This document shows positions 1 through 27,158 of a stretch of DNA of 27,158 bases, piece after piece. The stretch comes from a virus. The stretch spans positions 1 to 27,158 of the IMG/VR virus record IMGVR_UViG_3300042484_000302. The stretch is one strand, 5' to 3'. Position 1 is the first letter of the stretch. The number at the start of each line of letters is the position of its first letter. A program made the position numbers and the translations under genes. The notes beneath the pieces are model-generated. The model had not been told where the DNA came from and searched no databases. It saw only the letters and a list, made by a program, of their open reading frames with translations.

Positions 1-411
1 GATGCTTCGTTATTCTGTAACCGACTTGCAACAGATGGTGAAACAATTAAATTTTATCGTCAGACGCTTCAGGTTGGAAACATCTCAGTTACAACGACTG
101 CTACTGCCTACAACACTTCATCCGATTATCGCCTAAAGGAATCTGTCCAGCCTTTGGTTGGTGGTCTTACTCGCGTCAACGCGCTGAAGCCTTCCGTTTA
201 TAATTGGAAGTCAAATGGTTCTGCTGGCGAAGGTTTCTTGGCCCATGAATTGGCCGACATCGTTCCTGCCGCTGTCACTGGTGAAAAGGATTCCGTGAAC
301 GCCGATGGTTCGATCAAGCCGCAGGGAGTCGATATGTCTCGAATCGTCCCCATCTTGGTTGCCGCAATCCAAGAACTCACCGCTGAAGTCAACGCTCTGA
401 AGAACGCCTAA
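1..411 (+). CDS. Tail fibre/spike protein, C-terminal part with peptidase S74 chaperone domain (5' truncated by window)
   Basis: The open frame enters from the window edge and ends at TAA 409-411. The visible 136 residues carry the hallmark of the intramolecular chaperone of endosialidase (peptidase S74): S-S-D-Y-R-L-K-E at about 118-141, followed by the V-x-A-L-K-P and Y-x-W-K elements and the G-F-L-A-H-E-L motif near 229. In this family the domain drives trimer folding of tail fibres and spikes and then cuts itself off just before a serine in the S-D-x-R-L-K region. The C-terminal I-Q-E-L-x-x-E-V-N-A-L-K segment is the usual trimeric coiled coil. The fibre's receptor-binding part lies upstream and is not visible. 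Small structural and membrane genes follow immediately. Confidence 0.9.
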   Translation, partial: DASLFCNRLATDGETIKFYRQTLQVGNISVTTTATAYNTSSDYRLKESVQPLVGGLTRVNALKPSVYNWKSNGSAGEGFLAHELADIVPAAVTGEKDSVNADGSIKPQGVDMSRIVPILVAAIQELTAEVNALKNA

Positions 412-415
412 TAAT

Positions 416-769
416 ATGACCATCCTCTGGATCATCGAACGCCTTCTCGTTAAGCCCACCGAAGGCAGTCTCACCGATGTCGTAATCACCGCCGACTGGC
501 GATGCAACGGCACTCAGGATCAATACAGCGGCACTTGCTACGGCTCCTGCTCGTTCCAGCCGCCGTCTGGTGAGTTCACGCCTTACGATCAACTGACCGA
601 AGCGCAGGTCTTGAACTGGTGTTACGAGAACGGTGTCGATAAGACCGCTATCGAAGCGAACGTGACGCTCCAGATCGAGAATCAGGTCAACCCGCCCGTG
701 GTTACGCTGCCGTTGCCGTGGGTTCCAGTTGCGGAGATCGTTCCTGTCGCTGAAGTTCCCGTCACCTAA
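416..769 (+). CDS. Conserved small phage protein, possible fibre-associated or virion accessory protein
   Basis: 117 aa, starting at ATG 416 after a doubled stop (TAATAAT-ATG), with one base between the second stop and the start. The layout is a beta-rich N-terminus (I-I-E-R-L-L-V-K-P, then T-D-V-V-I-T-A-D-W-R-C), a Cys-rich centre (C30, C42, C46), then F-T-P-Y-D-Q-L-T-E-A-Q-V-L-N-W-C and a proline/valine-rich tail. The centre-to-tail pattern (Tyr-Gly-x-C, F-x-P-Y-x-x-L-T-E-x-x-V-L-x-W, then P-P-V-V-x-x-P-L-P-W) resembles a widespread family of short phage proteins near tail fibres whose role I do not know. Its place after the S74 fibre suggests a virion or fibre accessory role, but this is inference. 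Confidence 0.72.
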   Translation: MTILWIIERLLVKPTEGSLTDVVITADWRCNGTQDQYSGTCYGSCSFQPPSGEFTPYDQLTEAQVLNWCYENGVDKTAIEANVTLQIENQVNPPVVTLPLPWVPVAEIVPVAEVPVT

Positions 770-770
770 T

Positions 771-923
771 ATGGAAATCACCGTAAAACTCACTCAAGAA
801 CAAGCCAACGGTTTGCTGCAACTCATCGACATTGCAGTCAAAGCTGGAGGCATTCAAAACGCCAAAGTTGCTTTGCCGCTTGTTGATCTAATCGTCAACG
901 CTGCTCAACCTAAGCCCGAGTAA
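771..923 (+). CDS. Small hypothetical protein (50 aa)
   Basis: ATG 771 was chosen because it follows the previous stop by one base (TAA-T-ATG), the spacing used at several other junctions here. An upstream in-frame start at 729 would overlap the previous gene for no visible reason. The product is short and mostly helical: V-K-L-T-Q-E-Q-A-N-G-L-L-Q-L-I-D, an A-G-G turn, then a second hydrophobic stretch L-P-L-V-D-L-I-V-N-A. It has no signal peptide and no clear membrane segment. It sits between the fibre accessory gene and two membrane proteins. Function not recognised. Confidence 0.65.
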   Translation: MEITVKLTQEQANGLLQLIDIAVKAGGIQNAKVALPLVDLIVNAAQPKPE

Positions 924-1093
924 TGCAAACCGACACTAACAACAGCAGCGGAGTTGGGATCTCTCTAGCGACCGCTGCCGCTGCTGGTGCGGTCTCATTC
1001 ATCCCTCAGCTAACTCAGTGGTTCCAACTTGGAGCCGCTGTTTTAGCCTTTATTGCAGCATCAATCGGTCTGTATAAAACCTTCAAAAAATGA
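923..1093 (+). CDS. Small membrane protein, holin-like candidate (56 aa)
   Basis: ATG 923 overlaps the preceding TAA (TAATG). The N-terminus (M-Q-T-D-T-N-N-S-S) is polar. Two hydrophobic stretches follow, A-T-A-A-A-A-G-A-V-S-F-I and L-G-A-A-V-L-A-F-I-A-A-S-I-G-L, ending in the basic tail Y-K-T-F-K-K. A short protein with one or two membrane helices and a charged C-terminus fits the general build of class II/III holins, and it is next to another small membrane protein and a lipoprotein. Small membrane proteins with other roles look the same, and the lysozyme-like gene is about 13.8 kb away, so holin is only a candidate. Confidence 0.62.
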   Translation: MQTDTNNSSGVGISLATAAAAGAVSFIPQLTQWFQLGAAVLAFIAASIGLYKTFKK

Positions 1094-1269
1094 ACTGGAA
1101 AACTACTCTTGCCGGTGTTGGCGCAATCCTCGTCGCGGTTGGCGGTGCGCTCAAAGCTCTGTTTGACGGTGATCCTGCGACCAATTTGGATATTGCTGCG
1201 ACTATTGCTGCTGTGACCATTGGCTTTGGTCTCATTGCCGCAAAAGACGCTGACAAAAAGCCCGAGTGA
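1090..1269 (+). CDS. Small membrane protein, holin-like candidate (59 aa)
   Basis: ATG 1090 overlaps the previous TGA (ATGA). It starts M-N-W-K-T-T-L, followed by two hydrophobic helices, A-G-V-G-A-I-L-V-A-V-G-G-A and I-A-A-T-I-A-A-V-T-I-G-F-G-L-I-A-A, joined by a short loop F-D-G-D-P-A-T. It ends in a charged tail K-D-A-D-K-K-P-E. The hairpin topology fits a pinholin-like or accessory membrane protein. With the preceding membrane gene and the lipoprotein downstream it may form a lysis-associated group, although no muramidase is adjacent. Function is inferred from size and topology only. Confidence 0.65.
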   Translation: MNWKTTLAGVGAILVAVGGALKALFDGDPATNLDIAATIAAVTIGFGLIAAKDADKKPE

Positions 1270-1409
1270 ATTTTATCGAACAGATCGTTACCGCTTTGCT
1301 CAAGTGGTTGACTGGTTTTGTTCAAACACCGCCCACCGTTGAAGACTCAAAACAAGATCCAGACCTCAAAAAGAAGTTGCTGGATCGTATTGCTGACTCT
1401 AATCGCTAG
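1266..1409 (+). CDS. Small hypothetical protein with hydrophobic N-terminus (47 aa)
   Basis: GTG 1266 overlaps the previous stop (GTGA). The N-terminal half M-N-F-I-E-Q-I-V-T-A-L-L-K-W-L-T-G-F-V is hydrophobic to amphipathic. The second half (T-P-P-T-V-E-D-S-K, then K-K-K-L-L-D-R-I-A-D-S-N-R) is polar and helical. The overlapping start and end fit the spacing of its neighbours. Its 3' part is also read in the +1 frame by the downstream lipoprotein, an arrangement known from phage Rz/Rz1 spanin pairs. The sequence has no convincing family match, so a spanin role is speculative. Confidence 0.5.
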   Translation: MNFIEQIVTALLKWLTGFVQTPPTVEDSKQDPDLKKKLLDRIADSNR

Positions 1410-1575
1410 TTGCGGCTGTGGGTCTCGCGTGGTTATGGTGCCTCACGGTGAGCCGGTGAGGCTTGCTGAGAGCGTTAAAGCTAAGGTATGGGTCAAAGGA
1501 GCGGACGGCGTTTCTGTTCGCTCCAGCAACCGGATAACTCTTCCCGAAGGTTGGTACGCATTGCCTAAAGATTGA
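1339..1575 (+). CDS. Putative lipoprotein, partly overlapping the upstream gene out of frame
   Basis: 78 aa from TTG 1339; TTG 1318 is an alternative that adds seven residues. From TTG 1339 a basic n-region (K-T-Q-N-K-I-Q-T-S-K-R) leads into W-I-V-L-L-T-L and a lipobox I-A-S-C with Cys25, which fits a lipoprotein signal peptide cut by signal peptidase II. The mature part is short and beta-rich (V-V-M-V-P-H-G-E-P-V-R-L, V-K-A-K-V-W-V-K) and ends in L-P-E-G-W-Y-A-L-P-K-D. No Shine-Dalgarno is visible for either start. Overlap with the preceding reading frame in a lysis-like neighbourhood suggests an outer-membrane spanin or surface (superinfection-exclusion) lipoprotein; neither is proven. Confidence 0.6.
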   Translation: MKTQNKIQTSKRSCWIVLLTLIASCGCGSRVVMVPHGEPVRLAESVKAKVWVKGADGVSVRSSNRITLPEGWYALPKD

Positions 1576-1576
1576 T

Positions 1577-2077
1577 ATGTCACAACAAGTCATCAATGTC
1601 GGATCAACCGCAAACGACAACAACGGTGATACGTTGCGCGGGAGTTGGATCAAAGCTAATGACAACTTTACGGAGTTGTATAGTGCGCTCCCGTTGGTTT
1701 CTCCAACAGCGTGGACTCCCGCTCTCACAGATTCCGGTGGTGGTCGCACGTTTGCGTTTACTACTAACACGGCTCGCCATACTTCTATTGGTTTTGTCAG
1801 CACGTTTACTGTTGATCTGACGATCAATTCCGTTACTGGTAGTGCTACCGGCAACCTTCGATTGACTCTTCCTGATCCGGTTTTGTATGAAGCAGCGTTT
1901 TCTGTCTGGCTTGATAACGGGACCAATCAAGCCAAGACCGCTGTGATCGCTAGAGCTATCAACGGCACTAGCTATTGCGAGCTTTCGCATTTTGAGAATG
2001 GAGACGCATTTACTCTTGCTGATCACCTACAAGCAACCTCCAGACTCATTGTCAGTGGTACTTACTTCACTTCGTGA
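1577..2077 (+). CDS. Tail fibre-like/baseplate-associated protein
   Basis: 166 aa. ATG 1577 lies one base after the previous stop. The N-terminus reads Q-V-I-N-V-G-S-T-A-N-D-N-N-G-D-T-L-R, then W-I-K-A-N-D-N-F-T-E-L-Y. This pattern (INVGxxxNDxxGDxLRxAxxKxNxNFxELY) is the recurrent N-terminal virion-attachment element of many phage tail fibre and structural proteins. The remainder is Ser/Thr/Gly-rich and beta-predicted, with no enzymatic motif. The protein is short for a full fibre, so it may be a small fibre, an adaptor or a decoration. It precedes the neck genes. Confidence 0.75.
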   Translation: MSQQVINVGSTANDNNGDTLRGSWIKANDNFTELYSALPLVSPTAWTPALTDSGGGRTFAFTTNTARHTSIGFVSTFTVDLTINSVTGSATGNLRLTLPDPVLYEAAFSVWLDNGTNQAKTAVIARAINGTSYCELSHFENGDAFTLADHLQATSRLIVSGTYFTS

Positions 2078-2529
2078 ATCTAATCGCAACCAGTCTCCAG
2101 TTGGGGATGTCTGTGCTACAGAGCGCGATGGGAAACCCGTCGTTTCTGTGGCAGGGAGTGCTGGTGCGCTGTCTACCCGCTGCGATCACTGACGCTAACT
2201 CGGTTATCTCCGGTGGGTTTCAAGACAACGTACAAGCGCGAGTGTTGGTCAAGTTCTCCGACTGGAGACTAGCTGACTCAACGCTCGTCACAGTTGACGC
2301 TGCGGTCTGGTCTTGTGACGTTGGTTCTAACGGTGATCGGCTCCTGCAAGAGAGTGGAAGCTTTCTACTTCAAGAGAACACTGACCGCTTGCTGCTGACT
2401 TTCGGGAAGATGATTCCGGTGGTTGGAAGGCTCCTCACTTACGACGGTCGCCAGATGCGGATTATGTCTGCCAAGCGAGACGGATCTGGAGCTTATTACG
2501 CTCTTGAACTCGGCTCTAAAACCAAATGA
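2074..2529 (+). CDS. Probable head-tail joining/virion structural protein
   Basis: 151 aa from GTG 2074, overlapping the preceding TGA (GTGA). The product is beta-rich with a run V-L-V-K-F-S-D-W-R-L-A-D-S-T-L-V-T-V-D. It then shows a degenerate tandem motif G-D-R-L-L-Q-E-S-G-S-F-L-L-Q-E-N-T-D-R-L-L-L at about residues 89-110. The C-terminal half (I-P-V-V-G-R-L-L-T-Y-D-G-R-Q-M-R-I) resembles small head-tail connector or joining proteins that carry a strand-rich barrel. Its order, followed by a basic about 260-aa protein, a terminator-like protein and a tube-like protein, fits the neck region of a siphovirus. Identification rests mainly on gene order. Confidence 0.55.
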   Translation: MNLIATSLQLGMSVLQSAMGNPSFLWQGVLVRCLPAAITDANSVISGGFQDNVQARVLVKFSDWRLADSTLVTVDAAVWSCDVGSNGDRLLQESGSFLLQENTDRLLLTFGKMIPVVGRLLTYDGRQMRIMSAKRDGSGAYYALELGSKTK

Positions 2530-3308
2530 CTCCAACCGTAACAGTTGATACGTCGAGGTTTGATGCGGCTTGGAAGGAGTACCTCCCCAAGACAAAGAGA
2601 TCTTTGGCTGATGCCGTCAACGCTCGCACGTTTTTCTTGATGCTGCGGCTCTATTGCTTGCTTCCTCCTAAGTCTCCCCAAGCGGCTCGTAACAAGATTC
2701 TCGATTACTTCAACAGACCAGTTGGAGCGGATCGCTTTGACAAGAAGACCGGCAAGCGAGTGGGTAAATCTCGACAGCTACGAGTGGTCCACTTGATCGC
2801 TCAAGCTAAAAACGCGAAGGCTGGAAAACCCGGTCTCTACGGTCAAGATATGCGTGACGCTGCGGGAAAGCTCCGCAGACGCGCTGCTGGTTCTGTTGGA
2901 TACCTCAAGTCATGCGTGACTAAAGCTATAAAAAAGCTGTCCCCATCCTTTCAGCAATTTGGCGGAACTCGACGAGCAAAGAAGGGATCTGCTGGCGTTA
3001 AGTCAGTGGCTGGAAACCAAGCGTTGATCAATCTCGCGAATCAATACGGTTTGCCGCAGGAGAATGTTGCGATGCACAAAGGCTCCTCCGCCTATGCGTA
3101 CAACGCCAAAGCCGGATTCAATCCATCGAGTTATGTCCGCATGAACATTGGATTGGCCGACAATCAGGTTGGGACCGTCGAAGGAATCTACAGCAAAGCG
3201 ATGCAGCAAGCCTACAACGACGAAGCCCGTGAGCTTGAAAACCACATTGCCGCTGCTCTTCAAGCCGCTTTTGACGGGTCTGAATCTAAGGGGATCACAG
3301 TAACATGA
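2526..3308 (+). CDS. Virion structural protein, tail-completion/neck candidate (260 aa)
   Basis: ATG 2526 overlaps the previous TGA (ATGA). The N-terminus contains F-D-A-A-W-K-E-Y-L-P-K-T-K-R-S-L-A-D-A-V-N, a helical element typical of phage minor tail/neck proteins. The middle is very basic (K-K-T-G-K-R-V-G-K-S-R, then K-L-R-R-R-A-A-G-S-V-G-Y-L-K, T-R-R-A-K-K-G). The C-terminus ends in a helix that starts E-L-E-N-H-I-A-A-A-L-Q-A-A-F-D-G. The basic core might contact DNA in the neck. It lies immediately upstream of a tail-terminator-like gene. I see no catalytic motif; the call is from position and composition. Confidence 0.6.
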   Translation: MTPTVTVDTSRFDAAWKEYLPKTKRSLADAVNARTFFLMLRLYCLLPPKSPQAARNKILDYFNRPVGADRFDKKTGKRVGKSRQLRVVHLIAQAKNAKAGKPGLYGQDMRDAAGKLRRRAAGSVGYLKSCVTKAIKKLSPSFQQFGGTRRAKKGSAGVKSVAGNQALINLANQYGLPQENVAMHKGSSAYAYNAKAGFNPSSYVRMNIGLADNQVGTVEGIYSKAMQQAYNDEARELENHIAAALQAAFDGSESKGITVT

Positions 3309-3790
3309 ACGCTGTAGCTCTACGAACAGAACGCGCTCTAGTTGACTGGCTGGCCGCTGAAGATTGGTCAGCGTCTCCTATTGGCACTCCGACTTGCCTC
3401 ACAAGCTATGGTCACGGTGCGTTGGCAGATCAAGATCTAGAGGATCAGATGCCGAGCTTCCCGCGCATCGTGGTCCGCGCATCGACTGCGGTTCCAGTTC
3501 ATCCATTAGACCGCACTTGCGAGATAGACATTACCGCTACGCTCCAGTTGTCCGCAGACGATACCTCGGAGGCTCATATGCTCGCTATTGTGCAAGTTTT
3601 CGAGAATCTCCTGCAATACCTCTATGTTGACGGGAACATCTCGGAACTAGACACAGACGACACCGATCCCTCGGGAGGCTTCAACGCGCAATTCGCAGTC
3701 CCCGTAGATTTTGGCATCAACGATATCAGCGAAAGAGCTAGAACTTTTTCGCGATCCATGACAATTTTCGCAGCAGCAAACTCGATTTAA
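3305..3790 (+). CDS. Tail terminator-like protein
   Basis: 161 aa, ATG 3305 overlapping the previous TGA. The pattern is an N-terminal helix (V-A-L-R-T-E-R-A-L-V-D-W-L), then S-F-P-R-I-V-V-R-A-S-T-A-V-P-V and C-E-I-D-I-T-A-T-L-Q-L-S-A-D-D, then a long helix H-M-L-A-I-V-Q-V-F-E-N-L-L, and a final strand before S-R-S-M-T-I-F-A-A. This alternation of helix, central beta-sheet and helix, with the E-I-x-I-x-A-x-L motif, resembles phage tail terminator/completion proteins. The gene precedes the tail-tube candidate, as such genes usually do. There is no sequence-level proof. Confidence 0.6.
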   Translation: MNAVALRTERALVDWLAAEDWSASPIGTPTCLTSYGHGALADQDLEDQMPSFPRIVVRASTAVPVHPLDRTCEIDITATLQLSADDTSEAHMLAIVQVFENLLQYLYVDGNISELDTDDTDPSGGFNAQFAVPVDFGINDISERARTFSRSMTIFAAANSI

Positions 3791-3802
3791 CAACCCACAA
3801 AC

Positions 3803-4273
3803 ATGGCACAATCTAAAGGTCTAGCCCTAGTCTACGGATCTAAGGGGACGATTCAGCTTTACAATCAAACCTCATCGTCTGGAACTGCTCTAACGGGAGT
3901 AATCAGCACCATTGAAAGCTATGATGTAACGCATGAAGCGGACGTTGAGCAGATTAAGAACTCCGCTGGCAATGTCATTGCTCAGATTGCCGCTAACGAA
4001 AGAATCTCTCTTAACCTTACTTTTATCCCAAGCAGTTCAGTCGATGCTGCTACCGCTCTAACTTGCGCTTCTATGCCTAACGTTAATGGCTACGCGACTA
4101 TTGCTGGTGCTGATGCCACTACTTATGGAGGCATTACGATCAACGGCGACTATATTTATTCCGGCGGTGGAAGCGTTAAGTTCACATCCAGCGGAAAAGC
4201 AATGGTCACCATTACTTTGACCAAGTATCCTGCTGGTGGTTTGGCTGGTAACGCTACCGTTTACACTCTGTAA
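3803..4273 (+). CDS. Major tail tube protein candidate
   Basis: 156 aa from ATG 3803, preceded by an A/C-rich leader (CAACCCACAAAC) with no Shine-Dalgarno. Composition is Gly/Ser/Thr/Ala-rich and strand-rich: L-Y-G-S-K-G-T-I-Q-L-Y-N, then S-T-I-E-S-Y-D-V-T-H-E-A-D-V-E-Q-I-K-N-S-A-G-N-V and I-S-L-N-L-T-F-I-P. The phrase D-V-x-x-x-A-D-x-x-x-I-x-x-x-x-G is typical of the tube-protein beta-barrel, where a charged strand leads to a hairpin. It sits between the terminator-like and chaperone-like genes, the standard siphovirus tail order. The separate leader suits a strongly expressed gene. Confidence 0.65.
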   Translation: MAQSKGLALVYGSKGTIQLYNQTSSSGTALTGVISTIESYDVTHEADVEQIKNSAGNVIAQIAANERISLNLTFIPSSSVDAATALTCASMPNVNGYATIAGADATTYGGITINGDYIYSGGGSVKFTSSGKAMVTITLTKYPAGGLAGNATVYTL

Positions 4274-4275
4274 TC

Positions 4276-4827
4276 GTGTCAGAACTTGCAAAGATACTCG
4301 CAGAGACCGGACCTCCAGCACCAGTGGTGCTTGGGGTTCGACTTGTACCCTACACTGTAGGTCATGCGATATTGCTGCAAAGGCTGCGGTCTCCTTACGT
4401 TTTAGGTGGAGAGATTACGTCCAATGATCTAGCGGAGGCTGTGCTTGTTTGCTCACAGCCTCCTCTGGAGTCCATTAGATCAATCAAATCAGTCTGGAGG
4501 GATCTGTTCCTCTGGTTGTGGTCGAAGCGGATTCAGCGCATGAATCTAATGGTTGAGTCCGACAAATTCCAGTTGTGGCTTAAGGAGCAGTCAACCGCTC
4601 CCGAGGTGCTGATGGAAGCTGGAACTAAATCAAAGCGTCCCGCAATGCCGTGGACCGAGCGAGTGCTTGTTGGTTGTCTCAACATTGGCATTGGACCAGA
4701 CGACGCGATCAGGATGCCTCTTGGTGACGCAGAAAGGCTGATTCTAGCTCACGCAGAGATGATGGGGCAAGTTCAGTTGTGGGACGATCAAAGCGAAGCT
4801 GTGTGGCAGAGCCAACAATCTAATTGA
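4276..4827 (+). CDS. Tail assembly chaperone-like protein
   Basis: 183 aa from GTG 4276, two bases after the previous TAA. The protein is mostly helical: V-V-L-G-V-R-L-V-P-Y-T-V-G-H-A-I-L-L-Q-R-L, then L-A-E-A-V-L-V-C-S-Q-P and D-A-E-R-L-I-L-A-H-A-E-M-M. It occupies the slot between tube and tape-measure genes where the chaperones gpG/gpGT-like are found, and the Y-x-x-G-H-x-x-L-L-x-R-L-x-S-P pattern appears in phage proteins of this slot. I found no convincing slippery site leading into a second frame, so a programmed frameshift product is not claimed. Confidence 0.6.
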   Translation: MSELAKILAETGPPAPVVLGVRLVPYTVGHAILLQRLRSPYVLGGEITSNDLAEAVLVCSQPPLESIRSIKSVWRDLFLWLWSKRIQRMNLMVESDKFQLWLKEQSTAPEVLMEAGTKSKRPAMPWTERVLVGCLNIGIGPDDAIRMPLGDAERLILAHAEMMGQVQLWDDQSEAVWQSQQSN

Positions 4828-4828
4828 T

Positions 4829-5884
4829 ATGGGTATTCTCTCAATGTTGGTAAAGCTTGGAATTGATTCCACTCAATTTGAGATGGGCGTTAAACGCGCT
4901 CAAAGCATTGGTGAAAAGTTTGGAAACAGTTTTAAGAGTGCTGTCACCAGCAAGCTCGCTGGAGCGTTGTCTGTTGCTGCTGTTACCGGATTTGCTCATT
5001 CAGTTGCAGAAGCCGCTGATCGAGTTGGTGAACTTGCTGAACAGTTGAACATTTCAACTGATGACGTTCAAAAATTTCAAATGGCAGCAAATCTCTACGG
5101 AGTTAAATTTGAGGCTGTAGCCTCTGCCATTACTAGAATCAATGACGCAAGAACCGCTGCAATCTCAAACGATGGACCTCAAAGGGCCGCTTTTGACAAG
5201 CTTGGCCTAAGCGTTCAAAAACTTTCAGACAGATCACTTGGAAGCGAGCAAGTGCTTATTGCTCTTGGAGAAAAGTTAAACGCAAATCGAAACAATGCTG
5301 AGATGATGGCAGCGGCTGCTGATTTGCTTGGCTTAAAGCTTACAAAAGCAGCAATGGCAGCGGGAACAATCAAAGACTTAGGTCCAATTGATATGTTTAA
5401 CGCTGAAGACATTAAGAACATTGAGAAATTCAACGATCAAATGGATTTGTTGATTAAGAAAACTCAAGTTCAATCTGTCTCTGCAACAAAAGCGTCTTAC
5501 AATATCGCAAAACTTGCGTTTGATTTATTCAATCTAACAAATCTGGGTCAAGCAACAGCATTTCTTTCCAAACTTAGAGTAGCTCCTGCATCCTCACTAT
5601 TGGCCGCAGATAAATTCCTCTCTCAAAGCGGTCCTTTAGATGCAACCAAAGACGGCAAAAAGGCGGATGATAAGTTTGTTCCTCCTGAAATGGTTTCAGC
5701 GAGAATCCAGTCAGAAAAGTTTTCTTTGAGAGGCTCTCAAGATTCACTTACTCGCATTGGCGGATTTACTGGATTTCAAAGCGGACAAGATCGAATGGTC
5801 ATGCAAGCACTTGAGCAAACCATTCAGCTTAAGCTTATAGCAAAAAGCTCAGAGAAAACGGCTCAATTTATCTCAAGAGACTAA
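4829..5884 (+). CDS. Short tape measure-like protein
   Basis: 351 aa; ATG 4829 lies one base after the previous stop. The N-terminus M-G-I-L-S-M-L-V-K-L-G-I-D-S-T-Q-F-E-M-G and V-K-R-A-Q-S-I-G-E-K-F-G is the classic beginning of tape measure proteins. It continues with an Ala-rich helical segment (L-A-G-A-L-S-V-A-A-V-T-G-F-A) and E-A-A-D-R-V-G-E-L-A-E-Q-L-N-I-S. The rest is helical and Lys/Ala/Gln-rich without enzymatic domains. In siphoviruses tape measure length sets tail length at roughly 0.15 nm per residue, so 351 aa would imply a tail near 50 nm. Most family members are much longer. The preceding gene is the chaperone candidate. Confidence 0.72.
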   Translation: MGILSMLVKLGIDSTQFEMGVKRAQSIGEKFGNSFKSAVTSKLAGALSVAAVTGFAHSVAEAADRVGELAEQLNISTDDVQKFQMAANLYGVKFEAVASAITRINDARTAAISNDGPQRAAFDKLGLSVQKLSDRSLGSEQVLIALGEKLNANRNNAEMMAAAADLLGLKLTKAAMAAGTIKDLGPIDMFNAEDIKNIEKFNDQMDLLIKKTQVQSVSATKASYNIAKLAFDLFNLTNLGQATAFLSKLRVAPASSLLAADKFLSQSGPLDATKDGKKADDKFVPPEMVSARIQSEKFSLRGSQDSLTRIGGFTGFQSGQDRMVMQALEQTIQLKLIAKSSEKTAQFISRD

Positions 5885-5885
5885 T

Positions 5886-6743
5886 ATGGGAACAATAAAA
5901 ACCAGCAACCAATTTCTTTCAGATGTAGAATTAGGATACATTGAAATATCTCGCGAATACAGCGGAGGTGATGGCACTGGTAGGCAAATAACCTATCGCT
6001 ATCGCGGAAGCAAAGACGCTTTGCGGAATGCTTCTGTTAGTTGGGTTCTAGCTGGTGGTAAGTATCAGATAACAGAGAACGGACCTTATTCGGAGGCAAC
6101 TGTAATATACTCTGGCACAAATTTTGATACAAACAATCCTACTTCACCGCCTCCTGCTGATGAAGAGGAGCCAAGTACTAGATATGAGTTCAGAACTGAA
6201 TATGTTGACTCTTCTTTGTTTGAATTGCCGCAAGTAAGAGCGGAGGCAAAGCGTTACACGCAAACTATTGCTGGAAAAACTGAAGCTGACTATTTCACTT
6301 CAATCAAAAACGCTGCGGATGATCCTGTTAACAACAAGCTTGAATTCAATGTTGAGCGTTTTCCAATAGGATTCCAAATCTTTCAGCTTTTTAGCAGAGG
6401 GCAGACGAGCTTCCAGACTTCTCGCTGTTCTCTTACAAAAATCTCATCCTATTCAGCCCGTAACGGTTTACCGGCAACTCCTCCGATCATTTCGGCAATT
6501 TATAGCGGAATTGTCCTAGCAAACATAAATCTGTTTCCTACATCAGTCAGAGCCGTAATGCCGAGACCGCCATCCAGAACCGAATTAACTCCTGATGGCA
6601 CTGCGTGGGCATGGTTGAAGACCAACGATTCCACCTCATTAACAGTCAAGACTAACCAAGTTGAACGCAACGAGACTTGGACCTTTGCAGCTTGGCCGCT
6701 TTTGGTTTATCCTTACGACGTAGACCCAAGTTTACTCAGATAA
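5886..6743 (+). CDS. Virion structural protein, distal-tail candidate
   Basis: 285 aa; ATG 5886 follows the tape-measure stop by one base (TAA-T-ATG). The N-terminus (V-E-L-G-Y-I-E-I-S-R-E-Y-S-G-G, then R-Q-I-T-Y-R-Y-R-G) is strand-rich, and the middle has a Pro/Glu-rich linker P-P-P-A-D-E-E-E-P. The C-terminus has W-A-W-L-K-T-N-D, then V-E-R-N-E-T-W-T-F-A-A-W and a final Y-P-Y-D-V-D. Its position directly after the tape measure is where distal tail or baseplate components lie. I do not recognise a specific family. Reading-frame integrity and tight spacing make it a secure gene. Confidence 0.68.
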   Translation: MGTIKTSNQFLSDVELGYIEISREYSGGDGTGRQITYRYRGSKDALRNASVSWVLAGGKYQITENGPYSEATVIYSGTNFDTNNPTSPPPADEEEPSTRYEFRTEYVDSSLFELPQVRAEAKRYTQTIAGKTEADYFTSIKNAADDPVNNKLEFNVERFPIGFQIFQLFSRGQTSFQTSRCSLTKISSYSARNGLPATPPIISAIYSGIVLANINLFPTSVRAVMPRPPSRTELTPDGTAWAWLKTNDSTSLTVKTNQVERNETWTFAAWPLLVYPYDVDPSLLR

Positions 6744-6759
6744 CCTAACCTAACACAAC

Positions 6760-7119
6760 ATGGCTGACGAAATTCAAATGACTGCTCGCTTGTACGCTTC
6801 CAAAGGTGGAGCGTTTCTTCCGAGCGTAACCTACACCAAGAGCGCCACGATGGCTGGCGTTGATATGGGTTCACAGACCCAATCAATTGCCACAACCGTT
6901 GAAGCTCTGGATGTTCCAGTTGATGTATCTAGTCCGTACAAGTTGCTTATCTCCAACTTGGACAACACCAACTTTGTTGAAGCTGGCTTTGTCTCTGGAA
7001 CTTACACGATGCGGATTCCTGCGGGCGAGACGCTTCTGATGCCGTACGTTAGCGCAACGCTGTACCTTAAAGCGGATACTAGCAGCGTGACTATCCAAGC
7101 GACATTCTGCGAGATTTAA
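6760..7119 (+). CDS. Virion protein, first copy of a tandem paralogous pair (119 aa)
   Basis: ATG 6760 follows an A/C-rich leader (CCTAACACAAC) without Shine-Dalgarno. The product begins M-A-D-E-I-Q-M-T-A-R-L-Y-A-S-K-G-G-A and ends in F-C-E-I. It shares this opening, the D-M-G-x-Q-T-Q motif, S-x-P-Y-K-L, R-I-P and the C-terminal F-C-E-I with the next gene. The body is strand-rich and looks like a small jelly-roll or immunoglobulin-like decoration or tail protein, including I-S-N-L-D-N-T-N-F-V-E-A-G and R-I-P-A-G-E-T-L-L-M-P. That R-I-P-x-G-x-x-x-x-x-P style is seen in small virion proteins of unknown role. Confidence 0.72.
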   Translation: MADEIQMTARLYASKGGAFLPSVTYTKSATMAGVDMGSQTQSIATTVEALDVPVDVSSPYKLLISNLDNTNFVEAGFVSGTYTMRIPAGETLLMPYVSATLYLKADTSSVTIQATFCEI

Positions 7120-7130
7120 CCAACTGATTT

Positions 7131-7505
7131 ATGGCCGACGAAATCCAAATGTCAGCGCGGCTATACGCCAGCAAAGGTGGGGCATCAATTAACAACCAGA
7201 CGTTCAATGTTGTAACCAACATGACTGGTACGGATATGGGCCAGCAGACTCAAGACGTAAGCTCAGGAGGAGAGCTTCTTGATATTACTGCTGATCTAAC
7301 ACTTCCCTACAAGTTGTTCGTGTACAACATGGACTTGGTTCACACTATCGGAATTGGTGACGTTGCTTCTCAGGTAAGTGGATATTGGTTCCGAATCCCC
7401 CCGCAGCAGTTTGCGTTGTTGCCGTATACTAATACTGCAATGTATGTAACTTGCACGACTGCTGGAGCTACCGCTAAAATCTTCTCTCAATTCTGCGAGA
7501 TCTAA
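7131..7505 (+). CDS. Virion protein, second copy of the tandem paralogous pair (124 aa)
   Basis: ATG 7131 starts 11 bases after the first copy. The first 18 residues differ from the first copy by one substitution (T to S at residue 8). The middle has diverged, but D-M-G-Q-Q-T-Q, L-P-Y-K-L-F-V-Y-N-M-D and F-R-I-P-P-Q-Q are recognisable counterparts, and both proteins end in F-C-E-I. This indicates gene duplication followed by divergence at the centre, the part most likely exposed if these are decoration or tail-tip proteins. The stop TAA overlaps the next ATG (TAATG). Confidence 0.72.
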   Translation: MADEIQMSARLYASKGGASINNQTFNVVTNMTGTDMGQQTQDVSSGGELLDITADLTLPYKLFVYNMDLVHTIGIGDVASQVSGYWFRIPPQQFALLPYTNTAMYVTCTTAGATAKIFSQFCEI

Positions 7506-7723
7506 TGGCTGTTACACTTCCATCTAAGGTTGCGGAGCGTGGTATTAAAGCAGAACACGCTCGCGCTATCAATCAACTGATTGACGTAGTCCGTAAGATC
7601 CAGCTTGTTGCCGGACCAGATCAAGCGATTGAGCAGACTCCGAATGGCACGACGCTTAAAATAAAGCAGCAAGCTGGAAAGGGAACCGCCACAACCAGTT
7701 CTGCTGAAGATTGGTTCTATTGA
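7505..7723 (+). CDS. Small hypothetical protein in tail operon (72 aa)
   Basis: ATG 7505 overlaps the previous TAA. The N-terminal helix (A-E-H-A-R-A-I-N-Q-L-I-D-V-V-R-K-I) is followed by a hydrophilic strand pair (I-E-Q-T-P-N-G-T-T-L-K-I-K) and a Gly/Ala/Thr-rich tail ending in D-W-F-Y. No signal peptide or membrane segment is visible. A short helix followed by P-N-G-T-T-L-x-I resembles the attachment end of phage fibre and tip proteins, so it could be a connector for the large protein that follows one base later. The function is not identified. Confidence 0.68.
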   Translation: MAVTLPSKVAERGIKAEHARAINQLIDVVRKIQLVAGPDQAIEQTPNGTTLKIKQQAGKGTATTSSAEDWFY

Positions 7724-7724
7724 A

Positions 7725-10349
7725 ATGGCCTACGCAAGAGACGGAAACGACAGGATGTTCAATGCGAACAACCTGAATGATTTGTATTCACGCTTCGACA
7801 GAAAGTGTTTTCTTGCGCTTAATCAGTTAAGTCCGCTGTTCATAACCACTCCCAACGGAGAAAATTACGAGCAAGCAACTGTTCCTTTTGGTGTGGTATA
7901 TCAATACAGAAGAGATCCAACTACTTGTAGGCGACTTGCCGGTGCGCAATTTTATAGCGGTTCAGCAATAGTCAACGATTACAATCAGTCTAAAGCCTAC
8001 GACGAGCTTTCAAAGCTTGAAGTAAAACACCAAGACGTTGCAGGAGGTCAGGTTTACGTTGACACATTTGGACCAGTTGCTCCTTCGTTTACTTGCGACG
8101 TTGCTTCAATTCATTACTCTTTTGAACTTCTAACCAGAGAGGTTGATGGAAAGCGTTATGACGTTCATCTAGGTTGGGATCCACCTTCAAATCTGCAAAC
8201 CTCTTTTGTAAGTGGAAGTTTGGGGTTTTTCCCAAGACTCCCTCCATCAAGAATCCACAAGCACAAGACCGCTGTAGCCGATATCTTTATTGAAGGTTAT
8301 CTTGAGTTTTCTATTAAAAACACTTACCAACGTTATGATTGTTGGAGAGTGCATAACTGTAATGCAACAAAGCTAACTGTTCAGCTTCAGTCTTCTAGTG
8401 GATCTTCTACTAGCGTAATCATTGAACCGTCTAGCTGTAGATCATTCCGAAGATCTCCTGATGGCGAATGGATCACAACTTGGCCTAACGGTTCTGTTTG
8501 CAGATACTTCTTCCCGTATCTTTTTGGTGATGTTCCATACTTTGCTGGAGGTCCACCTGCTGCTGTTAATTATAGCCAAATTGGCTTTATGGCTATCGAG
8601 ATCTCAGCCAGAGCAAACAACATAGCAAACCCGTTTCTTTTGTTCCAATGGCAGAACGCTCTATACGCTCAACTTGATCCACGCAATCAGCATAGCATTC
8701 TGTCTGCATACAAAGGTGCGTACCAAGACCCTTTAAAAGATAGCACTATTATTGGAAACGCGATATTTACTTGGGGACGAGCTAAGGTAGCCAAGTTAAA
8801 AGCGGGGGTTATAATTCAGGAATACTTTAAAACGTTTTCTGGAATGGAAACGTTAGTTGAGGATCTTGAAAGCATAGGTTTGACAGTAACAAAAGCTCAG
8901 GGATCGTTGACTCTTGTTCCAAAAGAACAAAACACAACGGTGCTTATATTTCCGGTTGATGCTAATGTTTTTGTAGGAGGAACTGGGAACTTGTTTTGGA
9001 ACATTGTTCCCGCTGGAGTTAATGTAGCAACAAGTTACCCCAACGGATTTGCCTATAATACAACCTATAACGCAACCGGATGGGGAGGATCGTTTGTTCC
9101 TGATCTGTTTGACACTATTTTAACGCTAAGAAAACTTGTAGCGGATCAGGAATTATATTACACGACAATTGGAGACGTTCCGACTGAAGTTCCCGAATCA
9201 ATTGTTTCTAAAGTAACATTAACACCTCTAGGCTTGGTATGTTGTGGCGTTAGTGCTTTGCCTATTGTTTACAATTACACAAAACACAGGTATTACGAAG
9301 AAGCGGCAACATCAGCAAATCTATTCATTCAATCAAGATCAATTGGCGAAGGACAGCAAAGCAACCCTCCTACCGCAGTCGATTGGTCTAACACTAGATT
9401 TATTTCCCCTGTTCATACATATCTGTTTCACGCTGCCGGTACATTGTATGAAAACGTAATGCCAAAGGCTGGAATGGCTTTTGTGCCTCCCCGTGGACCG
9501 TGGGGATTTGCGTCTTCCGTTTATGACGCAGAACTATCAAGAGTTCTTAATGTAACAACAGGTGGTGCTGATTTCTGGATTAACAAATGGGGAGCCGCTA
9601 ACGGCAAAGATAACCAAGTCAGAATACTAGGACAGCCCAACCAAACGCTTCAAACACCAATACAGACAACAACTCAAACACCTGATCTTGTTGCTGACGA
9701 TGTGTTTTACGATTTGGATAATCCTAAAATGGCAGGAGTAGCTGGAGTTACAACATTAGGTGGAATTTATAATCTTGCCCAGATCAATTACAGAGATACA
9801 GGACAATATTTCAATCTTCCATACATACCTTCTTTTGTAAGTCAAACAGGAGGAACCGGCCCGATATTCCATAAGATTAAAAAGAGTGCTTGGCTTTGGA
9901 ACTCTTTAGAATACGCGGTTGATGCATGGACTAGATCAATTCCTATGTGTATGGGAAACAAAAGTGCGCCTTTGATTGGAGGAGTCCCGTTAGGAAGCAT
10001 TACTCTTGGCAATTCTAGCGACTCCTCTGGAAGAATAGCGTTCGATATTAGTGAATCTGTATACAGTCAATTGTTAACAAACGGGATTTTAGCTTATAAA
10101 GTTGATCCTTCGTATTATTACGTTGCCCCAGAAGATCTTGAAAGCTATTGCGATAGGTTTGGTTTTAAGTCGTATAACTTTGATGCCTATAAGGATTATT
10201 TTTCTACGACTCAAGACACGATTCCGTTCCGAAGCTATTCAGAAGGGGAAAAAACCGACTCGGTGGAATACTTCCGGCAAAACGTTGTTTTTCCTGATTT
10301 TCCTGCGACCTACTACGGCTCCCTCCGGTACGTCGATCTGACCGCTTGA
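7725..10349 (+). CDS. Large virion protein, tail-tip or receptor-binding candidate (874 aa)
   Basis: ATG 7725 starts one base after the preceding TGA. The N-terminus is M-A-Y-A-R-D-G-N-D-R-M-F-N-A-N-N-L-N-D-L. The protein is rich in aromatic residues, Ser, Thr and Asn, with many short strands and few long helices. A Cys/Trp-rich patch near residues 205-262 includes Y-D-C-W-R-V-H-N-C-N and W-P-N-G-S-V-C-R-Y-F-F. There is no signal peptide, membrane segment or recognisable catalytic motif. It is the largest complete gene in the window and the last of the tail module, the usual place of host-recognition proteins. Its coding DNA is visibly A/T-richer than the recombination genes that follow. I do not recognise a family. 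Confidence 0.75.
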   Translation: MAYARDGNDRMFNANNLNDLYSRFDRKCFLALNQLSPLFITTPNGENYEQATVPFGVVYQYRRDPTTCRRLAGAQFYSGSAIVNDYNQSKAYDELSKLEVKHQDVAGGQVYVDTFGPVAPSFTCDVASIHYSFELLTREVDGKRYDVHLGWDPPSNLQTSFVSGSLGFFPRLPPSRIHKHKTAVADIFIEGYLEFSIKNTYQRYDCWRVHNCNATKLTVQLQSSSGSSTSVIIEPSSCRSFRRSPDGEWITTWPNGSVCRYFFPYLFGDVPYFAGGPPAAVNYSQIGFMAIEISARANNIANPFLLFQWQNALYAQLDPRNQHSILSAYKGAYQDPLKDSTIIGNAIFTWGRAKVAKLKAGVIIQEYFKTFSGMETLVEDLESIGLTVTKAQGSLTLVPKEQNTTVLIFPVDANVFVGGTGNLFWNIVPAGVNVATSYPNGFAYNTTYNATGWGGSFVPDLFDTILTLRKLVADQELYYTTIGDVPTEVPESIVSKVTLTPLGLVCCGVSALPIVYNYTKHRYYEEAATSANLFIQSRSIGEGQQSNPPTAVDWSNTRFISPVHTYLFHAAGTLYENVMPKAGMAFVPPRGPWGFASSVYDAELSRVLNVTTGGADFWINKWGAANGKDNQVRILGQPNQTLQTPIQTTTQTPDLVADDVFYDLDNPKMAGVAGVTTLGGIYNLAQINYRDTGQYFNLPYIPSFVSQTGGTGPIFHKIKKSAWLWNSLEYAVDAWTRSIPMCMGNKSAPLIGGVPLGSITLGNSSDSSGRIAFDISESVYSQLLTNGILAYKVDPSYYYVAPEDLESYCDRFGFKSYNFDAYKDYFSTTQDTIPFRSYSEGEKTDSVEYFRQNVVFPDFPATYYGSLRYVDLTA

Positions 10350-10352
10350 CAG

Positions 10353-10370
10353 AAACCCACCGTTGGGTTT
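10353..10370 (+). terminator. Hairpin at end of structural module, probable terminator
   Basis: AAACCCA at 10353-10359 pairs with TGGGTTT at 10364-10370 across a CCGT loop, four bases after the stop of the 874-aa gene. Short outer arms GACAG (10348-10352) and CTGTC (10379-10383) can also pair. The run of T is only within the stem, so this is not a textbook intrinsic terminator, but its placement between two modules supports a termination or 3'-end-processing role. Confidence 0.5.
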
Positions 10371-10385
10371 ACGGTCTCCCTGTCG

Positions 10386-10580
10386 ATGAAATGTCCCTCC
10401 TGCAACTGCATCTTTGCCGCAAGCCTCCGCGATCTCGCGAAGGAGTTGGGCGGGTCAAAATCAACGGCAAAAGCCTCCGCATCCCGAGCAAACGGAAAGC
10501 GTGGAGGTAGACCGAAAACCTATGAAAAACGAACTAATACCAAGTCAGAAACAGTCCGCGCTGTCGGTGATGGCCGGTAA
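10386..10580 (+). CDS. Small zinc-knuckle/AT-hook-like protein (64 aa)
   Basis: Starts at ATG 10386 with M-K-C-P-S-C-N-C, a CxxCxC cluster of the kind that binds zinc. A short helix (L-R-D-L-A-K-E-L-G-G) follows, then a very basic tail containing G-K-R-G-G-R-P-K-T-Y, close to an AT-hook core (GRP flanked by basic residues). The build suggests a small nucleic-acid-binding protein. Its last 59 bases overlap the start of the downstream bet-like gene in another frame. It is the first gene after the hairpin, so it may lead the recombination operon. The function is not established. Confidence 0.62.
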   Translation: MKCPSCNCIFAASLRDLAKELGGSKSTAKASASRANGKRGGRPKTYEKRTNTKSETVRAVGDGR

Positions 10581-11205
10581 ATTCAGCGTCGAGCCGATCA
10601 AGCTGCTCGATACTCTCCGCGCTACTCTGATGCCGAAAGCTACCAATGAGGAGCTTCTGGCGTTTGTGGTCACTGCAAATCAGTACGACCTGAATCCATT
10701 CACTAAGGAGATTTACGCATTCCCCGGTCGCTCTGGAGGGATTACTCCAGTGGTCTCAGTGGACGGCTGGATCAAGCTGATGAATCGGCATCCGCAGTTT
10801 GACGGCATCCAGTTCCGCACTGATGACGTCGATGGCAAGCCGTTTTCGGTGACTGCAACCATTTACCTTAAAGATCGCTCGCGTCCCGTGGAGATCACCG
10901 AGTTCTTCAGCGAGTGCAATCGCTCAACGGAGCCGTGGAAGGTCAATCCTCGCAGGATGTTGCGACACAAAGCGTTGATCCAATGCGCTCGCGTAGCATT
11001 TGGATTCAGCGGGATCGTGGACGACGAGGAGGCTGTTCCTTCGGTGCAAGTCAACGTCACGCCGTCTCGTCCAATTTTCCGCTCAAAACTAGAGCCGAAG
11101 GTTGAGATCCAGCCTAACGAGTACCTCCCCGAGAATAACCCGATCCCTACCGCTACGGTCCAACCCACCGAAGCAATTTTGCACGAAGGGATGTCCAATG
11201 AGTGA
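10522..11205 (+). CDS. bet: Phage recombination protein Bet (RecT-family single-strand annealase)
   Basis: 227 aa. ATG 10522 was chosen because residues before it (in-frame from 10414) are unlike the family, and the product then begins M-K-N-E-L-I-P-S. Bet-type features are L-L-D-T-L-R-A-T-L-M-P-K-A-T-N-E-E-L, then F-V-V-T-A-N-Q-Y-D-L-N-P-F-T-K-E-I-Y-A-F and V-S-V-D-G-W-I-K-L-M-N-R-H-P. They are followed by C-x(14)-R-M-L-R-H-K-A-L-I-Q-C-A-R-V-A-F-G-F-S-G-I. These proteins anneal complementary single strands and work with an exonuclease, here the next gene, which overlaps by eight bases. Length is slightly below lambda Bet. The C-terminal 50 residues are a variable Pro-rich tail. Confidence 0.92.
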   Translation: MKNELIPSQKQSALSVMAGKFSVEPIKLLDTLRATLMPKATNEELLAFVVTANQYDLNPFTKEIYAFPGRSGGITPVVSVDGWIKLMNRHPQFDGIQFRTDDVDGKPFSVTATIYLKDRSRPVEITEFFSECNRSTEPWKVNPRRMLRHKALIQCARVAFGFSGIVDDEEAVPSVQVNVTPSRPIFRSKLEPKVEIQPNEYLPENNPIPTATVQPTEAILHEGMSNE

Positions 11206-12313
11206 CGAGCGTAATGGACTCCCGAGCGCATCAGCCGCGAGCCGGTACGCAAGTTGTATCGGCAGTTGGCAGTTGGAGAAGGCAATCGCAGAGACCGAGT
11301 CCACCGCTGACGCTGCGACCGGCAACCGCATCCACGCCGCTCTGGGGATGGAGCCGGTTGAGAATCTAACGACAGACGAGACTTACATCATTGATCGCTG
11401 CCGAGAGCAGGAACTGGAGTTGGTCAAACAAGTGTTCTCAACCTCCACCGAGGAGCCGCAAATGTTCCGCGAAAAGCGGCTGTGGTCCCTTCAGAACTAC
11501 GGTCTTGGTCAAGAAGACAAACGGCTCTGGTCTGGTAAACCTGACGTTGTTTACGTCGAAGGCAACAACGCTTTAATCATCGACTACAAGAGCGGTCGCG
11601 GATTAGTCGAGAACGCAGCGGAGAACCTCCAGTTGCGGTGCTTGGTCGCGCTTCTGCATGAATCGTTTGGCTTTACGTTAGAGGCAATCACGGTCGCAAT
11701 CATTCAGCCTCTAGCTGGACCTCCGAGCGTTGCGTCCTACGAGTTAGGCGACCTGATGGATGCGGTGCGTGAGTCGCAGTCGTTGATGAGTGCGATCATG
11801 CAGCCGGACCAACCGCGCACTCCATCAGAGGCCGCTTGCAAGTATTGTAAGGGGAAACCCTATTGCTCCGAAGCGCGGGAATTAGCGGTCACCGGACCAC
11901 TCGCCAACGCTCCAGAAGGCATCACGCCGGACGCGATTGCCTCAACCCTTACATCCAGCCATCTCGCTCAATTCCTCGACAGAGCGGCTCAAGCGGAAGC
12001 GGTTATCGAAGCTTGCAAGTCTGAAGCTCGACGCAGACTGAGTGAGGGAGAAACCATCGAAGGCTGGACGCTTAAAGATGGATCTGTCCGCGAGTCTATT
12101 ACGACTCCTGAAATAGTTGCGTCTCGATTCTTGGAACTCGGGACTTACGAGCAGCTAAGTTCCGCGATCACGCTTAACAAAACGAAGCTCAAAGATGCGG
12201 TCAAACTTGCGACTGGCTTTAAAGGCCAGCAACTCAACGCAAAACTTGATGCTCTCCTCGACGGATGCACCGAGTCCAAAATGTCCCAACCAATACTTAC
12301 ACGAATCAAATGA
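11198..12313 (+). CDS. RecB/Cas4-type PD-(D/E)XK exonuclease with Fe-S-like Cys cluster
   Basis: 371 aa, ATG 11198 overlapping the bet stop. Visible nuclease motifs, in order, are G-N-R-I-H-A-A-L (motif I His46), S-G-K-P-D (Asp116), I-I-D-Y-K-S-G (Asp129, Lys131) and Q-L-R (Gln145). A C-terminal C-K-Y-C-K-G-K-P-Y-C (Cys214, 217, 223) plus an N-terminal Cys20 match the four-cysteine [4Fe-4S] arrangement of Cas4, AddB and related nucleases. Next to Bet it is expected to resect double-strand ends to give single strands for annealing. The last about 140 residues are a helical extension without known motif. It is not the lambda Exo or RecE fold by motif spacing. Confidence 0.86.
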   Translation: MSDERNGLPSASAASRYASCIGSWQLEKAIAETESTADAATGNRIHAALGMEPVENLTTDETYIIDRCREQELELVKQVFSTSTEEPQMFREKRLWSLQNYGLGQEDKRLWSGKPDVVYVEGNNALIIDYKSGRGLVENAAENLQLRCLVALLHESFGFTLEAITVAIIQPLAGPPSVASYELGDLMDAVRESQSLMSAIMQPDQPRTPSEAACKYCKGKPYCSEARELAVTGPLANAPEGITPDAIASTLTSSHLAQFLDRAAQAEAVIEACKSEARRRLSEGETIEGWTLKDGSVRESITTPEIVASRFLELGTYEQLSSAITLNKTKLKDAVKLATGFKGQQLNAKLDALLDGCTESKMSQPILTRIK

Positions 12314-12744
12314 ATCAAACTCATCCAATGGAACTGGTGCGCGAGTTTATGCGTACCTACCAACAGCTTGTCCCTAAGATTCCTGTCCTCCCAGATCCGG
12401 TGACGCAAAATCTACGATACCGGCTCATCGACGAGGAGGCTCAGGAGTTGGCTGAAGCTACCAACCCGAAAGAGTATCTGGACGCTGTTGGGGATCTTCT
12501 CTACGTCGTCTACGGAGCCGCGCTGGCCGCTGGCTTCTCCCCGCATCAAGTGGACGCAGCGTTCACCGAGATCCACCGGAGCAACATGAGCAAATGCTGG
12601 TCTGACGACGAGATCGACTCCATCCCTGCTGACAGCCGATCCACGCGAGTTGGCGACAACCGTCACATTGTACGGAGGTCTGACGGTAAGATTGCGAAAT
12701 CCCCAAGCTACTCCCCCGCTCGACTGGAGAGCTACACGCGATGA
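12310..12744 (+). CDS. MazG/HisE-like nucleotide pyrophosphohydrolase
   Basis: 144 aa from ATG 12310, overlapping the nuclease stop (ATGA). The all-alpha NTP-PPase signature is visible: L-I-D-E-E-A-Q-E-L-A-E-A (residues 39-50, the metal-binding E-E-x-x-E) and Y-L-D-A-V-G-D-L-L-Y-V-V-Y-G (Asp58, Asp62). A family-typical A-F-x-E-I-H-R-S-N-M-S-K-C-W follows. Phage members of this family hydrolyse nucleoside triphosphates or related nucleotides and are thought to adjust nucleotide pools or alarmones. The substrate cannot be told from sequence. It is co-translated with recombination genes. Confidence 0.85.
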   Translation: MNQTHPMELVREFMRTYQQLVPKIPVLPDPVTQNLRYRLIDEEAQELAEATNPKEYLDAVGDLLYVVYGAALAAGFSPHQVDAAFTEIHRSNMSKCWSDDEIDSIPADSRSTRVGDNRHIVRRSDGKIAKSPSYSPARLESYTR

Positions 12745-13070
12745 GACATTTATGGGCGCGTGGATTTGGACGGCTCCACTCAGACGCTGAAATCATCACC
12801 ACAGACGACGGAAAACAGTTTTTGATCGCAGTTATCGAGTTTGAGAAACGCACGTTGGGCAACGGCAAACCTTACGCTCAACGAGTGCAGTTTCGCTCGT
12901 TTGATCCGGACGATATGGACGCTGTACTCCTTCTCACCGAGGGGACTCACGTTCTGTTCGATGGGGACTGCGATGCGGTAGCGGATAAATCATCGACCGG
13001 CTGGTGGTACGCTAATCCTCGGATCACCGGACGCATCAGCGAAATCATTCCCTCTGGACATGAATCTTAG
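12741..13070 (+). CDS. OB-fold/SSB-like protein candidate
   Basis: 109 aa, ATG 12741 overlapping the previous TGA. Layout: short start M-R-H-L-W-A-R-G-F-G-R-L, then strands K-Q-F-L-I-A-V-I-E-F-E-K-R and R-V-Q-F-R-S-F-D-P, then T-H-V-L-F-D-G-D-C-D-A-V, W-W-Y-A-N-P-R-I-T-G-R-I-S-E-I. Strand order and phrases such as V-x-F-R-S-F and G-x-x-V-L-x-D-G-D-C match single-strand-binding OB-fold proteins (compare V-x-G-x-L in SSB), though an acidic SSB tip is missing. Its place between MazG-like and RusA genes in a recombination cassette favours ssDNA binding. A second, better SSB-like protein is encoded at 23069. Confidence 0.6.
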   Translation: MRHLWARGFGRLHSDAEIITTDDGKQFLIAVIEFEKRTLGNGKPYAQRVQFRSFDPDDMDAVLLLTEGTHVLFDGDCDAVADKSSTGWWYANPRITGRISEIIPSGHES

Positions 13071-13482
13071 CTTCTTTTGCGCGGGAATCCCGAAGGCTCA
13101 ACCTCGGGTCAAAGCGTTTGTCAGGGGAGGTCACGCTGGAGTTTACACGCCAGACGGAGCAGAGGCTTGGAAGCAGGAGGTTAGGCGGCAAGCCGTCGCC
13201 AACGCTCCAGAATCAATTATAGCGGGAGTTGTTCGTATCCAGCTAGACTTTTTCTTGCCGAGACCAAAGGTGCATCTAGACAAGCGCGGTGTACCGAAGC
13301 CGAAATCACCAGTCTGGTGCCAGAAAAAGCCGGATCTGGATAACCTGATTAAAGCCGTCACCGATGCGATCACCGACACTCAGCGAGTCTGGCTGGACGA
13401 CAGCCAAGTTTGCTTCATCTCAGCGACCAAATCCTACGCACTCGACGCCGTTGGTTGCAGCGTGAGAATCTCGGCTGATTAG
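13060..13482 (+). CDS. rusA: RusA-family Holliday junction resolvase
   Basis: 140 aa from ATG 13060, overlapping the previous gene by 11 bases. The RusA core K-K-P-D-L-D-N-L-I-K-A-V-T-D-A-I is at residues 89-104, with metal-binding Asp92 and Asp94, then V-W-L-D-D-S-Q-V with the third acidic site at Asp113/114. The N-terminal I-P-K-A-Q-P-R-V-K-A-F is the usual first strand of the family (P-x-P-x-R-P). These dimeric enzymes cut four-way junctions and help resolve branched DNA before packaging. Length is normal. It closes the recombination cassette, and a 213-base gap follows. Confidence 0.92.
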   Translation: MNLSFFCAGIPKAQPRVKAFVRGGHAGVYTPDGAEAWKQEVRRQAVANAPESIIAGVVRIQLDFFLPRPKVHLDKRGVPKPKSPVWCQKKPDLDNLIKAVTDAITDTQRVWLDDSQVCFISATKSYALDAVGCSVRISAD

Positions 13483-13695
13483 CCTCTCAGAAATCGCGGA
13501 ATGGTACGCAGGGAGATCCTGCGACAGGTGATTTCACCGCACGAAACACCGCGATTTCCTCAGCATTTCGCTGATTTTAGAGCCTCTGAAATAAATCTGA
13601 AGAAAGTTGCAGATTTCTGTTGCGGATATCCCAACGATGGGTTTAAGGTAACTCCATCGACGGCAATTAAGCCGAAGAAAAACGGAAAGAATACG
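13483..13695 (+). promoter_or_regulatory. Intergenic region with inverted repeats after rusA
   Basis: This 213-base stretch has an unlikely reading frame (start 13501). It holds a 9-base inverted repeat, AAATCGCGG at 13491-13499 and CCGCGATTT at 13549-13557, and a small hairpin CAGC/GCTG at 13561-13573. Two related copies of AGCCTCT near 13481 and 13580 are each followed by GAAAT-type sequence. It could carry a promoter, processing site or operator for the accessory genes downstream, since it separates two modules. I see no clear -35/-10 pair. Confidence 0.4.
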
Positions 13696-13968
13696 ATGAG
13701 CAACCAAATCATAACCACTGGCCCACTTGGGGTCAGGGTGACCAGCTCTGTCAGTTTCGGAGCTGTCGAGCATGAAGTAAATTGGAAGAGGGGATCAGCG
13801 AGTCTGGTATTCGCTGCAAATGAGGGTAAAGTTGAGATCAACTGGCGACTTATTAAGGAGGATGAAGACAGTTACCTCAAATTGCCGCGCACTGTATGGT
13901 CTTGGTTGGAGAACTTTCAAAACGGCGGATTTGCTGAACGTGTCGCATCTAAACTCATCAACAACTAA
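13696..13968 (+). CDS. Hypothetical protein (90 aa)
   Basis: ATG 13696 is preferred over the upstream in-frame ATG 13501 because an AAGAAAAACGGAAAG purine-rich stretch lies just before it and the extra N-terminus would span the inverted-repeat region. The product begins M-S-N-Q-I-I-T-T-G-P-L-G-V-R, then strands E-H-E-V-N-W-K-R-G-S-A-S-L-V-F-A-A-N and K-V-E-I-N-W-R-L-I. A helical end L-P-R-T-V-W-S-W-L-E-N-F follows. It is compact and soluble, with no membrane segment. Family not recognised. It is the first gene of the accessory region. Confidence 0.6.
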   Translation: MSNQIITTGPLGVRVTSSVSFGAVEHEVNWKRGSASLVFAANEGKVEINWRLIKEDEDSYLKLPRTVWSWLENFQNGGFAERVASKLINN

Positions 13969-13979
13969 TAACACATTAT

Positions 13980-14228
13980 ATGGAATTCAAAGACATCGAA
14001 TCGTTCTCCGGCATTGAGGTTGGAGATCTCGTGAGGGTCCAACGTGGACCACTTGGATCAAGCACTCAGATCGTTTCAGTGATTACTCGCACAACCAACA
14101 CGTTCTGCCCGATCATGGGCTGGTACGGTGGGCCATCAGTGAAGTTTAGCTTTGTTGACGGTGGATCTTCCTATCACTTCCAACTGGATCAAGAGCAGCC
14201 GATTCAAGAGAAGCATTGGTTGAAGTAA
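13980..14228 (+). CDS. Hypothetical small beta-rich protein (82 aa)
   Basis: ATG 13980 follows an A/T-rich leader (AATAACACATTAT) with no Shine-Dalgarno. The N-terminal phrase I-E-V-G-D-L-V-R-V-Q-R-G-P-L-G-S resembles the small barrel strands of KOW/SH3-like domains, where G-D-x-V-x-V opens the barrel. Then come Q-I-V-S-V-I-T-R-T and F-S-F-V-D-G-G-S-S-Y-H-F. A nucleic-acid or protein-binding small barrel is possible but not supported further. It starts 12 bases after the previous gene. Confidence 0.58.
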   Translation: MEFKDIESFSGIEVGDLVRVQRGPLGSSTQIVSVITRTTNTFCPIMGWYGGPSVKFSFVDGGSSYHFQLDQEQPIQEKHWLK

Positions 14229-14261
14229 TTTTCAAACGTGGGGAGCGCATACGCTAAACGC

Positions 14262-14282
14262 TCAAAACCATTAAATACCATG
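14262..14282 (+). repeat. Repeated A-rich translation leader, copy 1
   Basis: The 21 bases ending in the ATG of the gene at 14280 are identical to those ending in the ATG at 14558, including AACCATTAAATACCATG. There is no Shine-Dalgarno within them. A third, 15-of-17 match lies before the ATG at 23380. The repeat stops at the start codon, so it belongs to initiation and not to the proteins. Confidence 0.8.
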
Positions 14283-14534
14283 ACCATCGAAATCAAATAC
14301 ACCGCATCCGTTTACACTCCTGCCGGTTGGCGCGGAGTTACCATCACCGCCAAAGCAACCAAGACCAGCGAGAAAATGGCTCTGGTTGTCGAAGTGCTGG
14401 AAATCAACGGAGAGTCCCCTAAGAGCAGCATGAGCCGCACTGGAGCCAGTCGCCAGCGGTTTAACGGCAGGGGGATCTCCTGCCGAGAGGTAGGAGCCAA
14501 GAAGCGGCTTTCCGCTTGTGAGATTCTCAACTGA
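14280..14534 (+). CDS. Hypothetical small protein (84 aa)
   Basis: ATG 14280 is chosen over GTG 14238 because the 21-base leader seen before another gene ends exactly here. The product starts M-T-I-E-I-K-Y-T-A-S-V-Y-T-P-A-G-W-R-G-V-T-I and continues with helix or strand E-K-M-A-L-V-V-E-V-L-E-I-N-G-E. It ends in a basic segment G-A-S-R-Q-R-F-N-G-R-G and A-K-K-R-L-S-A-C-E-I-L. Early strands followed by a basic tail suggest a nucleic-acid contact, but no family is recognised. Confidence 0.62.
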   Translation: MTIEIKYTASVYTPAGWRGVTITAKATKTSEKMALVVEVLEINGESPKSSMSRTGASRQRFNGRGISCREVGAKKRLSACEILN

Positions 14535-14539
14535 AACCA

Positions 14540-14560
14540 TCAAAACCATTAAATACCATG
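14540..14560 (+). repeat. Repeated A-rich translation leader, copy 2
   Basis: Identical over 21 bases to 14262-14282 and again ending in an ATG start codon, for the gene at 14558. The two genes after the copies encode unrelated proteins, so the identity reflects a shared initiation element or a recombination seam and not gene duplication. Confidence 0.8.
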
Positions 14561-14752
14561 CGATACCATTGCAAAGACCGGAACAGTAAGTCACTCAGCC
14601 AGCACAGCAGCATTCTTGAAGCTCTTAGAGCGCGGGAAGTCTGGCTACACACTCGGGAGTTAATCGGCATCACCGACAACTCTGGCCGACTGCTCTCAGC
14701 GGAAGAACTCTACCAAGCCAAAGCTGCTGCTTGGATGAAAGGGACCAAGTGA
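14558..14752 (+). CDS. Hypothetical small protein (64 aa)
   Basis: Starts at ATG 14558 at the end of the second leader repeat. Sequence features: basic start M-R-Y-H-C-K-D-R-N-S-K-S, then a helix I-L-E-A-L-R-A-R-E-V-W-L-H-T-R, then a second helix L-L-S-A-E-E-L-Y-Q-A-K-A-A-A-W-M. No membrane segment or catalytic pattern is seen. Its stop TGA overlaps the GTG start of the lysozyme-like gene, so the two are probably translationally coupled. Role not identified. Confidence 0.62.
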   Translation: MRYHCKDRNSKSLSQHSSILEALRAREVWLHTRELIGITDNSGRLLSAEELYQAKAAAWMKGTK

Positions 14753-15075
14753 ATCTTGGACCACTCATTGCGGCTCTAATCACCGTGGAGTCTAACGGAC
14801 GAGACAACGCGATTGGAGACGCAGGACTGGCTATCGGTGCGCTCCAGATCCACCGAGCGGTCGTAGTGGACGCAAACCGGATTGCTGGCACCAGCTACAC
14901 TCACCAGCAGATGACTAACCGAGTTGCGGCTCGTCGAGTTTGCGAGATTTATCTCAGCCGGTACGCTGCCGGTAAGACTAACGAGGAAGCCGCGCGGATT
15001 TGGAACGGTGGACCTACTGGTCACCGGAAGCCAGCAACCATCAGTTACTGGAACAAAGTCAAAAAGCATCTATGA
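14749..15075 (+). CDS. Lysozyme-like muramidase/transglycosylase (endolysin candidate)
   Basis: 108 aa from GTG 14749, which overlaps the previous stop (GTGA); ATG 14731 is an alternative. Lysozyme-fold motifs are seen in order: T-V-E-S-N-G (catalytic Glu14), then D-A-G-L-A-I-G-A-L-Q-I-H (family G-A-x-G-x-x-Q-I), a helix of Arg/Tyr residues A-A-R-R-V-C-E-I-Y-L, and A-A-R-I-W-N-G-G-P-T-G. Enzymes of this group cleave the glycan strand of peptidoglycan. There is no signal peptide, so a holin would be needed. Holin-like genes lie far away near position 1000. A virion-associated or entry muramidase is a second option. Confidence 0.82.
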   Translation: MNLGPLIAALITVESNGRDNAIGDAGLAIGALQIHRAVVVDANRIAGTSYTHQQMTNRVAARRVCEIYLSRYAAGKTNEEAARIWNGGPTGHRKPATISYWNKVKKHL

Positions 15076-15206
15076 AGAAAACCATTCTAATATCAGAAGA
15101 CACTCACAAGAAACTCAAAGAGTACTGCAAGAAGGAAGGAATCAAAAGCCAACACCTTACTGATAAGATAATTAGGGAGTGGCTAGATAAGGAGATGGCA
15201 CTATGA
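15072..15206 (+). CDS. Ribbon-helix-helix DNA-binding protein (44 aa)
   Basis: ATG 15072 overlaps the lysozyme stop (ATGA). The 44-aa product has the typical compact layout of the Arc/CopG fold: an N-terminal strand K-K-T-I-L-I-S, first helix E-D-T-H-K-K-L-K-E-Y-C-K-K-E-G, then the turn I-K-S-Q-H-L and second helix D-K-I-I-R-E-W-L-D-K. Such proteins bind DNA as dimers through the strand. It may regulate this operon or be an antitoxin-like partner of the 51-aa product that follows with overlapping codons. The Shine-Dalgarno of that next gene (AAGGAG, 15189-15194) lies in its last codons. Confidence 0.78.
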   Translation: MKKTILISEDTHKKLKEYCKKEGIKSQHLTDKIIREWLDKEMAL

Positions 15207-15358
15207 GCGACAGAATACAGAGCATTATTAAAGGAGGCACCGGCGTGTACAGCATCAGCAAGAAAGAGGCTGGAGAAATCCACAAAGCGGCCAAGAAGGT
15301 TAAAAACTATGCTGTCAGTTATTGGACAAGGAATCGCAAGAATAAGGAGTCCAAATGA
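15203..15358 (+). CDS. Small basic protein (51 aa), partner of the RHH gene
   Basis: ATG 15203 overlaps the RHH stop and follows AAGGAG by eight bases. The product M-S-D-R-I-Q-S-I-I-K-G-G-T-G-V-Y continues with helical, strongly basic K-K-E-A-G-E-I-H-K-A-A-K-K-V-K and ends K-N-K-E-S-K. Its last codons contain the AAGGAG of the next gene. Size, charge and pairing with an RHH gene allow either a second regulator or a toxin-like partner, but no known toxin motif is seen. Confidence 0.68.
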   Translation: MSDRIQSIIKGGTGVYSISKKEAGEIHKAAKKVKNYAVSYWTRNRKNKESK

Positions 15359-15597
15359 ACGTCAAAGAAACCAAAGAATTAAAAAACGTATCTATGGTCA
15401 AACCAATCAAAGAAGACAAAGAGCAGTATCGCCTCACCTTCAAAGGGCTTCTTTCTATCTATCTGCCCGACAAAGTTATGAACGAACTGTTTAGCGCAAT
15501 CGAACTGTCCTGCCGTCGCAACGGCTGGGGCATTGCAATCAACGAAGAGAACCGACTGGACTTTGTTCAGATGCAACAAGTGAAGGAGGCGAAATGA
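15355..15597 (+). CDS. Hypothetical protein (80 aa)
   Basis: ATG 15355 overlaps the previous stop. Features: a basic start N-V-K-E-T-K-E-L-K-N-V-S, strands Y-R-L-T-F-K-G-L-L-S-I-Y-L-P, then a helix K-V-M-N-E-L-F-S-A-I-E-L-S-C-R-R-N-G-W. The end V-K-E-A-K is coded by the AAGGAGG Shine-Dalgarno of the next gene. There is a single clear domain with no membrane segment. I do not recognise the family. Confidence 0.65.
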   Translation: MNVKETKELKNVSMVKPIKEDKEQYRLTFKGLLSIYLPDKVMNELFSAIELSCRRNGWGIAINEENRLDFVQMQQVKEAK

Positions 15598-15941
15598 ACA
15601 TCGAAGAAACTAAAGAATGCATCCGCGTGATGCAGGCATTTGTCGATGGGAAGGAAGTCGAAGCCCTGAATCCTGCTGAAAAATGGGAAAGAGCAACGAC
15701 ACCAAGGTGGGGATGGAACCACACCCAATACCGCATCAAACCCACCCCAGCATTCCGCCCGTGGACTGCGGACGAGGTGCCGCTGGGTTCAATAATGAGG
15801 ACCAAAGGATTGGAAGGACGATGCGTTATCATAGACACAGAAACTTCAGACGATAGATCCTATTGGTTGAACGCCAGAGAACATAGCACCGACGGCGGTA
15901 AAACATGGCACCCGTGCGGGGTGATGGAGGAATGCAAATGA
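15594..15941 (+). CDS. Conserved phage protein of unknown function (115 aa)
   Basis: ATG 15594 overlaps the previous TGA and follows AAGGAGG by four bases. The opening E-C-I-R-V-M-Q-A-F-V-D-G-K-E-V-E, then W-E-R-A-T-T-P-R-W-G-W and Y-R-I-K-P-T, followed by R-P-W-T-A-D-E-V-P-L-G-S, is a pattern met in many accessory phage proteins: a small helix followed by a compact W-Y-R-I-K-P motif and an E-V-P-x-G segment. Those proteins have no known activity. The C-terminal part has T-D-G-G-K-T-W-H-P-C-G-V. Late codons include GGAGG that serves the next gene. Confidence 0.75.
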   Translation: MNIEETKECIRVMQAFVDGKEVEALNPAEKWERATTPRWGWNHTQYRIKPTPAFRPWTADEVPLGSIMRTKGLEGRCVIIDTETSDDRSYWLNAREHSTDGGKTWHPCGVMEECK

Positions 15942-16207
15942 GCGCACCAATCAACAACGGAGGACCGGCGTTTCCAACTGCTGCAACCGCGACAACGCAT
16001 GGATTCTACCAAGACGGTCAACCTTGCATGACCCATTACGGTTCGAGATCTGGCATCACTGTCAGAGACTACTTCGCGGCAAAGGCGTTGCAGGGATTTA
16101 TTTCGGACACGAGCATTCCTGCCAGCATCAAGGTGGATGCAACATTGCTTTCCAGATCTGCCTTTCAGGTAGCCGACGCGATGCTCAAAGCGAGGGGGGC
16201 GAAATGA
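15938..16207 (+). CDS. Conserved phage protein of unknown function (89 aa)
   Basis: ATG 15938 overlaps the preceding stop. The sequence runs N-N-G-G-P-A-F-P, a Thr/Ala-rich loop, D-G-Q-P-C-M-T, then G-S-R-S-G-I-T-V-R-D-Y-F-A-A-K-A-L-Q and a helical end Q-V-A-D-A-M-L-K-A-R. The combination G-G-P-A-F-P, G-x-(S/T)-x-R-D-Y-F-A-A-K-A-L-Q and A-D-A-M-L-x-A-R is common in small proteins of tailed phages, with unknown function. Its final codons (AGGGGGGCGAAATGA) again carry a purine-rich start signal for the next gene. Confidence 0.78.
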   Translation: MSAPINNGGPAFPTAATATTHGFYQDGQPCMTHYGSRSGITVRDYFAAKALQGFISDTSIPASIKVDATLLSRSAFQVADAMLKARGAK

Positions 16208-16590
16208 TTGATACACCGAGGACGGAAGAGTTTGATGGAGAATACAGTGAATGGTCGCCAGCCAAGCCTAAAAACTGGCCAGCATTCGCCCGCCAACTCG
16301 AACGCGAACTCAACGCGGCCAACGAGCGCATCCATCTACTCATCGCAGAGCGCGACACGGCGCGACGACAGGCTGATCAGACTTACAAGCTCCGTAAGGA
16401 GTTTGCCGAACTGCTAGGAACCGATGATGTCGAGCGGGGAGTGGCTGTGGTGCGCGAGATGAAAGAGCGCATCTCAAAGCTGAACGACTACGTTGCCGCG
16501 CTTGAAACAGCAGGTGACTTGATGGCTAACGAACTCAGCTATGGATATGACGTTGATATGTGGAACAAAGCCAAGGAGGCCAAGCCGTGA
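16204..16590 (+). CDS. Coiled-coil protein of the small-protein array (128 aa)
   Basis: ATG 16204 overlaps the previous stop. It opens with M-I-D-T-P-R-T and F-A-R-Q-L-E-R-E-L-N-A-A-N-E-R-I, a long heptad-like helix. A second helix R-I-S-K-L-N-D-Y-V-A-A-L-E-T-A-G-D-L-M follows, and the end is D-M-W-N-K-A-K-E-A-K-P. The L-E-x-A-G-D-x-M and W-N-K-A-K-E-x-K-P elements recur in several neighbouring proteins, and L-E-R-E-L-N-A-A-N recurs in the protein at 18672. No enzymatic motif is visible. Probably a scaffold-like or interaction protein; the true role is unknown. Its last codons contain AAGGAGG (16573-16579) for the next gene. Confidence 0.75.
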   Translation: MIDTPRTEEFDGEYSEWSPAKPKNWPAFARQLERELNAANERIHLLIAERDTARRQADQTYKLRKEFAELLGTDDVERGVAVVREMKERISKLNDYVAALETAGDLMANELSYGYDVDMWNKAKEAKP

Positions 16591-16769
16591 GCTTAGAAAT
16601 GACAGTAAAAATTCAGTGGCAGAAGGAACAGATTTCATTGCTAAAGCAGCACATCCGTCGGCTGGAGGAGGCGGGAGATAAGATGGAGGCATGGCTGCGC
16701 GATGAGCGGTTGGATGCAGTGCAGCACACTGTTTCAAAATGGAACAAAGCCAAGGAGTACAAACCGTGA
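16587..16769 (+). CDS. Coiled-coil protein of the small-protein array (60 aa)
   Basis: GTG 16587 overlaps the previous TGA, eight bitwise bases after AAGGAGG at 16573-16579 (7-base spacing). The product is almost a pure amphipathic helix: W-Q-K-E-Q-I-S-L-L-K-Q-H-I-R-R-L-E-E-A-G-D-K-M-style sequence across residues 11-33, a short polar gap, then V-S-K-W-N-K-A-K-E-Y-K-P. It is the shortest clear member of the family and lacks the N-terminal extension of the gene before. Eighteen bases covering W-N-K-A-K-E (16740-16757) are identical to 16561-16578 in the preceding gene, pointing to duplication or recombination. Confidence 0.72.
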   Translation: MSLEMTVKIQWQKEQISLLKQHIRRLEEAGDKMEAWLRDERLDAVQHTVSKWNKAKEYKP

Positions 16770-16963
16770 GCATCACAATCAAATCGTGGATCGTGCCAGC
16801 ACTCATCACCGTAATCCTGCTGTGCATCATGTTCAGGCCATACCGTTCCAGCGGGCAGTATGACTTTGGACAGATCTTCCGGCTGTTTTGGCTGATACCG
16901 ATCGGAGCCGTTTGGATGGTTTACATGGGTGTACTTCTAATCATCAAGGAGGCCAAGCCGTGA
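16766..16963 (+). CDS. Small two-helix membrane protein in the array (65 aa)
   Basis: GTG 16766 overlaps the previous TGA and follows AAGGAG at 16752-16757. There are two hydrophobic stretches: W-I-V-P-A-L-I-T-V-I-L-L-C-I-M-F near the N-terminus, and L-F-W-L-I-P-I-G-A-V-W-M-V-Y-M-G plus V-L-L-I-I near the C-terminus. A polar loop R-P-Y-R-S-S-G-Q-Y-D separates them. It ends K-E-A-K-P, coded by AAGGAGGCCAAGCCG. It is likely an inner-membrane protein and could anchor the coiled-coil neighbours or act in lysis. Confidence 0.7.
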   Translation: MSITIKSWIVPALITVILLCIMFRPYRSSGQYDFGQIFRLFWLIPIGAVWMVYMGVLLIIKEAKP

Positions 16964-17166
16964 GAACCTCAACCGAAACACTAATCGCAGCCATGCGGAT
17001 ATTGTCTCAGGATATTCAATCCGAGGACGGCGTGGCCAACGCAGCAGTCGCTGAAGCAGCGGAGCGACTAGCGGAGCAGCACATGCGCATCACCCAACTA
17101 GAGCGAGAGAACGACGCTCTCCGCGCCGATCTGCTGCTGTGGGAGAATGGAGGGCCGTTGCCATGA
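16960..17166 (+). CDS. Coiled-coil protein of the small-protein array (68 aa)
   Basis: GTG 16960 overlaps the previous TGA and follows AAGGAGG at 16946-16952. It has a helical start T-E-T-L-I-A-A-M-R-I-L-S-Q-D-I, an Ala/Glu-rich centre, then a strong heptad stretch E-R-L-A-E-Q-H-M-R-I-T-Q-L-E-R-E-N-D-A-L-style helix over residues 37-55. The end is E-N-G-G-P-L-P and lacks the W-x-K-A-K tail of the relatives, so it is a looser member. Its last codons contain GGAGG for the gene at 17163. Confidence 0.68.
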   Translation: MRTSTETLIAAMRILSQDIQSEDGVANAAVAEAAERLAEQHMRITQLERENDALRADLLLWENGGPLP

Positions 17167-17396
17167 GCCAAATCAACGACGCATTTGGGAAACCGATGTA
17201 TGAGGCTGATCCGACCAACGCAAGATACAACAGCCTACAGCTCCAATGCTACGAGCAGCGTAAGGAGATTAATAGGTTGATGGATCGCATCAATCGATTG
17301 GCGCAGGCTGGTGACTGCTTATTGAGTCATCGCAACAGCACCGATTATCACGAAAAAGTTAGAGAGTGGGACAAAGCGAAGAAGGACAAACCATGA
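17163..17396 (+). CDS. Coiled-coil protein of the small-protein array (77 aa)
   Basis: ATG 17163 overlaps the previous TGA. A polar N-terminus (N-D-A-F-G-K-P-M-Y-E-A-D-P-T-N) precedes a helix R-K-E-I-N-R-L-M-D-R-I-N-R-L, then A-Q-A-G-D-C-L and the tail R-E-W-D-K-A-K-K-D-K-P. The R-L-x-x-A-G-D-x-L and W-D-K-A-K-x-x-K-P elements align with the proteins at 16204 and 16587 without gaps in the helix. It is soluble with no known activity. The codons for the tail (AAGAAGGACAAACC) provide the purine-rich start signal of the next gene. Confidence 0.72.
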   Translation: MSQINDAFGKPMYEADPTNARYNSLQLQCYEQRKEINRLMDRINRLAQAGDCLLSHRNSTDYHEKVREWDKAKKDKP

Positions 17397-17755
17397 CAGA
17401 CCTAGAAATAAACGCAGCAATTGCAGCCCATGTAGGATGGAAATCTCGCACCGTAATAGTGCATCATTCTGTTGGGTATCAATGGGACGAATCGTTGACT
17501 GTATGGACCAATCCAGCAGGTCATGACGATGTGCTCCCATCCTACACTACCGACCTCAACGCAATGCACCAAGTAGAGATGGTCCTAGATTCAACAAATG
17601 GAGGTACGGGAAATCCTAATTGCCTTCGATACAGGTATGCTTGCGAGATTTACCGATTGGCTTCGAACGAAATTCAACCTTTCCGATCCACTGCTCGCCA
17701 ACGCGCTGAGGCATTTTTGTGGACAGTTGACAAATGGAGGGAGGCAAAACCGTGA
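17393..17755 (+). CDS. Phage ABA-sandwich-like protein (120 aa)
   Basis: ATG 17393 overlaps the previous TGA. It starts with a helix T-D-L-E-I-N-A-A-I-A-A-H-V-G-W, then strands and loops, and the phrase L-P-S-Y-T-T-D-L-N-A-M-H-Q-V-E-M-V-L. This phrase (P-x-Y-(S/T)-x-D-L-x-A-x-x) is typical of the small alpha-beta-alpha sandwich domain shared by many accessory phage proteins (Phage_ABA_S-like). The C-terminal helix is A-R-Q-R-A-E-A-F-L-W-T-V. It ends D-K-W-R-E-A-K-P, like the coiled-coil neighbours. Family assignment is tentative and function unknown. Confidence 0.72.
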   Translation: MTDLEINAAIAAHVGWKSRTVIVHHSVGYQWDESLTVWTNPAGHDDVLPSYTTDLNAMHQVEMVLDSTNGGTGNPNCLRYRYACEIYRLASNEIQPFRSTARQRAEAFLWTVDKWREAKP

Positions 17756-17937
17756 TCAGTTTTTTGAAACAGTACCTGTATTGGATAGTCGAATCAGTAC
17801 TTTTCTTCTTGGGCATTCTTTTTGGAGCTTACTTTGGTGAATCTGGAATGAAAGAAGAAGCCGTGAGAAAGGACCACGCTGAGTGGGTGGTCGATTGCGC
17901 GGGTAAAAATCAGTTCAAATGGAAGGAGTGCAAATGA
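17752..17937 (+). CDS. Membrane-anchored H-A-E-W motif protein, copy 1 (61 aa)
   Basis: GTG 17752 overlaps the previous TGA behind GGAGGGAGG. One N-terminal membrane helix (Y-W-I-V-E-S-V-L-F-F-L-G-I-L-F-G-A-Y-F) is followed by a soluble tail with E-E-A-V-R-K-D-H-A-E-W-V-V-D and Q-F-K-W-K-E-C-K. The gene at 18487 has the same plan: membrane helix, then E-A-V-x-x-x-H-A-E-W-V-x-D, then Q-F-K-W-K-E-x-K. The H-A-E-W-x-x-D...F-x-W-K-E pattern recurs in small phage membrane proteins whose function I do not know. The codons for W-K-E carry AAGGAG for the next gene. Confidence 0.72.
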   Translation: MISFLKQYLYWIVESVLFFLGILFGAYFGESGMKEEAVRKDHAEWVVDCAGKNQFKWKECK

Positions 17938-18182
17938 GCGACTACACAATACCAACGTCGAATACGATGACTACAATCGACCCACAGGCCACAAAGATCC
18001 GCGAGCTTCAATCCGATGTGAACGAGCTGAAGGAGCTGGTCGAGTACCTGCAAGATCGGATCAAACTACTCAAGAGTACTGGTGACGAGCTGCTTGAGTG
18101 GCTGAAGGACGGTACCATTTCCGACTCAAACTATCGGTTGCTGGCCAATGCATGGCAGCGAGCAAAGGAGAACAAGCGATGA
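17934..18182 (+). CDS. Coiled-coil protein of the small-protein array (82 aa)
   Basis: ATG 17934 overlaps the previous TGA after AAGGAG. Beyond a Ser/Thr-rich start (S-D-Y-T-I-P-T-S-N-T-M-T-T) comes a long helix with clean heptads, from K-I-R-E-L-Q-S-D-V-N-E-L-K-E-L-V to Q-D-R-I-K-L-L-K-S-T-G-D-E-L-L-E-W-L. It ends N-A-W-Q-R-A-K-E-N-K-R. The T-G-D-E-L plus W-Q-R-A-K-E-x-K tail aligns with the family at 16204, 16587 and 17163. The preceding membrane gene is its likely partner, because the same gene order recurs at 18487-18896. Confidence 0.74.
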   Translation: MSDYTIPTSNTMTTIDPQATKIRELQSDVNELKELVEYLQDRIKLLKSTGDELLEWLKDGTISDSNYRLLANAWQRAKENKR

Positions 18183-18463
18183 ACCCCGAATACGAAGCGC
18201 ACGCACGCTTGTGCAAATCCATCGGAGCAATGGCGAAGGAGAACGAAGATCTTAAGCAGCACGTCACCGAACTTGAAAACCGTCTCCGCGCTCTGTGGGA
18301 CAAGTACGATGCAGAACTGAAGCACTGCGTGCAGATGATTGGCAGGTTGGAAAACGCGGGAAATGAAATGTACAAGTTTATCAATCCTCCTTCGCCGTGT
18401 ATGAGGACGACCAGAATGGATAACTTATTGCAGGGTTGGGATGACGCAAAAGGTCAACATTAA
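18179..18463 (+). CDS. Coiled-coil protein of the small-protein array (94 aa)
   Basis: ATG 18179 overlaps the previous TGA. The N-terminal half is M-N-P-E-Y-E-A-H-A-R-L-C-K-S-I-G, then helix K-E-N-E-D-L-K-Q-H-V-T-E-L-E-N-R-L-R-A-L. A second helix C-V-Q-M-I-G-R-L-E-N-A-G-N-E-M carries the family element L-E-x-A-G-x-x-M. The C-terminus is diverged (L-Q-G-W-D-D-A-K-G-Q-H) but keeps the W-x-x-A-K position. A 23-base gap follows with a separate AAGGAG for the next gene, so the overlap chain is broken here. Confidence 0.72.
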   Translation: MNPEYEAHARLCKSIGAMAKENEDLKQHVTELENRLRALWDKYDAELKHCVQMIGRLENAGNEMYKFINPPSPCMRTTRMDNLLQGWDDAKGQH

Positions 18464-18486
18464 ATAACATCTAAGGAGAAAAAGCT

Positions 18487-18675
18487 ATGAAAGACGAATC
18501 GTATTTAGTAATACCGTCTATACTCTTAATCGTGTTTCTATGTGTGCTAATAAACATGTTTGGATTCCATGGAGGTATTAATAAAATGCAACAAGAAGCA
18601 GTCGCTGCTGGCCATGCCGAGTGGGTGGCCGACACAAGCGGCAAACCGCAGTTCAAATGGAAGGAGTCGAAATGA
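18487..18675 (+). CDS. Membrane-anchored H-A-E-W motif protein, copy 2 (62 aa)
   Basis: ATG 18487 follows AAGGAG at 18473-18478 in a 23-base gap. It has a short polar start, a membrane helix Y-L-V-I-P-S-I-L-L-I-V-F-L-C-V-L-I, then Q-Q-E-A-V-A-A-G-H-A-E-W-V-A-D and P-Q-F-K-W-K-E-S-K. It matches copy 1 at 17752 in plan, and the 32 bases at 18649-18680 differ from 17911-17942 at two positions, spanning the stop/start junction. Different membrane helices on a shared tail suggest the tail is the functional part. Confidence 0.74.
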   Translation: MKDESYLVIPSILLIVFLCVLINMFGFHGGINKMQQEAVAAGHAEWVADTSGKPQFKWKESK

Positions 18676-18896
18676 GCGACACCCCAATATCAGACTCAAC
18701 ACCGCACAACGTGGCCGAGTTGGGCATGCTGTGCAGGAGGCTGGAGCGCGAACTCAACGCAGCAAACGCAATCATCCGTCAGCAGCAATTGTTAAATGAG
18801 GAGAATCTGCGGTTAAAGGAACTCATCAAGAGGCTGGAAATTGCAGCATGGAAAAACTACAACAATGCCCATAAAGAGAAGGAGGTTAAGCCGTGA
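18672..18896 (+). CDS. Coiled-coil protein of the small-protein array (74 aa)
   Basis: ATG 18672 overlaps the previous TGA after AAGGAG. It begins M-S-D-T-P-I-S-D-S-T-P-H-N, then C-R-R-L-E-R-E-L-N-A-A-N-A-I-I-R, sharing L-E-R-E-L-N-A-A-N with the protein at 16204. A second helix E-N-L-R-L-K-E-L-I-K-R-L-E-I-A-A-W follows and the end is K-E-K-E-V-K-P. The middle A-G-D element is replaced by A-A-W, and the tryptophan tail is shortened. It is the last coiled-coil gene of the array; AAGGAGG at 18879-18885 serves the next gene. Confidence 0.72.
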   Translation: MSDTPISDSTPHNVAELGMLCRRLERELNAANAIIRQQQLLNEENLRLKELIKRLEIAAWKNYNNAHKEKEVKP

Positions 18897-19135
18897 GCTT
18901 GCTTGAAAAATTAGGCCTATCAAAGCAATCAATGGAGAGAATGCTTGGTGCTGTCGCTCCATTAAAAAAGACTAAAATCAAACGCTATCGGAGATACGAA
19001 ACTGTTCCCGCAGATATCCGTAAAGCCATTCTTGGAGAGCATCAAAGCTACACTTGCCGTGAGTTGGCTAAGAAATATGGCATCTCATCTTCAACCATAT
19101 GGGACATTAGAGACAGTAAATCCAAAATTGAATGA
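18893..19135 (+). CDS. Helix-turn-helix protein, first of three tandem paralogs (80 aa)
   Basis: GTG 18893 overlaps the previous TGA after AAGGAGG. A basic N-terminal arm (A-P-L-K-K-T-K-I-K-R-Y-R-R-Y) leads into the DNA-binding part V-P-A-D-I-R-K-A-I-L, then T-C-R-E-L-A-K-K-Y-G-I-S-S-S-T-I-W-D-I. The helix-turn-helix layout is E-L-A-K-K-Y (support helix), G-I-S turn, S-T-I-W-D-I-R-D (recognition helix), close to HTH_38/resolvase-like DNA-binding domains. The next two genes carry the same module. It is a likely DNA-binding regulator or homing-type DNA-binding module; target unknown. Confidence 0.75.
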   Translation: MSLLEKLGLSKQSMERMLGAVAPLKKTKIKRYRRYETVPADIRKAILGEHQSYTCRELAKKYGISSSTIWDIRDSKSKIE

Positions 19136-19305
19136 CAACAAGAAATGAATCATACATACCAAAGCGCGGACATATACCCGAAGCAGTTGTAATAGAAGTA
19201 CTACAAGACCTTCAGAACAACAGAACATACAGGCAGATTAAAGAAGACTACGCAGTCAGCATAGGTTGGATACACAAAATCAGACACAATAAGACCAGAA
19301 AATGA
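19132..19305 (+). CDS. Helix-turn-helix protein, second of three tandem paralogs (57 aa)
   Basis: ATG 19132 overlaps the previous TGA (ATGA). The 57-aa product has I-P-E-A-V-V-I-E-V-L-Q, T-Y-R-Q-I-K-E-D-Y-A-V-S-I-G-W-I-H-K-I and R-H-N-K-T-R-K. These align with the first paralog's I-R-K-A-I-L, then C-R-E-L-A-K-K-Y-G-I-S-x-x-x-I-W-D-I-R. It lacks the long N-terminal arm and is essentially the HTH alone. It is A-rich in codon use (AGA, ATA) compared with neighbours. Its stop overlaps the ATG of the third paralog. Confidence 0.72.
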   Translation: MTTRNESYIPKRGHIPEAVVIEVLQDLQNNRTYRQIKEDYAVSIGWIHKIRHNKTRK

Positions 19306-19574
19306 ACATACTCAACGAAATCAAAAGCGGGATCTCCAGATTGCTTGGAGTCCATAAGACAGTGGAGACCAAAGAGGCTCCAAGAACTCTAAAGCCCAAA
19401 CGCATCCAAAAGCGTGGAAGGGGACGACCAAAGGGACTCAAGATACCGCAGCAGATTGTCGATGCGGTGCGACAAGCTGACAAGAGCATGACTAACAAAC
19501 AGTTAGCTGCTAAGTATCGTGTTTCTTACTTTTGGGTTTGGAGTGTTCGTAGCAATAAGTTGCGCTTGAATTAA
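19302..19574 (+). CDS. Helix-turn-helix protein with AT-hook, third of three tandem paralogs (90 aa)
   Basis: ATG 19302 overlaps the previous TGA. The N-terminal arm M-N-I-L-N-E-I-K-S-G-I-S-R-L-L-G is followed by a basic region with Q-K-R-G-R-G-R-P-K-G, a textbook AT-hook core. Then comes the HTH: I-P-Q-Q-I-V-D-A-V-R, T-N-K-Q-L-A-A-K-Y-R-V-S-Y-F-W-V-W-S-V-R-S-N-K. It aligns with both preceding proteins. The combination would bind an A/T-rich minor groove next to a specific major-groove site. It ends the accessory region; a 56-base gap follows. Confidence 0.75.
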   Translation: MNILNEIKSGISRLLGVHKTVETKEAPRTLKPKRIQKRGRGRPKGLKIPQQIVDAVRQADKSMTNKQLAAKYRVSYFWVWSVRSNKLRLN

Positions 19575-19630
19575 CCTAATCAACGCGAGTGTGTCTTGAT
19601 TTTGCTCTTCTTTTATGATTATTGCCCATT

Positions 19631-20380
19631 GTGAACATCACTCAGCACCACCGTCGAGTTATGGCGATTGGTTGCAGTCATGGGAGCCGAGCCAATCAAG
19701 ATGCACTCGCTGCGGTGCTATTGTTCCGCGAGAAATTCAAACCAGACGAGATAATCCATTTAGGGGACGCATTCGATCTTGCCTCATTGCGATCTGGCTC
19801 ACTCCAAAACCCCAACGACTCGGATCAAGCGGACGACTATCTTGATGATATCCAAGAGGGAGTAAAGTTCCTCAATGAGTTACGCCCAACGGTGTTCACT
19901 TTAGGAAATCACGATGAGCGAGCTAGGAAGTATCTCAATCACCATAACGCTGTTGTCAGAGGATTTGCGGAGGCTGTATGGGAACGAATGGTTGAGCCTA
20001 TTAACAAACACTGCCATACGTTTATTGAGACCCATGACTGTCTTGAAAGATCATTCTATAAGTTGGGCGGTTTTAGTTGGGGACATGGAGTGCTCTATGG
20101 GGAAAACTTCATTCGTGATTCAGCCGAGACATTTGGTAACTGTGTTGTGGCTCATGCTCATCGAGCCGGTCAAGCGACTGGTCGCAACCAGTCAAATCCA
20201 ATTGGCTTTTGTGTCGGAACTTTGGCGGATATTCCGTCAATGGATTACGCAGGGAAACGACGATCCACATTAGCTTGGTCTCACGGGATCGTATTTGGAG
20301 AATACACAGACAACTCAGCGCAACTATACCTGCACCAATGGCCTCAGAACGAACAGAATTGGCATCTGCCGAGCTTTTAA
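19631..20380 (+). CDS. Calcineurin-like metallophosphoesterase with altered first metal motif
   Basis: 249 aa from GTG 19631; TTG 19622 and ATG 19661 are alternatives and no strong Shine-Dalgarno decides. Motifs: G-C-S-H-G (14-18), H-L-G-D-A-F-D (43-49), L-G-N-H-D-E (91-96), W-G-H-G (150-153) and V-A-H-A-H (173-177). These are the five elements of the two-metal phosphoesterase fold. The first motif, normally D-x-H, has Cys in place of Asp (C15-S-H17), which should change the first metal site. Substrate is unknown; phage relatives act on phosphodiesters or nucleotides. It starts the replication module, and its 3' end overlaps the next gene by 43 bases. Confidence 0.85.
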   Translation: MNITQHHRRVMAIGCSHGSRANQDALAAVLLFREKFKPDEIIHLGDAFDLASLRSGSLQNPNDSDQADDYLDDIQEGVKFLNELRPTVFTLGNHDERARKYLNHHNAVVRGFAEAVWERMVEPINKHCHTFIETHDCLERSFYKLGGFSWGHGVLYGENFIRDSAETFGNCVVAHAHRAGQATGRNQSNPIGFCVGTLADIPSMDYAGKRRSTLAWSHGIVFGEYTDNSAQLYLHQWPQNEQNWHLPSF

Positions 20381-20628
20381 AGCGGCTGAGGGCAGCAATC
20401 CAACATCAAGCAGAGAGCGTCCCAGAGGGATGGTTGACCGCTAACGAATGGTCTGATCTTTGGAAGCTGTCCCCTAACGCTGCTGGACTCGTACTCAACA
20501 AGTCAGTGAAACTTGGATTGATGGAAACCAAGAAGTTTCGCATTGATACTAAAACTCGCGGCAACTACCCAACACCACACTACAAGCCAATAGATGAAAT
20601 ACCTGTCAAAGACCAAGCCAACCGTTGA
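20338..20628 (+). CDS. Small winged-helix-like protein (96 aa)
   Basis: ATG 20338 lies inside the end of the phosphoesterase gene in another frame. Start M-A-S-E-R-T-E-L-A-S-A-E-L-L-K-R-L leads to W-L-T-A-N-E-W-S-D-L-W-K-L-S-P-N-A-A-G and L-V-L-N-K-S-V-K-L-G-L-M-E. This looks like a small winged helix: helix, turn, recognition helix, then a beta wing T-K-K-F-R-I-D-T-K-T-R. It is probably a DNA-binding accessory protein or regulator. Its end overlaps the next gene. Confidence 0.65.
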   Translation: MASERTELASAELLKRLRAAIQHQAESVPEGWLTANEWSDLWKLSPNAAGLVLNKSVKLGLMETKKFRIDTKTRGNYPTPHYKPIDEIPVKDQANR

Positions 20629-20776
20629 GGTTGAGTTTGTTGCCGAAGCTCAACTAAGGATCGGTGAGACCAAGAGACTCTGCGTGATCTACCAGCGAGG
20701 AGAGATCTTCTACGTTCGACCGAAGGCTGAGTTTTTTGACAAGTTTGTGCTGGACGAGCCGCAGATCCAGAGTTAG
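20594..20776 (+). CDS. Hypothetical small protein (60 aa)
   Basis: ATG 20594 overlaps the previous gene by 35 bases. The sequence M-K-Y-L-S-K-T-K-P-T-V-E-V-E-F-V-A-E-A starts with a basic segment, followed by strands R-L-C-V-I-Y-Q-R-G-E-I-F-Y-V-R-P and an acidic C-terminal end F-V-L-D-E-P-Q-I-Q-S. A compact beta fold is likely, with no membrane segment. Function not recognised; it precedes a 153-base gap and then the replication-initiator candidate. Confidence 0.58.
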   Translation: MKYLSKTKPTVEVEFVAEAQLRIGETKRLCVIYQRGEIFYVRPKAEFFDKFVLDEPQIQS

Positions 20777-20812
20777 AAGTAAGCAGTCAGCGCAAGCCGT
20801 GAGAAGCGAGCG

Positions 20813-20926
20813 ATGACATTCAAAAATGAAGCCATGTTCAACCAATTTCTCCCCACTCTTTCTGTGTACGTCCCGTCGCTTCAGCGGGAGTTCTCACCAC
20901 AGACTGAGTGGGGTTTTCTGTCTTGA
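20813..20926 (+). CDS. Possible tiny ORF in the gap before the initiator gene (37 aa)
   Basis: An open frame from ATG 20813 to TGA 20924-20926 would code M-T-F-K-N-E-A-M-F-N-Q-F-L-P, then V-Y-V-P-S-L-Q-R-E-F-S-P and a final W-G-F-L-S. It ends four bases before the next ATG. Upstream purines (GAGAAGCGAG) could act as a weak ribosome-binding site. It overlaps a sizeable inverted repeat, so the RNA structure may be the real function and the frame accidental. Confidence 0.3.
   Translation: MTFKNEAMFNQFLPTLSVYVPSLQREFSPQTEWGFLS
20851..20917 (+). terminator. Inverted repeat followed by T run, possible terminator or RNA structure
   Basis: CCCCACTC at 20851-20858 pairs with GAGTGGGG at 20906-20913, which is followed directly by TTTTCTG. 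A small internal hairpin CCCG (20872-20875)/CGGG (20884-20887) sits in the long loop. The G/C stem with trailing T's resembles an intrinsic terminator, but the 47-base loop is long, so a structured leader for the initiator gene at 20930 is also possible. Confidence 0.45.
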
Positions 20927-20929
20927 AAC

Positions 20930-21697
20930 ATGATTGTAGAACTAGACTTCCTAGATCACTGGAAAACACGATTACTAAGCAGACTGTTAGACACTGAAAC
21001 CGCTCCATTGCACGTTATTCGGCTATGGGCGCACTGTCAGACCAGAAAGACAAACAGGTTTGCTGATTGGAATCCTGCCATCTTGTCGGCTGTATGCAGA
21101 TGGAACGGAGACGCTCAAGAGTTCTGGGACGCAATGCTCCAGACATTTTGCCGATCCGAAGACGGCTGTTTGATTGCCCATCAATGGGATGAGGTAAACG
21201 CTGGATTGATTTGCTCTTGGTCAAATGGAGCCAAAGGAGGGAGACCAAAGAAACCCACGGGTAACCCGCCGGTTAACCCAGAACCGATTCCGGTTATCCC
21301 AGACATAACCCGTGGGGTAACCTATAGAGAAGAGAAGATAGAGAAGATAGATTCTTCTTTGCCAACTCCAAGCGTTTCAGATCCCGAACTCGATTCGCTT
21401 CGCTCTCGAATAAACAAATGGTTTCGCAGACGAGAAGGAACCGATTGGCAACCCGCTGAACTCAAAGCTCTCAAGCTTGTGGTCAAGCTTAAGACCTCCG
21501 AGTCAGACCTTCAGCTTCTCGATGCTCGTTACGAGACTAAGAACAAGTATCGACGCAAAGACATTATGACTCTGCTTAACAATTGGAACACCGAGATTGA
21601 TCGCTGTAAGTCTGGTGACGATGACTCGCAACAAACTTTATCAATAGCCGGTCAACCGAAGACCATTCTCTCAGAAAACATTGCTGACTACTTATGA
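20930..21697 (+). CDS. Replication initiator/helicase-loader candidate
   Basis: 255 aa from ATG 20930. The N-terminal part (L-D-F-L-D-H-W-K-T-R-L-L, then L-H-V-I-R-L-W-A-H-C-Q-T, and D-E-V-N-A-G-L-I-C-S-W) looks like a helical DNA- or partner-binding domain. A Pro/Asn-rich linker follows the basic N-G-A-K-G-G-R-P-K-K. The C-terminal half (I-N-K-W-F-R-R-R-E-G-T-D-W, then I-M-T-L-L-N-N-W) is another small helical domain. This two-domain, flexible-linker build upstream of and overlapping a DnaB-type helicase gene fits phage O/DnaT-like initiators or loaders. The linker codons contain iteron-like repeats. Family not identified by motif. Confidence 0.68.
   Translation: MIVELDFLDHWKTRLLSRLLDTETAPLHVIRLWAHCQTRKTNRFADWNPAILSAVCRWNGDAQEFWDAMLQTFCRSEDGCLIAHQWDEVNAGLICSWSNGAKGGRPKKPTGNPPVNPEPIPVIPDITRGVTYREEKIEKIDSSLPTPSVSDPELDSLRSRINKWFRRREGTDWQPAELKALKLVVKLKTSESDLQLLDARYETKNKYRRKDIMTLLNNWNTEIDRCKSGDDDSQQTLSIAGQPKTILSENIADYL
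21254..21352 (+). other. Putative replication origin inside the initiator gene
   Basis: A block in the linker codons holds a 9-base inverted repeat CCCACGGGT (21254-21262) and ACCCGTGGG (21308-21316). Between and beside these are repeated GGTAACC-type units: GGGTAACCC (21260-21268), GGTTAACC (21271-21278), GGTTATCC (21292-21299) and GGGTAACC (21315-21322). Directly after it lies a purine-rich, A-rich tract with two tandem GAGAAGATA units (21332-21349). Lambda's origin has the same build: iterons plus an A/T-rich tract inside the O gene. Assignment is by analogy. Confidence 0.5.
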
Positions 21698-22989
21698 GCG
21701 ATCCCTTTTTTGCTGAAGACGACGAGTTTGGTCTGATTGGAGCGTGTATCGCTGGAGGCTCTGACATTTGCTTTGACGCATTCGCTGAAGTTCCAACAGC
21801 AGCAATTCAAAACGAACAACTGGCTTTAACTTACGAAACCATAAAAAGCCTCATCACTCAAAACAAGCGAGTGACATTGCCGGAGTTAATGAAGGAATGG
21901 AAACGAACCATTACAAGTTCAGCAGTACCATTTGAAGCTTGGAACCGCTGCGATGAACTTTGCCCATCACCTTCCGGTTACCCGATGTTCGCCAAGAGCG
22001 TTCTGGAAGCCCATCACCGTCGCCAGTTACGTTTTGCCGGAGACCGCTTGATTCGCGATTCCGCTGTGGTGACCCTAACCGTGGATCAAATCGTCGCTAA
22101 TGCCGAGCAGGGACTCAGCGTTGAGGCTTCCAAAGACGATCTTCAATCCAGCAAGTCCGTTGTCTCAAGATTTATCGACTCGACGCAAGAGCGGTTCAAT
22201 CGCAGGGGACAACTCAGCGGGATCAATACTGGCTTCTTTAGACTCAACCAAATGACTGATGGCTTGCAACTCGGAGAACTCGCTATTATAGCAGCACGAC
22301 CCTCGATTGGTAAGACGGCTATGGCGATTGCTATAGCCAAAGCAGCAACGATAGAAGACCAAGTTCCAACCTTATTCATATCGCTAGAGATGTCAGATGA
22401 AGCTATTATTAGAAGAATGGTTTCAACTGTTGGATCTATTCCAATGCAGGATATTAAGACCGGCGAGATGGATCAGGGAGGTCTTAAAGCTATGAGTACA
22501 GCATCAGCTAAGATCGCAGCCAGTCCATTACACTTCGCCTCTGGCTCCTCCGTGACAAACATATCGTCCATCACAGCAGTAATCCGCAGAGCAGTCCGCA
22601 AGTGGGGAGTTAGGTTGGTATTGATCGACTACATTCAGAAGATCCACGGGAGTAAGGGAGCCGAGAAGAAAACCTACGAGATAGGTGAAGTCAGCGGTAA
22701 GCTCAAGAGCATTGCCGTCGATACCAAGACTGCCATCGTAGCCTTAGCGCAACTCAACCGAGAGAACGAGAAAGATAAGGGACGCTCACCTCGTCTTTCG
22801 GACATAGGGGAGTCAGGACAGGTGGAGCGCGATGGGGATCTGGTGATGCTCCTGAACAGAGACCGCAATCAACCGCAGGGGGAAGCTATGGTCGCAATAG
22901 CCAAGCAGCGCGACGGAGAATGTGGAGCCGTAAAACTCTGGTATGATGGACGCTTCTGCCGGTTCTCTGAGTGCGGCATTGATACCTAA
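21694..22989 (+). CDS. dnaB: DnaB-type replicative DNA helicase
   Basis: 431 aa; ATG 21694 overlaps the previous TGA (ATGA). The N-terminal domain (D-E-F-G-L-I-G-A-C-I) fits the DnaB helical hairpin region that meets primase or loader. The RecA-like motor is at about 185-431. It has Walker A A-R-P-S-I-G-K-T-A (201-209), the S-L-E-M-S motif (230-234), Walker B L-V-L-I-D-Y (308-313) and sensor-like A-L-A-Q-L-N-R. It ends with D-I-G-E-S-G-Q-V-E-R-D-G-D-L-V (canonical DnaB L-R-E-S-G-x-I-E-x-D-A-D). Length is near the lower end of the family. It should unwind the fork as a hexamer and probably uses the upstream protein as loader. Confidence 0.95.
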   Translation: MSDPFFAEDDEFGLIGACIAGGSDICFDAFAEVPTAAIQNEQLALTYETIKSLITQNKRVTLPELMKEWKRTITSSAVPFEAWNRCDELCPSPSGYPMFAKSVLEAHHRRQLRFAGDRLIRDSAVVTLTVDQIVANAEQGLSVEASKDDLQSSKSVVSRFIDSTQERFNRRGQLSGINTGFFRLNQMTDGLQLGELAIIAARPSIGKTAMAIAIAKAATIEDQVPTLFISLEMSDEAIIRRMVSTVGSIPMQDIKTGEMDQGGLKAMSTASAKIAASPLHFASGSSVTNISSITAVIRRAVRKWGVRLVLIDYIQKIHGSKGAEKKTYEIGEVSGKLKSIAVDTKTAIVALAQLNRENEKDKGRSPRLSDIGESGQVERDGDLVMLLNRDRNQPQGEAMVAIAKQRDGECGAVKLWYDGRFCRFSECGIDT

Positions 22990-23068
22990 GTTTAAAAACC
23001 CAACGACAGGTTGACTCCCCTAAACAAGTCTGCCAGTCTCTCAACGGACTCAGTCCAACATAAACACC

Positions 23069-23356
23069 ATGATCACCGGCAAGATTGACGTAACTAAGGT
23101 AGACAAGACCCATCTATTCAAAGGTAAGGCTGGAACGTATTTGGACATTGCTCTCATTACCAATAAGGCTGGCCGTGACCAGTATGGTAACGACGGGATG
23201 ATTGTTCAGTCAGTATCCAAACAAGCCCGACAAGATGGCAAGAAGGGACCGATCCTCGGTAACTATGTAGAGACAGACAACCGTGAGCCTAAGCAAGCAA
23301 CCAAGAAGGTAACCGCTAACGATCCTCTTGGACCTGAAGACGACATTCCCTTTTGA
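23069..23356 (+). CDS. Single-stranded DNA-binding protein (SSB-like), acidic tip DDIPF
   Basis: 95 aa from ATG 23069, with an A/C-rich leader (CAACATAAACACC) and no Shine-Dalgarno. Sequence: M-I-T-G-K-I-D-V-T-K-V-D-K-T, then Y-L-D-I-A-L-I-T-N-K-A-G-R-D-Q, I-V-Q-S-V-S-K-Q-A-R-Q and I-L-G-N-Y. The C-terminus is P-L-G-P-E-D-D-I-P-F, the conserved acidic tip that docks replication and recombination partners in bacterial SSBs. The body is short and strand-rich, as in small phage SSBs. It follows the helicase gene, so single-strand coating during replication is the expected job. A second OB-like protein is encoded at 12741. Confidence 0.8.
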   Translation: MITGKIDVTKVDKTHLFKGKAGTYLDIALITNKAGRDQYGNDGMIVQSVSKQARQDGKKGPILGNYVETDNREPKQATKKVTANDPLGPEDDIPF

Positions 23357-23365
23357 TATACAACA

Positions 23366-23382
23366 AACCATTTAACACCATG
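23366..23382 (+). repeat. Third, diverged copy of the A-rich translation leader
   Basis: AACCATTTAACACCATG matches 15 of 17 bases of AACCATTAAATACCATG found before the starts at 14280 and 14558. It ends in the ATG at 23380 and contains no Shine-Dalgarno. Its location about 9 kb from the first two copies argues for a common initiation signal rather than a local duplication. Confidence 0.65.
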
Positions 23383-23595
23383 ACAACTACCGCAGAGTTC
23401 TTTAAAGATACTAAGTCAGCAACTCCACGCTGTGACGCTGAGATTGAGAAGCTTAGAAAGCATTACCCGATACTAACGTTAACCGTTGTATTTGCATTGG
23501 CTCGTAAGCTTGAGATGGAGTTGATTCAATCCAATAACTCTATCGTTGATCTGCTCAACCAGATCGAAGCGATACAAGAAAAGAAACAACAGTAA
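23380..23595 (+). CDS. Small helical protein (71 aa)
   Basis: ATG 23380 is chosen over an in-frame TTG at 23353 because it ends the repeated leader. The sequence M-T-T-T-A-E-F-F-K-D-T-K-S-A-T-P-R-C-D has a polar start, then a helix E-I-E-K-L-R-K-H-Y-P and a hydrophobic helix L-T-V-V-F-A-L-A-R-K-L-E-M-E-L. The T-P-R-C-D-A-E start and A-R-K-L-E-x-E-L segment recall the opening of array members such as that at 16204 (T-P-R-T, A-R-Q-L-E-R-E-L), but it lacks the W-x-K-A-K tail. It is a possible distant member of that family. Confidence 0.66.
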   Translation: MTTTAEFFKDTKSATPRCDAEIEKLRKHYPILTLTVVFALARKLEMELIQSNNSIVDLLNQIEAIQEKKQQ

Positions 23596-23596
23596 T

Positions 23597-24037
23597 ATGG
23601 GAGGCGTACAGAAATACCTTACTCGTCAAGTCCAAGACGGTGAGATCTCTAAGGATGATCTGCTTGAATCACAGAGGAAACTAAGCCTTTTAAATCAAGC
23701 ACCTAAGCTTGTGCTAAGTGCTATTGCTAAAGGCTGGATGAAGTATCCCGACAAGCTAGACACTACAACCGAGGATGAAGAGACCGCTAAGTGGATTGAT
23801 ACCTACGACTGTGAGCGAGCATATCACAACAGAGTTAAAGGCATGACATACCGTGAGATCGGTAAGCTAATGGGCTGCGGTATGAATCGAGTGAGTGCCA
23901 TCCTTCATCACGGTGAGAACATTGTGTTGCAACGTAAGATGAAATCATTAGGTCATACTATTGTTAGTATCCCCAGCAAAGCTACAGTACAAGAACATAT
24001 CACTAATGCTAAGAGCAAGACCAAACAGAAACAGTAA
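23597..24037 (+). CDS. Helix-turn-helix protein, sigma-like C-terminal motif (146 aa)
   Basis: ATG 23597 is chosen as it lies one base after the previous stop (TAA-T-ATG). The middle part D-T-Y-D-C-E-R-A-Y-H-N-R-V-K-G-M leads to T-Y-R-E-I-G-K-L-M-G-C-G-M-N-R-V-S-A-I-L. This is a region-4-like helix-turn-helix (T-x-x-E-I-G-x-x-x-G-x-x-x-x-R-V). The N-terminus is helical with E-S-Q-R-K-L-S-L-L and I-A-K-G-W-M. The end is a basic Lys-rich tail (K-S-K-T-K-Q-K-Q). A late-gene regulator or packaging-related DNA-binding protein is possible. A 159-base gap follows, then the packaging genes. Confidence 0.66.
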   Translation: MGGVQKYLTRQVQDGEISKDDLLESQRKLSLLNQAPKLVLSAIAKGWMKYPDKLDTTTEDEETAKWIDTYDCERAYHNRVKGMTYREIGKLMGCGMNRVSAILHHGENIVLQRKMKSLGHTIVSIPSKATVQEHITNAKSKTKQKQ

Positions 24038-24045
24038 TGCGCTAC

Positions 24046-24080
24046 AGTATAACAGATTGTTTTATGCTACTAAGTATAAC
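24046..24080 (+). promoter_or_regulatory. Direct repeat of AGTATAAC upstream of packaging genes
   Basis: AGTATAAC occurs at 24046-24053 and 24073-24080, 27 bases apart, in an A/T-rich gap before the terminase operon. The TATAAC halves resemble -10 elements, but no matching -35 hexamer at 16-18 bases is visible. A pair of operator or activator sites, or tandem promoters, is the likely reading. Confidence 0.45.
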
Positions 24081-24122
24081 GCTTTGCCTACCTAATGCAA
24101 TAATGTTAGGAGGCTCCCAGCT

Positions 24123-24158
24123 ATGTCTAATACGCAGGTGATCGCGCGGGACCGATGA
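24123..24158 (+). CDS. Possible leader peptide (11 aa) with strong Shine-Dalgarno
   Basis: TAGGAGG at 24107-24113 lies nine bases before ATG 24123, which opens a reading frame of eleven codons, M-S-N-T-Q-V-I-A-R-D-R, closed by TGA 24156-24158. That stop overlaps an in-frame ATG at 24155 of the next gene (ATGA). A hairpin TCGCGC (24142-24147)/GCGCGA (24163-24168) spans the junction. The set-up looks like a coupling or attenuation leader, although the peptide has no codon bias typical of amino-acid attenuators. Confidence 0.4.
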   Translation: MSNTQVIARDR

Positions 24159-24409
24159 TCTTGCGCGAGCGAACTTGCTATTGTAGTACAAACCCTATGT
24201 CACTAGCTACCGACTACCTACTCCTTAACATTGGACACTCAACGCTCAAGTGGCATTTGGACCGCATCAAAAGCGGATCGTTTACCATAGACCAAGTGGC
24301 GATGTTCTACGCTCCAGATCCCAAGAAATCGGTTTACAAAACCGTTACCCGAGGTCTTGAGGAGCTTGTCAAAATGAAGCCCGAGAACTTGCCGATCCAA
24401 CTGCGATGA
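24155..24409 (+). CDS. Small helical DNA-binding candidate upstream of terminase (84 aa)
   Basis: ATG 24155 overlaps the stop of a short leader frame; ATG 24197 (M-S-L-A-T-D-Y-L) is an alternative start that would give 70 aa. The product carries L-K-W-H-L-D-R-I-K-S-G-S-F-T-I-D-Q-V-A-M-F-Y-A, then K-S-V-Y-K-T-V-T-R-G-L-E-E-L. It looks helical with a possible HTH, but the first 14 residues are Cys- and Arg-rich and look less protein-like, so the later start may be correct. The stop overlaps the next ATG. Confidence 0.6.
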   Translation: MILRERTCYCSTNPMSLATDYLLLNIGHSTLKWHLDRIKSGSFTIDQVAMFYAPDPKKSVYKTVTRGLEELVKMKPENLPIQLR

Positions 24410-25044
24410 CTCAAACCGAGTACGTTAAACACAGTGGCTTAACTAAAGGAAGAGTCTCGCAACTTACCGCAGCAGGGATGCCGTTGACCTCCCCAGAAGA
24501 AGCGGACGCTTGGAGGGGATCGCGCAAAGGGATCGGCGGTAGACCATCGACGCTCCAGCGAATGACTGCGATCCAGCAGCAACCTACACCAGAAGTCGCA
24601 GGGGGGCCATACAGACCTCCCGAAGCATCTGCCGCTATCAACGCTGCTCTTGCGACAGAAGACTCCCCGCAGGGAGCGTATGAACGGCAGAAGAAGATCG
24701 AGCGAGCCGCTTATGATCTAGCGGTTGAAGCCCTACAATCTCGGTCCCTCGATGCTGGCAGAATGGTCTCGGTACACGCTACCGCAGCGAAGAATCTTAT
24801 CTCTTCCCGCGATGACGTACTGGCTCAATCCGAGAAGGAGCGAACGCTGGTCTCCGGCGCGTGGGTTAAGAAGGCAATGCAGGAACACGATGGAGCAGTG
24901 TCCCAACTGCTGAAGTCGATGCCGAAACAGTTATCCGGTCGCATTGCTCCGCATGATCCTGAACACGCCGAGCGCGAGTTGGAGCGTTGGGTCCAAGAAG
25001 TATGTCTCAAAACTCTGCATCAAACGGATCCGTGGAAATCTTAA
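24406..25044 (+). CDS. Terminase small subunit candidate (Nu1-like)
   Basis: 212 aa; ATG 24406 overlaps the previous TGA. The N-terminus T-Q-T-E-Y-V-K-H-S-G-L-T-K-G-R-V-S-Q-L has the winged-helix layout of Nu1-type small terminase subunits, which recognise the packaging site. A linker rich in P and G (G-I-G-G-R-P-S, then P-T-P-E-V-A-G-G-P-Y-R-P-P-E) follows. The helical C-terminal half, with A-A-Y-D-L-A-V-E-A-L-Q-S-R-S, is the likely oligomerisation part. Position two genes ahead of the large terminase supports the call. Its last 43 bases overlap the next gene in a different frame. Confidence 0.72.
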   Translation: MTQTEYVKHSGLTKGRVSQLTAAGMPLTSPEEADAWRGSRKGIGGRPSTLQRMTAIQQQPTPEVAGGPYRPPEASAAINAALATEDSPQGAYERQKKIERAAYDLAVEALQSRSLDAGRMVSVHATAAKNLISSRDDVLAQSEKERTLVSGAWVKKAMQEHDGAVSQLLKSMPKQLSGRIAPHDPEHAERELERWVQEVCLKTLHQTDPWKS

Positions 25045-25514
25045 ACTGCCAGAAACCAGCCGGTATCGAATCGCTGCGGCAAAACAGAATCGCGATCAAA
25101 GCAATCGAGCGTCAAACTGGCTTGGAGTTCTTGTCGATATCAGACCAAGAGCCGTCCCGCATTGATGGCTTCATATTTGATCCAGCTAAAGGAATCATCA
25201 CCGGAATCTATGAGGTCAAAACTCGTAGCTACGGTCTCCACAAGCTCCAGACCACATTTGGAAACGAATGGATGATCTCTTGGTCTAAGATCCAAGCGGC
25301 TCTTGAAGTTACCAGACGCACAAAGCTTCCGTTCTACGGAGTGCTCCATTTATTGGACGACAACATTGTTATGATGGTTGAGATCTTTAACCGCAATGCG
25401 TCTTGGGCTGCAAACCATAAGGTGGAAGACCGTCTGGTAAACGGAATAAAAGATCGCATGGCGTTAATCAATATGGCTACCGCTATGCAGTATAAGATGA
25501 ACCAACTATTCTGA
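25002..25514 (+). CDS. PD-(D/E)XK-like nuclease in terminase operon (170 aa)
   Basis: ATG 25002 was chosen at M-S-Q-N-S-A-S-N-G-S; the in-frame GTG or ATG before it (24987) extends into the upstream gene. Motif core: R-I-D-G-F-I-F-D (Asp55) about 15 residues before I-Y-E-V-K-T-R-S-Y (Glu71-x-Lys73), the D-x(n)-E-x-K arrangement of restriction-endonuclease-fold enzymes. E37 in A-I-E-R-Q-T-G may complete the set. It could trim or nick packaging substrates or degrade host DNA. Being squeezed between the small and large terminase subunits suggests a DNA-processing job there. No HNH motif seen. Confidence 0.75.
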   Translation: MSQNSASNGSVEILNCQKPAGIESLRQNRIAIKAIERQTGLEFLSISDQEPSRIDGFIFDPAKGIITGIYEVKTRSYGLHKLQTTFGNEWMISWSKIQAALEVTRRTKLPFYGVLHLLDDNIVMMVEIFNRNASWAANHKVEDRLVNGIKDRMALINMATAMQYKMNQLF

Positions 25515-27158
25515 TGACAGACCTAGAGCTAGAGATCCTAGAGTTCCGACGACAATTGTGGCGACCGACTCCACGGCAGTCAGTTGTCGAGTGGGCCGAG
25601 AGCAATCTTACTCTAAGCCAACGTCAGACAGAGCATCCCGGTCCCTTCTCTACGGCGGTCAGACCATATTGCCGAGAGCCGCTAGAGTCTTGGAAAGATC
25701 CAGCGGTCTCTGAGGTGACGTTGTGTTGGGGAAGTCAGACCAGCAAAACAACGACACTGATGGCTGGTCTGGCTTGGTCCATCGACGTAGAGCCGTCTCC
25801 TGCTTTGTGGTTAATGCCGAGCGAAAACTTAGCGCGGTCTTTCTCTAAATCTCGCTGGCTCCCTATGCTGGAAGACTCTCCTGCTATGGTCGCGCGGTTC
25901 CCTACGGATAAAGACCAGATTACCAATCTTGAGCAGCAGTTCGACCGCTGTACCCTGACGTTTGTGGGGAGCAACTCACCGGCAAATCTAGCGTCCCGTC
26001 CAGTCAGAATCTTGGTCGCTGATGAGGTGGACAAATTCGCTGATGCGACCGCAAAGGAAGCTGATGCGCTGGATCTTGCCGAGCAGCGACTCAAAGCGTT
26101 CTCCAGTTCAAAAGCGTTCTTTACCAGCACTCCCACAACCTCAGAGGGGAGAATCTGGCAGCGATATCTACGAGGGGACCAGCGGAGGTATTACATTCCC
26201 TGCCCATACTGCCGCGAGCATATCAAGCTGGAGTGGCGACAAGTCACTTGGGAAAACGAGAAGTTAGAAGACGGCAGACCCGATTGGCAACGCATCCGTA
26301 CTACCGCTCATTACGTCTGCCAATTATGCCAAGGAAAGATAAGCGACAGTCAAAAAGTCGCAGGGTTACGGCATGGCAAGTGGATCTCGGAGAATAAAGC
26401 CAGCCTCCCGAGCGTAAGGTCTTATCATCTGTCGTCTTTGTATTCCCCAGACCGCAAATGTACTTGGGGAAATCTTGCCGTCGCTTTCTTGGAAGCAAAA
26501 AGCTCGATGATGGGTTTGCAGGGTTTTATTAACGGGATGTTGGCTGAACCGTGGGAAAATCAGGAGACTCAACAGGACAGAGTCGAGATTGTATCTGATG
26601 CGGGAATCCCTGAAGCCAGACGCTATCTTACGGCTGACGTACAAGCTGCGGCTCCGTTCTTGTGGTGGGTCTGCCGAGAATGGAGCAAAGGCAACTCCCG
26701 ACTTGTTGGAGCGGGTCACGCTGATGACTTTGCCGCACTCCGCAGGATACAGTTACAGTACAACGTCCACGACATGGATGTTGGCGTTGATTCCGGCTAT
26801 AACACTCAAGCGGTCTACGATGCTTGCTCTGAGTTTTCGCAGAGCAGCGGAAGCCCGATAAACTATCCATGCGGTCTGCGGTATCCACCAGAGGGAGGTC
26901 TCCGAAAGCCAATGCTAATCGGATGGATGCCACTTAAAGGCCGAGAGACTGGAGCTAGATTTACCAGCAAGACCGGCTCAATCCATCCCTTTGGAATTAC
27001 AACCTCAACCTCAATGCGTACTGACGCTGTACAGCCTCTGCTTGTCTTTGACACCGAGCATATGCGGGAGGTGCTCCAGCGGCTCCGTAAAGGGACCGAG
27101 ACTCATCAATGGAGTGTTTGTAGCCTCCCCGCTCCGCTTGACGCTGAGGGAGCTTTTG
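25514..27158 (+). CDS. Terminase large subunit, GpA family (3' truncated by window)
   Basis: ATG 25514 overlaps the previous TGA. The frame stays open to the window end, giving 548 complete codons plus one base. ATPase: Walker A W-G-S-Q-T-S-K-T-T-T (72-81) and Walker B I-L-V-A-D-E (166-171). A zinc-type pair follows, C-P-Y-C (230-233) and C-Q-L-C (269-272), typical of lambda GpA-like terminases. Nuclease part: Y-L-T-A-D-V-Q (Asp375) and V-G-V-D-S-G-Y-N-T (Asp426), the acidic metal-binding sites. The protein cuts concatemers and pumps DNA into the procapsid. The C-terminus and portal gene are outside. Confidence 0.93.
   Translation, partial: MTDLELEILEFRRQLWRPTPRQSVVEWAESNLTLSQRQTEHPGPFSTAVRPYCREPLESWKDPAVSEVTLCWGSQTSKTTTLMAGLAWSIDVEPSPALWLMPSENLARSFSKSRWLPMLEDSPAMVARFPTDKDQITNLEQQFDRCTLTFVGSNSPANLASRPVRILVADEVDKFADATAKEADALDLAEQRLKAFSSSKAFFTSTPTTSEGRIWQRYLRGDQRRYYIPCPYCREHIKLEWRQVTWENEKLEDGRPDWQRIRTTAHYVCQLCQGKISDSQKVAGLRHGKWISENKASLPSVRSYHLSSLYSPDRKCTWGNLAVAFLEAKSSMMGLQGFINGMLAEPWENQETQQDRVEIVSDAGIPEARRYLTADVQAAAPFLWWVCREWSKGNSRLVGAGHADDFAALRRIQLQYNVHDMDVGVDSGYNTQAVYDACSEFSQSSGSPINYPCGLRYPPEGGLRKPMLIGWMPLKGRETGARFTSKTGSIHPFGITTSTSMRTDAVQPLLVFDTEHMREVLQRLRKGTETHQWSVCSLPAPLDAEGAF

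Follow-up and report, generated by a model that had tools for sequence, protein, structure and literature searches.

A Hypervariable Island of Coupled Small Genes

The window, by which we mean the whole 27,158-nucleotide stretch of phage DNA analyzed here (IMG/VR record IMGVR_UViG_3300042484_000302), carries at about 15.6-18.9 kb an island of translationally coupled small genes bracketed by conserved flanks (Table 1). In six contigs that span both flanks (14265-15190 and 18900-20300, each more than 80% covered), just 9-26% of positions 15600-18890 is held in common; left-flank matches stop at 15597 in two relatives (L015, L018) and at 15212 in two others (L089, L094), and right-flank matches start again at 18881-18891. 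The pieces shared with the window are short inside the island (median 57 nt, with 0 of 889 reaching 1 kb) and longer in the flanks, where 27% of 37 and 27% of 63 pieces reach at least 1 kb. Recurrence in other phages, to which the original prediction looked for support, was found on 203 IMG/VR contigs bearing relatives of the island genes, the whole dataset consisting of metagenome contigs.

Table 1. Features of the island and of its left flank, in window coordinates
Feature	Positions	Strand	Evidence or remark
RecT-family single-strand annealing protein, conserved left flank	10414-11205	+	PF03837, E 3.1e-29; start uncertain, 10489-11202 searched, full match
PD-(D/E)XK nuclease (DUF2800)	11102-12313	+	start uncertain; 11192-12310 searched
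Hypervariable island, coupled small genes between conserved flanks	15594-18896	+	some relatives have the left edge at 15212
Gene A: head, LERELNAANERI word, middle module, ERI joint, C-module	16204-16590	+	
Shared word LERELNAANER in gene A	16296-16331	+	sharing-depth peak 135 vs. island median 12
ERI joint, gene A	16465-16473	+	point where the two modules of gene A part in L037
Junction A/B, consensus copy AAAGCCAAGGAGGCCAAGCCGTGAG	16565-16592	+	depth 286; repeat family D1
Gene B: N-module, joint HIRRLEEAGD, C-module KMEAWLRDERLDAVQHTVSKW	16587-16769	+	
Gene B joint	16650-16679	+	joint score 9/10
Junction B/M1	16741-16771	+	repeat and sharing depth
M1, small membrane protein, junction tail IIKEAKP	16766-16963	+	dissimilar to coiled coils
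Junction M1/X	16944-16971	+	core search and sharing depth
Gene X: N-module RTSTETLIAAMRIL..., joint RITQLE, C-module ENDALRADLLLW	16960-17166	+	depth peak 17096-17144
Gene C	17163-17396	+	N-module also in L107, L184; C-module in L049, L145, L185, L205
Gene C joint RINRLAQAGD	17286-17315	+	joint score 7/10
Gene D, ABA-sandwich-like protein of the original prediction	17393-17755	+	dissimilar to coiled coils
M2, small membrane protein, end HAEWVxDxxGxxQFKWKExK	17752-17937	+	
Junction M2/E, ATG-type	17911-17942	+	depth 72
Gene E	17934-18182	+	N-module matches L228 gene 1, C-module matches L228 gene 2
Shared word in gene E (TKIRELQSDV)	17978-18021	+	sharing depth
Gene E joint	18057-18086	+	L031 departs from window here
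Junction E/F, diverged copy	18153-18184	+	
Gene F, without overlapping next gene or KExKP tail	18179-18463	+	sequence
Shared word in gene F (HVTELENRLRALWDK)	18258-18305	+	sharing depth
Gene F joint MIGRLENAGN	18335-18364	+	sequence
M3, membrane protein, M2 paralogue	18487-18675	+	
Junction M3/G, ATG-type	18649-18682	+	sharing depth
Gene G: SDTPISDSTPHN... N-module containing the LERELNAAN word, LIKRLE joint, odd C-module	18672-18896	+	
Junction after G, right edge of island	18875-18899	+	

A Coiled-Coil Family Built from Two Variable Modules

Six of the island proteins (starting at 16204, 16587, 17163, 17934, 18179 and 18672) had been grouped as one paralogous family with a shared second helix and tail. 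Four of these, the products of genes A, B, C and E, match one another across both elements (blastp against the 11 proteins of the island, E 6e-8 to 2e-3; best phmmer E about 6e-7); the proposed duplication stands. Searched against 109 loci plus the window (12,966 distinct stop-to-stop ORFs), an HMM of the four retrieves 108 ORFs at E<=1e-5, its four seeds among them; of the reversed ORFs it retrieves 0 at E<=0.1. Gene F (18179) is a weak member, matching 16587 within the window at E 0.003-0.004 and absent from the window ORFs matched by the four-sequence HMM at E<=10; we count it because relatives such as L049 join its C-module to a canonical RIKRLEEAGD. Gene G (18672) belongs in part: its similarity to 16204 is significant only over the N-terminal LERELNAAN segment (E 3e-4), that to 16587 is a 12-residue match at the joint (E 0.56), it has neither the AGD nor the Trp, and its KEKEVKP tail falls inside a junction copy. 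A seventh member had been missed, gene X at 16960 (RITQLERENDALRADLLLW), whose kind is common in relatives.

In relatives these genes follow a common plan, in which a variable N-module is followed by a conserved 30-nt joint (RIKRLEEAGD), a variable C-module running to W-x-K-A-K and a 25-nt junction. Structure models place helices at residues 22-71, 76-111 and 115-125 of gene A and 3-39 and 43-57 of gene B, and in two models the joint lies inside a continuous helix. The middle module of gene A is missing from L037, L096 and L074, with additional modules present in L003 and L066, and sharing of gene C breaks at its joint, where matches end at position -6 or begin at +0. The remaining genes include M2 and M3, which are 47% identical (E 1.6e-15), M1, which by our reading has hydrophobic stretches, and gene D, which ends in a degenerate junction (7 mismatches over 25 nt) and has no Pfam match and a best PHROG E of 0.64. 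The suggestion that membrane and coiled-coil proteins form a membrane-tethered assembly is unsupported, since the contigs that share the membrane genes differ from those that share the coiled-coil genes, the arrangements differ as well, and junction DNA is what the two kinds have in common.

The modularity of the family is extensive on these contigs: 316 distinct joint-bearing proteins fall into 81 N-clusters and 109 C-clusters in 204 combinations with 40 four-gamete quartets, combination counts that are raised by the largest N cluster (63 partners), probably a single-linkage chain. At the nucleotide level, C-modules at least 95% identical follow unrelated N-modules in 218 pairs (107 genes, 20 C clusters), C-modules 100% identical over at least 45 nt do so in 51 pairs, and the reverse, a kept N-module with an unrelated C-module, is seen in 34 pairs (41 genes, 13 N clusters). 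High-identity fragments in otherwise unrelated proteins constitute intragenic domain shuffling, and tandem duplication alone overlooks this in-frame module exchange, which is the main point. Both modules are under purifying selection on the contigs, with pooled pN/pS of 0.25 for C (269 pairs) and 0.24 for N (363 pairs), the pairs being non-independent.

A Junction Word That Writes Protein Tails

The junction, about 25 nt long, combines a Shine-Dalgarno sequence with a 4-nt stop/start overlap and encodes the KExKP tail of the upstream protein; tails of this type are also found on the unrelated proteins M1 (IIKEAKP) and D (KWREAKP). The 18-base identity noted earlier (16561-16578 with 16740-16757) is exact and lies in this repeat, family D1. 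Gene F, with no overlapping gene after it, terminates in GWDDAKGQH, and the same C-module followed by a junction terminates in GWDDAKIGKEVKP in L014. As GWDDAK is kept without a junction, we assign W-x-x-A-K to the proteins; of the W-x-K-A-K-E-x-K-P tail originally read as a shared signature, this half is protein-borne, and KExKP is largely written by the junction. The tail contrast serves as an illustration and not a statistic, because just 7 tails lack an overlap: 3 are cut off where their contigs end, and a single C-module accounts for 3 of the remaining 4. The concern that the family might dissolve into gene-junction effects thus holds for the KExKP tail and fails for the helices, which are significantly similar after all.

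In total the junction terminates 241 distinct proteins, or 24 clusters at E<1e-6 (21 and 30 at two other thresholds) after starts were corrected so that genes exclude read-through of the preceding junction. From a reading of the cluster list, 3 of the 24 are coiled-coil and 21 are not, and 10 of these 21 carry a junction copy with at most 1 mismatch in 19 nt. Across 999,097 bases the junction core occurs 354 times, always on the gene strand and 0 times on the opposite one. The two arginines of the joint differ in codon, being CGC in 79% and CGG in 88% of cases against backgrounds of 32% and 14%. Because joint codons are position-specific and the junction spacer is common to unrelated genes, we take both words to be copied, as they are conserved on these contigs, at the DNA level.

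Breakpoints at the Words and Competing Explanations

Breakpoints were located in ungapped pairs selected for one side alike and the other different. Counted from the start of the joint, sharing ends between -18 and +11 nt in 119 of the 146 collapsed comparisons of C-sharing pairs, and at +6 to +41 in 96 of 102 comparisons of N-sharing ones. In the 148 arrays left after dereplication, joint or junction blocks contain 1131 of the 2268 distinct match ends, for a permutation expectation of 407 (sd 19, maximum 461 in 200), so that breakpoints on these contigs are concentrated at the words; since words are conserved among members, alignments also tend to end at word edges wherever within the word the exchange fell. 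Recency is seen in one near-identical pair, where L031 matches the window at 99.94% identity over 5168 bp (18060 to 23227), is unrelated directly upstream, and parts from it precisely at the joint of gene E (17934). That same gene appears from its sequence to be a recombinant, and the two L228 genes that supply the matches to its halves adjoin each other.

Several counts weigh against exchange at the words: 27 of the 146 C-sharing comparisons reach at least 30 nt upstream of the joint, 228 of 544 distinct junction proteins have a joint score below 6, and of the joint or junction pairs found within one genome only about 5% have an exact run of at least 23 nt in common.

Ordinary phage mosaicism, in which random illegitimate exchange leaves gene-end or in-register fusions as survivors and the words play no part, would draw on the general mosaicism of phage genomes, on the tolerance of in-frame fusions expected within a continuous helix (two models), and on the 1137 of 2268 match ends, about half, that lie outside both tested word types, although other words exist. 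We consider it unlikely, as the position-specific joint codons and the junction spacer on unrelated genes point to copying of the words as DNA, and the shared pieces run longer in the flanks than in the island, where they are short. Repeats of 25-45 nt are near common assembly k-mer sizes, and assembly chimeras joining unrelated contigs at such repeats would be consistent with the 232 of 293 exact joints found in one metagenome only; this account is nonetheless very improbable, given that 61 of the 293 recur in at least two metagenomes and that 5 of 33 multi-partner downstream words have at least two upstream partners that are unrelated and individually replicated. Divergence of one tandemly duplicated family, with shared pieces kept by vertical descent, accords with the paralogy of genes A, B, C and E, but hardly merits credence beside DNA-identical C-modules behind unrelated N-modules and the four-gamete quartets, incongruent halves that already contradict it. 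A dedicated site-specific or reverse-transcriptase diversifier of shufflon, integron or DGR type would suit short, oriented, repeated words and is equally implausible, because these are non-palindromic by eye and unlike one another, and because tyrosine integrase, serine recombinase and reverse transcriptase were each found in 0 of 31 long contigs, records that may be fragments.

A Proposed Recombination Mechanism

We favor, at a probability of roughly 0.78, a combinatorial array in which homologous exchange of modules at repeated words, in frame and perhaps driven by RecT, generates the diversity. The exchange itself we infer to be homologous recombination, most likely by the phage's own RecT, encoded in the conserved left flank next to a PD-(D/E)XK nuclease that is its probable partner exonuclease. 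Among the 31 long contigs, a hand-picked subset of those of at least 30 kb, 20 match RecT at E<=1e-3 (16 over the cut-off and 4 under; 5 covering the whole profile and 15 partial, at E 1e-7 to 6e-5), 11 have no RecT match and 0 encode an ERF annealase. Rad52-like phage recombinases such as RecT and Red-beta recombine short diverged sequences by relaxed homologous recombination, which would supply a mechanism for island exchange, while the published account, in the portion concerned, treats general mosaicism of temperate phages and defective prophages and not an array of repeated words (PMC3945230). Red-beta is reported there to need a pairing segment of 23-27 bp and RecA one of 31-34, which places the roughly 5% of word pairs with long exact runs at the low edge of Red-beta's need (PMC3945230).

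In the proposed mechanism, each coiled-coil gene is made up of an N-module, joint word, C-module and junction word; within a phage the copies of each word all point the same way, and different phages have these words in common. Exchange at words within one genome would fuse neighbors and delete the intervening DNA, and could also occur between co-infecting phages; halves would be swapped in frame, and whole cassettes inserted, removed or reordered. As the joint is inside a continuous helix in two models, an in-register helix could plug in there, and as the junction is a ribosome-binding site with a 4-nt stop/start overlap, a cassette inserted at it would be translated. Such a locus would allow combinatorial in-frame half-protein exchange in a phage accessory region to be traced at nucleotide resolution, with repeated words as the exchange points.

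More tentatively, and with somewhat less than even confidence, the island may be a dedicated combinatorial protein-diversification locus at which repeated in-frame words, through annealase-driven recombination, keep N- and C-half modules freely interchangeable across the phage population; by analogy, it could, with the same reserve, be comparable in logic to exon shuffling. New coiled-coil proteins would then arise continually on ecological time, for an arms race over intracellular targets.

Relation to Known Systems

Antigenic-variation cassettes, HsdS domain swapping, shufflons and diversity-generating retroelements all combine conserved flanks and swappable variable parts into combinatorial output, and the island would work along the same lines. 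It differs from them in that no silent store is evident beside an expressed copy and in that no dedicated enzyme of the tested families was found in 31 contigs. One study, by its title, has regulatory cassettes mediating modular shuffling; these are reportedly promoter stem-loop cassettes between whole genes with no intragenic joint, so that modular shuffling is the common element and the intragenic joints the difference. Among the closest known systems, Cluster K mycobacteriophages have Start Associated Sequences (SAS). These short words, built around a ribosome-binding site and repeated within one phage group, lie at the translation starts of genes of different families, and their authors discuss them as possible targets of homologous recombination adding to mosaicism (PMC3203893). 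Like SAS, the junction is short and asymmetric, contains a Shine-Dalgarno core and recurs at the starts of unrelated genes in one orientation; unlike SAS, whose consensus in Cluster K genomes is GGGATAGGAGCCC where the junction reads AAAGCCAAGGAGGCCAAGCCGTGAG, it spans the stop/start overlap and writes the upstream C-terminus, and it is accompanied by intragenic words that are points of half swapping (PMC3203893). Ongoing fragment shuffling is also described for phage proteins, in a paper whose title links it to core functions in host interaction and which expects more mosaicism in accessory and unknown-function proteins; protein fragments are exchanged in both cases, and arrays with shared joint words set the island apart from the passages concerned (PMC10684548). 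No title among the open-access papers listed describes this arrangement, which does not prove its absence. An old question about phage mosaicism becomes testable in the island: are short boundary sequences its driving force, or do they simply persist through it?

Products, Homologues and Host

The 81 N- and 109 C-clusters amount to a ready-made catalogue of small phage protein modules. Purifying selection acts on these modules, recombination among them appears to be frequent, and those searched match no named family. For the island and module proteins, Pfam gave nothing over the cut-off (best E 3e-4, a coiled coil) and PHROGs a best E of 4e-4, from gene E to phrog_34475, a family with no assigned function; a PDB sequence profile search with the joint region reached E 0.27. 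Homology-based assignment of function was set aside with these weak, mostly coiled-coil matches, as was Lar-type anti-restriction, which the four proteins with zinc-ribbon-like N-modules had led us to expect and none matched. Our guess is that the island encodes small adaptors or decoys used in counter-defence or host takeover, settings that would reward rapid diversification.

In tblastn against isolate phages, no match was found for gene B, for M3 or for a canonical member (limits E 1, 1 and 10), and gene A had one at E 0.07; island DNA matched two records of a single Synechococcus phage only, at E 0.8. One genome scan with the pattern I[KR]RLEEAGD yielded 1 relative among 22 candidate stretches, on a contig of 4 kb that belongs to a Verrucomicrobiota MAG. 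The terminase shares 34% identity over 77% with its counterpart in an Akkermansia phage, with Paenibacillus and Faecalibacterium phages as close, and in our view the host is likely a member of the Verrucomicrobiota.

Probable module shuffling within a conserved genomic frame

The reading that best fits the island of small coupled genes at about 15.6-18.9 kb of the window is a combinatorial array with shuffled modules. Its coiled-coil genes (Table) follow a common plan: an N-module, an in-frame joint of about 30 nt (RIKRLEEAGD), a C-module with W-x-x-A-K near its end and a gene junction of about 25 nt. Our survey took in 226 sequences, namely the window and 225 related loci; with the window's included, they come from 204 contigs and 171 metagenomes. 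They contain 838 junction genes, which encode 544 distinct proteins with a length of 35 residues or more. The joint is matched at 6 or more of its 10 positions in 316 of these proteins versus 1 of 544 shuffled ones. The 316 resolve into 81 N clusters and 109 C clusters in 204 combinations, with at least two C partners for 27 N clusters, at least two N partners for 40 C clusters and 40 complete four-gamete quartets, some of these counts being inflated by one N cluster (63 partners) that is probably a single-linkage chain. Under a strict nucleotide rule, C-modules at least 95% alike accompany unrelated N-modules in 218 pairs, and the converse holds in 34; the genes compared between loci L006 and L033, for example, are identical over the final 110 nt and unrelated upstream of the joint, and relatives of gene A differ in whether they have entire middle modules between ERI words (short shared DNA stretches).

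Six contigs with more than 80% of both flanks in common with the window have 9-26% of the island in common. With shared pieces allotted by midpoint, the window's island and 191 contigs have 889 in common, with a median length of 57 nt and a maximum of 755, and 27% of both the 37 left-flank pieces (20 contigs) and the 63 right-flank pieces (36 contigs) reach at least 1 kb; most loci were fetched through island sequence, so that contig numbers are not comparable between island and flanks. Three successive small genes whose C-termini (SSSTIWDIR, SIGWIHKIR, SYFWVWSVR) resemble an HTH lie where the island ends on the right, at 18893-19574, and look like a further diverged tandem family.

Features of the island in the window
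Feature	Position	Strand	Basis
Coiled-coil genes A, B, X, C, E, F, G	16204, 16587, 16960, 17163, 17934, 18179, 18672		
Membrane protein gene M2	17752-17937		
Membrane protein gene M3	18487-18675		
Junction copies, 0-4 mismatches over 25 nt	16567, 16746, 16940, 18873	gene strand	motif scan
Junction copies, 6-7 mismatches	17373, 17732	gene strand	motif scan

The coiled-coil family and its gene junction

The duplicated coiled-coil family of the original prediction is real: A, B, C and E are paralogous along the second helix and tail, and an HMM built from these four matches 108 of 12,966 distinct ORFs at E<=1e-5, seeds counted, in 109 loci and the window, with no minus-strand match in these oriented sequences and none among reversed ORFs at E<=0.1. 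Of the six members first proposed, F is weakly similar to the family inside the window (E 0.003) and is not recovered by the HMM, and significant similarity of G to A is confined to the N-terminal half of G; X is a further member that had been overlooked. The C-module of F is found behind a canonical joint in a relative. The shared W-x-K-A-K-E-x-K-P tail divides into W-x-x-A-K, a genuine family feature, and KExKP, the translation of the junction AAAGCCAAGGAGGCCAAGCCGTGAG, in which a spacer separates a Shine-Dalgarno AAGGAG(G) from a start codon that overlaps with the stop TGA.

No junction copy lies on the opposite strand of the window, and ten one-strand Markov controls gave at most one copy apiece. 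Across the 109 loci and the window (999,097 bases), the 19-nt junction core with up to 3 mismatches occurs in 354 copies on the gene strand versus none on the opposite one, and the exact core is present in at least 120 IMG/VR stretches. Clustered after removal of the last nine residues, 241 distinct junction-ended proteins fall into 21, 24 or 30 groups, depending on which of three thresholds is set, and 11, 12 or 15 of these groups include a protein whose junction has no more than one mismatch; the 24-group list holds 3 groups of the coiled-coil family and 21 others, and the non-coiled-coil groups include membrane, HTH and zinc-ribbon-like proteins (domains named by eye). At 5627 of L033 a MKYRKKPVIIEATQW-type protein, of a kind common in phages, bears a junction-encoded EEAKP tail.

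Changes in homology concentrate at words conserved as DNA

In pairs of equal module length sharing one side and differing on the other, 119 of 146 collapsed C-sharing comparisons put the change-point -18 to +11 nt from where the joint starts, and the other 27 put it at least 30 nt upstream of the joint; 96 of 102 N-sharing ones put it at +6 to +41 nt. The 148 dereplicated arrays have 2268 distinct match ends, of which 1131 lie inside joint or junction blocks; 200 permutations gave a mean of 407 (sd 19) and a maximum of 461. Match ends are drawn to word edges because the words are conserved among members, and the test shows where homology changes rather than the precise crossover. Computed without recourse to these motifs, sharing depth along the window has its peaks at 15 words, each 24-48 nt long, namely gene junctions, one gene start, LERELNAANER (twice), RLEEAGD, LERENDALRADLLLW, TKIRELQSDV and VTELENRLRALWDK, and there are therefore several intragenic words rather than one. 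Conservation of the words extends to the DNA level. The first joint arginine is CGC in 79% of cases and the second CGG in 88%, whereas these codons make up 32% and 14% in the remainder of the genes, and neither protein selection nor general codon bias is expected to give position-specific arginine codons.

Assembly chimeras formed at short repeats are the serious technical rival. Against them, the 293 exact joints include 61 that were seen in two or more metagenomes (some of which may be sister metagenomes from a single site), and of 33 downstream words with unrelated upstream words, 5 are joined to two or more unrelated partners, each of them replicated. The array is best read as a new form of phage mosaicism with an in-frame two-word architecture, having features of both SAS repeats and domain shuffling; we found no description of this architecture in the open-access literature searched.

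Probable recent exchange and a candidate mechanism

Locus L031 matches the window at 99.94% identity over 5168 bp, from 18060 (3 nt past the joint of E) to the end of L031; just upstream the two are unrelated, and E in L031 has a different, cysteine-rich N-module. Adjacent genes of locus L228 carry the N-module (97.8%, 134 nt) and the C-module (96.8%, 125 nt) of E, which would therefore be the expected product of a joint-to-joint deletion between such neighbours, if the change ran in that direction. L228 (1-900), the sole relative found in the cellular genome collection, belongs to a Verrucomicrobiota MAG, where its contig measures 4 kb, and because all three matches in that MAG fall on this single contig, it is probably a phage contig binned together with its host.

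The window is the entire 27,158-base virus record, which may itself be a genome fragment. Virion genes (ORFs judged by eye) occupy one end and the terminase the opposite one; the stretch in between encodes RecT, a PD-(D/E)XK nuclease, RusA and a DnaB helicase. Two adjoining paralogous proteins (6760-7119 and 7131-7505), both beginning MADEIQM(T/S)ARLYASKGGA, are possibly virion proteins. Among 31 contigs of at least 30 kb chosen by hand, 20 have a RecT match (16 above cut-off; 5 spanning the whole profile, 15 partial), and none has a tyrosine integrase, serine recombinase, reverse transcriptase or ERF. One article gives pairing lengths of 23-27 bp for Red-beta, less than the 31-34 of RecA, and reports Rad52-like recombinases as tolerant of mismatches (PMC3945230). 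The Red-beta length is near word size, yet only about 5% of within-genome word pairs share at least 23 identical bases, so exchange at words would have to be mismatch-tolerant, as by Rad52-like recombinases, or occur between genomes.

Products of the island

For C-modules and N-modules, pooled pN/pS comes to 0.25 and 0.24, respectively (pairs non-independent), and the products therefore matter. AlphaFold models place the joint within a continuous helix, with a short Trp-bearing helix behind it (pLDDT 85.6 for B, 78.4 for A). The profile searches made matched no named family to module or island products; from location, size, variability and selection, our guess is that the coiled-coil proteins serve counter-defence or host takeover. 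The membrane-tethered assembly originally envisaged found no support. M2 and M3 are a paralogous pair (47% identity), M2 having no Pfam or PHROG match and M3 a single PHROG at E 0.22. Related phage contigs commonly encode small membrane proteins with such a C-terminus, (H/V)AEWVxDxxGxxxFKWKE; of 203 candidate stretches, 127 were confirmed, and the best 80 were retained.

Follow-up and report, generated by a model that had tools for sequence, protein, structure and literature searches.

A probable phage replication origin in the linker-encoding part of the initiator gene, apparently exchanged together with the initiator N-domain

The viral record IMGVR_UViG_3300042484_000302, which is classed as linear and possibly incomplete, was analysed over a stretch of 27,158 bases (hereafter the window). 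Its gene content includes tail genes, RecT and an exonuclease, RusA, a terminase and a replication module. Moreover, short ORFs that resemble and overlap one another follow in a row at positions 16024-18896 (+). Many of them have ...KAKEAKP-like ends and each next start lies just before the preceding stop, which gives the impression of small paralogous genes arranged in tandem. Neither a DNA similarity search nor tblastn uncovered a match between the replication initiator of the window and cultured phages. Bacterial relatives of the initiator are present in Pontiellaceae, in a Verrucomicrobia metagenome bin and in Pontiella sulfatireligans (loci L204-L206), and the host of the phage thus probably belongs to a Verrucomicrobia-type group. 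The following two genes of the replication module are adjacent to each other:

20930-21697, + strand: replication initiator gene encoding 255 aa, an ORF matching PHROG 9474 "replication initiation protein" (E = 2e-7)
21694-22989, + strand: gene for a DnaB-type replicative helicase (Pfam DnaB_C, E = 3e-69), directly downstream of the initiator gene

The profile match bears out the DnaB-type helicase that a first-pass annotation of the DNA had placed right behind the initiator. The helicase gene holds the same position next to the initiators of all four N-domain classes described below, and in the relatives of the other classes a homologous helicase is nearly always encoded directly downstream of the initiator (62-72% median identity). 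Thus, as in the lambda-type layout, where a helicase or a helicase-loading gene is found at this place, the initiator shares its operon with a helicase gene. The PHROG 9474 match spans residues 4-94 of the initiator, and the relative encoded at locus L022 matches the same family with E = 8e-10. The AlphaFold2 model is confident at residues 11-90, has pLDDT values below 50 in the linker (residues 100-158) and contains helices at residues 157-227. A fold comparison with the PDB gave no significant match (best E = 0.12, with CRP-like winged-helix proteins near the top). In a viral library the best matches were a replisome organizer (E = 8e-4) and a primosomal protein, both with low TM-scores. These fold matches are weak, and the winged-helix call is therefore a lead only. 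With this reservation, the initiator consists of a confidently modelled, helical or winged-helix-like N-domain, a disordered linker and a helical C-domain for which the confidence of the model is low. When compared with the lambda O families PHROG 277, 2365, 345 and 678, the protein did not match any of them and only retrieved PHROG 9474 and a weak match to an unknown family, whereas lambda O itself matches PHROG 277 and others in the same kind of profile comparison. Relatives with another type of C-domain weakly match PHROG 678, but only with their C-terminal half (E = 1e-5 to 2e-4). By sequence, the initiator of the window is thus outside the lambda O protein family.

The segment 21254-21352 provides the codons of the disordered linker and contains three features:

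21254-21322, + strand: iteron array consisting of GGTAACC (21260-21266), GGTTAACC (21271-21278), GGTTATCC (21292-21299), the degenerate ATAACCC (21305-21311) and GGTAACC (21316-21322)
21326-21352, + strand: purine-rich, strand-asymmetric tract with tandem GAGAAGATA at 21332-21340 and 21341-21349
21254-21316, no strand assigned: 9-nt inverted repeat with the arms CCCACGGGT (21254-21262) and ACCCGTGGG (21308-21316)

The four or five GGTAACC-like units of the first-pass annotation correspond to four GGTTAACC-type units and a degenerate one, and the purine-rich tract with its tandem GAGAAGATA is indeed present 3' of the units. On both strands of the window, the consensus GGTWANCC has 10 matches (3.1 expected), a number that was reached in 0 of 100 shuffles, and 6 of the 10 matches fall within the 64 bp of the linker array. 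Codons 91-160 contain 18 pairs of repeated 7-mers, compared with about 4 in synonymous-codon shuffles that were done within the gene and preserve both the protein and the codon usage (p~0.003). The earlier suggestion that the DNA is more repetitive than a P-x-N-P linker requires is thus borne out. A gene-wide repeat scan located the peak of the initiator gene in the linker (p=0.005) and gave no signal for six other genes of the window and lambda P (p 0.21-0.99). As a positive control, the identical scan recovered the annotated origin iterons of lambda in gene O. Clusters of at least three cores in 80 bp were confined to the linker array when the window and six related genomes were scanned in full. 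Furthermore, GGTTAACCCA is present in one or two copies per genome in 16 of 17 relatives with genomes of 26-42 kb. The units of the window are read in differing codon phases and encode GNP, VNP, VIP and GVT.

In a first set, which was later extended, 80 viral loci were found to encode relatives of the initiator. Several of the IMG/VR loci cover one and the same contig in overlapping records, and distinct sequences were counted where stated. Class 0 comprises 55 distinct genes with the N-domain of the window, and three other N-domain classes are joined to the same C-domain group. The linkers of class 1 (MRIRTIKPEFF...) contain ACGCGT units every 11 bp, and those of class 2 (MRIRSIKPEFWES...) contain TTCGCGA-type units with the core TCGCGA every 10 bp. 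The linkers of class 3 have no clear iterons and carry tandem GACTCC instead. The copy number of GACTCC (GGAGTC on the other strand) varies in class 3, for instance at L190 and L196, AAACATATGTTT lies nearby and a different origin layout may apply. In class 0, the units of a single gene occupy between one and three codon phases, with more than one phase in 34 of 51 linkers, and are mostly spaced by 11-12 or 21-24 bp, that is about one or two helical turns. The spacings in classes 0, 1 and 2 therefore follow the helical pitch and are not codon multiples.

The analysis of synonymous substitutions in class 0 revealed an observed/expected ratio of 0.19 for codons 109-142 (window 21254-21355) versus 1.15 elsewhere in the gene, and none of 20,000 column permutations gave a value as low. 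The ratio is 0.15-0.4 in the iteron array and lowest in the purine tract (0.07-0.09). In the linkers of classes 1 and 2, it amounts to 0.25 and 0.27, respectively. An excess of repeats over synonymous-codon shuffles (p<=0.05) was observed in 50/51 linkers of class 0, 34/36 of class 1, 29/29 of class 2 and 7/7 of class 3. In class 2, motif counts alone beat every shuffle in only 7 of the 29 linkers, and the purine tract accounts for most of the repeat signal. The number of good units varies from about 2 to 8 across class 0, and so does the linker peptide (NPRVNP, NPEPIPVNP, THGLPTGYPQVNP and others). Relatives thus have conserved iterons and a varied protein linker, as the first-pass annotation had proposed to look for. 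As in lambda-type origins, repeated units that resemble initiator sites and are constrained as DNA lie in the coding region of the initiator. In the N-domain codons 40-48 of class-2 initiators (numbered as in the L079 gene), there is a second strong suppression of synonymous substitutions, with an observed/expected ratio of 0.02.

The linker could also be a low-complexity protein segment (P-x-N-P, REEKIEK) whose DNA repeats result from slippage or codon bias and have no function in cis. Its predicted disorder and the tandem copy-number changes of 12 bp that do occur, for instance in L021, would fit this explanation. However, we consider it very improbable given that the synonymous sites are frozen, that the repeats exceed those of synonymous-codon shuffles and that the same word is used in several frames to encode different peptides. 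Moreover, GGTTAACCCA is confined to the linker and the control genes are without signal.

The 9-nt inverted repeat is present where it had been annotated, but it is not conserved because both arms are found in only 9 of the 55 class-0 genes. It is probably incidental, and a function as a cruciform or hairpin was rejected on this ground. The conserved feature is the individual unit and not the long inverted repeat. The same numbers bear on an RNA-level element in the initiator mRNA, such as a hairpin or an attenuator. Folding of the window RNA is slightly more stable than that of shuffles (z=-3.1), owing to the inverted repeat. In contrast to the two arms, the iterons and the purine tract are kept in nearly all relatives, which makes an RNA element a highly doubtful explanation for the linker DNA.

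A separate structured RNA was observed in the leader of the initiator gene (window 20780-20925, +). It is strongly structured (MFE z -4.1) and forms a stack of hairpins with two pseudoknots. The leader RNA is also present upstream of the initiators in L162, L079, L073, L097, L188 and other loci, and, according to a covariance model, initiators of each of the four N-domain classes are preceded by a single copy. In some cases, extra sequence or a small gene lies between the leader RNA and the initiator gene. Among 28 sequences, 90.7% of the pair cells are kept and 20 of 40 pairs have changed on both sides. One pseudoknot helix is kept to 100%, with half of the sequences doubly changed. A comparison with Rfam gave no match above threshold. 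The leader RNA may have a control function in the replication operon.

The comparison of the N-domain classes revealed that the initiator genes are mosaics, of which the following part is shared with a class-1 gene:

21380-21694, + strand: exchangeable C-domain, 314 nt with 98% identity to a class-1 gene; breakpoint at gene nt 452 (about window position 21381)

For each of the six pairs of N-domain classes, the best pair of genes shares a C-domain of about 300-360 nt with 93-99.7% identical DNA next to an unrelated N-domain and linker. The automatic clustering of the C-domains merged visibly different subtypes, and C-domain subtypes are therefore described only loosely. The breakpoints lie 3' of the iterons and the purine tract. 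Between classes 1 and 2, it is the purine tract that contains the breakpoint, again on the 3' side of the iterons. The linker, which differs completely between the N-domain classes, stays with the N-domain and never goes with the C-domain. Among genes with at least 55% N-domain identity, at least two copies of ACGCGT are present in 30/30 class-1 genes and at least two copies of TCGCGA in 46/60 class-2 genes. None of the class-1 and class-2 genes counted has two or more copies of the word of the other class. The linkage of iterons and N-domain is partly expected through adjacency alone. Two further facts carry more weight: the linker was never seen to accompany the C-domain, and the hexamer persists even between distantly related genes. 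The N-domain half and its putative recognition repeats appear to be swapped between related phages as one unit. Class-1 initiator genes have a second cluster of ACGCGT-type units in the N-domain codons besides that of the linker, as noticed at L075 and L076 (gene nt ~190-255; L076:2725-2790).

The C-domain swaps occur at about the position of the linker, which could mean that the linker DNA is kept as a recombination boundary for domain shuffling and is not an origin. A recombination site used by all classes would be expected to look alike in them, but the linkers differ between them, remain with the N-domain and have the breakpoints on their 3' side. We regard this as the least credible of the explanations. 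Based on synonymous constraint, frame use and breakpoints, the slippage-only, codon-bias, recombination-site and RNA-element readings were all rejected.

The 40 bp located 3' of the iterons (68% AT) belong to the least stable 0.5% of all stretches in the window, and a 30-bp stretch of the purine tract is the most purine-rich of the record. For comparison, the A+T-rich element of lambda is among the 0.2% least stable stretches of its fragment. Nearly all purines of the A+T-rich region of lambda are on one strand (PMC5043065). The purine tract of the window is a probable unwinding or strand-capture element, as its composition and predicted stability suggest. An easily melted, strand-asymmetric element next to the iterons is a feature of class 0 only, while classes 1 and 2 have the purine asymmetry alone. 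In the latter, the tract is neither A+T-rich nor unusually unstable, and its role in unwinding is therefore less clear. Thus, the purine asymmetry is the more general feature. The first-pass annotation had also proposed that the minimum of the cumulative GC skew might fall at the linker. It is located at about 12.7 kb in the window instead, with a weak amplitude, and in some genomes the maximum lies near the linker. GC skew is uninformative here and speaks neither for nor against an origin.

In summary, the linker repeats are real and conserved as DNA. Their cluster is the only one of the genome, their spacing follows the helix and they are passed on together with the N-domain. Judged by these sequence features, the linker segment is very probably a phage replication origin, composed of iterons and an unwinding element and nested in its own initiator gene. 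Alternatively, the array could be an initiator-bound control site involved in operator function, handcuffing or incompatibility, with replication starting elsewhere. Phased repeats that are conserved as DNA together with the N-domain would look alike in this case, and an operator for autoregulation leaves much the same footprint. Iteron plasmids often have separate control iterons. However, the window and six relatives have no second cluster of cores, and the array is adjoined by the easily melted, purine-asymmetric tract, which is constrained at least as strongly as the iterons and which an operator does not need. Thus, a mere control site is unlikely, though less so than the other alternatives. 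For the nested origin, we infer that the winged-helix-like N-domain would bind the GGTTAACC-type iterons, which are in phase with the helix. The complex assembled on them would then strain the adjoining purine-rich tract and capture one strand, and the C-domain would bring in the DnaB-type helicase, the product of the downstream gene. Binding, opening and loading, like the activity of the segment as an origin, are predictions from sequence.

An origin nested in an initiator gene is of an already known kind, as exemplified by lambda O and SPP1 gene 38. The designation as lambda-like, which the first-pass annotation had used, holds for the layout and the probable mechanism, in view of the synonymous freeze, the helicase gene next to the initiator and the lambda control, but not for membership in the lambda O family. 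In the lambda origin in gene O (also in the Stx phages P27 and 933W) and in the window, iterons in the middle of the gene are followed by an easily melted, purine-asymmetric tract. Moreover, both have a helicase-loading function in the next gene, and one scan detects both. In Stx phages, the iteron number is 6 versus 4, with the protein length compensating (PMC7466680), and a varying number of units is thus a shared trait. In contrast to the four 18-bp iterons of lambda, which are ~20-24 bp apart, the window contains palindrome-like cores of 7-8 bp at distances of ~11-12 or 21-24 bp. The next gene encodes a P-type loader in lambda and the DnaB-type helicase itself in the window. In the Bacillus phage SPP1, oriL in gene 38 consists of direct repeats and an A+T-rich element inside the gene of the origin-binding protein, and the DnaB-family helicase gp40 belongs to the gene set (PMC6316719). 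This layout, likened here by its published description, resembles that of the window, but SPP1 has a second origin (oriR) and the separate loader gp39, whereas the window has one cluster and no separate loader was identified in it. Iteron plasmids of the P1, RK2 and R6K type have helix-phased iterons beside an unwinding element (PMC5043065), as does the window. However, plasmid iterons are described as mostly direct repeats that are bound by monomers and linked to rep, while the cores of the window are palindrome-like and lie within the initiator coding region. In mycobacteriophage RepA systems, which are cited by their published description, the origin was narrowed down no further than to "within or immediately adjacent to repA", with no repeats found (PMC7157519). 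No report on such linker origins was found in open-access papers. What appears to be new is that the initiators are of a different family, that each class has iterons of its own which are spaced by one turn, that modules are explicitly exchanged and that the finding extends to cultured phages.

The N-domain of classes 1 and 2 is that of the RIR-type "replication initiation" or "RepA-like" proteins (PHROG 16167, 2149 and 1408) of VvAW1, PFR2, the Mycobacterium phage Redi and the E. coli phage HK639, while the class-0 N-domain of the window is outside this family by sequence. The class-specific linker hexamer of classes 1 and 2 was also found in cultured phages. The initiator linkers of the Vibrio phages VvAW1 and 1.176 contain ACGCGT units. 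At least two copies of TCGCGA are present in all four actinobacteriophage genes examined, namely those of the Propionibacterium phage PFR2, Redi, Bantam and prophiGD05-3, which have 35-41% N-domain identity. At the same place of the linker, repeats of another kind (CTGATTCC type) are found in HK639, Louie, JBD44 and a Bordetella phage, and the Acinetobacter members of the RIR-type family likewise have other repeats. In the Pseudomonas phage vB_Pae_SG_WM_Sew_P27 (L209:1995-3077), the initiator linker contains HRCLKCG...IDHIVPLSKGG, which looks like an HNH-type motif and would fit the insertion of an HNH domain beside the origin region.

It is about an even call whether a more general statement can be made. 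Many unrelated-looking phage initiators with a wHTH N-domain, a disordered linker and an exchangeable C-domain would then have a complete origin cassette within their linkers, consisting of an N-domain-specific, helix-phased iteron word and a short tandem purine-strand repeat. The cassette and its reader domain would be exchanged together, and what the cassettes have in common would not be an A+T-rich unwinding element but the conserved purine-strand repeat. If this is true, the origins of unmapped cultured phages of the Redi, PFR2, VvAW1 and HK639 types would be readable from the initiator gene. Most phage origins are unmapped, and scanning initiator genes for synonymous constraint and repeats gives testable origin predictions for uncultivated and cultured phages. 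Moreover, the exchange of modules illustrates a way in which a replicon could alter its origin specificity while the fit between initiator and origin remains intact, with the site and its reader combined in one transferable block.
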